Shown here: positions 1 to 64,000 of the stretch, in pieces
Position numbering within the stretch: the first letter of the stretch is position 1
How the letters are laid out: every line of letters starts with the position of its first letter
From: Owenia fusiformis
Taxonomy: Eukaryota; Annelida; Polychaeta; Sabellida; Oweniidae
Reading direction: 5' to 3'
Assembly (NCBI GenBank): GCA_903813345.2
Contig: CAIIXF020000008.1
Coordinates: 30,776,867-30,840,866 of the forward strand
Length of the DNA: 64,000 nt
Translations under genes and position numbers: made by a program
The notes under the pieces: model-generated
Told to the model about the DNA's origin: nothing
Databases searched by the model: none
Seen by the model: only the letters and a program-made list of their open reading frames with translations

Positions 1-2856
1 CTTTTCACACAGTTGATGCAATGGACGGGCTATATTGGAAAATCCTTTAACAAATTTCCTATAGTAGCCAACGAATCCTACAAATGCTCTGACTTCCTTC
101 TGACAAACAGGCGTTTTCCAGTTAACAATCTGCTCAACTTTCTCACTGTCAGTTTCTACACCTTCCCGTGACACTTTATGACCAAGAAAAATTACAGAAG
201 ATTTGAACAGTGAGCACTTCTTGGGTTTCATTTTTAAACCAGATTTTCTTATTCTGTCAAACACTTCTTTTATCTTCATCAAAGTATCTTCGAAGCTTTT
301 TCCCCATGTCAAAATGTCATCGATGTAAAGAAGACAGGATTTCCATTGTAGGCCTTTCAGCACTGTTTCCATCAATCTTTGAAATGTTCCAGGTGCCCCT
401 GTCAAGCCAAAAGGCATCACATTAAATTGATAGAGCCCATCTCTCACTACAAAGCTGGTTTTCTCTTTAGACTCCTTGTCTAACGCCACCTGCCAATAAC
501 CGGAAGCCATGTCAACTGAACAAAACCATTTTGCTCCAGATAAACTGTCTAAACATGTATCCAGTCTTGGTATGGGATAAGCGTCCTTCTTTGTGACGTC
601 ATTCAATTTCCTATAATCGATGCAGAAACGTATTGTCTTATCCTTTTTGGTTACTAACACAATTGGTGAACTCCATGGTGCATTCGATGGCTCAATGATT
701 CCTTTGTCTAACATTTTGTTCACTTCTTCTGTCACCATTTCTTGTTTAGCAAGGGGCTGTCTCCTGGGATGTTGTTTGATTTGGCGGGCATTGCCAGTAT
801 CTATGTGATGTTCTACTACATCTGTCCGTCCTAGATCATCTGAGTTCTTTGCGAAAATATCCCTATATTCTATAAGTAATTTTCGCACTGCTAATGACTG
901 ACTATCATTTAGATCAGTACATGATCTTTTATAAAAATCTTCCAAATATTCTGGTAAATGTTCCTGTTTTTGCTCATCAGATGATGTGACATTGAAAATA
1001 CCTGCATTTTCCTCATTGGCCAGTTCCTTTATATTCGTGACTAGGTCTATCTCACCCACTTTTGTGTTTTTGTAAATGGTTATTGGTTGATCACTTGGAT
1101 TCATAATTCTAATAGGAATCATGTTCTGTGCATTGTCTGTAATGTCAATCAAAGAACGCCCAATAACTAAGTCATGTTTGGTGCTGAATGATTGCGTCTG
1201 TTCTATAACACCTACTTTTCCCTTACTCAAACCACTGATACGATTTACTCTTCCCTTCACTATCATTTCGCACATAGCTGGTATCTGTACGGTTTGATTT
1301 ATCAGTGCTTTCATAACTGGTTGGGAATCGTGTGTCATACATTCAATTATATTTCCATGAATGTTCAGTGTTCCATTGCCAAGATCCAACACCCCTTTGT
1401 TTGCTACCAGAAAATCCATTCCAATAATGGCATCTGTGTTGATTTCGGCAATCCATACTTTCAACGGATAGCAAGTTCCACCAAAGTTCAAAATAATGTG
1501 GCTGTAGCCCACTAGTGGAAGTGGACTTCCGTCAGCATTTTTAAAACTATTGTATGGCGGTACAATGATGTCATTTTCTTTTCCTACACGGTGAAATACT
1601 TGGCTTGAAATAATTGAAATGCAGGAACCACTATCTAATAGAAAATTTACTGAATTTTCCTGAATATTTCCATTCACAAACAATCCATTTTCCATGATAT
1701 TATTCACTAATTCAGTATTACTTAGTCGATCTATTGCTGATAACGCATTTCTTATTTCTTTGGATTGAACGTCATCCACTTCCGGTGTTCCTGGTGTACT
1801 ATTAGTGACTTCCTGTTCTTTAAACCGTTGTAGCTTTTGATTTCGCCAGTATGTATTTCTTTTCCCTGGTTTTCGTGGCGTACCATATTTCTCATGATTT
1901 CTCCTCATCCTTGATTTGTTCCTATTCTGAGAACCAGTATTTGCATTTGAACCGTTAAAATCAAATCTACAAAATTGCATCACGTGTCCTTCATCCCGGC
2001 ATTTCGTACAAAATAAAATGTTTGGACACTCATTCGATTTATGGCTTCCACCACAATTGAAGCATGTCACGACTTCATTTGAATATGGTATATTATGTAA
2101 CTGTTGGACTGAAGTTTCATTATTTCCCATTTGTATACTCTCTAACCTTTCTAACTTATTTTCCAGTTTCGCAATCATAGCTTGTTGTTCCTGCAATAAT
2201 CTTATCATGGCGCTAAGATCAGCTTTATCACTTTGAATTGTTCCAACAAGTTTTGAACGTTGGCTTTCAAGTATTATGTTTGCTTGGCTGAAATGAGAAT
2301 CTAAAACTTGATGAGATTCCCATTCTAATCCTGCTGATATAGCTTGATCTAATGTTTTTGCTTTTGCGAATCTGATAAACGTTTTCATCTCAGGATGATT
2401 CGAAATAGCAGTCATGAAATGATCAAAGGCTAATTCATCTCTCAAAGCATAATCTAAATTAGGATACGCTAATGATGATTGCCTTCGTAAGAACTGACCA
2501 AGTTCCATTAATGTCTCAGACGGTCCTCTCATTTTGGCGTCAAGTTCAACCAAATTTAATGGTCTCTGACTAGGAGAGAATCTAGCTTTCAGTGTATTTG
2601 TTAATACAGCATAATCGTATTTGCTTTCATTTGGTATATCAGTGAAAATTTCCCTAGCGACACCTCTAAGATTCACTGCTAACATGTGTGCTTTCTGCAC
2701 ATCACTCCAACTATTGATATGTGCACATACTTCAAAGTGTGACAGATAATCCTGCCATGCTATTTCGCCACTATATTTGTCTGGCTTTGCTTTGTAATTC
2801 TGTGCTGGGAATAACGTGTCTACCGATTCACTTGCCATTGCTCTATGGCTTTCCAT
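1..2856 (-). CDS. Gag-protease-reverse transcriptase polyprotein (partial, open at base 1)
   Basis: The frame starts at the ATG at 2856, the first ATG after an in-frame TAG about 70 bases upstream, and I saw no stop in the segments checked down to base 1 (952 codons). Order: an N-terminal gag region (about residues 1-240), two zinc knuckles (CX2CX3HX4C starting near 2064, then CX2CX4HX4C), a basic stretch, a retropepsin-type aspartic protease with the active-site triplet DSG (near 1640), a linker, and the reverse transcriptase palm with the YIDD catalytic box (about 318-335) followed by the typical start of the connection region. Gag and pol are in one frame with no frameshift signal. The protein would direct capsid assembly, polyprotein cleavage and cDNA synthesis. 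No signs of decay were seen. Confidence 0.88.
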   Translation of the reverse strand, partial: MESHRAMASESVDTLFPAQNYKAKPDKYSGEIAWQDYLSHFEVCAHINSWSDVQKAHMLAVNLRGVAREIFTDIPNESKYDYAVLTNTLKARFSPSQRPLNLVELDAKMRGPSETLMELGQFLRRQSSLAYPNLDYALRDELAFDHFMTAISNHPEMKTFIRFAKAKTLDQAISAGLEWESHQVLDSHFSQANIILESQRSKLVGTIQSDKADLSAMIRLLQEQQAMIAKLENKLERLESIQMGNNETSVQQLHNIPYSNEVVTCFNCGGSHKSNECPNILFCTKCRDEGHVMQFCRFDFNGSNANTGSQNRNKSRMRRNHEKYGTPRKPGKRNTYWRNQKLQRFKEQEVTNSTPGTPEVDDVQSKEIRNALSAIDRLSNTELVNNIMENGLFVNGNIQENSVNFLLDSGSCISIISSQVFHRVGKENDIIVPPYNSFKNADGSPLPLVGYSHIILNFGGTCYPLKVWIAEINTDAIIGMDFLVANKGVLDLGNGTLNIHGNIIECMTHDSQPVMKALINQTVQIPAMCEMIVKGRVNRISGLSKGKVGVIEQTQSFSTKHDLVIGRSLIDITDNAQNMIPIRIMNPSDQPITIYKNTKVGEIDLVTNIKELANEENAGIFNVTSSDEQKQEHLPEYLEDFYKRSCTDLNDSQSLAVRKLLIEYRDIFAKNSDDLGRTDVVEHHIDTGNARQIKQHPRRQPLAKQEMVTEEVNKMLDKGIIEPSNAPWSSPIVLVTKKDKTIRFCIDYRKLNDVTKKDAYPIPRLDTCLDSLSGAKWFCSVDMASGYWQVALDKESKEKTSFVVRDGLYQFNVMPFGLTGAPGTFQRLMETVLKGLQWKSCLLYIDDILTWGKSFEDTLMKIKEVFDRIRKSGLKMKPKKCSLFKSSVIFLGHKVSREGVETDSEKVEQIVNWKTPVCQKEVRAFVGFVGYYRKFVKGFSNIARPLHQLCEK

Positions 2857-5118
2857 TGCTATATGTTTTTGTATCGTATTTATTCTCTGTTTACTATTCT
2901 GTAATCTCAAGAGTGCAACGTACTATCCCAGTTCCTACATGCAATTCAATTCATTGAAAATTCAAATTCACAACGATTTCACATTTAAAAAGTATTTCTA
3001 AAACATATACATGTTACCAATCTACATTGGTGAGACTTGCTAATGGCGTCTCTGTGTACATTTTCAATTACAGATCTGGGTGATTAAAATCAAAATTTCG
3101 TCTATGTGTATGTACCGTATTTACATTGTATATATTCTCACAAATGGTTACTCGTACTATGTACAATATCCAGTAATCCAGTGTACTAAACAACATAAAA
3201 ATTATATCGCAGGTTATAGGATGAACGTACTATTTAGTTTCCCGTTCACAATCTAGTTTATCAAATCACTGTATCAATTTTCCAATGATCCACACTAGTG
3301 AAAACAAACTTTCCCTACTAAGTATATCTCCAGTAAGTATCTTTCCACCAAACGTTTCATCAACCTATACAATAGGAATAGTTAGAATAGTTCAATATTC
3401 ATACATATGTGTTTCAATGCTTGATTACTGGGTGCGATAAAAAAATGATACACACTAGTGATATTGCTATTAGTTAAATTCCTGTGTTTATCCTACACAC
3501 TGGTTAAATACTCCATGCGAAGTTAGCGTCGAGATTACAACGTAGTGGTGTTGTTAGTCTGAATTTGGGGAAAATAAACGACAATATTATCCAAATTGGA
3601 AAGTTCAGACATAAACCACATATTCCCAACGCTACGCACTGGTGGGGTAAGATTGGTAAGACTGATTGTATTACCATTAAACAAACAATCACATGTAATT
3701 TTCACAGGAACTGGGTCTTTATGACGCCAAGTTCCAACAATGATTTACAATTTTCCCACACTGGTGAGAATGAAATTCCACTATCGACCAAGGTATTTCC
3801 AACACTGGTACGATATCTAACTATAGGTTGTATACAAGCATTTATCACTGTACCAAATCAATTTACATACAAACTCCTAACTACAGTGCATGCAGATATC
3901 ATTATCTTACATTTTGTTACACATGCGTTGCAGTTCCATACCGGTGAGAGTTATTTCAAACAAGATCTTACGTATATCAGAAGATTTATAACTTCCTAAA
4001 ACGGCATCATCTAAAATCTAATTTGCATTCGCATACCCTACCACTGATTACAGTATATGGCAATAAAATTTATGTCGAAATCAAGTGGCACAAATTATAT
4101 GCGAGATCATGTGACAATGAAATTAATGTCTCATCTCGTTCCGTGATTATGTGGGGTGTACGTAAACATAAGCCTGTTAAACAAGATAAAAACTCAGATG
4201 TGGCGTGATATGAATCCTTTGCATGTAAAATACGACAATCAACGTACAATGTTGTTGGTACATTCACTCAAAAGCTAAGTGTTTAGTCAAAAATCATTCT
4301 AATGTGACAAAGAAACGATATGATTTTTAAATACTGCAATCAATCTAGTTCAACTGTACTGATACGTCAAATTCAAGATGAATTTTGTGTATGAATTTGC
4401 AGTCCCCCTAGGCTTGTATCATACAATCATTGCTTTAAATACATTTGTCACATTCGAATTTTCTAATAGTTGGTAGAAAAGCTCAATATAATTCAAAGCT
4501 GTTGAGTTTCCTGAACGCTTTCAATGAAGCATGTAATTGCTAATTCAGTACATATAGGTAAGGTAACTGTTTACTTTCGGTGTTTTAGATAAAAGTTTCC
4601 TTCCCATTGCCTTGTTATACAAACTCGAGCAATAATGTCAAAATGTGAACTATCGTTGCATGACTGGAATGTATACGTCTAATCCTGAGTAACGTTACAA
4701 TGTAGACAGTCTGATGTGCAAACGCCTGATCCTGAGTAGCGTTGCATTATCCTAAGATCAAAATTCTGACATATTGCGAGTGTGAGTAAAGTAAAGGCTG
4801 TTTAAGTTCCCCATGACTTTATACACCAAAACATTTAGTTACCTCACGTCAGTACTGATCGCTTTGAATATTGAAAATGAGCCTAAGACATGAATTGCCT
4901 TGCAAAAATTCGTTTTCAAATGTGACGTTGTATACGTGCGATTGATTGGAGCCTTTGATAAAAAAATACCTAGATAAAATATTCAATTGACAATGTTACG
5001 TGTGATTTTACATTATCCTTTACCCTTCTTACCAAAGTACCGTACCTTTTGCTAGCAATACCTTCTCCCCTTTCACCAGGCTGGAGACGCCGGTTCACAG
5101 CTGTTGTCAATTGCTGTA
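2857..5118 (-). other. Untranslated leader of the retrotransposon
   Basis: This 2.26-kb stretch lies between the primer site and the gag start codon. It holds only short frames with no recognisable domain. A word close to CACTGGTGAG or CACTAGTGA recurs irregularly (near 3290, 3455, 3500, 3637, 3756, 3800 and 3940). The leader is unusually long for this element class; it may hold packaging or promoter signals, or a captured sequence. No function can be assigned. Confidence 0.5.
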
Positions 5119-5138
5119 GGTCAGTTTCGCTGCCACCA
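5119..5138 (-). other. Primer-binding site
   Basis: One base inside the LTR end the minus strand reads TGGTGGCAGCGAAACTGACC. The leading TGG complements the CCA end of a tRNA, as expected for tRNA-primed reverse transcription. I did not assign the tRNA. Confidence 0.7.
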
Positions 5139-5139
5139 A

Positions 5140-5864
5140 TGTAATGCGACCTTACTAGGGGTATTGATGGTACTGAAAATACAGCTAAGCAAAAAGAACA
5201 AAGGACAGAGGGTATTTACAAGGATAACAATCGGATAAAATCAACACGGTTTACAACATCAAATATTTATTTACAACATATAACAATACATGCATACAGT
5301 AATATAAAACAAGCCACAGACAATAAGAGATAAAATGGAAATGCTAATAACGAGATCCAACCCCGGAGCGCCAGAGGGCTAAGCCACGCCCTAACTTCCG
5401 TTATCGTAATACATCTAACATTATCAAGTATTTGATCTCAAACTACCAGAAGTTATAAAGTCAAAGGCATACCTTGTTGTACTATACCTAATGTACTTCC
5501 GTATATCAAACCTAGTACCAATATCCAATACTCAACAAAGCATGGTCCAAAATCCAAACATCAAACAAGAAGCCACAATCACATAGTCTTCATCGTATCC
5601 TGCCCTCTGGTCAACTGACGAACTCAACCTTGTGCAACTCACACATAAAATTCAGCTGTACCAAAACCGGTTTAACCAATCAGAGCTCTTTATTTCAAAT
5701 ATCGTCATACGACAAATTATAGTGTACTAGTTTTTAGCGACAGATATCAATCTAAATAAATACCTAGTTCTAATAGCAGGTTTCTATAATGCTGTTCTAT
5801 TTTCACGACGTTAGCATTGTTTGGAAGTTAAAAACATGAAAAGCCTTATCAAGCAACCGTTACA
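5140..5864 (-). repeat. 5' long terminal repeat (725 bp)
   Basis: The boundaries are TGTAATG at the internal edge and CGTTACA at the outer edge (plus strand), a short imperfect inverted repeat with the canonical TG...CA ends. The internal edge abuts the primer site. The outer edge was chosen as the best inverted match; the partner LTR needed to prove it is outside the window. Flanking bases after 5864 are CAGTT, the candidate target duplication. Confidence 0.7.
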
Positions 5865-6504
5865 CAGTTATTTTTTTGTTTTATTTTTCTTCTCATCATA
5901 TCAGAATGATGAAAATATGAATTCAAATAACTGAAGTTTCAACAGATACTCCAGTTGGGGAATGGGGTTTGTCAAAACTTTGGGTGAGAGTGTATCTTCT
6001 ATGATCCTGCGATTTAAGATACGAGGGTTTTAAGTTACTGGCAATTAAGTCATTGTATCAAATAAGTTGCATTTTATGCATACTGTCTTTAATGTTTTAG
6101 AATTTGTCGATTGTTTTATACAATGGCATTCCATTGTGAACCAATTATGCAAACAATACTGACCATTTAACTATAGATTATACATTTTTCTGATATTTTT
6201 GAAAATTTCTGCCATTATTTGCAAGAATTCAAATGTATGATGATGTGGAATAAAGACATTCAAAATAATATGCAGACCGATTTTATTTGTGAAATAAACA
6301 GCACGACCCGTCCTTCAAAAACTCACGTACCCAGGCTCACGTACCTTATATTAAGAAATGATCTCTGTAACATACTCTTAACGGAACTATTTTAGAGGTT
6401 ATTTGTTTAAAATATACCCTTGGAATTTTTATCCGAATCATCTTCAAACTATAAAACCGTTTTCAGTACATTCGTGTCGTGTTTTGTGAAAGACGCTTTA
6501 TAGC
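5865..6504. other. Intergenic, no gene seen
   Basis: AT-rich DNA between the LTR and the foldback element. No coding frame, RNA gene or clear repeat recognised. Confidence 0.6.
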
Positions 6505-6509
6505 ATTAG

Positions 6510-7358
6510 CACCCTATGCAGACAGAGCCTGTGGGAAATATTGGGTGCGGCGCAAATGAGCGGAGGGTGCGGAGCTAACGGTCATTTTTGAATTTAAAAT
6601 TGGGATATTTCTGAAACTAAGCCGATTTGGGACTTCAAATATACCAAGATATGTGTATTTGACACCAAATATCAATAAAATTGTGAAAATAGTAGTGCAA
6701 TTCATTTTATAGCGACGCAGTATGTCTTAAACATTTCCCAGACCTATATATTTTGAGACTATCCTTTTAATACTGCGTCCCCAGCATTCATAAAAAATGG
6801 TGTTCAAGATACACTACCCTTGCAAATTATTTTTGCATCTTGGAAGCCAGGCAGTATCTGTGTGATTTTATAAAAATTCGGAAATGTTCTTCAGATATGA
6901 GCCCCTCTAAATATTGGGTGCGGAGCTACGTTTATGGAGCTGCTCCGCACCCAATATTTAGAGGGGCTCATATCTGAAGAACATTTCCGAATTTTTATAA
7001 AATCACACAGATACTGCCTGGCTTCCAAGATGCAAAAATAATTTGTATAGATAGTGCACCTTGAACACCATTTTTTATGAATGCTGGGGACTCAGTATTA
7101 AAAGGATAATTTCAAAATATATAGGTCTGGGAAAGGTTTAAGGCACACTGCGTCGCTATAGAATGAATTGCGCTACTATTTTCACAATTGTATTGATATT
7201 TGGTGTCAAATACACATATCTTGGTATATTTGAAGTCCCAAAACGGCTTAGTTTCAGAAATATCCCAAATTTAAATTCAAAAATAACCGTTAGCTCCGCA
7301 CCCTCCGCTCATTTGCTCCGCACCCAATATTTCCCACAGGCTCTGTCTGCATAGGGTG
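6510..7358. mobile_element. Foldback element, 849 bp, 5-bp target duplication
   Basis: The whole element is one near-perfect palindrome with its centre near 6934. The left end reads CACCCTATGCAGACAG, the right end is its reverse complement, and the arms match throughout their roughly 420 bp. It is bounded by direct repeats ATTAG at 6505-6509 and 7359-7363. Each arm holds the same 63-codon frame in mirror image. This follows from the palindrome and is not evidence of a gene. No transposase is present, so the element is non-autonomous. CAC termini and a 5-bp duplication are seen in Transib-type transposons, but this placement is only a suggestion. Confidence 0.88.
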
Positions 7359-7363
7359 ATTAG

Positions 7364-8659
7364 ATGAACAATTTGAACTCCAAATCATCCTGCTGTTCTC
7401 GATTTTTATATAAATAATTTGTGCCATTGTTGTCACGTTCTAGAGTGCACCTTTATTTCATCATTCAGATTATTTTTGTTGGGATTGATGGACAACCTTG
7501 AACACGAATCCAACCGAAGAAAGTCACGCTAGTTATAATGGCAAACAAAGAGAAATGTCACTACTTGCCATTTGACGCCGAACGTCATTTGTTACAGATG
7601 CCAACCGCCGAACACCGTCCACAAAAAGTTGGAGACTATAACAAAATGTCAACATTTCTAGTGGTGACATAAACATGATATACTTTTTTTCTTGAACAGA
7701 AGGTCACGAAAAATAACATAATAACACTTTCCAAAAATGATACTAGCACGAAAAAGCTATAAATCTAAACAAGGTATGTTATTGTAAAAGTATCATCACG
7801 AAAAAGCTATAAACAATTAAATTCTATTTAATAAATACGATGGTTAAAGGATACAAACAACCTCCCGAAACAGAGTATAAAACATCGAGATGCTTGTCAA
7901 AAACGGCAGAAGGTCTCTTGAAAAGAACCGGACAAGAGCAGGCTACATTTGCTCATTTTGAGACAAGAAATTTATCTCGGCTCTTGAACGGTGACATCTC
8001 ATGATGAAACCAAACATTGGAAAAGTAGAGAAAGCCAACTGTGAGATTTTGACATCTAGTGGCGTAAGTAGTGTGTTTTAATTTATTCATATATCATATA
8101 TCTAGATCAAGTATATGTGAGTAGGGCATAGGCGTAGCCATGGGAGGGGGGGGGGTGCGATGGGCGCTTTTTATTTGAAGCTTCTAGCTCAATATTCTGA
8201 AGGCATCAATTTTTGTATAATTCTCATTTTTGGCTTCTTTATATGCCATAATCGCACCCCACTGACTGAAAACCGAGTTTTTTTTGTCGATCGCACCCCC
8301 CCCTGACCGAAAGCTGGCTACGCCCCTGTAGTGTAAATGATATATTCACAGATAATAAATTGTTTGTATTTTTCAAAGAGTAAACAAGAGTACCCATATT
8401 CATTATAAAGTAGATATGCCAGTATCTGTTAGTTTCTGACTGATACCTGGTTATATACTCGTTACATACTGTGTGACACCCCGATGGTACCAAAATTTAA
8501 CAATGAGAAATAGAAGTAGCGCGCAGTTCAAACGGGGCTACAGAAAAATTCGACCAAAACTAAAAAATATATATGTCTCAAGAAAGTTTCAGTCTTGTTT
8601 TTCTCCTATTTTGGATAGGCCAAGGGCAATATATTATATATATAACACCGATATTTCAG
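7364..8659. other. Intergenic / upstream region of the BRICHOS gene
   Basis: No protein-coding frame recognised. A donor-like GGC|GTAAGT at about 8063-8069 could end an untranslated first exon of the downstream gene, but nothing confirms it. A MITE-like element lies at about 8122-8333. Confidence 0.35.
8122..8333. mobile_element. MITE-like element with CGTAGCC termini
   Basis: The left end reads GGCGTAGCCATGGGAGGGGG; the right end contains CCCCCCCTGACC and GGCTACGCCCCTG, an imperfect inverted match. Homopolymer G and C runs lie next to the ends. Elements with similar termini recur at about 13.2, 47.9, 58.1, 59.4 and 60.5 kb. Confidence 0.55.
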
Positions 8660-11083
8660 ATGCCTCAACCGACACCAAATGTTACTCCAAAAAAGCGGAA
8701 ACAATATGCGGTTGTGTCCGTTGCGATTGTCCTTATTGTTGCCATGGTGATAGGAGGGTTTCTCGGTGCGGTGCATATGATGCACAGAAACACTTTGAAG
8801 GTAATTTTTTTAGATTTGTGCTACGAACATATTGTGAATATTCTAGTGCAAGCCCAAAATGGCAGACCGGAGACACGGCAAAAATAAACATTTAAGGTAG
8901 TATAACCAGTAATAAGGGGAACGAATCCACAATGTCACAAACTGCATCATTTTCACGCAATAAGTAATCAAATAATGTTGATCGACTTTACTAATAAATA
9001 GTCTGATCTTTACATAATTAAACACTATAAAGTTTTTATCGTGTGATCCTCTGTATTGCTACTGAGAATGTCCCCCCCGTACCAATATTTTCTGTATTGC
9101 GACGGAGATGATCAATGGGGACAATATCAGTAGCAAGACAGATTGGTACAGCACAAGAACTGACCAATCAAAAGGCTTCATTTTACAGATCATGCGATAA
9201 TCTAATTTACAGACATTTGAGACGACTATGAGGACTGTTAAAGGTGGCAAAGGTAGATACGAAAAGCAGACGATCAATATTGGTGAGGAGAAGCAGACTA
9301 CATACGAGGCCAATGATGGCACGACTGGATTTAAACTCATCATGGACTATAAACGTGTAAGTTACTGAACTATCTTGCAGCTCCGTCAGTAGTTGGTTGG
9401 TTGATTGAATTGTTGGTTCCTTGGTCGGATGGTTCATTCTCATTCACATCTACTCCCCTTCTCACCCCCTCTCTTATTATGTATAACCAGAAATGGTGAC
9501 ATATTGTTTTATATGTCTCTGACTGATTCTAGATGTAAATGATATTTCTTATCAATAAGGGTCTACAAAATATTTTATTCGATTCACATTCTATCTTCAG
9601 GGTTTAAGTATTAGCAGAGTTTGGATGAATGGACGAACGCCTCTTTGTTTCGTTGCGCAACTTAACAAGGCTGGGCTCTCAAGCCCCAAGGAGCTGGAAA
9701 GTCATCGCGAGACTCAACCAGCACCCGTAAGTTTTACATTCTATTTATAAGTACTAACTAGCCTTCACAAGGTTTCCGTTGTTCTCCCCTCTAGACCCAT
9801 TGGAAAACGACGATGACCTATGTTAGAAACTTAAATAATTTGATGCCCAAAGTCTCATCAGTGACAAACAAAAGTTAACCAGGAAAATTTTGTTACAGGG
9901 ATCGGAAGGTGACCCTGTAAGAGAGAGCTTCAAAGCTGATCGTGACCCTATTGCAGATATCAGTTTCCTGGGAGATGATGCGGAAGCTTTGTGTAAGGGA
10001 CTAAAAGTATATTGGGCAGTCCCTATAGGCCTAAGTGGGCCAATGACAGAGAAAGGTAATCCATTACGTTACTTTACATGATCGGAGTCTGGCTTCGTGG
10101 ACTGAACTGCGAGTATAGATATTTGCGAGCCAATGCGAGGCCATGTTTTGCGAGGACATTCGCGCCTTTTTCAATAAGTTTGTATCAAATCATAATGGTC
10201 TTCCGGCGAATTTCGTCGACGATTGACATTGTCTCATTGCATGTGCTGGTTCATTTTGTCTGCGAATGAGCAGCTTTTGAGTTTAAAATAAATAGCGTGA
10301 AAATCTTGAAACGACCTGCTCCTATAGACGTTGACCAAATTGGGCGATAGCATCCCGTGATTCAATTATTGAATAAAACCCGGTGTGAAAGAAATTATGG
10401 TCCCCCTTCTTAACGGCCCTTATTGGCCCTGATTGTGTATAAGATAATAAGGGAAAGAGGTCATCATATAAATCAATGGAGAGTAGGACCATAATTTGAT
10501 AGGACCTCCTACCCTTTTACACCTGTGCTTTTTGGGATTTATCCCCTTCATGATTGTAATTCCAGGGAACACACATAGGCGTGAGAAGCGGAGTCGTCAC
10601 AGTGCAGAACATGATTACTTTCACCCTAATGTCTCACGCCAATGCCCCTTCCCAAAATATGGATTCCTGAAATGCGAACAAAACGATGAAGCGTGTATAT
10701 ACAGCTGCTGCGAACATTATGATTGCCGTGGCTATGATCGTGTCAATGGAAAATGTTCCAGTTGGGGCTGCACCAGACCAGTGATTAAACGAAAATGCCA
10801 CTGCGTACATGATTATCAGTACAAACGCGGCTCAGATTTCAACGATGATTCGGATAGTAAGTCTAGTAAGGACGATTCAGATGATGATTCAGATAGTAAT
10901 GATTCAGATAGTAAGGATGATTCCTCGGATAGTAAGGATGATGATTCCTCGGATAGTAAGGATGACGATTCCTCGGATAGTAAGGATGATGATTCCTCGG
11001 ATAGTAAGGATGATTCCTCGGATAGTAAGGATGATTCAGCTCGACTGAAAACATCGACCCCCAGAACAACAACAAGAGACTAA
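8660..11083 (+). CDS. BRICHOS-domain type II membrane protein with Cys-rich, Ser/Asp-repeat tail
   Basis: Coding exons: 8660-8800, 9213-9356, 9601-9726, 9899-10055, 10566-11083 (361 residues from the ATG at 8660; the frame is open further upstream and a 5' exon may exist, because this ATG follows a good acceptor, ATTTCAG). Residues 11-14 are basic (KKRK) and 16-38 form one membrane segment, giving a type II topology. Residues about 50-185 match a BRICHOS domain, with its two conserved cysteines at 111 and 169. RREKR at 194-198 is a furin-type site. The segment after it has ten cysteines (about 213-270) and then an acidic SSDSKDD repeat tail. Chondromodulin and ITM2 proteins share the plan membrane anchor, BRICHOS, furin site, secreted Cys peptide. 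The acidic tail is not part of that plan. Function is unknown; secretion of the C-terminal peptide with BRICHOS as intramolecular chaperone is the inference. Confidence 0.82.
10392..10497. repeat. Short inverted repeat in intron 4 of the BRICHOS gene
   Basis: AAATTATGGTCC at 10392-10403 is matched by GGACCATAATTT at 10486-10497. This may be a small MITE; no target duplication was established. Confidence 0.4.
10905..11040 (+). repeat. In-frame coding minisatellite (18/21 bp units)
   Basis: Units of the type GATTCCTCGGATAGTAAG plus one or two GAT codons repeat about six times inside the last BRICHOS exon, encoding SSDSKDD or SSDSKDDD. Units of 18 and 21 bp alternate, always in frame. Many serines sit in SxxD contexts typical of casein-kinase-2 sites. 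Confidence 0.85.
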
Positions 11084-11711
11084 ATGAAGGACTTGAAAAG
11101 GAAAAATGACATGATCATCTAGACGGAGTGACATAAAATTAAGAAAAAAAACTTAGTCAATTTCTTCCTTTAAAAGTATTGTATACTAGCACGTGTTTCA
11201 TTTCAACTGCTTGTGGTTTTGACGTTTTATCTGTAATTTGACCGTTTTCATTTTCTCAATCATGCTTATCCTTTGATGTTTCCATATAACCAAACAATCA
11301 GGATGCGTTGCAAAAAAAACATATTTTTATGGACCAAAAAATTCATGAAAAACATGTCACTAATACAAACTCAGATCATATCTTTTGTTACTCCTTAGTC
11401 TGCTTTAAGCCAAAAGTTTGTGTAGAACTTTGCTATGTAAGCAGGCCAGTTAGCAAGGGGGAGGGGGTCGAGCAAACGTTCTTTGAAATTCTTTCAAAAT
11501 CATATTTTCACCACAATGAGACATTTTTAAGTGATTTTTTAGCTGAAGTTGTCAAATGTGAATCCTCCCCTGGATTTTTGGTATGTGGGATTTAGGTAAA
11601 TGCCATGTCAGGTTGGCTACACGATCTGTATTTAACGTCAACAAGTGGAATTATGGTCCTCTCGGGATTTATTCTCCCCTTTGTAGTATTCATTCACTTG
11701 CCAGATTGAGT

Positions 11712-11717
11712 AATAAA
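11712..11717 (+). terminator. Candidate poly(A) signal of the BRICHOS gene
   Basis: AATAAA about 630 bases after the stop codon. It was picked only for motif and position; no transcript evidence. Confidence 0.3.
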
Positions 11718-11910
11718 GGTATGGGAACAGAATGTCAATGAAAAAAAAATTACATAGAGATAGTAATCCCTGTGTATCACATTATTACATTATCATGTTC
11801 ATTTAAAAATGTCTTAAAAACATATGGCCTAAGTCCCTCATAATATCATTGCATATAAGCCCACCAAAGTTAGGAAACCACAACCAAATTGAGCTACAGT
11901 TGTAAAATAT

Positions 11911-11916
11911 TTTATT
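11911..11916 (-). terminator. Candidate poly(A) signal of PARP1
   Basis: AATAAA on the minus strand about 830 bases after the PARP1 stop codon. This would give a 3' UTR that includes the 20-bp minisatellite. Confidence 0.3.
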
Positions 11917-12530
11917 TTTCATCTATCAGTCAGATTATCGTATACATCTTATCTATAACAAACAACAAAAACAAAGAAGCAACATGTCTTCATATGAAGC
12001 ATTAGAATAAGGAATGGAGTCCTCAAGTGTAGTTGTACTCGTACTGCGTTGTCTGCAGTAACTGCACTCGTACTGCGTTGTCTGCAGTAACTGCACACGT
12101 TTATCAATAAAACTAACAGCAAGCCAGATATTGATATTCTATGTAAGAAAAAACTTAACATGGTTGCGCCACATTTACAATACACAATTTTTCTTCAACA
12201 AGCATGAAACTCCCTGACTGAAATTATATCTAACAAAAAGTTCAAAAGACAAATCACATGTTCATTGTTCACAGAATGCATGTACATGTCATGATTATTG
12301 TAGCTTCAATTCTTTTCCATCAATCCAGTCTGCGGTCTCATATTTCAAATTTTCACTCCTTCAACTTGTAGATTTGTTGAGAAAAATTACCACACACACT
12401 TAATGTTCATTATGAGCTCTCCTGTGTACTAAAAGTCTATTAATTTCACTAAAGGTGGCATGTTCTTCTTGTTCACTACTGTTACTTGTTGTTCATCTTA
12501 CACTTGGGCCTTCAAAAATCCAGTTTATGT

Positions 12531-12770
12531 GTACTTGCAATTCATCACTTTTACTTGCAGTTTACCACTTGTACTAGCGATTCACCACCTGTACTTGCAG
12601 TTTTCCACTTGTATTTTCAGTCCATCACTTCTACATTAAGTTCGCCAGTTGTAATTTCAGTCCATCACTTGTCCATTAAGTTCACCACTTGTACACAAAA
12701 TTCACCACTTGTACTTGCAGTTCACCACTTTTACTTTTACTTCACCACTTGTACTTGAAGTTGACCTTGA
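12531..12770. repeat. 20-bp minisatellite overlapping the PARP1 stop codon
   Basis: About 12 degenerate units of roughly 20 bp (type TTCACCACTTGTACTTGCAG). Read on the minus strand, the unit equals the end of the PARP1 coding sequence, AACTTCAAGTACAAGTGGTGA, and the first unit is that sequence itself. The repeat therefore starts in the last codons and continues into the 3' UTR. Confidence 0.82.
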
Positions 12771-15700
12771 GTAGGTATTTGAAGCTGACTTGGGCTACAT
12801 CATACACAATGAATCTGTGTTGAAGTTAAGGACCATATAAAAACATGATTTCTATAAACAAAACATAAAATGCAGTTTCAAAATATCCAGAAAGCACGGG
12901 CAGAACACATGTTTCTCTTTTTGCCCTACTTTCATTATCCCCACATACTATTCTTGTTGTTGTTGAGTTATTCAAAGATGGTGTCATGTTATCAATAGTT
13001 ATGGAAGAACGAAGTTACGTTTCTTCGTAGGAGTCAAACGATGATTTTGTAAGGAAATGCAGTGTGGAATATTTTTTATATTTAAGAAAAGACAAATCAA
13101 ACCATGCGCAGATTCCATGCAAGACTTGTTTAAAATATATCAACCAATCAAAAGGAAAAGAAAGCCCCAATATCCCAAACTAATGCACAAAGAAACAATG
13201 TCTAACATATTCCTCATTGTTTGAAAAATTCCAGGGGGGTTCACTTGTAACAATTTTGGTCCAAAAATGGCCAAAATCACTTAAAAAGTGCTCAGAATGG
13301 TGAAAAACTGCATGATTTTGAGATTTTTTGGCCAGGGGGGGGGGTCCCTCAAACCCATCGACTCCCCCTGGCTACAGGCCTGATCTAATTAATGTTGAAA
13401 AGTAGGGAAGGGGTCATTACTATTGAGTTACTATCAACATTTACTTTAACTAAGGTGTTCCTGGAATTCTAATGACAAGATTATGTGGCACCCACCCAAA
13501 CCACCCTCTCTGAGAGACACACCCTTCATCACAAGACCCTGACAATATAATATGCACTTTGAAATTGTAAAGATGAAAAGGATACTCGTTGTAAAGTAAG
13601 CTGGATCTCCCAATAGGGGCCGACATTCCCTTTCCCATAGGTATCTCTACACCATCTGGTGTCGTGTATGCTTCACTTGGGTCGGGACACGTCATACCAA
13701 GACCTAGAATATAGTACATTTTTAACATTAATGCATTTCTTAACAAGAGATTATCCCATCTGTTTAACTACTGAAGGTGCAAGCCGAGTTTCAACAGAGT
13801 GAGGTGTAATTTTCGAACTTCCAACAGGTTGCCGAACCTGGTTGCTAGAATACTTGAGAGATAAATGTTAAAGCTATAAACTAATCACTGCCAAAGGTCC
13901 ATGTACAGTATGGCAAGCGATTTTAGACAGTCATATCTTTCACCATGGGTACTTTCTGGCCATCAATACAATGGTTTTTATTAAAACAATATGCTTTCTT
14001 TCAAGTGAAGTCCCCATGGAAGTAAAATATCAATCCAACTCTCTGAAAAATCATGGATTAGGGCCCCAACTTTGCACTTTTTAAAAAATATTAGGCTTAT
14101 TTTCTAAAAAGAGGATCTTGTTTTTCTCAATTAAACGTCTCGGAAGTTTCTTCTACACTATATTAACAATTTCTGAAAAGGGGGAGCATATTGAAATTCG
14201 TTAAATTTAAAAACCACACATCCCATGTTATTTTCCCATAGGGAAAACTCGTGCTATCCATTGTTTTCAGCATCATTTTGGTCATCGAAAATTGATATCT
14301 TCAAAACTAGACTTTCAATACCATTATATTTTTGAAGATTTTTAGACCCCTTGTTGAATAATCTTTTCATGCAATAAAAATCATAAAAAGGAGATCCTCT
14401 TTTGAGTAAATAGGTTCAATATTTTGAAAAAAATGTTGACATGGGGTCCCTATTCATAATTTTTCGAATTGTTTGATTAATAAAAAACAAAACACTGTAT
14501 TTATGCCCAGAAAGTACTCATGGTGAAAAATATGACTGTCTAAAATCACTTGCCATGCTGCACGGGGTCTTTTGCCTCAACAAAATTTGTTGCTGATGTT
14601 AAAGTCAAAGCCATGCACAAATGAATGAATAGCCTAATTTGCCCACAATAAAAATACAAGGCATTAACATGCAGAATATCACCACTTGCCATCTGTTACA
14701 GATTGTTGTATTGTATATCTTTATTGCCCATAATAAAATGGAGATACCATTTATATGTACAGTGATGTAAAATAAAAGTACAAAAAATAAAAGATACTGA
14801 TTGCCAATTGATGTTACAGACGTCAAACACCAACTGCTGAACACCAACCACCAAACATAAGCCACTGCACAAAAAAGTCGAAGACTATAACAATACTTCT
14901 GGTGGTAACATTAAAAATAGTAATTAAATAGGTTGAACTCTTTCGATGAATAAAAAAATAATATTTTTTATATTTTGAGATTATAGTAATACATGCAGTA
15001 AAGTGGAACACCTGTGTAAGTGAAATAAACTGCATGTAAGTGGAACACCTGTGTAAGTGAAATAAACTGCATGTAAGTGGAACACCTGTGTAAGTGAAAT
15101 AAACTGCATGTAAGTGGAACACCTGTGTAAGTGAAATAAACTGCATGTAAGTGGAACACCTGTGTAAGTGAAATAAACTGCATGTAAGTGGAACACCTGT
15201 GTAAGTGAAATAAACTACATGTAAGTGGAACACCTGTGTAAGTGAAATAAACTGCATGTAAGTGGAACACCTGTGTAAGTGAAATAAACTGCATGTAAGT
15301 GGAACACCTGTGTGAGTGAAATAAACTGCATGTAAGTGGAACACCTGTGTAAGTGAAATAAACTGCATGTAAGTGGAACACCTGTGTAAGTGAAATAAAC
15401 TACATGTAATTGGAACACTTTTCAGTCCTGTTAATCATTAACTTAAAACTGCAACATTATTTGAGGTACCAAAGGCAATCTACAGGAATCACAAAATTAT
15501 ACTATTATTTGAATACCTTTTGTGCTGTGTTTTCCTTTTGGAAGCGAAGTCACATATTCAGCTCCTCTCAGTTCATATCTGAAATGATTTAGAATATTTG
15601 TCAACTACATATGTATGTTGCATAGGAAGATAAGATTTAAATCTAAAGTGAGTTTTCAGAATAATTTCAAAAATGATTATGAGGACATGCTCATAATGAG

Positions 15701-18700
15701 CAAAGAAATTCAACAAAATTAATTTAAAATTAAGGAAGTCAAAATTATTCTTTTTTTATACTGACAACATATATAAACTTAAGACTTTACACACTATCCA
15801 ATAGAATGGGTACTTCCAGTTACGGTACCAATCTTTTGAAGGGGTGAAGATTAATACACGCAAAATTGATCACCAGGTTCACTTACTGATTTCCTAAGGC
15901 AACCTCACATAGACCTAACAGGCCAATGGGATCTGATTTTGATGTTCGACAATAGTTAGCACTTTTAGACACCATATCAGCAAAATAGATACCCTTTCCG
16001 AACATGTAGCCAGTCTATAATAAGAGGAAACATGGGATTTTATAGGTTATGGAGTGAAACATTTACAACCCTAAAAACCAAATGAATATGATTTGCGTTG
16101 AATGATCAAACATCAAAATAGTTTGATTTTAAAAAAATTTGTCCACTACATTTCCTTATGTATTAGCAATGACATTATACTCTAAATCAATATTATTAAA
16201 ACATAGAAAAATATAAATATGTAGAATTCTTACAAATGAAAAGAAATAATTTGCTCATAATGTATTGTAAATAACAACTTACAACAGGGGCCTCTGGGGG
16301 TGCAATTCTGAGCCCCTGGGACAGGATTCCAGCGAAGTTAGTAGACCGAGACCCATGCCATAACAACTTCCTGTTCGGTAATGCCTTAAAGGGTTTGTAC
16401 CGTTTCGCTTCACCTTCTCTTTGAACTTTAAATATCTGAATTAAATAGAAATGATGGATTGAGTTGTAAAAAAACATTGTATAACTATTAATTTTCAACA
16501 GCACTATCATAATTATTATTTCAAATGTTATCCCTAAATTGTAAGCCTCAAATTGTTTGCCTCAAAAGGTAAGCCTCAAATAATGACTCAAATAATATGA
16601 CTCAAGTCAAATGGCATGCCTCAAATAACATGACTCGACTCAAATGGCATGCCTCAGATAATATGATTCAACTCAAAGGGTATGGCTCAAATGATATAGC
16701 TCAACTCAAATGGTATCCCTCAAACAATATAGCTCAAGTCAAATGGAATCCCTCAAATAATATAGCTCAAAACAATTGGTATTCCTCAAGTAATATGACT
16801 CAACTCAAATGGAATGCCTCAAACAATATAACTCAAATCAAATGGTATGCCTCATATCGTAAAACTCACATAAGTCTCGAATAATTCTACAGTTCTTACC
16901 TCTTGTACTTCAAGGTCGTACATATTATGCGTAGTTGCGTGTGTGTTAGCGACATACTGCAAGAGGCGCTGATACTCCTCAGAGGAATGATCAAGCGGTT
17001 CAATTTTGGTTTTAAGTTGATCATAATGGTTGTCTATGGGGTCTTTCTCTGCTGATCCTCCCTTCAGTAAGTTGTAAGCGACTTCTATTTCTAGCAGGTT
17101 GTCAATCATCTCGGTCTTTTTCTAAAACACATCAATTTTCTCCATCTTATACGGTAGAGCCATAGCATGTATTGTGAAAGACTCTGAAGATCTGTATCAC
17201 TAGTTCTAGATTACATTTATTAAAAATCATGAAGGTAAATGAAAGGATACAAAAAATAGTTACTGATAACACAGAATTTAAAATGAATTCCCATGCTTTC
17301 ACTTTGCGAAATTAATATTACATTAACATACATGTATATTATTGAAGCAATATGGTGTTACCTTGATGATTTCCGAGCTGTCGAGCAGAGGTGGCTTCTT
17401 CATTCCAAAGTCATGTGGTATTAGGGTATAGAACCTGTTGGACGCATCCAGGAACTTGGTAGGTGTTCCCCCTTTCTCACATAGCTAAAGAGAAAAATGT
17501 CAACATTCAAAAATGGCAACATTTAAAAAATGAAATGCACAAGTCATTTAGGAGGTTAAGCTCTCTTTAAAACATGTAAACTTAGTTGTTTTAATAATGG
17601 AAATTTATTAACAGAGAATAGATACAGAATTTCAAAAATTGTACTTTTATTCTAAAAATGGCAAGATCAATTTCTGTTTACTTACATTTTGTAGTTCAGT
17701 CAAAACTTTATAAGCTTTTTCAATCTGGGACTTGGAGATCTTGCCTAATGGCATCTTCTTTAAATCAATCTGAAAACAAATAATAAACTACTAATTAGAG
17801 AATTTAAGTCCATGTTGCAAAATAAGTAAATACATTATTCCATAGACTCACATTATTTGACAGAAGGAGTTGTAAAAGGATTTGTTTTGATACTGTTTTT
17901 GTCTCTTTATGTTTTTCCAGACATTAAAAATTTATGAATCCTATTTGTTCAGCGTTTACAATCGTCTAAAGGGAGGAAATTACCCAGAATGCATACCTCA
18001 AATTCTAACATGGCTTTTTTCATCTGCTCCACATCGAAAAGAATTCTAACAAGATCTTGTACAGAAACTGGAAGTTTTGAGGATGATTTCGATTTCAGTT
18101 TAAGATTTTTTGAATCATCTACCTCATCCTATAAATAAAGTGATATTTAAATATTTAAAAAAATACATACGGTAGTTTCCATAAAGCTATCTAGAATTGA
18201 TTCAAATTCTATGACAAAAATATCAACTGAGGTCTTAATAGCAAAGATCAGAAAAATCAATGGTAAAAGCACCATAAAATATAGACCTTGGATATTATCC
18301 ATAGAACAAGTTTTAAATGTTTTGTTTCACTTGCTATCACTTATAAATTATAGTTGCAACTCAATACTAGGCATTTACATGGCAAAATGTCACCACCTGC
18401 AAATTGTTACAGTTGAAGGTCAAACAAATCTTAAGTCAGATATGAACTTTTGAGAACTTGTAGCTGATTTTGAAAAAAATGTGGTCATTTTGAAGCAAGT
18501 TATAAAATACTTTTTTGGCCTTTAATATGTTGCTATGGTAAAAAATGTGTTGGCACTCATAACATGTTCATATTATATGTTGACAGTAAGTATATGAAGC
18601 CAATCTAAACAGTACATGTTAAGTTATTGGAAGTTATCAGAATTTGTTAAATAAGCTGACTGCCAAACACTGAACACCAACTGCCCAACACCATAACTGA

Positions 18701-21700
18701 TTTGTCTACAGACTGTCAAATTGAGCTAATAATTTTAATCAAAATCCATACCTCTCCATAATCAATATCAAGAGGATAAAATCTGTTGGGATGTTTCACA
18801 AAATTTTTCCTGTCTTCCCAGTCATTTCCAGTCTTTTCTGAGTATAATGTAAGGAACTGTGATAGAGCCCCTGCCTTAGAGCTATATCTCTCTGTCTTGT
18901 TACCTCCTATAGTGGTTCCTACACGACCCCAGGCTCTAAACACCCAACACCTACAAAATATGATCAGATTATAATGTAAGGAACTGTGATAAGAGCCCCT
19001 GCCTTAGAGCTATATCTTTCTGTCTTGTTACCTCCTATAGTGGTCCCTACACTACCCCAGGCTCTAAACACCCAACACCTACAAAATATGATCAGATTAT
19101 AATGTAAGGAACTGTGATAGAGCCCCTGCCTTGGAGCTGTATCTTTCTTTCTTGTTACCTCCTATAGTGGTCCCTACACGACCCCAGGCTCTAAACACCC
19201 AACACCTACAAAATATGATCAGATTATAATGTAAGGAACTGTGATAAGAGCCCCTGCCTTAGAGCTATATCTTTCTGTCTTGTTACCTCCTATAGTGGTT
19301 CCTACACGACCCCAGGCTCTAAACACCCAACACCTACAAAATATGATCAGATTATAATGTAAGGAACTGTGATAAGAGCCCCTGCTTTAGAGCTGTATCT
19401 TTCTTTCTTGTTACCTCCTATAGTGGTCCCTACACGACCCCAGGCTCTAAACACCCAACACCTACAAAATATGATCAGATTATAATGTAAGGAACTGTGA
19501 TAAGAGCCCCTGCCTTGGAGCTGTATCTTTCTTTCTTGTTACCTCCTATAGTGGTCCCTACACGACCCAAAGCTCTAAACACCCAACACCTACAAAATAT
19601 GATCAGATTATAATGTAAGGAATTGTGAGAGCCCCTGCCTTAGAGCTGTATCTTTCTGTCTTGTTACCTCCTATAGTGGTCCCTACACGACCCCAGGCTC
19701 TAAACACCCAACACCTACAAAATATGATCAGATTATAATGTAAGGAACTGTGATAGAGCCCCTGCTTTAGAGCTATATCTTTCTGTCTTGTTACCTCCTA
19801 TAGTGGTCCCTACACGACCCCAGGCTCTAAACACCCAACACCTACAAAATATGATCAGATTATAATGTAAGGAATTGTGAGAGCCCCTGCCTTAGAGCTG
19901 TATCTTTCTGTCTTGTTACCTCCTATAGTGGTTCCTACACGACCCCAGGCTCTAAACACCCAACACCTACAAAATATGATCAGATTATAATGTAAGGAAC
20001 TGTGATAAGAGCCCCTGCTTTAGAGCTGTATCTTTCTGTCTTGTTACCTCCTATAGTGGTCCCTACACGACCCCAGGCTCTAAACACCCAACACCTACAA
20101 AATATGATCAGATTATAATGTAAGGAACTGTGATAAGAGCCCCTGCTTTAGAGCTGTATCTCTCTGTCTTGTTACCTCCTATAGTGGTCCCTACACGACC
20201 CCAAGCTCTAAACACCCAACACCTACAAAATATGATCAGATTATAATGTAAGGAACTGTGATAAGAGCCCCTGCCTTAGAGCTGTATCTTTCTGTCTTGT
20301 TACCTCCTATAGTGGTCCCTACACGACCCCAGGCTCTAAACACCCAACACCTACAAAATATGATCAGATTATAATGTAAGGAACTGTGATAGAGCCCCTG
20401 CTTTAGAGCTGTATCTTTCTGTCTTGTTACCTCCTATAGTGGTCCCTACACGACCCCAGGCTCTAAACACCCAACACCTGCAAAATATGATCAGATTATA
20501 ATGTAAGGAACTGTGATAAGAGCCCCTGTCTTGGAGCTGTATCTTTCTTTCTTGTTACCTCCTATAGTGGTCCCTACACGACCCCAGGCTCTAAACGTCC
20601 AACACCTACAAAATATGATCAGATTATAATGTAAGGAATTGTGAGAGCCCCTGCCTTAGAGCTGTATCTTTCTGTCTTGTTACCTCCTATAGTGGTCCCT
20701 ACACGACCCCAGGCTCTAAACACCCAACACCTACAAAATATGATCAGATTATAATGTAAGGAATTGTGAGAGCCCCTGCCTTAGAGCTATATCTTTCTGT
20801 CTTGTTACCTCCTATAGTGGTCCCTACACGACCTCAGGCTCTAAATTCCCAACACCTACAAAATATGATCAGATTATAATGTAAGGAATTGTGAGAGCCC
20901 CTGCCTTAGAGCTGTATCTTTCTGTCTTGTTACCTCCTATAGTGGTCCCTACACGACCCCAAGCTCTAAACACCCAACGCCTACAAAATCATATTATAAT
21001 GTAAGGAACTGTGATAGAGCCCCTGCCTTAGAGCTATATCTTTCTGTCTTGTTACCTCCTATAGTGGTCCCTACACGACCCCAGGCTCTAAACACCCAAC
21101 ACCTACAAAATATGATCAGATTATAATGTAAGGAACTGTGAAAGAGCCCCTGCTTTAGAGCTGTATCTCTCTGTCTTGTTACCTCCTATAGTGGTTCCTA
21201 CACGACCCCAGGCTCTAAACACCCAACACCTACAAAATATGATCAGATTATAATGTAAGGAACTGTGAAAGAGCCCCTGCTTTAGAGCTGTATCTCTCTG
21301 TCTTGTTACCTCCTATAGTGGTCCCTACACGACCCCAGGCTCTAAACACCCAACACCTACAAAATATGATCAGATTATAATGTAAGGAATTGTGATAGAG
21401 CCCCTGCTCTAGAGCTGTATCTTTCTGTCTTGTTACCTCCTATAGTGGTCCCTACACGACCCCTGAGGCTCTAAACACCCAACACCTACAAAATATGATC
21501 AGATTATAATGTAAGGAACTGTGATAAGAGCCCCTGCTTTAGAGCTGTATCTCTCTGTCTTGTTACCTCCTATAGTGGTCCCTACACGACCCCAGGCTCT
21601 AAACACCCAACACCTACAAAATATGATCAGATTATAATGTAAGGAACTGTGATAGAGCCCCTGCTTTAGAGCTGTATCTTTCTGTCTTGTTACCTCCTAT

Positions 21701-24700
21701 AGTGGTCCCTACACGACCCCAGGCTCTAAACACACAACACCTACAAAATATGACAGGAGTATATTTGAAGTCTTAAACTTCAAGAAAGTAAGACAACATC
21801 GTTTATGACCTAGTTTGATGACCTTGACCTTCATCCTTGAAAATTCCACTTTTCAGATCCATTAATTTAAACATCAATTTAAATAGATAAGGTCAGATTT
21901 GAACTCCTGAGAACTTTAAAATGATTTTTGAAAAAAAATTGGTCAATTTGAAGCAAGCTGTAGTTTAAAATGGCAGATTCATCGAAAAACTCAAATAGGC
22001 TGCCATGTAATTAAGCAAGCATATCCAAAACCTAATCAGATCTTGGCGCAAGACTGCTCCTGCATCTGTAAAAATTTCTTTCAAGTTGAATGGATAAAAA
22101 GTTTTCCTGGAATTTTGATGACAAGATTTACGGAAAATTCAAAATGCCACCAAGTAATCTATCCAGCATGCCCTAAACCTGATCAGACCTTGACACTAGT
22201 CTGCTCTTGCATCTTCTAAAATCTTAAGTTGAAAAGGTAAGCAGTTTTCAAGAAATTCTGATGGCAAGATTTCATTCATGTGGCGCTGAACTGCACGCCC
22301 ACACATTCATACGCCCGCCAAATCACCCATCAGCACAGCAATATAGCACTATTTAAAAATGTGATAAAAATAGTACTCAAAAACTACTTACGTTGTACCT
22401 TTGTCAGCTTCTAGTATTTGTAGCTTGTAATACGAATTGGTTCCTCTTACAATGTCCACCATTCCTAATATGGCATTATAGATATTGTCTTTCTCGTTCA
22501 GGACGTGAGCTTTATCAGATAAGCCTAAAATTAATGCATGCTTTTTATTTTATTCATGGTAAGGTTTTATACTAAACTTTTAGCAGAGGATTTATTAAAA
22601 TTCATTTATGTTTTACGTTAACTTAAAATTTGTCTCCCGATAATTTGACCTCACAATAATTAAAGATGTGTCCTTACTAAATTGGAAAAACTGCCATATT
22701 TATCTTGTAATTTATGTAATCTGCCAACTGTAGTGTAACGCTCCTATTCTGTCCTGTTAAAATTATCTTTTGACTCATCTCAAATCATCGTTGAAAATTA
22801 TTTCATCTTATTTCTTAATTTTTTTCAAAGATTACATGACATAGAAGTTTCTGTTTTCAAAGAGTTTTCTAAATACAATGACAGGCACCAGAGATCTTCA
22901 TGAGTGTTAAATCACAATCATTGCAAATAAACCAATTGTAGTAAGAGTGCCCGCTAAATGAAACTAACCTGAATCTGGATCAACTGCAGCGCCACCTTTG
23001 ACTTTCATCTTCATTGTTGTCGCAACATTCTTTGTAAACTGCGCTTCTATCAGTGGAAAACAAGATACATTTTTATTTATTTATTTTATTTAAGTGTCAC
23101 CTGTTGTACAAAATAGCCAGCATACATGTATGCAAGATTAAGTGAGTGATGTACATTAAATCAATAGAGAATCAAAACTTTGGGGGATTTCAACCCCAGA
23201 ATGAACACTTATCACTCTTGAGCTAAATATTAATTTTGTCGTAAAATAAACAAACTTACACCTTCAACATACGGATCTGAATCTGCCATTTGGTTTATTG
23301 ATAGATGTACATGAACGATACTTTTAATATAAAAATGTTATCTCCTTCAACCAACATTGCCTCATGAAGGAAAATGAAAAATATGTAAAAAATCAATTCA
23401 TACCTGATTTTTTGTCAACTAAACTTTTACCAAGACTTTTGAAAACTGGTTTCTCTTCAATTCTCTCCATTGGCTAAAAACAAATAAAAGTATGTCAACG
23501 CCATTTTAATGTATGCCCTAGTCAAATGGCGAGGCTACGGCAGACACAGTTCTCTTAAATAGTGACCAATTTGCAGTCGCCTTATGGTTGTCTTTTGGCT
23601 TATCTCTATTTTTACAGGCTGCTGCCATGACACTATAACACCGAATTATAAGTTTTTTTCATTTCTGATCAGATTTTGTTCTTAATGATGGATAAATGAA
23701 ATTATAGTGCTTACATCTGATCCCCAGGAGGCGATACTGTGCTGCTGGATCATCAATAAAGCGCCACCTTTTTCAACAGCATTTATGAAATCTTCCGAAA
23801 TGACATGAACATCTGCTTTTTTGGCATCTTGGATCTTTTTACTGCATTTTGCAACTTCATCTACAAGAACATATACACATGTATTGCATTTATATCTAGC
23901 AGGTGCTTCTATGTTCAAGAATATCCCTTTTGCATAGTATAATAACACCACGTCATATTTCTTTCTCTGGAAAATCTTACCTGGCTGGTATTGCACAGGC
24001 AAGACTTTGCAGACAAGATTTTGTGACAGGCAATCCAAAATGACAACAACAAAATTTACCCAGCATGCCCAAAAACTAATCAATCTTAAATTTTTATACA
24101 AAGAAACATTAAAAAAGTGGGGCTCCATTTTGAACTTGAGTTCTGTCCAAAAACAAGTCACTAATATTACTTGAATTAATATAAGATAGTAAACCTGTTT
24201 AATTGATTCGTAAAATTCCAATGTATTTTAATTTGAAGAACATTCTGCTACGAATTTCCATTACTTCAGAATTTTTAACACGAAACATTGACATACCTTT
24301 TGTACTGATGCAAGCCACTATTTTCTTGTCAATCTTTGAGACAACAGTACCACCTAGTTTAGCAATACTTGCAGTTATCTCATTTTTCGACAGTGAGGTT
24401 TTTCCAATAATCACAAACTTCATGTTGAATAGTGGCTTTTCTGAGGCCCTATAAAAAAGTGAATCAGATTTAGCTAGAAACTTTTCCAAAAAGGTAAAAT
24501 TGCCAGAAATTGTCTCAGTTACTGATTCATTTAAAGTTCATATTCTTCCTTGTCATGCCATACTTTCTAAATATTACCCTTTTAATAGTTCCAACATTTG
24601 AGAATTTCCATTTTATAGAGTGATAGCATCATCCACGTTTATAGAAATATTTATATCAATTATCATTCTATATACAAATATGAGGCTTTGGATAAAAGAG

Positions 24701-27700
24701 AAAGATTGCTTTACCCTGCAGAGTCCACGGTATCAAATGATGCACTAGAGGATGCCTGGGACGAACTCGGAGATGTCAACTTTGGAAAGGCTCTAACTCT
24801 TTCTACATACTTATATTTTTTCCTATAAGAAGATTGAATGGAATGAATGACAGTTGTCGCAGGTATGGTGATACAATAACATCAAGGTGGTGCAATTTGG
24901 GTGCTGCCAAATCTGTGCTGCAAGTTGGGTGCTGCAAATTGGGTGTGGTAAGTTGGGTGCTGCCTAATGGGTGCTGCAAGTTGGGTCCATAACCTCTTCA
25001 ATTAGAATATTGTGTAGTATGTTGTTAATCTTGCAGCAAAATGCAACTAAAATACATTAGAACAGCATTAACCAGGGTTTAATTTACAGATCTAGATTAT
25101 GTTTTTCTGTTAACTAAACACAATTTTTCACCTCAAAAATTGGAACACTTCAAAGTCTCATTTGTCAATGTAATTTCTCAAACTTAAAGTAAAATGAACC
25201 CCTGCGAAGAAAATAGCCCCTGAGTGAAACACTCTTTGGAGGCAACAAAAGCGTTCCACTTCTCAGGTTTAACTGCATACATGAACTTACAAGAATTCTA
25301 CATCATGAAATTCTTTAGGGACTCTGAATGGTTTCCTTTGGGGTTCTCGTGTTGTGTGGAGACACTTTGTCCATTCTGTCATGTTCCCCGAGCACTTGTA
25401 GCCCCCAGTTCTGAAAAATGTTAAATGGTCAATAGTGGGGAAAAATTGAGTCAAGATGTGGAAAATTGGCACATCTTGATGACCTCCCAAAAGAAGGTCA
25501 AATTGCAAGAGTAAGTCAATTTCAAAAGTACATAAAATTCCATAAACATATTAATGCTATACATGTATACCATGAATAAGTATAACCTTGGAATAAAATA
25601 AGCTGGAGTCTTGATACAGGACATCTGTGGTTAAGATCATTTAAAAATCACTGAGCCATGAGCTTTAATCCTTCATTACTCACCCATAAACCAATTGTCC
25701 TTTCTTGCATTCAGTACATGGTTTAAGGGCCCCAAACGCCATACAGTCACTCACACGATCAAGAAGCTGAAAATTGAAACAGGGTCATTGTTTATATGAG
25801 GGTGAGATGATCAGATGAAATCATATCATTAAAGATCTAGATATTGCATAAGGGCCTTATAAATGAATTGTTAATATACTGTAGCTATGCTTGCAAGTTA
25901 TTTGAAAACCTCCCTAGCCAAACTCATTTTTTTAAACTTTTTAGGGATTGGTTTTTATTTCTATTGCGATTTTAACCAAAATGTATCTTTCTCAATGTCC
26001 GATTTAAAGTTTGCTCTAAAAAATTGCCCCTCAAAATATTAAGAAAAGTCTCATTAGGCCATCAGCTTCACCCCAAAATTTAGCTTATCGGTACCAAGTT
26101 AGGGGAATAATGCTCATAGTGGTTTTTGGCAAGGTAAATACCTCCAGAGTAAGAAAATATGTGATAGCATTGCGGGAGTGGTAGCTTATGGGTGTTATCG
26201 CCCATTTTTCAAAATGGCTGCTATTGCGCTTTTTACCAAATAAAAGAAATTATATCTTAGTATAATGAGAGGCAAAAACAATGATTTTGACGTCTATTTC
26301 TGGGTTTTAGGGGTCAAGGATTTCATTTATGTCAAAATCTAAGTCATCAAAAAATTGCTTTATATGGAAATCCAAGATGGCCACCAAAATGGGTCTCAAA
26401 ACAAATATGTTACTATTGATATAAGCTAAAAAAAAAGCTCAAAGAAGGTTAAAAGTGACTTTGGAGACCATGAATAGGTTTTAGAGGCTGAGGATTTTAT
26501 TTGTGTCTAAATTTAAGTAATAATAGAAATCCTCTATATGAAATTCCAAGATGGCCACCAAAATGAGTGCCAAAATGAATATGTAAACTATTTATATAAA
26601 CTCAAAGAATATTTAAAAAATGGTTTTGCAGACCATGATAGGGTTTTAGAGGTTAATACAGATTCCATCCATGGATAAATCTAGGTGATTAAAGAATACC
26701 TTTATATAGAAATTTGAAATGGCTGCCAAAATGGCAAACATATGGCTGCCAAAATGAATTTATGCGCACATAAAAAAGTTAAAAAGAAATGTACGTAATA
26801 GATATCTGAAACTAGGTTTCAGGGGAAAATGGTTTCAATTTAGCCTTTACCAAAGTCATCTTAACCTTTCCTCATATTAAAATCCAAAATGATCACCAAA
26901 ATGAATATTTACATGTACATACATGTATATCTATAAGCATTAACAGAGGATGTTGGCAAGTGATTGTGGTATCTTTGACTAGTTAACTAGGATCTAGGGA
27001 TTGAGGATTTCAGTTACCACTGAAATTTTTTCTTTTTACTTTAATTGTTAAATTGTTGTCTTGATGAAAATCAAAGATGGCTGCCAAAATCGCTGCCAAA
27101 TTGGCTGTTGGTTAAGTTTTTTCCTATTTTCTAGCTTATTTCTCTCTTTATCTGTTATACCATCTATATTTTTCAGTGTTCTTTGTTGTTTTCATTTTTG
27201 TCTTTGTTTTTTGGCCATCATCTCGAGGCAGCTTAGAATCCCTTGTGCTCCAGGGAATGACTAGGTCATAACAGTGATGATGTCCATAAAGGCTTGGCAA
27301 GAAGGATGTTTTGTGTCATCATTCACTTTGAGACCTCTTTACTAGGACTCTTCTGCTTTCACAATCCAGTTCATTGCAGCGATGAAGAGGGTACAATTGA
27401 GATGGTACATCCCATCAGGGCTATCTTGGATATTCAAATAAATGTATTCCAAAATTACTTATTCTTTTGGCAGCCATTTTGGTTGCCATCCTGAATATCC
27501 AAATAAAACAATTATTTGATGACTAAGTTTTAGACAAAATAAAAGTTCTCGACCATTGAAACTTTGACATGGTCTCCAAAATCACTTTGAACATATATTA
27601 ATAGTAACATATTAATTTTGGCAGCCATCTTCAATTTCCACATCAAGTTATTCTTTGATGACTAAGACAATAAAATCGTTGATCCCCTAACACTTTCATG

Positions 27701-30700
27701 GTCTACAAAATTAATTTTTATCTGTTATTTGAGCTTATATCAATACATGTAGTTGCATTTTCATTTTGGTGGCCATCTTGGATTTCCATATATTAAAGCA
27801 ATTCTTTGCTGACTTAGACTTAAATGAGGCATAAATGAAATCCTTGACCCCTAAACCCTTTCATTGTCTACAAAATTGCTTTTTATCTGTTCCTTGAGCC
27901 TGCATATATAACAATACTATAATAACATATTCGTTTAGTTTATCTTTAGTACATATTTGTTTTTGAACCAAAGGACGATTCTCGGTTTGGAGAACAGTCT
28001 CCTGGGCTAATAATTTTTTTAATGAAAAATATAGAAATATTACCCAAATTAAACTATAAATATTCAAAAGAGGACATTTAAATCTACAAGATGTAAAAAT
28101 AACAAATTGGTCTGAAGCAGGGATAAGGCTCAATTTGACCGATTCAATAAAATACAAGTCTCGATTTGGGGAAAGAAGTTCATCAGTGTACTGCGCTAAT
28201 ATTTTTTTGCGAAAAATCTAGAAATATTACCCAGATTAAGTTATGACTATTCAAAAGAAGACATTCAAATCTATATTATGTAAAAAAAATCAAATTTGTC
28301 CAAAGCAGGGATAATGCTCATTTAGATTTTTTCAGCTTACCCTGCTCTCTCCAGGTGGGATATCTTGCTTATTATATTCCAGTAGAACCTTCATGGCATT
28401 GTTGGATACACTCTTGGATAACTCATCTCTTATCTTCCAAAGTAGCTGGCTTTGTTCCTGAAATATTAACAATCATATCAGAGGTGGCCCTGGAAATTAA
28501 GAGGAGTGGGATTTTGGGCCCCAATTATGAATGTTTTGAAAATTAGGCCAAAAATTATTATGTGGAGAGGAGCACATTTTGGGCCCTAATTTTTTTCAGA
28601 GTCAACCTTAAAAGGGGGGGGCAATGTCTGCCACTGCATATACACCATTCCAATTAATCAATCCTCCTTTTGGAAAATCAGGGAAGTCATATTATATTAC
28701 ATAAAGCTAGATTTTGATGTCTTACTTTGCAGGCAGCAAGGAACCAGATCCAATATTAAAGTTTTGCGCAAAATTAACTATTTTTTGGGAGAACGGGTCA
28801 GGTCATGGGTTTTCAAGAGACTATTGAAAATCCATGGTCAGATTAAATTTGGACATGAACATAGGAAACATTGTAAAATCCATATTTAATCCCTCCTAGT
28901 AAAAAACCTCTATATACATGAAAATATACAACATACCCTAAGTGTTTTTTCCTCTGGAGTTTCAGTGATCTTCTGTTTTTTGGCAGGAGTGGCTCCCTTG
29001 GCAGAAGCAGATGCCTTGCGTTTGCTGGAATAAGAAAATAGAGCCAATCAATTTTTAATTTAAGAATTCAAATATAAACATAAGCTCTAAAATAGCAGTT
29101 CAGCCACAATTAAATACACGTATATGTTTAAACTTTTATTTCATTTGTTGAGCCAAACAGCATGGTCATTAGAGAGAATTGTTCAATTCAAAAAATTGTG
29201 TAACAAAGACATTATCTAGCTTTGACCCTTGTAACTCCCCCCCACACCCTTCACCTCTACAACCTGGAGGGTGTGGGGACTTGCTGTTAAGACAGAGCAA
29301 TATTGAATTGAATATTTAACAACAGTACAATTACTTGTTTAAATAATCCCAATCAAAGTAAATCTTGACAATAGTTCATCCAAATAACATTTAAAAGCCA
29401 AGAAAAGAATTTCTAATGTCTTGTTTTTATTTCCAAAGAAAAAAGTTCTGCCCAGTGCTTGTGTCTTGTACTTACTCTCCCTTTCCCAGTTTTTCGATGA
29501 TGTAGTCTCTGTCTTCTTTCTTCAGTCTGATGAAGTACTGCATTCTGAAATATTCGTATTATGTCATATCATGATTTATAACATCATCATCATCATCATC
29601 ATATTTAGGAGGGAGAGGTGTAATTCTGTGTTATCCTCCCTTCTGATCATTTGTTTGTTACATGACATATTTTTTATTGACAGTTTTAATTTCTTTGGTA
29701 TTTTTCCCTTTTCCTCTTTGAGAATATGGGCCAGTTTTTGGATCTAGGCCTATATTCTTTCAAAATTGGAGGCCCATTTTTCAAAGCAGGCCCATTTTCT
29801 CAAAAAGGTTTGGCTCATTTCGGGCCTACAATAATAAATAAATTGGGACCGACCTTGGGAGTGAGACCCCTTAGCATTGCCTGTAATTATTCCAGGAATG
29901 TGTGTATTAAAAAATATCAAATGCTCCTGAAAATCTTTATTGTAGAAAACAAAAATATGGAAAACAGAATTTACCGTTCAGGCTGCATTGTTGTATCAAA
30001 ATCAAGTTCATCTCTTGCATCTGCGAAACAGTCAACATGATACCACTGGTCCATGGGGCCATACATTACGGCACGAGAGCTTGTATAATCCTTCTTTGAT
30101 AAACGCACTTCATTCTGTAATAAATTTCAAAATAAAAGTCAGCCATGCATTATGCACTTACAAACAAAATTATCAGAATATTATTATATATTTCTCACTG
30201 TGACTGACGTTTTTCAGTGTGTTTTTTCAGCAAATCATACTCAACAAAGTAACATGTTCAACAAATGTCTACAGACAGTATTTCTATCATATTCAGTGGA
30301 GCAATCATACTGATTAGGTTTAAATACATGTAGGTAGACTTTTGGTCTGGCAAGCTTTCTCCCAAACTCAATTTTCTTTATACGAGGGTTGTCCAAAAAA
30401 TCTTGAGTTGACAACTATGTACAGAAGCTCTCTGATTATTCAGACAAACCTTTGCAATTTTTTCTTTACACCCACGACATGTACTGGCTCCAGATTTTGC
30501 GTACTCAGCAACATAGTCTTTGTAGTTCCCACTAGGGCCAGTTGCAGCGCCACCTGCATCACCACCTCCTCCAGCACTAGCCCCACCTATTGGAGAATAA
30601 ACAAATTACTTACAACTAGAGAATTCAGTATCAAATTGATGTTTAAAAATAGCATTAAACAAACATACCAGAAGCTGGAGATAAATTGTATTTCTTAAAA

Positions 30701-33281
30701 TAGAAAGGAGACAATATTTGGATCATGGGTTTAGTATTAAGTATTACAGTATTATTGAATTTTAAGTTTAAACCAAAATGAACAAACAATTTAGTAACAC
30801 GTGAAAAATCAAAATGAAAACAGCCTCATCATGGAGTGTCTTTTTCCTCACCTATTTGATCTTTTAGTTTCTTTTGATCCTCCCACCTGAGACCGTCATA
30901 TCCATGGATCTCCGACACGTCTTTCACCCGAGCACGCTTCCAGAAGCATTTAACATGGAACCAATTGGGTACCTAAAACATGAGAAAAGTTAGCTATTTG
31001 GGCCCCTAAAATGTGCATAATTGGAACTATTAGGTCAATTCAAATGTGCAAAATTGAATATTTGTGCATAAAAAGTGTGCATAATTGAACAACTTGGACC
31101 CCTGAAATGTGCATAATTAAACTATCTGATCAATTCAAATGTGCAAAATTGAATATTCATACACATACAATGCGTAAAACTAAACTAGTTAGGTATCTAG
31201 AAATATTGAAATTGAAAGGATTACATATCAAGAAAAATTCAGAATTTGGCAATCTGGTTGAGAAGTCAGAAGCATCAGAACTTAACAACTGAAATAAAGA
31301 AATCTGCAATTTACCTTTATAATGCTATTCAAAATTAGATAAATAAATACACTTAATTATTCACAATTAGATAATGCTATTTTAATATTTTTTATTATAC
31401 TGAAATAAATTGGCCTACCTTCCCATCAAAGTGTGCTGACTGAAATAAAGAAAAGAAAAGAAATAAATAATTCATATTTTGAAAATATAGTAATTTAAGT
31501 CATTCACTCTTACTCTTTTATATTTTCACAATAATAAATGACATTTGCCAATCAACATTTTAACATTCATATTTAAATATTCATACATGTACATGTACCC
31601 CTCTAGACTCGAATTTCAGATCTACCCCTAACTGAAATTATCCCAATCTCCAGGGAAAAAGTAGGTGTGTCATTTCGAGCTTGGGAATAGTTTTAGCATC
31701 AAATAAAAAAAGGACGAGGGTATGTAAGACTCCTAATCTTCAGGTAAATCCACAGTCAGAGAGAATGTTTCTGGCGAATATTCTGGGATTTCAAACACTT
31801 TGAAGTTGGGAAACCGGAAGGGCTTACCTTTTTCAATTCCCGAATCTCACCAAATCTCTCCGAAATTAGCTCATCTTGGTGACTGTAAATTGCACAGCTG
31901 TATTCAATGGAGTCTTGTCATATTCGATCAGCCTCAATTTTAAAGTGTATATTTTATTTTCAACGTGATTTCATCGTTTTTTGTCGACTGGTAAGAAAAC
32001 GCCGGGCAAATGGCAAGGTGGATGACTTTTGACCTGACCTTGACCGATGGTGATCACGTCATCAATATTACCAAGATGGCGGTTTCAAAATTTTCTAAAA
32101 TCGCTTCAAATAATATTATGTTAATTCCTAGCGAGTAAAGATATCTCTTAGTTTGCTATTTCACAATAAGATAACGAAATGTGAAAGGAATTCGTATTTA
32201 TCAATTAAAACATCACATCGACATTTGGTATTCGTAAACTAGACGATGAAGATAACGACCTCGAAAAAAAACAAAAGAGCGAGTACGGGATTCGAACCCG
32301 GGCCTCCAGCGTGCTCAGCGAGGATTCTCCCACTAGACCACCGTTATATTACATATGGTGTTGGGAATTAAACGCTACTTATTTTGAATGCTATGATTCG
32401 GAAGTGACGTCACGTTCTTCACGTTTTGTTTGAGAGCGAGAACGAGACGTGCCAGAAGCCCGGCTTTTTTGTCAGTCGAGCTGTTCAAAGTACATTTAGT
32501 AATAATTATCGCTTTTCAGAACAATTTAGGAAACAATATTTTCTATCTACATCGATTACAAAGCATCTAAGGTACGTAAATTTATATGAACAACTGAGTC
32601 AATAGGGATAAATAGCCCAACGAGAGTCGGCGGTCTTGAAAAATACTTGGATCTGATGCCAGTCCTGTTATTGATATAGTTCCAGGGCAGTTCGAAGAAC
32701 GTATTAGATGTCCGTGGGTAAATCTTATTTTTCAAGTTCTACCAAAGCAGTCAGTCCATGAAATACTCTAGTACCTTGAATTTTGTGCACACACACATAC
32801 ACAAACTACAACCAAAGCAAATCAATTGTAGATTGCCCTTATGATCATTCACATTTGTGGCGCCATCTTTCAATCAGCTCCACAGCCAGCACCATCTATC
32901 TTATATCTAATATATTAGAACAGCTCAGTAGCCTAACTACATTGAAAACATACAGTAGACTAATGTAACCAAATTAGAGATATTCAACTATACAAGTCTT
33001 CGAGGCGTTTTATAAACGTTTTTTATCGAGTACTGTCACTTCTAATACACATTCATTATATGTACAAGACTGGGCAGCTTATTGAAACATGGCGGAAGTT
33101 TTAAAAAATCAAAACAAAGTTTCAAAATAGATTTGTGAAAGAAATACAGATCAAAGTTTACCTGAACCATAATTGCAAGACGCAGTGTGTCTTTATTTAT
33201 TCCTTCTTTGCACGATTTACATGAAGATCGATCGCTCTTCGCGTATTCGCCCTTAAAACCGTAGTCATGATCGTCGGACAT
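12742..33281 (-). CDS. PARP1: Poly(ADP-ribose) polymerase 1, complete, 26 coding exons
   Basis: Nuclear sensor of DNA breaks that uses NAD+ to build poly(ADP-ribose). Exons (transcription order): 33162-33281, 31419-31439, 30852-30972, 30450-30586, 29975-30114, 29476-29544, 28937-29024, 28341-28457, 25684-25766, 25291-25410, 24715-24822, 24297-24448, 23715-23860, 23404-23473, 22969-23046, 22392-22524, 18752-18950, 17997-18128, 17686-17769, 17362-17484, 16900-17121, 16283-16435, 15887-16014, 15517-15578, 13586-13703, 12742-12814. Phases close to 998 residues (human 1014). Domains: zinc finger 1 (C21, C24, H53, C56), zinc finger 2 (C124, C127, H159, C162), basic NLS (about 203-222), zinc finger 3 (C288, C291, C305, C315), BRCT (about 383-473), WGR (motif 575-577), helical domain (about 650-760), ART domain with H848, Y882 and E975. 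An in-frame TAG lies just upstream of the ATG. DEVD occurs at 635-638, not near the NLS. The long introns carry many repeats. Confidence 0.96.
13229..13385 (-). repeat. Dispersed repeat, CAGGCC-TAGCCAG family, copy 1
   Basis: Shares with 47.9, 58.1 and 60.5 kb a body containing GGGTTCA, AACAATTTTGG, CAAAATCACTT and ACTGCATGATTTTGA, with a CTGGCTACAGGCCTG end. This copy is reversed relative to the others. It lies in the last PARP1 intron. Confidence 0.65.
13888..14578. mobile_element. Foldback-like inverted repeat in PARP1 intron 24
   Basis: Left arm words such as GATTTTAGACAGTCATAT and CCATGGGTACTTTCTGG return as reverse complements near 14510-14560. The arms are about 340 bp and diverged inward. 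Ends were estimated; no clean target duplication was found. It looks older than the foldbacks at 6.5 and 33.9 kb. Confidence 0.7.
15001..15420. repeat. 37-bp minisatellite, 11 full units plus a partial one
   Basis: Units of exactly 37 bp, AAGTGGAACACCTGTGTAAG then TGAAATAAACTGCATGT, are almost identical. Because 37 is not a multiple of three and the unit lacks minus-strand stops in all frames, three long false reading frames arise with a 37-residue super-period. The unit core AAGTGGAACACC and the flanking GAGGTACCAAAGG match the MITE at 37594-37770, so the array probably grew inside a copy of it. It lies in PARP1 intron 24. Confidence 0.9.
16568..16870. repeat. 33-bp degenerate minisatellite in PARP1 intron 21
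   Basis: About nine units of the type ACTCAACTCAAATGG, CATGCCTCAAATAATATG. The 33-bp period equals 11 codons, which keeps one plus-strand frame open with an 11-residue repeat (MTQxKWxASNN-like). It ends about 30 bp from the donor of PARP1 exon 21. Probably non-coding. Confidence 0.8.
18951..21756 (-). repeat. Array of about 22 copies of the 5' part of the PARP1 WGR exon
   Basis: Units of about 127 bp (one of about 120) fill most of the distance between the WGR exon (18752-18950) and 21756. Each unit carries about 106 bp of that exon plus about 21 bp of intron including the acceptor TTTTGTAG. All lie upstream of the true exon in transcription order. Units differ at few sites, notably a small indel in a run of coding bases (GATAAGAGCC, GATAGAGCC, GTGAGAGCC) that changes frame. 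In units that keep the parent frame the junction back to intron gives TTA TAA, a stop. The high identity suggests recent expansion or homogenisation. Confidence 0.95.
24891..24988. repeat. Short tandem repeat, AAGTTGGGTGCTGC type
   Basis: About six or seven degenerate copies of a 14-18 bp unit in PARP1 intron 10. Confidence 0.7.
25205..25275. repeat. Fragment of the GTGGAACACC MITE family
   Basis: Contains GTGAAACAC, GCGTTCCACTT and CAGGTTTAACTG, weak matches to the element at 37594-37770. Lies just outside PARP1 exon 10. Confidence 0.4.
26170..27860. repeat. Long degenerate inverted repeat in PARP1 intron 8
   Basis: The left side (about 26330-26870) repeats words such as CCAAGATGGCCACCAAAATG and TTTTAGAGG. 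The right side (about 27460-27860) carries their complements, such as TTTTGGTGGCCATCTTGGAT. Within each side the motif recurs every 120-190 bp, so the structure is a tandem array facing its inverted copy. It is too degenerate to be certain of ends. Confidence 0.6.
29580..29601. repeat. (CAT)n microsatellite
   Basis: Six CAT triplets in a row in PARP1 intron 5. Confidence 0.9.
30996..31170. repeat. Tandem duplication of about 95 bp in PARP1 intron 2
   Basis: The segment with CCCCTAAAATGTGCATAATT and GTGCAAAATTGAATATT occurs twice in a row with moderate divergence. Confidence 0.7.
31419..31439 (-). other. PARP1: 21-nt microexon of PARP1
   Basis: TTTCAG precedes and GTAGGC follows exactly 21 bases encoding SAHFDGK, the segment that joins the two halves of zinc finger 1. 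Both neighbouring junctions are phase 0, and without it the finger would lose seven residues between its C-C and H-C ligand pairs. Confidence 0.85.
32281..32350 (-). pseudogene. tRNA-Gly-like sequence (decayed tRNA or SINE head)
   Basis: The minus strand contains a perfect B box (GGTTCGAATCC, 32298-32288), an A-box-like GGTCTAGTGGGAG, and GGAGGCCCGGG as in tRNA-Gly. The acceptor stem does not pair and the anticodon loop lacks the invariant T33, so it is not a functional tRNA. It lies in PARP1 intron 1. Confidence 0.65.
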
Positions 33282-33337
33282 TCTGAATTTCTAGAATTCA
33301 AAACGAGGCTTAAAGCCCGCCAAACGTGAAAGAAAAA
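33282..33337. promoter_or_regulatory. PARP1-POLE2 bidirectional promoter with E2F-like site
   Basis: Only 56 bp separate the two start codons. The interval has no TATA box. Minus-strand TTTGGCGGG (33324-33316) fits the E2F consensus TTTSSCGS. Vertebrate PARP1 and replication genes are E2F targets by general knowledge; use of this site here is inferred. Core promoter elements may extend into the first exons or introns. Confidence 0.65.
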
Positions 33338-36300
33338 ATGTCATCGAAACAGAAATCGTCGATTGTTTCGGCGTTCAAGATGCACGGACTCACTTTGAGG
33401 AGGTAATGTTTCTTTTGAATGTGGAATAGAATATACTTTACTAATTTAAGTCAATAGTTTTTATAAATACTTTGCGAATATCCACCTATTGTTACTTGAA
33501 GACAGGCTACTTAAACAGTCACATATTATCGCCCACGGAATATAAACAACACATCTGTCTGCTGTCGATATTATTTATTCTATGTCAATATACCAAAATT
33601 TACTACTTTTTTCGACAATATTCATATTAATATCTAAGGGTTCAGGCTAGGACCCTGCTGAATTTCGTATACAGTGAACCCCATGTGGAGTTCATACTTA
33701 CGGTCTGATACACTGCTTCAAAGGCAAGCAGTTGAACCTGGAAAATAAGAAATCTATAGACCATTGTGCCATAATATATGGAAAAATATATTCATATTGC
33801 ACAGGAATGACATTTGTATATTTCAGATTATTTAATGTTTACCGCAATAACACGCCTGGTGATCGTACAAAAATGATGCAGGGGGGATCAGGCCATTTCT
33901 GCAAGAAAACTCAACAAATTTGAAAGATTTATTTTTTCAAGAGAAAATTTCGGCTGAATTGCCAAATGAATAGGCGCAGTGCATGGCAAAATATGTTAGG
34001 TCATCTAGTATTTTTTTTGAACTGATACCCTTCTAAGATATGAGATCTATTAAAAAAGGCGCATCATCACCAATGTGCAAAAGTCAATGTTTTTGCTATC
34101 AACCGGGCAACAATGGTCTGCACGACCTGTAGTAAATAGGTATAAGGGACGTTATTATCACAATACTTATGACATTGCTCACTTTTTAAAGTTAGTTTCC
34201 ATGCGTTATACAAAAAATAATCTAAATAAATCAATTTGGGATGGAGGGGGGGATTGGATGGAGGGGGGATTTATATATCTTTACGATCATTGAACAAATT
34301 CACAAGAACTCGTGTATTTGAAAAAACTAAACTCAGTACCCCAGTAAGAAACTGGATATTATATAACTGGAGAATGAAAAATGGGTAATAAGAATAAATT
34401 CAAGTAGCACGTCTTATCATGTCTTATAAATGCATGATCTCCCCCTCCATCCGATCCCCCCTCCATCCCAAATTAATTTATTTAGATTATTTTTTGTATA
34501 ACGCATGGAAACTAACTTTAAAAAGTGGGCAATGTCATTAGTATTGTGATAATAACGTCAATTATACCTATTTATTACAGGACGTGTAGACCATTGTTGC
34601 CCGATTTATAGCAAAAACATTGACTTTTGCAAGTTGGTGATGATGCGCCTTTTTTAATAGATCTCATATCTTAGAAGGGTTTCAGTTAAAAAAAAATACT
34701 AGATGACCTAACATATTTTGCCATGCACTGCGCCTGTTCATTTGGCAATTCAGATGTAAATTAATTCTCTCAATAAAATAAATCTTCCAAATTTGTTGAG
34801 TTTTCTTGCAGAAATCGCCTAATCCCCCCCTCCATCATTTTTGTACGATCACTGGGCGTGAATAAACCTGTGCCCTCTTGTAATTTTGAGGTTTCATTAA
34901 AGGCGTCCTTCAATGGAGAGGACGTAAATCAAGATTGGGTGGACGAAAATTAAAAAAATAATTACGTTTTTGGGACGCAATTTGAATTTCGTAAATAACT
35001 TCGTGAATCCACTTACCTTCAGTCTCTTTATTTCGTCAGAATCCACTAAATAATTGAAGGAAATTCTATTTCTAAAAGAAATAAAATTTTCTTTCGAAGT
35101 TTCCTTCCCGGAAGTTGATTCATGATTGAAATAGTACGAGGCATGTGATAGGTCAAATAGTTATCCAATACTCGATATCCGAGCAGTATTCAGTACGAGT
35201 CTTATGATTGGCCGCTAGCTGAGGACCCGATTTAAACCATTTTCTATTGGTCAAGTGCGATCACAAGATCATTATTTAAGAATGTGCATGCGCATGCGCA
35301 AGAAACTGAACCAAAAAATTGAACCTCGCGCAGATTGCCCCTAAACTAAAGCAAAATCAGTCGATAATTGCTTCGAAATACGTAACAGACTGTATACCTG
35401 TATTTCCTAGCATCCAAGGACCAGGGACGCCTCAGTATTTTTCTTGATCCTTCTCCAATATCTTGCCTACGTCAACCAATCTGAAAGTATGGGGAAAGGA
35501 ATATTCTTACAAGTGCTCACTTTGCAAAGGAGACTGCTGCAATCTGCAACACATCTTAAGCTCTTGCTCCCAGTCCTTGAGCGAAGGCAGATACACATGG
35601 AGACACAACAAGGTTCTTCAAGAAATCTTCAAATATGTCGACCAGCAGAGAGGTTTTGCCAATAGAGCAACAATACTGCAACAACAACAGAAGATATGCT
35701 TTATCAAGGAAGGGAAACCCAGAGCTGTAAACACTCCCAAACCACAACCCAAGACAAGTATCTTGGCCAATGCAACAGACTGGAGACACAAGAAGGTTCT
35801 TCAAGAAATCACCAAATATGTTGACCATTAGAAAGGTTTTGCCAATAGAGCTACGGAACTGCAACAGCAACAGAATACATGCTTTATCAAGGAAGGGAAA
35901 CCCAGAGCCGTAAACACTCCTAAACCACAACCCAAGACGGAACTGCAAAATCAACAGAATATATGCTTCATCAAGGAAGGGAGGCCCACCAAAGCCAAGC
36001 ACCTTGGTCAGTAAACCTCTTCTAGAAACTTGTCTTTCCTCAGTATGTGGCTGTAACAACCTTGCGCCCAGACATCCAGGTTATGACTTCCAGCTCGACC
36101 AAGACCATTCTCATCATTTGACCAAAAGTCCCATGGGAAGATAGGCTGATGTTTCGCATGAGATCAAAATAGCGAAATATAGAGACCTCGCAGATGATGC
36201 AAAGACAAGAGGCTTGCACGCATCCATCTTCCGAAATTGGCTGTAGAGGGTTCCCAGCAACATCAGTCAGAACCCTATTGTCCAAGTTAGGACTACAACC

Positions 36301-39300
36301 CAAAGAACTTAAGAAGGCCCTTAAGTCCATCAGCTCAGTAGCAGAGGACAGTTCTCGATGGCTTTGGATCAGAAGAAGAGAAAAGTTGAACCTAAACGAA
36401 AGGTGATCCAGTCCACTTAAGTTCCACTAAAACAATGCTTGTTTATGTGGCCAGCCCACCAGATCACAAGGTGTTCCATATGCTTGCATATGGGCAGGGA
36501 GTATACAGCAGGAGGTGCTTACATGGCCGTACCTGACCACACACTGATATTCAAGCATGTTTTAGTTTCCCCCTTTGGCATGCCATTACCAACCCTAGTT
36601 CAGCATAAGTCATGTAGCGAAGCATTACAGATGTTAAATTAATGATTAAATCTGCTTTTAACCATCATATTGTTTATTTTCTTCCAGTGAGGCCAGCAAA
36701 TATCTTGTGGAAGCCCTGAGTAGCATCAGTGAAAGCGATGTTGCAGAATGCATAGACAGAATCATAGAGTCCATTCAGAAACAATCTTGTAAGTACAAAT
36801 ATGATAGTCAAAAAGAGCCTTTTGAATGTGTTTTATATTTCCTTGATTCACAAGGGTTCAGTTGCTTTAGCTTCATATTATAACCACCTTATAGTATAGC
36901 CTCCACATGTTATATGCACCTTATATTATGAGCACCCCATGTTATAAGCCCCTTATATTATGACCACCCCATGTTATAAGCGCCTTATATTATAGCCACC
37001 CCATGTTATAAGCGCCTTATATTATAGCCACCCCATGTTATACGCACCTTATATTATGACCACCCCATGTTATAAGCACCTTATATTATGACCACCCCAT
37101 GTTATACGCACCTTACATCATGTCTCCTCATTATATGACCACCTTATATCACATTATGGTCAACTCATATTACCTCCTCACACTATAACAGCCTTATATT
37201 GTACTTCTACTTAATTTGGTGGCCCTTTTAATTTGGCAGTTCCGCAGTTCTGCCAAATTGTTAAAGTCCGCCAAATTAAGTAGCTGCCAAATTGCCTGGT
37301 AATTTCAGTACCATGTAAATTATTACCATTAGTACATAGTAATGTTGCAAGTCCGCCAAATGAAGCAACCGCAAAATAAGTAGCGCCAAATTTAGTAGGA
37401 GTACAGTATCATAACAACATCATATTATAGCCACCCAGGCTTATTATAACCACCTCATGTTATAGCCACCCAATGTTATGAGCACCTTATATTATGTCCA
37501 ACTCATAATACTCTCATTTTATAACTGCCTTATTTCATGTAACCACTTCATATTATAACTGCCTTATATCATAACAAAATCATATTATAACTACAGTAAA
37601 ACCTGCCTAAGTGGAACACCTTTGGTACCTCTAAAAGTGTTCCACTTACAAGGTGTTGCACTTATAGAGGTACATTTAGCATTAAGTCATTTGGTCTTGG
37701 GACTCTGAAAAGTGTTCCACTTACAGAGGTGTTCCACTTACAGAGGTGTTTCACTTCAAAGGTTTCACTGTACTTCAAATTATAACCAACTTATATAAAA
37801 AGTACACAGTGAATCTTCTACAGTAGTAGACATGGTGTTTCATAATGACCATCCCCTCAATCCATAGCCAATCCTAGATCATTATACTTTCAACATCATG
37901 GGTTTTTCAGCAACTTTAATAAAGTGTCTGTTATATGTCGATTCAGTAAGTAGTAGTATGTTAGACAGAGCCACAGTGGTAAAAGCTTCTGATATATATT
38001 GAACTTTCCATATGGCAGCTTTCTCAGCAACTTTAAAAAAGTTTCCTCTATTTTTTTTCAGTAAGTAGTAGCATGTTAGACAGAGCCACAGTGGAGCAAG
38101 CTGTGGAGGATTGTAATCAGGAACAAGAAGAAGACAAGTAAGACACTGTATCATAGTCTAGATTTTCAACTTCAACTAAATTCCACACTTTTGTTAAGTT
38201 GGTTATTATGGGAAGGTATGAGAGATCGTTTCATTTAAGTCTAAATAAGCAAGATGACAATTAAGGCACATGGATTGCTAGTCCCATGTGAAGTCAGAAG
38301 AAAAATGTTCAACTTTGCATGTGTTAAAGTGATCTGGTATTGAGTCATTTCAGGGATTTCTGCAGTAGACTGTATCTGCGACTGTATCTTTGATTGAACT
38401 GTATTTTTATTTCCCATATTTCAGTGATAAAGTATTGACAGTGATAGATGCGTTCACAGTTCCAAGATACACATACATGACAGAGAGAAAAAAGTTTTTA
38501 TCGTAAGTTAAATGTTTTCAAATAGTTAACACAGAAGCTTCTAAAGTGATATACATTTAAAAATCACATTATCAAAATGTCAGAAAATTTTTTAAATGTC
38601 TCAAATGTCCAGCTTTTCTTTAATCAATTGTTTTGTCTCTCCAGAAATAAGGCCTTGGGTATTGCAGACCCGTGTATCCATGGTGATTCAAAAGACAAAG
38701 TAGATCTCTTTAGAGACAGATACACAATACTTCATCAGGTAAAAGTTTACTTTTTTCAGAGGTACCTTAAGGGACCGACTTATTTCTGAAAATCGGTATA
38801 AAATACCTCAAAACACTTCTAAAAACTATAAACAAAGTCAAAATTTCGATTTTATATTTTTCTACCCTTTAATACCTTTGATTATATGGAAGGTATAATA
38901 CATGTTTATTATACCATCGAACAAAGTTCGGAGGGATACAGGAAACGCCTCCGTCCGTCCGTACGTACGTCCGTCCGTCTGTCTGTCCATCCGTCCGTCC
39001 GGGCAATAACTCAAATACCGTTGGCCCGATTTTGTTCATATTTTGTACACATATACCTTATGGGGGTAGAAGTTCTGCTCGAAAGCCGATATTCAAAATG
39101 GCCACTCATTTCAAAATGGCGGCCATTTTAGTGCCGATTTTACAGTAATTTAGGTGCAATATGTAAAACTGTTATAGCAATATGTTTTAAATGTAAAAAA
39201 ATTATAAAGGACATTAATAATGCTACAAATGTAGGTATTAAAGACGCACATGGCAGCCATCTTGAAAAATGGTGGCCTTTACTCGTCATTTTACGATTTT

Positions 39301-42300
39301 TGCTATAACTCAAAAAATAGTGGAGCGATTTTGTTCATATTTGGTATGTGAATACTATAAGCATTGTACACTGTCTTAAGACACTTTTGGTAGAAGGTGG
39401 CCATTTTGAAAAATGGCCGCCATTTTAACGTATTTTACTATAACTCGAAAAGTAGTGGAGCAGTTTTTTCATATTTGGTATGTGAATACTATAAGCACGG
39501 CACACTGCCCTATGACACTTTTGGTAGAAGGCGGCCATTTTGAAAAAAATTTTGAAAAATGACCGCCATTTTAACGTATTTTACTATTATTATCGAAAAG
39601 TAGTGGAGCAATTTTGTTCATATTTGGTATGTGAATACTATAAGCATGGCACACTGTCTATTTCTAATGACACTTTTGGTAGAAGGTGGCCATTTTGAAA
39701 AATGGCCGCCATTTTAACGTATTTTACTATAACTCAAAAAGTAGTGAAGCGATTTTGTTCATATTTGATATGTGAATACTTTAAGAATGGCACATTTTCT
39801 TATAAAACTTTGGGGAGTAGTCGGCCATTTTGAAAAATGGCCACCATTTTTATGTGTGTTATTTTACAAGTACGTGTGCGATTTTTCAAAAATTTTAGAG
39901 GTGGCTACTGAAAAGCATATTATTTCTTCCGATGACAACTTGGCTAGTGAGCAACCATTTTGAAAATGGTGGCCTTTCTTATGTGTGTTGTTTTATGATA
40001 TTTGCTATTCGTTTGTAAAATGCCAGCCATTTCTGTTCGATGGGATTCGCTACGCTTTGGCGTTGCCGTTGTTCTGGTTTATATATTTTATGACAAAGTC
40101 AATATGTAGGGAGATTGTAACGAATTTATTTGGGTTAAAAAAACAAAATTCTAGATTGGTTCAAAAAGGTGGTATTTTTAGGAAAACCTGAATGATCCTA
40201 AACTATTTAGTGATGTAACTTGCCAGAAAACTGCTACTCGAATAAAGAACAAGTAAAACATTTTTTGGTTTACACCTCTATTGTCTTAACAACAGAATGA
40301 TATACATTGTAATGTTATTGTTTTCATATTTTAGAGAACATCTCGACATGATTTATTCACCCCAACTGTAATTGGCTCACGGGACACAAAGGCTAAAAAG
40401 TTTGAACTTAAACCAATCGAATTCTTACTTGGAAGTACTGCTAAATTAGGCGACATTATCGTCCTTGGAATGCTTACTCAGTTAAAGGAGGTATGAAATA
40501 AAATGTGTTTTTGGTTTGGTTTTGTTTTTTTTTGTTTATAGATCAATGAGAGCATGTAACAGTTAACAAACGTATGACTTTAGAAAGTTGAAGAGGAAAT
40601 GTAAAACTTCTGTCTATTTTATCACATCTCTCTCTACTGAATTTCAGAAACTACAAAGAGTACCTTATTTTCTGAAGTTATGTGAAATAATTCCAATATT
40701 TTCATATGCATCATCATTTCATCATTTTAACACTGAAGAAGTGAGTAGCTCCCATAATACTATCGTACTCTTTCAAATTAGGGGATTCCCCTTAGCTTTC
40801 CCGTATGGTCATACAAGCCTTATATGGATCTATCACATGATATTCAAAATGGTGGACAATGGTCAGTTGGATTCTTATATGGTCCTATTAGCCTCGTCTA
40901 TTTTGAATGTTCTACATAGAGGTGTTCAATTAGACATTTTTTACTGAACATACCAAATACCTGTTTGTAATTACATGTTTTTATGTTTCAGGGAAAATGG
41001 TTTCTAGAGGATCCCACTGGTGCTGTACAGTTAGACCTTACAAAAGCTGTATCCTTTTACTAAGTACCATGTTATCAAACTGTGTTTAAGTAAGGTTTAG
41101 TATAAAACCAAACAGTCAGTCTTTTTAAAGTTCTATCACATTGACAGTGTTATTTATAGTAGAAAAATTATTTCAAAATAATGCAGTTTTTCACCATTTT
41201 GAGCACTGTTCAAGTGATTTGGCATCAAATTTGAAGCCCCTCGCCTGCAATTTTCATAAATTGAACCCCTTGGCTAAACTTGGCTTGGCCTTGTGCCCTG
41301 GACAGTATGTTCATTTTCACCTTTTCAGTTTCATACTCAAATTTCAGTGACTCTTCATTTAAGATTTTTACTGTGTAGATGTTACAGAAAATTATGGAAG
41401 CAGTAAGAAATGTATATAAAATTAGAGAAATCAAGTCCATATTCTTCTTGAAAAACATCTGCATTGATGGTTCGCAATTTCAGTATTTTTTCCACGAATT
41501 GAAACCCATGACTAAATAGCTCACCGAATCCATTTTGATATTTAAAACACTCTGGTTTAATTATGTTAAATAAAACTGGAATAATTCCAAATATATATAT
41601 TGACTTAACTTTTGTCAAGAATTTCCACACAGGCTTATTTACGGAAAATAGTTTTGTTCTGGCGGAAGGTTGGTACGAGGATGAGCTGTTCCACATCAAC
41701 GCATTTGGTTTTCCTCCCCCAGAACCATCCAGAACCACCAGGTATTAAAATTAGAGTTTACGGGCTTGTATGAATGTTCTTGTTCACAGGGTTACCTAAA
41801 TATGCAGACTTATTTTTCCAATTTTTGGGTTATCATGTAAGGTTGTATATTTTCCATTTGAAAGTCTTTGAATCCATCATATTCTTTTACATCTGAACCA
41901 TTTTGAGTCATGGTTGTTGACTTTATTTTTGTAATGTGGCAGATTTTTATATATGCATGTGATTTTTCATCTCAGTAACATTCCAGAATGACTTTATAAG
42001 AAAAAATAAAAAAAATTGATAAGTTTATACATGTAGGATACATGTGATTGTGACAAAAACATTTGCCATATGGTACTAGCTGAAAAAGCATGACAATTAT
42101 TTGTATTTACATGTAAAAGAACACTTTTGTTATTTCAGGAATTTCTTTGGAAATATAAACTTTTTCGGAGGGCAGTCAGAAACCAGTGTGAAGGCATCGT
42201 CAAGGTTACGGCAAATCGAGCAAGAAAACGAGACAGCCATGTTTGTTTTTCTTTCTGATTTATGGCTAGATAATCTAAAGGTGAGTTACCCATTTCATTT

Positions 42301-45300
42301 CAGATATTAACATTTGTTTCTAAAAACAGATTATTATTGCAGTTTTGTGGAAAAAATATTGGGATGTAATATTCTTTGACGTTTTGAGAGGAGTTTTTGA
42401 AAGGGTAAACGTTTCTATAGAAGTTCACAATCTGCATACTTACCAAGTATATGAGTATGGAGGATAACACATTTAATGAATGACTGTAATATATATATAG
42501 GTCGATTTTGAGCTGCTATTTGCTTTCAAATGAGCGATAATACCTCAATATAGCCACTGAAAGATGAATAAACTGTTCTGATAGTGATTATGATGAGACA
42601 AAAGAAAGAGCAAAACAAGAAAAGCTTCTCATGTCACCATCGAGAACCTGATGTCTCCACCAAAATGCAGATCCAAAGAAACCAAAAATCAACTGGCAAA
42701 ATTTGGGGAATTTTTGTGTATATGTTGTTTTAAATTTTCCAGGTATTTGAGAAATTAAGGACATTATTTACTGGATTCTCAGAATCTCCGCCTACTTGTT
42801 TTGTATTCTCAGGAAACTTTTCATCCACACCATATGGGTCTACACACATTAAAGAAATGAAAGGTAAATGTATATTTCTCAGACCTGAAGTGCTTTATTA
42901 TTGTCATGTGATTATGGTTGGGTAGATGGCACAAGAAATCTTCTGATCAAGATCAGAAAAATGATCATCCGTTCAACTTGAACTAAGACAATGCAAAATT
43001 AGACAATAGATCAGACTAGGTTCTGGCATGGGCTTTCAATTATCTAGTTGAAAGCCCATGGTTCTGGGTATGCTTGGTAATTTACAAGGTGGTCATTTTA
43101 GATTTCAAGTATGACATTTTTTTATTTATTTGGAATTACACTTTAACAGCAGTGGCACGCTAAATTTAGGTGCATCCAAAAATGAATACATGTATTCCTA
43201 TTTACATATCACTGCAAGGCAGGCTGCAATTTAATGATAGTTTGCATCTAATTTTCTTTCTCATATTTTCAGACAATTTCGACACTTTGGCAAACTTGAT
43301 TCTGGAGTTTCCAAGTCTAGTAGAACACAGTAAATTCATCTTTATCCCTGGACCAAGGGACCCAGGTCCTGCAAACATACTGCCAAGGTACAAATACAAT
43401 TTGTTAAGAATTTAAGATTGTGAAAAAGATTAAATTAAAATCCCCATCGTATATAAAACCAAAAATTTGAAATATGGTAAGATTTCTAATTGTAGATTTG
43501 TATAATGAAAAAAATTACCAAGACCATATTTGGAAATCATTGTGTCATTTGGATTTTAAGTTTTCTTTTGATATCTCATAGGATAAAATTCATATCCACC
43601 CTTCCCAATGTGAATAAAAACATTTATTGTTTCTTGGCCATAATTGCTTGACGTCATCACACAGATCTCCAAGAATAAATACCAAGCATATGATTCACTT
43701 CAAGGAAAACAAGATCCAATATTTCCACAAGATAAGATACCCTCCCTTTTGAATATTATTTATATCTTTCCCTGAGTTTATCACATAGGGTTTCCACCAA
43801 GAATGAATTAAGGTCTACCTAACAGTCAGTTCACAAGCAATGCATGAAGGATCTAATATTATCTCAGGATAAAAATCATATCTTCTCCTCTATTGTGAAT
43901 ATCAGTTTCATTTTCCAGACCATCTTTGCCAGAGGTCATCACACAAGGTTTTCAAGAAAAAATACCAAACAGTCGATTCACAAGCAATCCGTGCAGGATC
44001 CAATACTGTACACAAGAGATTGTTGTATTTAGAGAAGATATTGTTACAAAAATGTGCAGAAATTGCGTCAAGTTTCCTGATCAGGGTGATGTCCCTGAAC
44101 ATGTGAGTAAATATCTATAAAAGTTACCAGCATCAGTTTCATTAGCAGCAGGCAACAGGCGATTTTCAACGGTTGTTTTCACAAAATCGACTGTTGATTT
44201 TAGGGACTTTTCCATGTTAGATTTATGATTTCCATTAATTTTGCCTGTTGTTTTCATTTATTCAGCCTGTTGTGAGAAATTCTGATGAAAACCCTGATTA
44301 TACATTTGAGTCTGATTTTTACAAGATATTACTGAAGTATTCAGCTTTACTGATCATTGTAATTCTTGATCCAAATGCTTGTTTTAGAAATCTGTTTATA
44401 ATTTTTTGAAAAAGCGCTATATTGTTGTGTGTGTCGCATTGTGTTGATAGTCGGGTGGGTGCTACATAAATCAATGTCATCAAAATTCCAGGAAACTTGT
44501 CAAAAAAACTTAAAATTTTTAAAGATGCAAGAGCATACATGTACAAGTGCCAACATCAAATTAGGTTTTGGGAATACTGGGTTAATTCCATGGGGGCCAT
44601 TTTGCTCTTTAAAGTGCAATATTACATGTATTACTTTGTGTCTTGTGGAGTTTATGTTTGTCAAAGTTAATTGATCGAAGGACCTTGAACATAAGCCTTT
44701 TCAGTTATAAGTACACTGTCACTAATCATTGTACCTTAGTACACTAATCATTCTTGTGTTAATTTCTTTTAGAGAAAATAACAATTCAGAATCTTTTATT
44801 TTCCAGTTTGCAAAGACAATTATCTGCCAGGGTCATCTATGCCCCCTGCCCCTACATGTCTCCCCCATATACTGGGCCCATGACGTAGCACTCAGGACAT
44901 ACCCCCTACCAGATGTCATCGTTTGCGCAGATAAATATGATTCTTTCTCTGTGTCACAAGTTGACTGCCAAGTTGTAAACCCTGTAAGTACATATAGTTT
45001 GGATACCAGCCCATATATTTGTAAACTGATTATTTAAAAAACAACTTAAATGGACTACTTCTTCTCCAGCTCCATTTGTACCAATTATGTATTTATTTAT
45101 CTGTTTTTCTCTTTATTTCAATACGTTTATTAATGAATCTGCTCATGTTTAGTCCACTCATTCTCTATAGAATTTTAATAAACCACCTCATTTTTTGCAT
45201 TTCTCTACAATTTAGAGTGTTGAGTACATGCTTGTTTACTTTATTCCTCACTTTTTCTACCCAATTTTGCATTTAAAAACATGACCACTCAATTATGGCA

Positions 45301-45568
45301 TTAGACTTCTTATTTTGTTTTTCAAGTTGCCCAAATGTAGTTGTTCCACTGTTTCTATGAAATTCAACATTTTTATTATCCATTTTCTCATGCGTAGTCC
45401 ACTCTTTTTCTCTAGAATTAAATTTTATTACATTTCTGTACAATTTGGAGTGTTCACTACATGCCTGTTTACATCTATTTTCAGGGGTCATTTCCGAGGA
45501 ATGATTACAGTTTCAAAGTTTATTATCCAGCAAACAGACATTTTGAGGAAAGTAAAATATCAGACTGA
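33338..45568 (+). CDS. POLE2: DNA polymerase epsilon subunit 2, complete, 14 coding exons
   Basis: The B subunit of DNA polymerase epsilon, needed for assembly of the leading-strand polymerase with the CMG helicase in the nucleus. Exons: 33338-33402, 36688-36788, 38062-38137, 38425-38502, 38645-38738, 40335-40490, 40992-41048, 41620-41741, 42139-42280, 42743-42863, 43273-43387, 43919-44102, 44807-44983, 45485-45568. All junctions are GT-AG and phases close to 523 residues (human 527). The N-terminal helical domain (about 1-80) is followed by the OB-fold (SNKALG, then [16 protein letters not shown]) and the calcineurin-like phosphoesterase domain, with family hallmarks [42 protein letters not shown] and ADKYD. 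As in other B subunits the phosphoesterase fold is taken to be inactive. Intron 1 hosts a foldback element and a LINE scrap. Pieces of exons 3 and 12 are duplicated in the introns before them. Confidence 0.96.
33851..34860. mobile_element. Foldback element, 1010 bp, 5-bp target duplication
   Basis: Termini CACGCCTGGTGATCGTAC and GTACGATCACTGGGCGTG are near-perfect complements. Arms of about 420 bp surround a central loop of about 165 bp (near 34270-34435). AATAA flanks both ends (33846-33850 and 34861-34865). No transposase frame. Inserted in POLE2 intron 1. The terminus type and duplication size match the element at 6510-7358, though the bodies differ. Confidence 0.9.
35460..36405 (+). pseudogene. 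Decayed 3' end of a non-LTR retrotransposon ORF
   Basis: One frame reads [18 protein letters not shown] followed by [14 protein letters not shown], typical of the region after the reverse transcriptase in a family of LINE-like elements. After stops and frame changes it resumes with [20 protein letters not shown] and [12 protein letters not shown], the usual end of these proteins. The segment around [10 protein letters not shown] to KPQPKT is tandemly repeated two to three times with loss of frame. Non-functional. It lies in POLE2 intron 1. Confidence 0.75.
36880..37200. repeat. 32-bp tandem repeat in POLE2 intron 2
   Basis: Units of the type CCACCCCATGTTATAAGCGC, CTTATATTATAG repeat about eight times, then fade into degenerate copies (to about 37590). 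Confidence 0.85.
37200..37410. repeat. Inverted dispersed element with GCCAAATT words
   Basis: CTACTTAATTTGG on the left and CCGCCAAATTAAGTAG, CGCCAAATTTAGTAGGAGTAC on the right form an imperfect inverted repeat. It interrupts the 32-bp repeats and is probably a small DNA element. Confidence 0.45.
37594..37770. mobile_element. MITE with CAGTRAAACC termini and TA duplication
   Basis: Termini CAGTAAAACC and GGTTTCACTG are flanked by TA on both sides. The body contains AAGTGGAACACCTTTGGTAC and several GTGTTCCACTT words. Relatives: 46236-46325, 63196-63350, 25205-25275, and the source of the 37-bp minisatellite at 15 kb. TA duplications suggest Tc1/mariner-type mobilisation. Confidence 0.75.
37947..37978 (+). 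pseudogene. Partial duplicate of POLE2 exon 3
   Basis: The first 32 bases of exon 3 (from 38062) recur here with one change. They are preceded by an acceptor-like ATTCAG with a poor pyrimidine tract and followed by GTAAAA, donor-like. Similarity extends into the flanking intron, giving a tandem duplication with a period of 115 bp. Confidence 0.85.
38890..40200. repeat. Repeat-filled POLE2 intron 5: CCGT tract and about 140-bp tandem units
   Basis: A (CCGT)n-like tract at about 38948-39000 is followed by four tandem units of 130-150 bp (about 39290-39860). These contain TTGTTCATATTTGGTATGTG and GGCCATTTTGAAAAATGGCC; the latter is itself palindromic. The rest of the stretch is degenerate and I see no gene in it. 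Confidence 0.75.
43570..43860 (+). pseudogene. Two decayed upstream copies of POLE2 exon 12
   Basis: Copy A (about 43570-43733) and copy B (about 43734-43860) align with the intron-exon 12 boundary and the first 100 or so exon bases. Shared words include GGATAAAA, GTCATCACACA, AATACCAA, ACAGTC and TTCACAAGCAATGC. Both are clearly diverged and carry stops, so they are older than the PARP1 array. Confidence 0.7.
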
Positions 45569-45948
45569 AAATAACAAATCAGACGAGCAGATTAAATACC
45601 ATTGTAGTTAACTAAGACAGCATTTGTAATTTCAACTGCCGGCTGATAGATTAACATTACTTTTTTATGGTCTCCTCATTTAAATATGAAAACCTACCTT
45701 ACACTATTTCATTCATATTACAATGAGTTGGCCATGAAAAAGTAGGTTAAAACGTCAGCTTGTAGTTGAACTCGCAAATGCTATGCCTATATAACTGCAT
45801 TGAAGCTGATAAACCTATTACAGAATTGGAAAGATTAAAGTGGCAACAAGTTAAATGGAAAATGGAATCTGAAATTAACTGTGTTTTTCCAATGTCTATT
45901 GATATTTGTAAATAGCTGTACATTATGTAAACATTTAATACATGTATG

Positions 45949-45954
45949 AATAAA
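45949..45954 (+). terminator. POLE2: Candidate POLE2 poly(A) signal
   Basis: AATAAA 381 bases after the stop codon, a plausible 3' UTR length. Confidence 0.55.
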
Positions 45955-46235
45955 ATGGCAATATAAAACTGACATCCATCTACTTTTTGTTGGTATGTTT
46001 TTTTCATATATTTTAATGTTGAATTTTCTGAAAATACTAGGGCCAAATCTCCATTGATTCAATTTTTAAATTCTCTAAAAACCTTGGCTTATTAGTTTAA
46101 CAACCCATATTTTGACGATTACTATTCCAAGATCTTAACACATAAGTCTATGGCAGTCTGGCCCAAGTAAAAAGTTGAACAAAAGATGGCAGCACTTGTT
46201 TTCTTTTGTTTATTCAACGTTATGGAAACTATCTA

Positions 46236-46325
46236 TAATTGGTCTTGGGACACTGAAATGTTTTCTACTGACAGAGGTCTTCCATTTTCAGAGGTTTTCT
46301 ACTTTTAAGGTTTTACTATAACTGT
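46236..46325. repeat. Degenerate copy of the GTGGAACACC MITE
   Basis: GGTCTTGGGACACTGAAATG parallels GGTCTTGGGACTCTGAAAAG at 37693, and GGTTTTACTATA parallels the right terminus. Confidence 0.65.
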
Positions 46326-47904
46326 ATTAACTCTCAAATGGAAGAGTTAAAACCTGAGTCCTGTTCTTTCAAAAAAAATTGGAAATGTTTAACATAATTT
46401 AACAAAATATTTTGATTTTGAACAATGTATTTGTTACCCTGCTCCCAGAGTCTAGTTATAAACTGAAGACGAAGCTCTCTTTTAAGAAGTGAAGTTGGAC
46501 GAATGCAGAGGGTATGTATTTGTCCGAATATCCCCATTAAGTTTTGAAAAATAAAATATTGCCCGATCCTCTTCATTGTATTGTAATTATATTATGAAAA
46601 TCACATAAATACTCAACATGTGAAACGTCAAAATTAAAAGTAAATTTTTTTAATAGAGTGTAAGTTTTGAATAAACCCTTCCAATCTCTAATGAACTCAT
46701 CAGGTGAATCTAACTTCAAAAAATTATCAGGGCATTTTTGTTATCTTATTAATTTGGCACATTTAGAAACAAAGAATGTCCAGAGTAAAAAAATAAACTA
46801 TGAGCAAAACTATGGTTATTCCACAGTGACTTGCTCCAGTGGGGCTCCAATATAATTATCCTATGGGTAAACATGAAAACTTTAAGCATTGGTATTCAGA
46901 AATCATGGATTTTCACTTACACCCCCTCAATTAGTTTGGAAACCAGAAGAAGTGCAATTAGAATATTTTGGATACTTATGACTGACACATGAATAGAATT
47001 ACTTATTGCCAAACTTTTTGAGGGAAGTGTAACCATAGAAATATATATTTCTGCAGGAATAGCTGCAATCTCCGAGCCTTTCGTCCAGTGCAATCCGTAC
47101 CTCTTGTGCCCTTAGGTAGTGAAGTTACGCAACGAACGAAATGAATTTTGAGAATGGAATAGCTGGAATAAGTTTACTATTAGTTAAAAAGCATTTTCAT
47201 TTTTTTGTTTCGTGCCCCCGGGGCCCGATCGAACCAATTGGGGGTAAAGTACGAGCTTATTACAATAGGTGTTGTTTTGAGCCAAGGTTACAGCTTTTTG
47301 GGGTTAGTGGGTATATGCACCTAACAACCTTAACATGCTAAAAAGTAGGGTCAAGAAGTTGTAAATTAATACACACTTGTTGAATTAAAAACATCTTGGA
47401 AATATCTAATTAGTTAAAATAAAAAGTTCCCGAGTTGAAATAATTTGATAATCTAATTGCGGTTGAAAAACGAAACCAAAGTACTGTTATTCTGTTGTGT
47501 CTTAATTGATGAAAAAATGATGTGAAAGGAAAACCCAGCATGGAAACTTTGACTTTCGGACATTCATCCTAAATACGGTCTACTTGCATCCATATTTTCA
47601 TGCAAATTGTGCATGCTTAACGAGTGTATTTGGTACTAAAGATTAAATGTATGCCTATTTTACATCAATTGAGTAAATCAAATTGCAATAAAATTATTTA
47701 AATTGGATGTTGATTTTCTGTCACCATGGATACATCACACATTTATAATTTCAATGATTTTTATCTTGCATTTTATTTAATTTTAATACAATACAACTTA
47801 CTACTCCTGGGCAATGAGTGCAATGGTTAACGCTGTGCTAACGTTGCCTACTGTCTATACATGATTTTTAGCTATAGTTAACAAAATGAACATAAGCACA
47901 TGGA

Positions 47905-48050
47905 TGCCCGTCGCCAGCTTTTGCCAAGGGTCGTTCACTTTAAAAAAAATCCAGTTGGGTTCACTTCGACAACTTTGGCTCAAAATTACTTGAAAATGCT
48001 CAAATTGGTGAAAACTGTATGATTTTGAAATAATTTTTCAAAAGGTATAG
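47905..48050 (+). repeat. Dispersed repeat, TAGCCAG family, copy 2
   Basis: Contains CGCCAGCTTTTGCCAAGGGTC, TGGGTTCACTTCGACAACTT and GAAAATGCTCAAATTGGTGA, as in the copies at 13.2, 58.1 and 60.5 kb. Confidence 0.65.
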
Positions 48051-48214
48051 AGTAGAGTTTTCCAAAAAGGAATGTTTATTTAAATGAACCTTTTAAGGAC
48101 ATGTCCCTGAAATCGAATGTTCTCAAGATTTTGAAAGTGGATTATGACGAATTCATTCAAAAAATGAGGTCATGTTGGTTTTAAGTTCCAATCAAAGTGG
48201 CAAGAAAGGATACA

Positions 48215-48520
48215 GCACTGGCGGGGGGACAGGGGCCCGCCCCCCCCCCCCCCCCTTGGGTGGGCCCAGAAAAAAATTGGGCCCAAAAAGGCCTTAAGGC
48301 CCCAAAAAGTGGGCCTTTTTGGTCATAAATGGGCCTTCTAAGGCCTTATTTTTTAATTTTAGGCCTAATTTTGAAGAAAACGGGCCTCAAAATTTCAAAG
48401 TTTGGGGCCACTTTTTGGTTTTAGGGGCCCAGGAGGTTTAGCGGAGGTTTTTTCTCAGACCAGAATTCGATGTTTGGGTCCCCCCCCCCTTGTTGGTTCC
48501 CAGATCTGCCCCTGTACAGG
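48215..48520. repeat. C/G-rich dispersed element
   Basis: GGGGACAGGGGC at the left and GCCCCTGTACAGGG at the right form an inverted match around runs of 9 to 17 C and repeated GGGCCT words. Probably a MITE. Confidence 0.5.
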
Positions 48521-48947
48521 GTGTTAAATATTGGAAGCAGTTTTTAATTTAGTTACCAGCAAAATGCGTCCTGACAATCCAAGCCAAATTAATACCTCAT
48601 TTGATGTCATAATGATTTAAACTGATCTGAACTAGTGATACAGAAAATGACAACTTCAAGAGAAATGAAAAAGAATCTTCACGTTTTTACAATAACCATT
48701 TACATGAATTTAAATCAGAACTCGTGACATATCAAACAATAGATCGATATGACATGTTATATGGTGCTAAGAGCAAAAATATTGTAAAGCTTTTTTTAAA
48801 TGCAAGCTCGACTCAGCTTCTGTCTGTACTCCGTTTCCTCTAAAGTAGACGACCTATACCAACAGTATACATTCGAGTCTAATTTCTACTTGAGATCGGT
48901 ATATACAATTTTGCCAGTTGACCTCAGATGTACTATGGCTGTTGATT

Positions 48948-49633
48948 GTCCGCTGTGACGGTTCACGTTATTTTTCATAAAAACACAAAGAAAAAGACAC
49001 AATTTATTTTTAATTCATATGTTTCGTTATACCAAATAAAATTACTAAGTCCATGCAATTGATATATCATTTGCAGGTAACTCGCACTTCTATTTGAAGT
49101 CCAATAACGCTGAGAGGAAAAGCTATTGAAAATGTCGCCGGAGTATCATACTCCAAAATGAAAAAATCTTGTTTAACATTCTAATGGCACGGCATAGTGA
49201 CACGATAGTATTTACATATGTTTTCAGCATAACTATGACTAAGTATTAATGAGATGTTGATGTATTGGGTCTTTTTAATTCTTTTATAAAAAATATTGTT
49301 TAAATTGTTTTTCCGCTGTGACGGAGCAGTTGCAAATTAAAAAGACCCAATACATCAATATCTCATTAATATATTCAGAGTTATGCTGAAAACATAATAT
49401 TATCGTGTCACTATATCATGCCATTAAAAAGTTAAAAAAGAACATTTTAGAGTTTGATACTCTGTCGCCGTTTTCAATAGCTTTTACTGGTAGCGTTATT
49501 TGACTGCAAACAGAAGTGAAGGTTACCCGCAAACGATATATCCATTGCATAGAGTAAGTAATTTTCTTAAAAAATAAATCGCGAAATATTCTTAGTGTTT
49601 TTATGAAAAATAGCATGCTCCGTCAATGCGGAC
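48948..49633. mobile_element. Foldback element, 686 bp
   Basis: Termini GTCCGCTGTGACGG and CCGTCAATGCGGAC. Arms of about 300 bp share AAAAGCTATTGAAAA, TCATTAATA and AAAAAGACCCAATACATCAA in inverted order. A second internal CCGCTGTGACGG lies near 49315, next to the centre. No clear target duplication. No transposase frame. Confidence 0.8.
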
Positions 49634-50479
49634 AAATCTTTCGATACCAGCCTGTGATCTATGGCAGATTAAAAATGGTACCGAAAAAGGTGTTAGCATA
49701 GAGATGTGTTCATATTGATTAGCGAGATGCTCGAAATTACAGGTTTCAAATGAAGAAAATATTACATCAAACCAAATATCTTGTACTCTAGGTTAGATTG
49801 GAAAAGTACAAACCAATAAGTCAACAACATTAAATCAAAATAACTCGAAGTTCAAACCATTTCAACCAAGAATGTAGAATGTTTCTATTCGAACTTTTGT
49901 ACCTGTTAGGGGCGGGCAATTGAATTTCTTTAATCAGTACTTTATTGCATAACGAACGATGATTCAGAATATGTTTACTAAGTCCTAGCACAGGCTTATA
50001 TTATACTAGCTTTAACCCCAAAATATTTGTTTCGGGCTTAGCATATTTACTGGTCCAGAATATTTTCTGAATGGGGACGTTCCCTTACTTTTGTTCTTTC
50101 GTTCTTTCATCATTGACCCGCCCCTTTTCACCAACATATAGTTGAACTATAACGAACAATCAAATAGTACGTGCTGTAGTTTTTTAGTTACATGCATCGA
50201 TCATGTGTATACATTGTTGCAAATTTATCTCACAGGGGTTGCAAGGTTACCGTACAATGTTGCAAGGTTTTCCTATTTTGTTGCACTGTTGTTGCAGTTT
50301 TTCTGTGCAATGTTTCTTGTTAATAATAGTATGGGCGCAATGTTTGAAATAGGAAATTTAAACGATAGGTAAAAACAATGTTTCTTGTTAATACTAAGTG
50401 CGCATTTTTTGAAATGGGAAGTATAGGATGATAAACTACTGGTTATTAACAGCATAAAACAATAAAGCAAGGGCTGATT

Positions 50480-50810
50480 TAAAAAAGAAAGCAAAACAGC
50501 GCAATAAAGCAGTGCATTACTACCGCAGTGCATTACTGGAGTGCAATATTTATTGCATTGCATTACCACTACGTGTTATTCACAAAACGATGCCATTGGC
50601 GTTTATTTTCTTCAGTGCATAATTGGCTACATGCATTTCTGCAGTGCGTTATTTATAGTGCATTAATTTTGAGTACTGTTGACGATGCATTTTGGAAGTG
50701 CATAATGTTAATGCACTGTAAACATTCTTTCATTATTAATGATACATCGCATCTGTGCGTTATAATAATGCCATTATTGACAGTGCATCATAACTTTGCA
50801 CATCTAACAG
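50480..50810. repeat. Tract of recurring AGTGCATTA words
   Basis: CAGTGCATTA, GAGTGCAATA, AGTGCATAATTG, AGTGCGTTATTTATAG and similar words recur every 20-50 bp without a fixed period. Function unknown. Not protein-coding as far as I can see. Confidence 0.5.
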
Positions 50811-50885
50811 CATTTATTAGAACGTTGGGTCTTATAGCCTTATAATCTTATAAGATATAACCTCCTATCTCACAATGCGAATCGA

Positions 50886-50959
50886 CACTGACCTTCTCTA
50901 GTAGTACAGTGATACGGAAGTAGCTTGCGATCAGCTGTTTTCGAGATTGCCGACGTAAG
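50886..50959 (+). other. Possible untranslated first exon
   Basis: A locally CpG-richer stretch ends in GACGTAAG|GTAAGTAGG, a strong donor. It could be a distal 5' UTR exon of the SLC16 gene 3.6 kb downstream. There is no direct support. Confidence 0.2.
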
Positions 50960-52160
50960 GTAAGTAGGTAAGTTATCTGCTCCAACTTTGCTGTTCATAG
51001 TAAACAAATGTATAAGTGTATTACTCAACTTGCAGACGCAATCCGGTTTCGAATAAATATACTTGTTGTTACTTTTATTTTTTTATTGGCGTCAAATGCT
51101 CATCTAAAATTGGAAACATAACTGCATAACGATACAGCACAGGTAGAGAAATTTTGAATATTAATTCAATAAGTATTCCCGCTCGAGAAGCTCTCATAGG
51201 AGACTTTTAAGTCGGAGGACAATCATGCACATATTAGAAGCCTGGAAAAGAAAAAAGCTTGATTATTTTATCAACATATTGTCAATTAACTAAATTAATG
51301 ACATCTGTGACGGAATGCCACAAAATGTCAACGCAAAATTTAGAAGAAATCGTCGCGACCCTTTATTGAATCAGTAGCTCATATTTCGATAGATGATGTT
51401 CCCCCCTCTGGCAAAATGTTCGGATAATTTCTCATATTTGGAAGTCGATTGGAAAATGCTCACTTTTAATTTCTCGAGATAAACAAACCTGCTTAAGATA
51501 TAATAATATTTAATAATTCATCAGGAATAATTTTTTGACCAGAACTGATTGTTAGATTGTTGATGATTTGTGTTGGGTTTCTGCTTTAAAATGTAATAAT
51601 TTCCAAAGTTATGACGGGGGTGTAATTCCAAAAGGAGTTTTACATATCATGCAAGGTGAGCAAGTAACTGCAAATGAAACATTTGGAAAATAATTTGGTA
51701 CTCATATTGTCAATTGATTCACATTACACTTTGCAAAACTATTATTTGACAGTAAGACATTTTAATCGAAATTTTATCAGCGTTTGTATGGACAACACAG
51801 ATCAACGCAAATAGTTTCTAACGATGTTATTTCGTGGCTAGACAAGGGACCACTTAATGAAATCTGGACATACATAACACATGTACTGGAATAAGGTCAA
51901 TTTTGTCTGGAGAATACAATTTATCTAAACCTATGAATAAGTTAATTCCGTTAACGGATTAAAATACGTTTCGGCGATCTATCAAGAAAATAAAGGGACC
52001 TGTCACTCGAGCCGCAATTCAACTACCTCAAAAATATTTAAGTACGATTAAAAACAAGAGAAGGGATATTACATGGAATTAAGTTTGCCTGTGAAAGGTA
52101 ATATTGTGGATAGGTAAATTGCATTATGTTAAAATAAGATTGATCGTTCACCTATTATCA

Positions 52161-52601
52161 TCATAGATAGTTTGTCTCACTCTGAAGGGGCAATTCAAGA
52201 TTATTTTTCAAGTTATCGAAAAGTTCCCGCCTTTGTAGTTCTAAAAGTTCATTTATGAGTCTTATCGAGACTAACATATTTTTCAATGCCGTAAACCGTG
52301 TCGTATTGTCAACGTTTATCATCAGTTTTATTGCTTGATTTATAATTTCGATTATTTTACACATACAGGCTATCATCCACAGTACTCTTCTTTGAGAATT
52401 ACTTTGCGTCCTTTTCGTGAACCTAACTCTTTGCCCCGTTTTATCGATAATGTAAAATAAAAATAGGTTACTTATCTCTACAATGTGACGCTCAAAAAAT
52501 CTCACCATTGACAATTTTGTTTCACGCGTTTGTTTCAAGAAAATTAACTTTGTTTTGGCATTTGTAAAATTTGTTAAATGTATTAACTTTGTGGTTTTCA
52601 C
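52161..52601 (-). CDS. Unrecognised frame, 146 codons
   Basis: The longest complete unexplained frame in the gene-poor region. The product would be basic at the start (MKTTKL), with amphipathic Leu/Ile/Asn-rich stretches and no signal peptide, membrane span or motif that I recognise. No splice signals, poly(A) site or homologue support it. In AT-rich DNA it may be a chance frame or the remnant of a mobile element. Confidence 0.2.
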   Translation of the reverse strand: MKTTKLIHLTNFTNAKTKLIFLKQTRETKLSMVRFFERHIVEISNLFLFYIIDKTGQRVRFTKRTQSNSQRRVLWMIACMCKIIEIINQAIKLMINVDNTTRFTALKNMLVSIRLINELLELQRRELFDNLKNNLELPLQSETNYL

Positions 52602-54242
52602 CTATAAACTTTACATCAGATGAATAAGTGATTGAACTATGCTCAGTAAAAGTTTGGTAAATTTTAGAAGAAAAATAAAGGTTTTGCGTTCAATTAACAA
52701 ATGTTCCAATTTTTTGGACCACCCTGTATACTCTATATAGAGGTTAACGTCCATCTTTACCAGTTTACATTGCTCAACGTTCACACTTTCCAGTGGATTA
52801 GCTTTTAAAGTGGGACTTAGATACCATTGTGCAAATGTGTGAATGGACTTGTGTTATCATATAGTGGACCAAAATGAACTATATATGATCTAATTCTTTA
52901 TAACAATTCAAATCTTAATAAATAATGTTGTGCCTCGTGTTGACAAGAAAACAAAATATGATAAGGCTAATGACAATGACTTATTGGCCGCAGCTTGCGC
53001 AAAGTACAATGTTCAGTCACTGACTCTTTTCCGGGCATTTCTTAAAGACACAGACCAATTACTAATGAGGCACACACGCTACAGTTTATTCGTCTTTTTC
53101 TTAATTTGTCCATGGTGGTCACCATGTCTTCGGTCACCACGAATTCGTCCGTACTTCAAAGATAGGCCCATATTAATATTAGCCTAAACTAGAGTGTGAT
53201 ATAGATAGAAGCCTCGCATACCCCTCTCCCGTAAAGGGATATCGGTTAGCATCTTTAAACATGGCATATATCATGTTTATTAGAGCTATTATCTTCAAAT
53301 CCGTGCAACTACTATGCATATACGCACCTGACGCTCGCATGATATTCTTTACACTCGGGTAACTACACCGGCCATTTAACCCGATATATCAACATAATAA
53401 CATTGGGGCTTAATTATAAAGATATAATTATCATTCCAAATATAGGCTATCATTATCTGAATTGACATCAGTCTTAAAATGGACAATATTGATCAGTACC
53501 TGATTTATTTTTGCAAACATCTGGTAAATATTATTGATCCTATTGAGTTTTACCATCTCAGATCCTGGTCTATTAACCGATTTACCTCTTCAAAAGTACG
53601 TTTTTTCTTACCTTGAACAGGGACCTTGAAACCATGCAACTGTGTGCATTGTGGTTATATCTGCTCACTTTATTCCTGATAGGCATATCTTTGAAACCTT
53701 TTGCAAATTAGATCATTTTGATTATTTATTTACGTGAAGAAGGTAAAATGACTTTTGGACTTTCTCTATTTTTGGATTGCCTGGATCATTTGGGGATTTC
53801 AAATCTACGACTTACGCTCTGCGCAAATCCTGAAACAGAACACGAGAATAGGTACTCCCATATCGAATTCGATACTTCCTCGTAGCTGATAGGCTAATCG
53901 ATGTCATGTGGCCTTGTCAGTCATTGTGGCCCTATTTAAGTGAAGTCGGCGAAGTCCAATGAACAAAGTTGTTTTCAGATTTAGATTTGTAAACAGTATT
54001 TGAGCATTTGGTCAGTGTTTTGCACTATTCTATGAATATTTAGAGGTTGATACGCATACGCATACAAAGCTGAACGTAAAATGTGGAATTGCGATATTTG
54101 AATACAAATGCACAAGACGGCCATGGAGTTCCAACTGGTGTTTTCATTTTTTTCATAGGGGTAAACATTTGCATTTGTTTAACACAATTATGTATTATAT
54201 GATATCAGAAATAAGTGATTACACTTTGCTTCTTTTTTGCAG

Positions 54243-54553
54243 GAGCAATTATACCGTCAACAATGCACTATGGAAAATGAGAACGCGTATTGCGTCAAGG
54301 AGTACATCTAACTCATCTTACATCTTACTTACTAGTGTTTACTGAAAACCCAAAAAACGGAACTCGTAAATAGGATGCTGAGTTGAAACTGATTAAAGAG
54401 AATTTCGTGTTGCATCGAAGCCGCTGCCAGCGGCTTGAACCTTGTCAAGGTAGTGTAACTGGGGCAAACAGTTGTTATACAATTTATAGTTGAACTTTGT
54501 ATTGTAACGATTTAAAGTTGCGATTGGTGATTTGTCTCTTCGCTCTATGAGAG
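54243..54553 (+). other. 5' UTR part of the first coding exon of the SLC16 gene
   Basis: A strong acceptor (CTTCTTTTTTGCAG) ends at 54242, implying an upstream non-coding exon. The start codon at 54554 opens the frame that leads into the transporter. A TATTTAAG box near 53931 may mark the promoter. Confidence 0.5.
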
Positions 54554-57500
54554 ATGGAAAAGAATTACATTGCTGTAAATGCTCGACAAGCTACTGATTA
54601 TGATCATGTGGCAGAAGGGACAAGTGCGATCCGTTCTGCTCCAAATCTGAGCAAGCCAAAACGTCCTGCAGACACTCGGCTTTACAACCCCAGCTTTCTA
54701 AACGTGAATAAACCTCATTTGGATGTACATGAAAATAGCTCGACACTTCATCCGAATAACGAACCTACGTCTCAGGCTGATGAAACTCATTCAGATGACA
54801 CATTAAACCAAAATCAGCCACTGACCAAGAAAAATGGCTCTAGTGCGACAATTCTTCCGCCAGATGGCGGTTGGGGATGGGTCGTCTGCTTTGCTTCATT
54901 ACTCATCGTACTTATAATAGATGGCGTTCTTTTCTCATTTGGAGTGTTTTTCTTGGATCTTTTGGAAAGTTTCAAAGAAAGTAGGGCCAAGACTGCCTGG
55001 GTCGGATCAACAGTAATGGGAGTCCATATGGCGGTGGGTAAGTACTCGAGGGACGGGGAATGGTTCAATTCTACAGGGGAAGGTTTCTTTTTCTTTAGTA
55101 AGCTTACCCGGGATTGCGGTCTTATAAAGGTGGGCACTCTTGAGAGTCGGGACATAGCACAATTTCTCAAATTGTCGTTGTGTTTATCTTATAGGCCCCG
55201 TGGTGAGCGTAATGGTTAACAAGTACGGTTGTCGGATTGTCACAATTACCGGGGCGCTCATCTCAACATTTGGTATTGGAGTTAGCATCATCTCTCCCAA
55301 CGTCGACGTTCTTATTCTCACATATGGATTCCTTGGAGGTTTGTTCCTATTTCTATTCTACTACTACATGGTGTCCCAAAAACATACCAATGTCTCTATA
55401 GTATGTGTTATATACCATTTTAAAGCTTAATCAAAGTTGCATTGATTCAACTCAAAAATGGAAAAATGTTACAGGCATTTCAAAATTTAGTGTTTGGCCA
55501 AATTTAACGTATGGCATTTTGTTATCCTCGTAAACCCTTTTTAATGCATTTTATTAGAGTTTCCTAGGAGTACTATCTGCCCTCACCGTCCTCTTTTTCC
55601 AACCCAATATCTGTCGTATCTTTGACGATAGCACCGATTTCTGTCACATTTAGGTCAGAACTGTTTCCAGGATACTGAATTGAACTTTGATTTTGGCCAA
55701 ACACTAACAACACCTATTCCCATTTGTGGGTTGAACCACGATACTTGGTAAATCAATGTAACTTTGGATATGCTTTAAAATGATATATGACACATACTAT
55801 GGAGACATTGGTACATATCCTCCTCTAGGGGGTTCCCATACTTTCGGGCCACCCTGTATATGGTATTGACTCACAATCATAGCCTACTACATAGTGTCCC
55901 GAAAACATACCAATGTCTCCATAGTATGTGTTATATACCATTTTAAAGCTTATTCAAAGTTGCATTGATTCAACTCACAAATGGAAAAATGTTACAGGCA
56001 TTTCAAAATTTAGTGTTTATAGGCTAATGATTATATTTTAATCTCCGTTTTTAAATCATTTATAAAAAACAATTTCCAGCAAACTTTTGACAACCCCAAC
56101 TTTCACTGTTTAGCGTGTTGATTTAAACCTTTTTGTGTTTCGACTTTTTCCATTGTTGTATATATTAACCAAACTACAGTCCCCTCCAAATGTTTCTCGT
56201 CTCCCCGATGTGATTGGATCACGTTTAATCCTGTTCATGATTTAGAAGATCATCATAGTCATCGATTTGTTCAGAGAGCCAACCCAATCGGGGGTCAGAT
56301 CTAAGAAAATTTTGGAGGGGAGTGTACATGTTTAAATCTTCCTGTAGGCTTTGGTTTCTCCATGATGTTTATACCAGCGATATTGATGGTGAACTTTTAC
56401 TTTGACAATAAAAGAGCTTTTGCTAATGGAATGGCGATGTGTGGCTCTGGCTTGGGGATGTTCGTCTTCGCCAACCTCTGTAATGCCCTCACCGACGCTT
56501 ACGACTGGCGCGGCAGTACGCTCATCATCGCTGGGATTGTTCTTAATTGCGCTGTCTGCGGTTCGATGTATAGACCCATTGTAGAGAGTTATGGTTCCAC
56601 ACGCGGTAGCAAAGAGTCATTGGATTATAAGGCGCCTAAAAAGACATTCTCAGAAAGAATATGTATCTGTTGTAAACCCAGCAGACGATATACCGAAGAA
56701 CAAGTGACGACATCTATAAATGAACTTCACAAGAATGTGGATGAAAATGAAGAAGAAATGAGAGCACGAAGTGCATCGATGTCTAATCGTAAATGTAAAG
56801 ACGTTTCCTTGGATATGCGACCCGGTAATAAACCACTATTGGATCCTAGAATCGTGTCCATCAAGGTGACAGACTTTTCCCAAAAGCAACAAGGTTCTTC
56901 GGTGAACGGGATCAATACTCCGAACTGGATGTTGGAAAACACTGGTGCTAATATTACCCAGTCGTTCACAGATATCCGAAGTCTACAAAGACGCCATCGC
57001 AAAAACTGCCAACAACAGGCTCATACCCCGCTTAAGCTTGCAATGTCACCGTTATATAGGAAAGATATATTTTACAGCGGGAATATTTTAAAATTACCCG
57101 AGTTTCAATCGAGGGGAGACCTCAGGTCTTATACCAAGAGCGTCATGCGAAAACCCAGCTTGGCCGAAGAGGATGGGCAACTGAGCGTGGAGGAAATGGA
57201 TAAGAATTTACCAAAGAGGATCGCTAACATGTGCCGGTCCATCGATCTCAAGATGTTTATGGATCCGCTGTATCTCATCTTTACACTCAGTTCCGTCTTC
57301 TGGACAGGTACAGTAATCGAGAGTAATAAATAACGAACGGCTTTTTATTTAGTGAGTGCAAACGTCTTATTGATCATGCCCCCTGAGAACATGTCATGTT
57401 ATTTACTAAAACATTTAGTCACGACATGTGGCGTTGGACGCCCCGATATAACGAAATATTTTAGAACTAGAACTGCTTATGAAAAGTATACTAGAACAGT

Positions 57501-59015
57501 ACTCTGTCCTTAATCTAATTGACAACGCAAACCTATTTTTCATATTGTCCCTCTGGTTGTTATTCTGCTCCGTTGTACTTTCAGCCCAATCTACTGTGAT
57601 GAACTTCATTCCGGAGTACGTCGTCTTACAGGGCCTCACTAAAGAGAACGCGGCAATGTTGGTGTCAACCGTCGGAATAACGAACGTGTTAGGGAGGCTT
57701 ACGACCGGTTGGTTGTGTGACCGGCCGCATATGGATTGTAAAGTCATCAACGCCACGGCTCTCATTTGTGGCGGTTTCAGCATGGTGATTCTGCCTTTCA
57801 CTGCCAACTATGCTTTCCTCATCTGTCTCTGCGCCGTATTTGGATTCTGTATGGGTATGTTCCGATGATATATACACTGTAGTGTCCGCATAATGTCCTG
57901 TAACTTTCATCCACACTTCATCCACAGACCAAATTCCGGTAAATTTGTCCCCCGGAATACTCCGGCCATCAGGGTCAATGTCAATTGGGCATAAGTTGAA
58001 TAGATGAAAACGTACTCAAAATATGATCTATCTATGATAGATAGAAACGTGACCCAGGCCCGTAGCCAGTTTATGCCAAAGGGGAGAAGATAGATTTTTA
58101 GAAAAAATATAGATGGGTTCAAATTCGACAATTTCTGGCCAAAATCACCTGAAAATGCTCAACATTCATGTATTGATGGGTCTATACGCTCTAGGAGCAC
58201 ATATCCCCACTTAGCCCATTAAATTGATGAAACAATCAATGTTGAGCTCGTTGTCTTATACTTTACAGGTACATGGGTAGCACTTCGTCCTATATGTCTG
58301 GTAGACTTATTTGGTATTGAGAAGTTGACCAATAGTCTCGGGATCCTGGTGATGTTCCAGGGCGCCGCATTTACAATTGGACCTCCCATAGCCGGTAAAT
58401 CAGTTTATATATTTGATGATCCTGTCCATTATTTTGCTCTGTACGCTCTGGACAATATGTCTTTTAATTCATTTAACTGTATATGTTCAGTCTGGTTCGG
58501 ATCCTTCATACCTTTTGCATTCGTTCGACTTAGCTTCTCAAAAGAGACAGCTTCGTCTTCGTAGTTTATAACTATCTGCGCGCAGGGTATATCATTCATT
58601 TTGTTTCAAATTCTCAATCCAAAAATATTGAGACTATTTTTGAGCGTGTCTCCCTCTCAATGACCTACTTGATATGATAAACCCTGCGAATAAATGACAT
58701 TGATTTTTTGGAGCCGGCCGTTGGACTGTATTGTACTTATATTATTCTTTAGGCTGGCTCTTCGATTTAACGAACTCTCACCTGACGACGTTCTTGTCTT
58801 GTGGTGTCATTTTCATCTGTAGTGGACTTCTCTGCGGATCCTTGAGATGGCTCAAAATCAGGCGTATGAGGAACGAACTTCAGAATCGCAAATACAAATC
58901 AGTTGCCTCTGAAGAACTGATTGATTTAAAGCAAGATACAAGCGCTTCATTAAAAAATGGACTTGTTGCAAATGGACATGCAGGATACAGTGATTCTACA
59001 GAAAACGGGCATTAG
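54554..59015 (+). CDS. SLC16-type (monocarboxylate transporter family) membrane transporter
   Basis: Coding exons 54554-55037, 55195-55338, 56348-57307, 57585-57854, 58269-58394, 58753-59015; 748 residues, phases close. A cytosolic N-terminus of about 100 residues precedes the family signature DGGWGWVV at the first membrane helix. The TM5 signature is also clear (NFYFDNKRAFANGMAMCGSG). Twelve helices are expected: six before and six after a cytosolic loop of about 230 residues (about 280-510), much longer than in vertebrate MCT1-4. Family members move monocarboxylates, creatine, amino acids or thyroid hormone across the plasma membrane. The substrate cannot be deduced, and orthology to a particular vertebrate member (MCT12/14-like is plausible) is unsettled. 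The loop is rich in Ser, Lys and Arg and may be regulatory. A poly(A) signal follows the stop closely. Confidence 0.9.
55362..56013. repeat. Direct and inverted copies of a dispersed element in SLC16 intron 2
   Basis: A block of about 128 bp starting at TACTACATGGTGTCCC (55362) recurs near 55886 with few changes. A partial reverse copy lies between them (about 55740-55860), ending in CACCCTGTATA. Words shared: CATACCAATGTCTC, ATTTTAAAGCTT and CATTTCAAAATTTAGTGTTT. This looks like two or three nested insertions of one element. Confidence 0.75.
56177..56324. mobile_element. 148-bp MITE with TA duplication
   Basis: Termini CAGTCCCCTCCAAATGTTT and AAAATTTTGGAGGGGAGTG are flanked by TA. Inner words CCCCGATGTGATTGG and CCAACCCAATCGGGG are also inverted. 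A lone end of the same family (TACACTCCCCTCCATAAGTT) lies near 59784. A Tc1/mariner-derived MITE is likely. Confidence 0.8.
58055..58170 (+). repeat. Dispersed repeat, TAGCCAG family, copy 3
   Basis: GGCCCGTAGCCAGTTTATGCC, then GATGGGTTCAAATTCGACAA and CAAAATCACCTGAAAATGCT, in SLC16 intron 4. Confidence 0.65.
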
Positions 59016-59370
59016 CAAATTGAAATTTACTAGAACAATAAAACCAGTTGCAAAATTTATTTTGGTTGCAAACACTGTGCCAACGTAGAATATGGCTATT
59101 CAACTACTTTATCACAATTTGTGAATTGTGAAAATGAAAGAACCAGTTGCAAAATTTATTGATTTGCGAACACTGTGTGCCAAAGTAAAATATATGTACT
59201 TGTCCTAAACATGGATTATGACATACGAAATGGCTATTTAACTATTTTATCACAAGTTTGTGAATTGTGAAAATGATCATCAAAGTCATTAGAACCAGTT
59301 GCAAGCCTAAGTTTATTAATTTGTAAACACTGTGCCAACGTAACTAGATATATGTTCATGTCCTAAAAAT
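59016..59370 (+). repeat. 3' end of the SLC16 gene with three tandem copies
   Basis: AATAAA at 59037-59042 is 22 bases after the stop, a very short candidate 3' UTR. The segment GAACCAGTTGCAA...AACACTGTGCCAACGTA, with TTATCACAATTTGTGAATTG after it, occurs three times (from about 59034, 59140, 59291) with indels. Confidence 0.7.
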
Positions 59371-59374
59371 GGAG

Positions 59375-59705
59375 TACAGGCCCGTAGCCTGAGGGGGAGC
59401 TGGGGGAGCCTGGGGGAGTCTCAATTTACAAAATTGTGATAAAATAGTAAATTTCCGCGCGTCATAAATCCATTTTTAGGACATGAACATACATTTGTAT
59501 ATTGATTTAAAGCAAGATGCTCTTCGATTTAACGAACTCTCACCTGATGACGTTCTTGTCTTGTGGTGTCATTTGCCAAAATTGTGAAAAAGCTCCCCCC
59601 CTGGAAAAAAGCTCCCTGTCCTAGTAAAAGCTGTCTACGGGCAAGGAGTGTGACGCGCGGAATGGCTATTTCCTATTTTATCACAATTTTGTGAATTGAG
59701 ACTTG
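59375..59705. repeat. Inverted repeat element 3' of the SLC16 gene
   Basis: TCTCAATTTACAAAATTGTG with TTTCCGCGCGTCA (59420-59463) is reversed at 59651-59703 (TGACGCGCGGAA ... TTTTGTGAATTGAGAC). CAGGCCCGTAGCC at the left and CTGTCTACGGGC at the right mark the ends. The SLC16 exon scrap at 59501-59574 lies inside it. Confidence 0.65.
59501..59574 (+). pseudogene. Rearranged scrap of SLC16 exon 6
   Basis: Bases 59501-59518 match 58920-58937, and 59519-59574 match 58757-58812 with one mismatch. The two parts are joined in reverse order relative to the exon, as at the junction of a tandem duplication or a circle of a 181-bp piece. Confidence 0.85.
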
Positions 59706-60472
59706 CATGCTGCAAGGTTGCAGTAACTATAAATCTTAAGCCGCGGTTACATTTGCTCTACGACATGCGTTGTGGCTGACGTACACTCCCCTCCATAAGT
59801 TTGGCAACCTTTTTAGATTTTTGTGTGATCAACATTTCAAATTGGAAATTTTGAGAGAACGTTTTGCCATATAGTTTCACTAATATATTATGTAAAGTCA
59901 TGAAATCTTGGCATTATGTTTGTCTGATGTTCAACAATCTTTACGTAGCGTTGGAATTGTACATCATGTAGCTTCACAAAATCGATATAGAAAATCTGCT
60001 CATCTCTTATGCTGGATATTTCTCTCGGGTTTTGGAAGCTACGGTCGCCGTACGGTTGCCGTAGATCAAATATGAGCGTCAAGCAGTATCAGACTAATAC
60101 ATGTGTTTGATAAAACATGCCAGTATTTTTATCGTATGGATAATAAGTATAGGTATAACGACACAGATCATTCAGAAAGTTAAAGCCGTTTTTAACGGTT
60201 GCATATTTGAATCATTTCGAAAATCTTCTGAGATGAATAACAAATGCCAAAAATTATTTGACGCAGAATTATGGAATTGTAAAAACGTAACCATAGATAA
60301 TTAAAGAATTTGTATTTCCTATATACATATATTTCATAGTTTTATAATTACAGTTTTACAGTTTCTCAGAACATACACATATTTTTTTAGTGTAAAACAA
60401 GTAACTTTTGAAAATGGGGCTTTAATGATGTCTGTAAGTACATACACTGCCAATGGAAATTATGCAAAAATC

Positions 60473-60670
60473 CCAGGCCTGTAGCCAGCGTTTGCCAGGG
60501 AGGGGGTCAATTTTTTTTAAATCCAGGAGGCGGTTCAAATTCTTTCAATTTTGGCCCAAAATAACTGGTAAGGTTCTAAAAATGGTGATAAACTGCATGA
60601 TTTTGAAATTAATTTTGGCAGGGTGTTAGTTGAACCCCCTGACCCCCCCCTCTCTGTCTATGGGTCTGAA
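60473..60670 (+). repeat. Dispersed repeat, TAGCCAG family, copy 4
   Basis: CAGGCCTGTAGCCAGCGTTT at the left, a body with AAACTGCATGATTTTGAAAT, and AACCCCCTGACCCCCCCC with a TATGGGTCTGA end. The most complete plus-strand copy in the window. Confidence 0.7.
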
Positions 60671-60958
60671 TCCTTTACCCCTCTCAAAAGAGAAATTAGC
60701 CCCAAAGCTACCTGTTTCACAGTGTAGACAGACAAATCTTACTGCAGTCAAATTACTGTAATTTTAACATGTGATATATTTACATATATTTACATCTTAT
60801 ATATTTGAAAGTGATATGTTACATCCTGCATTCAGGATATACCTATGAAGGATCTTAACATACATGTACGAGTCTGTAAGAAATCAAGTTTTTTTGTCCA
60901 TCTCAGAGGTTTGATCTTTTGTGATTTCAGGCTTATCTTTAGTATGGTAAAGTCAATC

Positions 60959-60964
60959 TTTATT
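60959..60964 (-). terminator. AK7: Candidate AK7 poly(A) signal
   Basis: AATAAA on the minus strand, 58 bases after the AK7 stop codon. Confidence 0.6.
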
Positions 60965-61021
60965 GTCAATAGATTGTTATATTTTAAATATTTTTTAATA
61001 TATTGGATTGTCATTGCTGCC

Positions 61022-64000
61022 TCAGTCTATCTGTGGGTTATTCTGGAACAAATACTCCGCCTGGAAAAATGAAAAAAAATGTCATATGTTTTTATATGGC
61101 AAATAAAGCAGACAAGAGTGAAATCAGCAAGGAATAAACAGAAATGTTATGTAATCGACACTGTGTAGAAATAGAAGGTGCACGAGATATACAAAAGAAA
61201 CACTGAAATAAATATATAAATATATCGCTCAATGTTATTCCATATTATTCATGTTCAATTTTTTGTTTATTTACCTACTTGGAATCAGTATCTCATTATC
61301 TTAAATTCATACTTCGAATGGTTTTTGGGGGTTGTTCTGTATTTATCAAATGTTGTATTTTGTTCTTTCTTACAATTAATTGTATATGCTTATAATCAAC
61401 ATTAACATTTTACTGTTCATTCAAACATCTTAGTTTGTCTTACTATAAATTCTTGATTCCTATAATGTGATTTTGTGGATAATTTATAATTATATTCATT
61501 TTTCAAAATAAAAGATGGTTCAATAACGGCACAAAGTGTCAAATGAAAAAACATTCCATCAAATCTTTTTCATAAACTAATTAAACTTATTTACCGAAAA
61601 AGTGAAATCAACATGTCTGGGTGTCAAATAAAAAAATACTCATAACACTTTAATTCAACTCGGGTGGAATGAATAATTTAAACAGAAAACACATTAACAA
61701 AACATTTCGAACCTGGGATTCCAAACTTCGTTAAAATTAAATGTATGTTAAATGGATTTTTGTGGTTTTGTGGTCAATGTTTTTTTATTTAAAAACACAT
61801 TTGAAGAAGATCAGACACAGCTACTGGGTGGTCAACAACAACTATACATTGTATGCATATTCCCCTTTATATTCTCATGGAAGTATTTTCTCATGAAGAC
61901 AGAACAGTGAATGCATAATCAGTCATAACATATTTTTGAAGGCACATAAACTTGCTAAATTTGCTATAAATTTGTTTGTTTTTTTGAATAGTAACAAGAA
62001 CATTACCTGTATTGTTTACCCCGAAAGTTTTATTTTTATTAACGTCAGTTCAAACATCTGATGTTTATTATACATCAAACGAAAGCTTGAGAATGAGAAT
62101 GCATGGTAGAACTTTTAATTAATCTAAAAATTATTTTTTCAATTTTTAATGAGAGATTTTTAATGTAAAACTTTTGTTAGAACATAGAGTAGTTGGCAAA
62201 ACCTTGCTTTTAATCCACACAATTTGATTTACAAAAAATAAGAATTCCTGGGTCCAAAAAATCTTGGACAGGGACACATGTAAATCATAATAAACAATTA
62301 GGCCAAGTAAAGTTAAATATATATTGAAGTCTCCCTCTCTTATGGGAATGAGAATTTTCAGAAGACAAATGATATGCCAAAAAGTTTTTCTGAGACAAAT
62401 CCAAATGAGAAGTGACACTAAAAACTCATTACTTAAATTTTGTAAAATTATGTCAAAGTCAAAGGAATTTCTGCTTTGAAAACTTCATATATTGCAACTT
62501 TAGTAAATCACCATCATAAAATCTTCAGCATTTTTATATACTTTTCATATTGGATAATATAAAATCCACTCCAATAACATTCAGCACCTCATGGACATCA
62601 AACATAAATTAACTTTGAATGGCCTTACTGCTCAACCAGAACTCACCAGGTAGTCAATGGCATCATCAGGGCGAGTCTTACAGCAGTCGATGAGACCCTG
62701 TGTAAGTGTTGGCATGACATGCTTCATCAGGTAGTTCCTAAGAGGGATAGATTGCGTCTCAAGCATCTCGTATTCTTCACGTTTTACATCTTCTAGTCGA
62801 GTAGACTGGAATTGAAAAGAATGGCTTTGACTAAAATGTTTTGAAATGTCGATGTCATCTATCAAATTAGTTCACTGGTGTTCACATTATCTTATTCCGG
62901 ATCCTGAATATGTAACATGAAACGTGCATTTTTCCATATTTCATGAAAAATAAATCTGTCCCAGATGCTCTAATATATTTTTTCTTGAATAGAAAAAACA
63001 AACAAAAACAATGTGAATTTTGTTGGGTCCATGAAAAGATGGGAGGGTACTAGTATTCTATGCAAACCAAACTGCCATCTTTCTATTGATGCAAAACCTT
63101 AATTTCCTTTATCATTTCATTCTCAATTACATGTACACGTACTTCATTCTGACCCTCTCCCCTTCTGACTCATCCTCTCCCAATGATATAGATTATAAAC
63201 TGTCAAGTGGAACACATTTGTAAGTGGAACACCTCCAAAAGTGGAACACGCCAGAGTCCCATGACCCACTGACAAATATTGTGGAACAATTCTTAGTGTA
63301 TATGGAACACCTTCAAAGTGAAGAATTTCTTAAAGGTACCAAACGTGTTCCACTACATTGGTTTTGTCGTATTGTATAACTCACCCATTCTTCCTGTCTA
63401 TTTTTCCTCAGAGCAGCCTCCTCAGCTTCTCGTGCCTCACGCTCTGCCTTCTCTTCAGCTTCCTTCTTTAGCCTCGCCTCCTCTTCCTTTCTCCTCATTT
63501 CCTCCAGCTCCTCCGGAGTTGGACCATAATTCCTTGGTTCTCCCATGATCTTCTTGATCTTTTCAACTGTGTCTTTGCACATATCTGAGGCATCTTTTAC
63601 TATGTCTGAAATAACATTGCATCCTTTATTGTATGGTTAATGGTCCTATCCTTATATAAAGCCCATTACTAAATGTACTTTAATAAACATGATCTAGGAA
63701 TCAATGTAACAAAATGTTGTTGATTTTAAAAGTGTAACAGTTTGTCACAGATGCAAACCATCAAATATGATCTCTGATACCAGATAGAAAAAATGATGGC
63801 TATAACCTCTTGCTGATGACAAAATAAAATGCAAAATGTACAAACATATATGCTTACCTCCCCTATTCCAACCCCTTATCAAATCCCATCTTATCAAAAC
63901 ATCTACACCTGAAAATTATATACATACCCATTTTTTCTGGGTGAATCTCAAGTTCATCAAAATAATTCAGAACTGTTTCATCTTCGGTGTTGACCTCTCT
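61022..64000 (-). CDS. AK7: Adenylate kinase 7, C-terminal part (last four exons)
   Basis: Exons: 63928-64000 (cut by the window edge), 63385-63605, 62647-62805, 61022-61060; phases are consistent and give the last 163 residues. The segment begins with a stretch ending [10 protein letters not shown], continues with [19 protein letters not shown] and a charged Glu/Lys/Arg coiled coil, and ends in a Dpy-30 motif ([18 protein letters not shown], then RPDDAIDYL across the last intron to AEYLFQNNP). This is the C-terminus of the AK7 family, an axonemal protein with adenylate kinase activity (2 ADP to ATP + AMP) needed for motile cilia. The NAD-binding-like and kinase domains lie beyond the window. 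The last exon is only 39 bp including the stop. Confidence 0.92.
61061..62646. other. Last intron of AK7
   Basis: 1.6 kb of AT-rich sequence. No gene or clear repeat recognised. Confidence 0.6.
63196..63355. repeat. GTGGAACACC MITE copy in an AK7 intron
   Basis: AAGTGGAACACATTTGTAAG, GTGGAACACCTCC, CCAGAGTCCCATGACC and AGGTACCAAACGTGTTCCAC follow the order of the element at 37594-37770. It ends about 30 bp from the donor of the 63385-63605 exon. Confidence 0.7.

Follow-up and report, generated by a model that had tools for sequence, protein, structure and literature searches.

Intron 16 of the PARP1 gene of the annelid Owenia fusiformis contains 22 tandem copies of the start of exon 17, each carrying its own acceptor, and the real exon 17 forms the last copy of the array. 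We analyzed this array in a 64,000-nucleotide window of genomic DNA, in which its structure appears to fit that of the published mirage minisatellites. It is probable that the PARP1 array is a minisatellite of the mirage type, that is, a turnover product of duplication and unequal exchange that is tolerated by splicing.

Structure of the array in PARP1

The PARP1 exons were placed by hand according to AG/GT junctions and a single open frame, and the 26 joined exons gave a 998-aa open frame corresponding to a complete PARP1, with the last array copy used as exon 17. An authentic intron/exon boundary and an intact gene therefore adjoin the array. Query residues 2–997 aligned with the full-length PARP1 chain 9mi8_A in the PDB (1110 bits), and the Pfam domains detected were zf-PARP (two stretches), PADR1, BRCT, WGR, PARP_reg, and PARP. 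The exon model, the Pfam domains, and the PDB alignment confirmed the gene, exon, and acceptor proposed in the initial annotation. Intron 16, which holds the array, is the longest among the 25 modelled PARP1 introns (Table 1).

Tandem Repeats Finder (TRF) reported a single array (18843–21753; period, 128; 23.0 copies; 95% matches). When the copies were counted by their acceptors on the minus strand, there were 23, namely 22 decoys and the real exon 17 at 18950. This agrees with the approximately 22 copies first claimed, whose span (18951–21756) is the decoy block and all of which had correctly been placed upstream of the real exon. The decoy units were 122–129 bp in length; thus, the size of about 127 bp in the initial annotation was sound, whereas its division into 106 and 21 bp differs from the approximately 108 bp of exon-derived and 16–19 bp of intron-derived sequence distinguished by eye. 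The exon-derived part represents the first 108 nt of the real exon 17, and the units contain neither the second half of this exon nor its true donor. The junction in front of the decoy at 20980 was shortened. A genome search with approximately two units, in which only the best candidates were scored, gave at least 20 matches, and all of those listed fell within the PARP1 array.

Among the other genes sampled in this genome, a kinesin gene carried a second array, similar in length to that in PARP1 and laid out in the same way: 17 decoys are followed by the real exon, which again forms the last copy (period, 159). Scored with the PARP1-trained matrix, its acceptors were low (3.7 for the real exon and 1.3–3.7 for the decoys). 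With two genes affected, it seems that such arrays are produced repeatedly in this genome. Separately, a repeat in PARP1 intron 24 (15001–15418, 37-bp unit), which looked acceptor-like by eye, was rejected as a further decoy array: its AGs, among those listed, scored 1.1–1.5 compared with 11.8 at the true acceptor of exon 25, its unit had at most 9 bases in common with the PARP1 coding sequence, and its relatives were dispersed in the genome.

Table 1. Positions in the window of PARP1 and of the features of its intron 16 array
Feature	Position	Strand	Basis
PARP1 gene, coding exons 1 (33281–33162) to 26 (12814–12742)	12742–33281	-	Exon model, Pfam domains, PDB alignment
Exon 16, end AC/GTAAGT, true upstream partner of exon 17	22392–22524	-	Exon model
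Intron 16, 3441 nt, of which the array makes up ~2.8 kb	18951–22391	-	Exon model
TATACTC, one end of 7-bp direct repeat, in intron directly upstream of array	21757–21763	-	
22 decoy units, each combining intron end (including acceptor) and start of exon 17	18951–21756	-	TRF and unit sequences
First decoy unit, unique intron flank kept (ACTCCTGTCATATTTTGTAG)	21633–21756	-	Site scoring
Decoys 1–8, first exon-like base after acceptor	21740, 21613, 21485, 21356, 21229, 21102, 20980, 20855	-	
Decoys 9–16, first exon-like base after acceptor	20730, 20605, 20477, 20350, 20222, 20094, 19966, 19841	-	
Decoys 17–22, first exon-like base after acceptor	19714, 19589, 19461, 19333, 19205, 19078	-	
Real exon 17, 199 nt, WGR domain, end GAG/GTATGG	18752–18950	-	Exon model
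Internal donor-like site GAG/GTAACA at +47 of real exon 17	18898–18903	-	Site scoring
TATACTC, other end of 7-bp direct repeat, in exon 17 across unit end	18840–18846	-	

Splice signals and simulated use of the decoys

The AG was kept in all 22 decoys, and in 19 of them the 22-base acceptor was identical to the real one; the decoy at 20477 had TTTTGCAG in place of TTTTGTAG. With 19 perfect 22-base matches to the real site, the local acceptor sequence cannot explain which site is chosen, and the array offers an almost ideal natural test of how splicing picks the right acceptor. The first decoy, which is transcribed before the real exon, gave the top acceptor value of intron 16 (10.8, against 7.8 for the real exon 17 site). 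Of the 1588 background AGs, 26 scored as high as the real site or higher, and the array acceptors are better than chance AGs. Meanwhile, the retention of AG in 22/22 decoys is evidence neither way, because copies this little diverged would hardly have lost any, as estimated from the unit table; a test for selection on the retained sites has no power here.

The donor-like site within the real exon 17 recurred at +47 in 21 decoys and at +49 in unit 3, and exon 20 uses the same hexamer, GTAACA, as its true donor. The +47 site scored 6.7, compared with 9.5 for the real exon 17 donor, and fell within the range of true donors, given that 12 of the gene's 25 own donors scored lower (6.7 was obtained with the full matrix, and the scores of the own donors by leave-one-out). 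Therefore, the decoys are not clearly inert, and any of them could act as a poison exon of 47 nt. Neither this donor-like site nor the likeness to mirages, the kinesin array, and the variant pattern described below had been noted in the initial annotation. We also considered recursive splicing, which is unlikely because the donor regenerated at the acceptor (TAG/GTGTTG) scores 1.0 (2.5 in decoy 11).

In simulated read-through from each decoy acceptor to the true donor, a stop was reached in 22/22 cases, in or just beyond the WGR region (aa 575–626) and 1237–3905 nt upstream of the last exon junction. Seven decoys were in frame and ended at TAA, and the other 15 contained a frameshift indel. 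An mRNA whose stop lies well ahead of its final exon junction is generally subject to NMD. Since the simulated stops lie in such positions, decoy use would be expected to lead to NMD rather than to a truncated PARP1 that persists. The initial annotation had predicted that decoy use would add WGR codons and then terminate translation ahead of the catalytic domain, which was borne out for all 22 decoys; the truncated protein it had envisaged is not the expected outcome.

Variants among the copies and origin of the array

Substitution types in PARP1 that occurred in two or more decoys comprised 8 synonymous and 1 nonsynonymous changes, whereas those in a single decoy comprised 1 synonymous and 10 nonsynonymous changes (Fisher, p = 0.0009, in a test devised after the data had been seen and based on few sites and one alignment). 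When the PARP1 and kinesin arrays were pooled, the synonymous:nonsynonymous counts were 14:2 for shared and 1:11 for single-unit changes (p = 5e−5, or 0.0002 when indels were counted as nonsynonymous); the kinesin array by itself showed no significant contrast (p = 0.25). Two frameshift indels were common to several decoys (9 and 5, respectively). This pattern of shared synonymous and private nonsynonymous variants is new here, and because the former are nearly all synonymous and the latter nearly all amino-acid changing, it hints at sequence exchange between the real exon and the decoys. The single-unit changes in PARP1, of which 1/11 was synonymous against an expected 28% (p = 0.20), fit an absence of coding constraint.

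The real exon differed from the decoys in 5.18 columns on average, and the decoys differed from one another in 5.22. All four combinations were present in 28/55 pairs of informative columns, although some of these columns stem from the same indel. Such pairs, together with a real-to-decoy distance equal to that among the decoys, indicate repeat turnover, that is, concerted evolution among the units within this genome. Similarity between units did not rise with proximity (rho = 0.03; permutation p = 0.36), so no direction of growth is visible, and the spatial order of the units gave no signal as an age series. A PARP1 paralogue sought as an outgroup for dating was not found; other WGR matches occurred at three places, presumably in other PARP genes (PARP2/3-like by eye), and no repeated WGR matches were listed there. 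The variant pattern suggests that a functional exon can remain in sequence exchange with a stack of defective copies of itself, and that the repeats are thereby shaped by selection acting on the exon.

For a mirage-type minisatellite, the following course may be proposed. A segment across the intron 16/exon 17 boundary would have been duplicated in tandem, perhaps via the 7-bp TATACTC repeat; the array junctions do not contain the exact product expected from this recombination, and the step is therefore weak. Unequal exchange would then have expanded the array to 22 extra copies. Being the final one in the row, the real exon would continue to participate; selection on it would sieve the variants that spread, and the decoys would otherwise be free to decay. 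The array is most likely tolerated because only the last copy precedes the true donor: exon definition would protect the last acceptor, which alone has a full exon and true donor downstream. Occasional use of a decoy would give an early-stop mRNA that is degraded, and the array as a whole would be nearly neutral.

It is unlikely that the array is instead a regulated off-switch. In such a switch, the 22 units of acceptor and weak donor would together serve as a repeated decoy exon to which the spliceosome is drawn but which is not included; intron 16 would thereby be detained and less PARP1 made, perhaps to an extent set by copy number. By score, the acceptor of each unit does equal or approach that of the real exon and is followed 47 nt downstream (49 nt in unit 3) by a weak donor-like site, and inclusion led to a stop in every case tested. 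However, for exon definition a length of 47 nt is small, and the kinesin array of the same layout points to a general process of the genome rather than to regulation of PARP1. The frameshifted units and the seemingly unconstrained single-unit changes also argue against it. A precedent is human OGT, whose intron 4 is described, in the accessible text of that report, as detained via a decoy exon whose 5′ splice sites are weak (PMC12017769); for the published mirages, in contrast, the available text reports that regular splicing is undisturbed. A copy-number rheostat is still less probable: here the 22 poison units would detain intron 16, and unequal crossing-over with the real exon would make the PARP1 level vary heritably with array length, perhaps even between cells, with the same device on the kinesin gene.

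There is similarly little reason to favor an assembly artefact in which reads or haplotypes were stacked and the true copy number is small. One lancelet mirage did seem to be aberrantly assembled in a genome draft, according to the text available, but many of the PARP1 units have private changes, the longest exact repeat within the array is 180 bp, the contig extends over at least 30.8 Mb, and the kinesin array is of similar length. Slightly more doubtful is an intron birth in progress, in which the +47 donor and the next unit's acceptor, both present in every unit, would delimit introns of approximately 80 nt, so that the array could supply a new intron within the WGR region. A tandem duplication across an intron/exon boundary is described as having made a new intron in potato RdRp, with a donor from the exonic segment (PMC4974935), and a similar route was proposed for mirages in the portion of the lancelet globin paper considered here; nevertheless, chains of consecutive PARP1 microexons hit a stop in 22/22 tested (575–626 aa), and none of these products would be useful now.

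An alternative exon cluster, with the units as mutually exclusive or repeated exons giving WGR protein variants, is disfavoured and very improbable: one coding segment does occur in tandem copies, but these lack the end of the exon and its donor, none read through without a stop whether in frame or frameshifted, and a mutually exclusive exon pair in a kinase gene (G000:C10:2256896-2257205), also with tandem copies of a coding segment and likewise rejected as a third array, looks quite different, consisting of two diverged complete exons with their own donors (by eye) rather than near-identical half exons.

Comparison with known systems

The decoy exon of OGT intron 4 resembles the PARP1 units in that an intronic acceptor is combined with a weak donor and inclusion leads to a stop; it differs, as far as the accessible text goes, in being a single exon with a demonstrated effect on intron detention, whereas PARP1 has many copies of an exon start known from sequence (PMC12017769). 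In potato RdRp, as in PARP1, the duplication spans an intron/exon boundary and the exonic copy provides a donor. However, the part of that report available describes one duplication whose new intron is used, compared with 22 units in PARP1 and no open product among those tested (PMC4974935).

The closest likeness is with the mirages of lancelets, which the available text describes in Adh3, the globins BflGb6 and BflGb9, troponin C, and PGBD5, and does not name in PARP1. The genes searched for in the present genome give no support to a lancelet host: neither a GFP-family nor a mollusc haemocyanin match was obtained, in searches that also gave no match in any control genome, and no COX1 was found. 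By contrast, three loci matched the annelid linker family, one of them weakly resembling a haemoglobin linker in the PDB (E = 0.0024) and another having no match. Those mirages are tandem repeats across an intron/exon boundary, many with AG/GT signals, next to an authentic exon, and the PARP1 array likewise has a boundary-spanning unit in which splice signals are kept. Such arrays could be counted genome-wide and related to RNA data and intron gain. In BflGb6, according to the same text, the 3′ end of the intron and the 5′ part of the exon are repeated in units of 150–160 bp, the same arrangement as in PARP1, with 6 and 3 units in two haplotypes compared with the 22 decoys found here.

Decoy copies of a PARP1 exon

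A tandem array of decoy units lies directly upstream of exon 17 in an intact, minus-strand PARP1 gene, whose 26 exons, placed manually with AG/GT junctions, give a 998-aa frame. Query residues 2–997 aligned with a full-length PARP1 chain in the PDB (1110 bits), and the predicted protein carries the Pfam domains zf-PARP (two stretches), PADR1, BRCT, WGR, regulatory, and catalytic, with the WGR match at aa 539–618 and the regulatory domain starting at aa 651. Each unit combines approximately 108 bp from the beginning of exon 17 with 16–19 bp of the intron end carrying the acceptor TTTTGTAG; in the unit at 20477, TTTTGCAG is found in its place. The initial annotation had described about 22 decoy acceptors at this locus; its coordinates were correct, and the tandem array before exon 17 is both real and striking. 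When the genome (498 Mb, 525 contigs) was searched with approximately two units as the query and only the best candidates were scored, 20 matches were found among them, all within the PARP1 array. Minisatellites are present in several PARP1 introns, and relatives of the 37-bp unit in intron 24 are dispersed elsewhere in the genome.

Coordinates of the arrays and other repeats (G000, genome searched; C2, C9, and C10, its contigs; L038 and L041, loci taken from it)
Feature	Location	Position	Strand	Description
PARP1 exon 17	window	18950-18752	minus	199 nt; start falls within the WGR domain
PARP1 decoy array	window	18951-21756	minus	22 tandem units of 122-129 bp
37-bp tandem array	window	15001-15418		11.3 copies, 98% matches; PARP1 intron 24
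33-bp tandem array	window	16583-16868		8.7 copies; PARP1 intron 21
183-bp repeat	window	35598-35938		about 2 copies; more than one frame open
134-bp tandem repeat	window	39287-39850		4 copies; possibly belongs to a dispersed repeat
Kinesin decoy array	L038 (G000:C2:23265600-23270000)	746-3589		159-bp period; 17 decoys, then real exon
Myosin-head matches	G000:C9	37986009-37994334		12 spaced matches to about the same segment (profile ~18-84); resemble an alternative-exon cluster
Kinase exon pair	L041 (G000:C10)	~1498-1811		tandem pair of diverged, complete exons for one and the same segment; mutually exclusive use probable

Splice signals and simulated decoy use

Splice sites were scored with matrices trained on PARP1's own sites (23 other acceptors and 25 donors), a small set that makes the scores rough. 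The acceptor of the real exon 17 scored 7.8, mid-range for PARP1 (10 of the 23 other acceptors were lower, leave-one-out), and its 22 bases recur identically in 19 of the 22 decoys; the other three scored 10.8, 6.1, and 8.3, the highest belonging to the first unit, which retains a unique intron flank. Among background AGs, 26 of 1588 scored at least 7.8. The units also contain a donor-like site, GAG/GTAACA, located 47 nt from the acceptor in 21 of the 22 units and 49 nt from it in unit 3. This inner donor scored 6.7 with the full matrix (12 of the 25 true PARP1 donors were lower, leave-one-out), and GTAACA is also the true donor of exon 20. The real exon 17 contains the inner GAG/GTAACA too, together with its true donor GAG/GTATGG (9.5). 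Because most of the acceptors are identical and the inner donor is common to both, with the true donor in the real exon alone, the real exon differs from the decoys mainly in its downstream part, namely 91 extra coding bases and a better donor.

In simulations, read-through from a decoy acceptor to the true donor reached a stop at aa 575–606 in 22/22 cases, with 1237–3905 nt remaining to the last junction. A stop at aa 575–594 likewise followed for all 22 decoys when the decoy was joined to the real exon by way of the decoy's own inner donor, and one at aa 575–626 in 22/22 chains built from the final 1 to 22 microexons. When the real exon 17 was ended at its inner donor, the stop came at aa 585; when exon 17 was skipped, it came at aa 571. 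Under the usual NMD rule, messages with such early stops are degraded, and decoy-using PARP1 messages would be lost in this way. That the array serves as a regulated off-switch for PARP1, one of two possibilities named initially, has a low probability.

Exchange between units and origin of the array

With the real exon as the reference, 20 distinct substitution types were found among the decoys in the exon-derived part. The nine types present in at least two decoys comprised eight synonymous and one nonsynonymous, whereas the 11 types restricted to one decoy comprised one synonymous and 10 nonsynonymous (one a stop); this contrast, conceived post hoc with the data already seen, gave a Fisher p of 0.0009, or 0.0028 with indels taken as nonsynonymous. 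Frameshift indels occur in 15 of the 22 decoys, with one such indel common to 9 units and another to 5. Since the shared types are mostly synonymous and the single-decoy types mostly are not, new changes in the decoys look unconstrained, and the common ones give the impression of having passed through a functional exon. The mean distance between the real exon and the decoys was 5.18 columns, compared with 5.22 among the decoys, and at three sites the real exon has alleles present in just 3–5 decoys. Of the 55 informative column pairs, 28 displayed all four combinations, though some of the columns concerned lie in one and the same indel. The simplest reading of these sequences is ongoing unequal exchange or conversion in which the real exon is included. 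Unit order along the array showed no signal against similarity (rho 0.03, permutation p 0.36).

The array may have begun with recombination between two copies of TATACTC, one in exon 17 across the unit end and the other in the intron, immediately ahead of the first unit, which would duplicate exactly this segment. The typical inter-unit junction, ATTATAATCTGATCATATTTTG, differs from the exact product of such recombination; therefore, either a few bases were altered before amplification or another route was taken.

A kinesin array and known systems

Five family searches (listed matches: ADH_N, 38; kinesin, 144; ABC, 25; myosin, 92; kinase, 144), a sample with incomplete match lists that detects only arrays within the searched domain, revealed by eye a sole regular near-identical array among the matches listed, a run of 18 kinesin matches spaced at ~159 bp on contig C2. 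Its layout is that of the PARP1 array: the decoys consist of an intron end, an acceptor, and an exon start, and the real exon comes last, with a donor. All 17 kinesin decoys reach a TAA immediately past the motor-domain match. When three types fixed in 17/17 decoys, all synonymous, were excluded, the polymorphic shared types were six synonymous and one nonsynonymous, and the single private type was nonsynonymous, a contrast not significant by itself (p 0.25). Pooled with PARP1, the synonymous:nonsynonymous counts were 14:2 for shared versus 1:11 for private types (p 5e-5; merging linked sites or counting indels raised this to 2e-4). The kinesin acceptors were weak under the PARP1-trained matrix (real, 3.7; decoys, 1.3–3.7). 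Tandem repeats with a period of at least 25 occur at 12 of 30 kinesin loci, two of which are apparently one stretch.

Among the partially listed open-licence literature, we found no report of a PARP1 array of this kind or of a mirage, a minisatellite whose repeat unit spans an intron/exon boundary, outside lancelets. In the present genome, three matches to an annelid haemoglobin linker family, of which one weakly resembles a PDB haemoglobin linker and another does not, and the lack of a GFP-family match in a search in which no control genome gave a hit either, would tentatively favour an annelid host over a lancelet. A single boundary-crossing duplication produced a new intron in potato, according to PMC4974935, and decoy exons are described in human OGT in PMC12017769. 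According to PMC3087553 and PMC3902484, lancelet mirages occur in Adh3, two globins, troponin C, and PGBD5; many of their units contain AG/GT signals, the arrays are unstable in length, and RT-PCR results suggest that regular splicing is undisturbed. The PARP1 array displays all of the structural features of mirages that were tested. Judged from its sequence, it is most likely a mirage-type minisatellite that keeps exchanging sequence with the real exon and that splicing tolerates.
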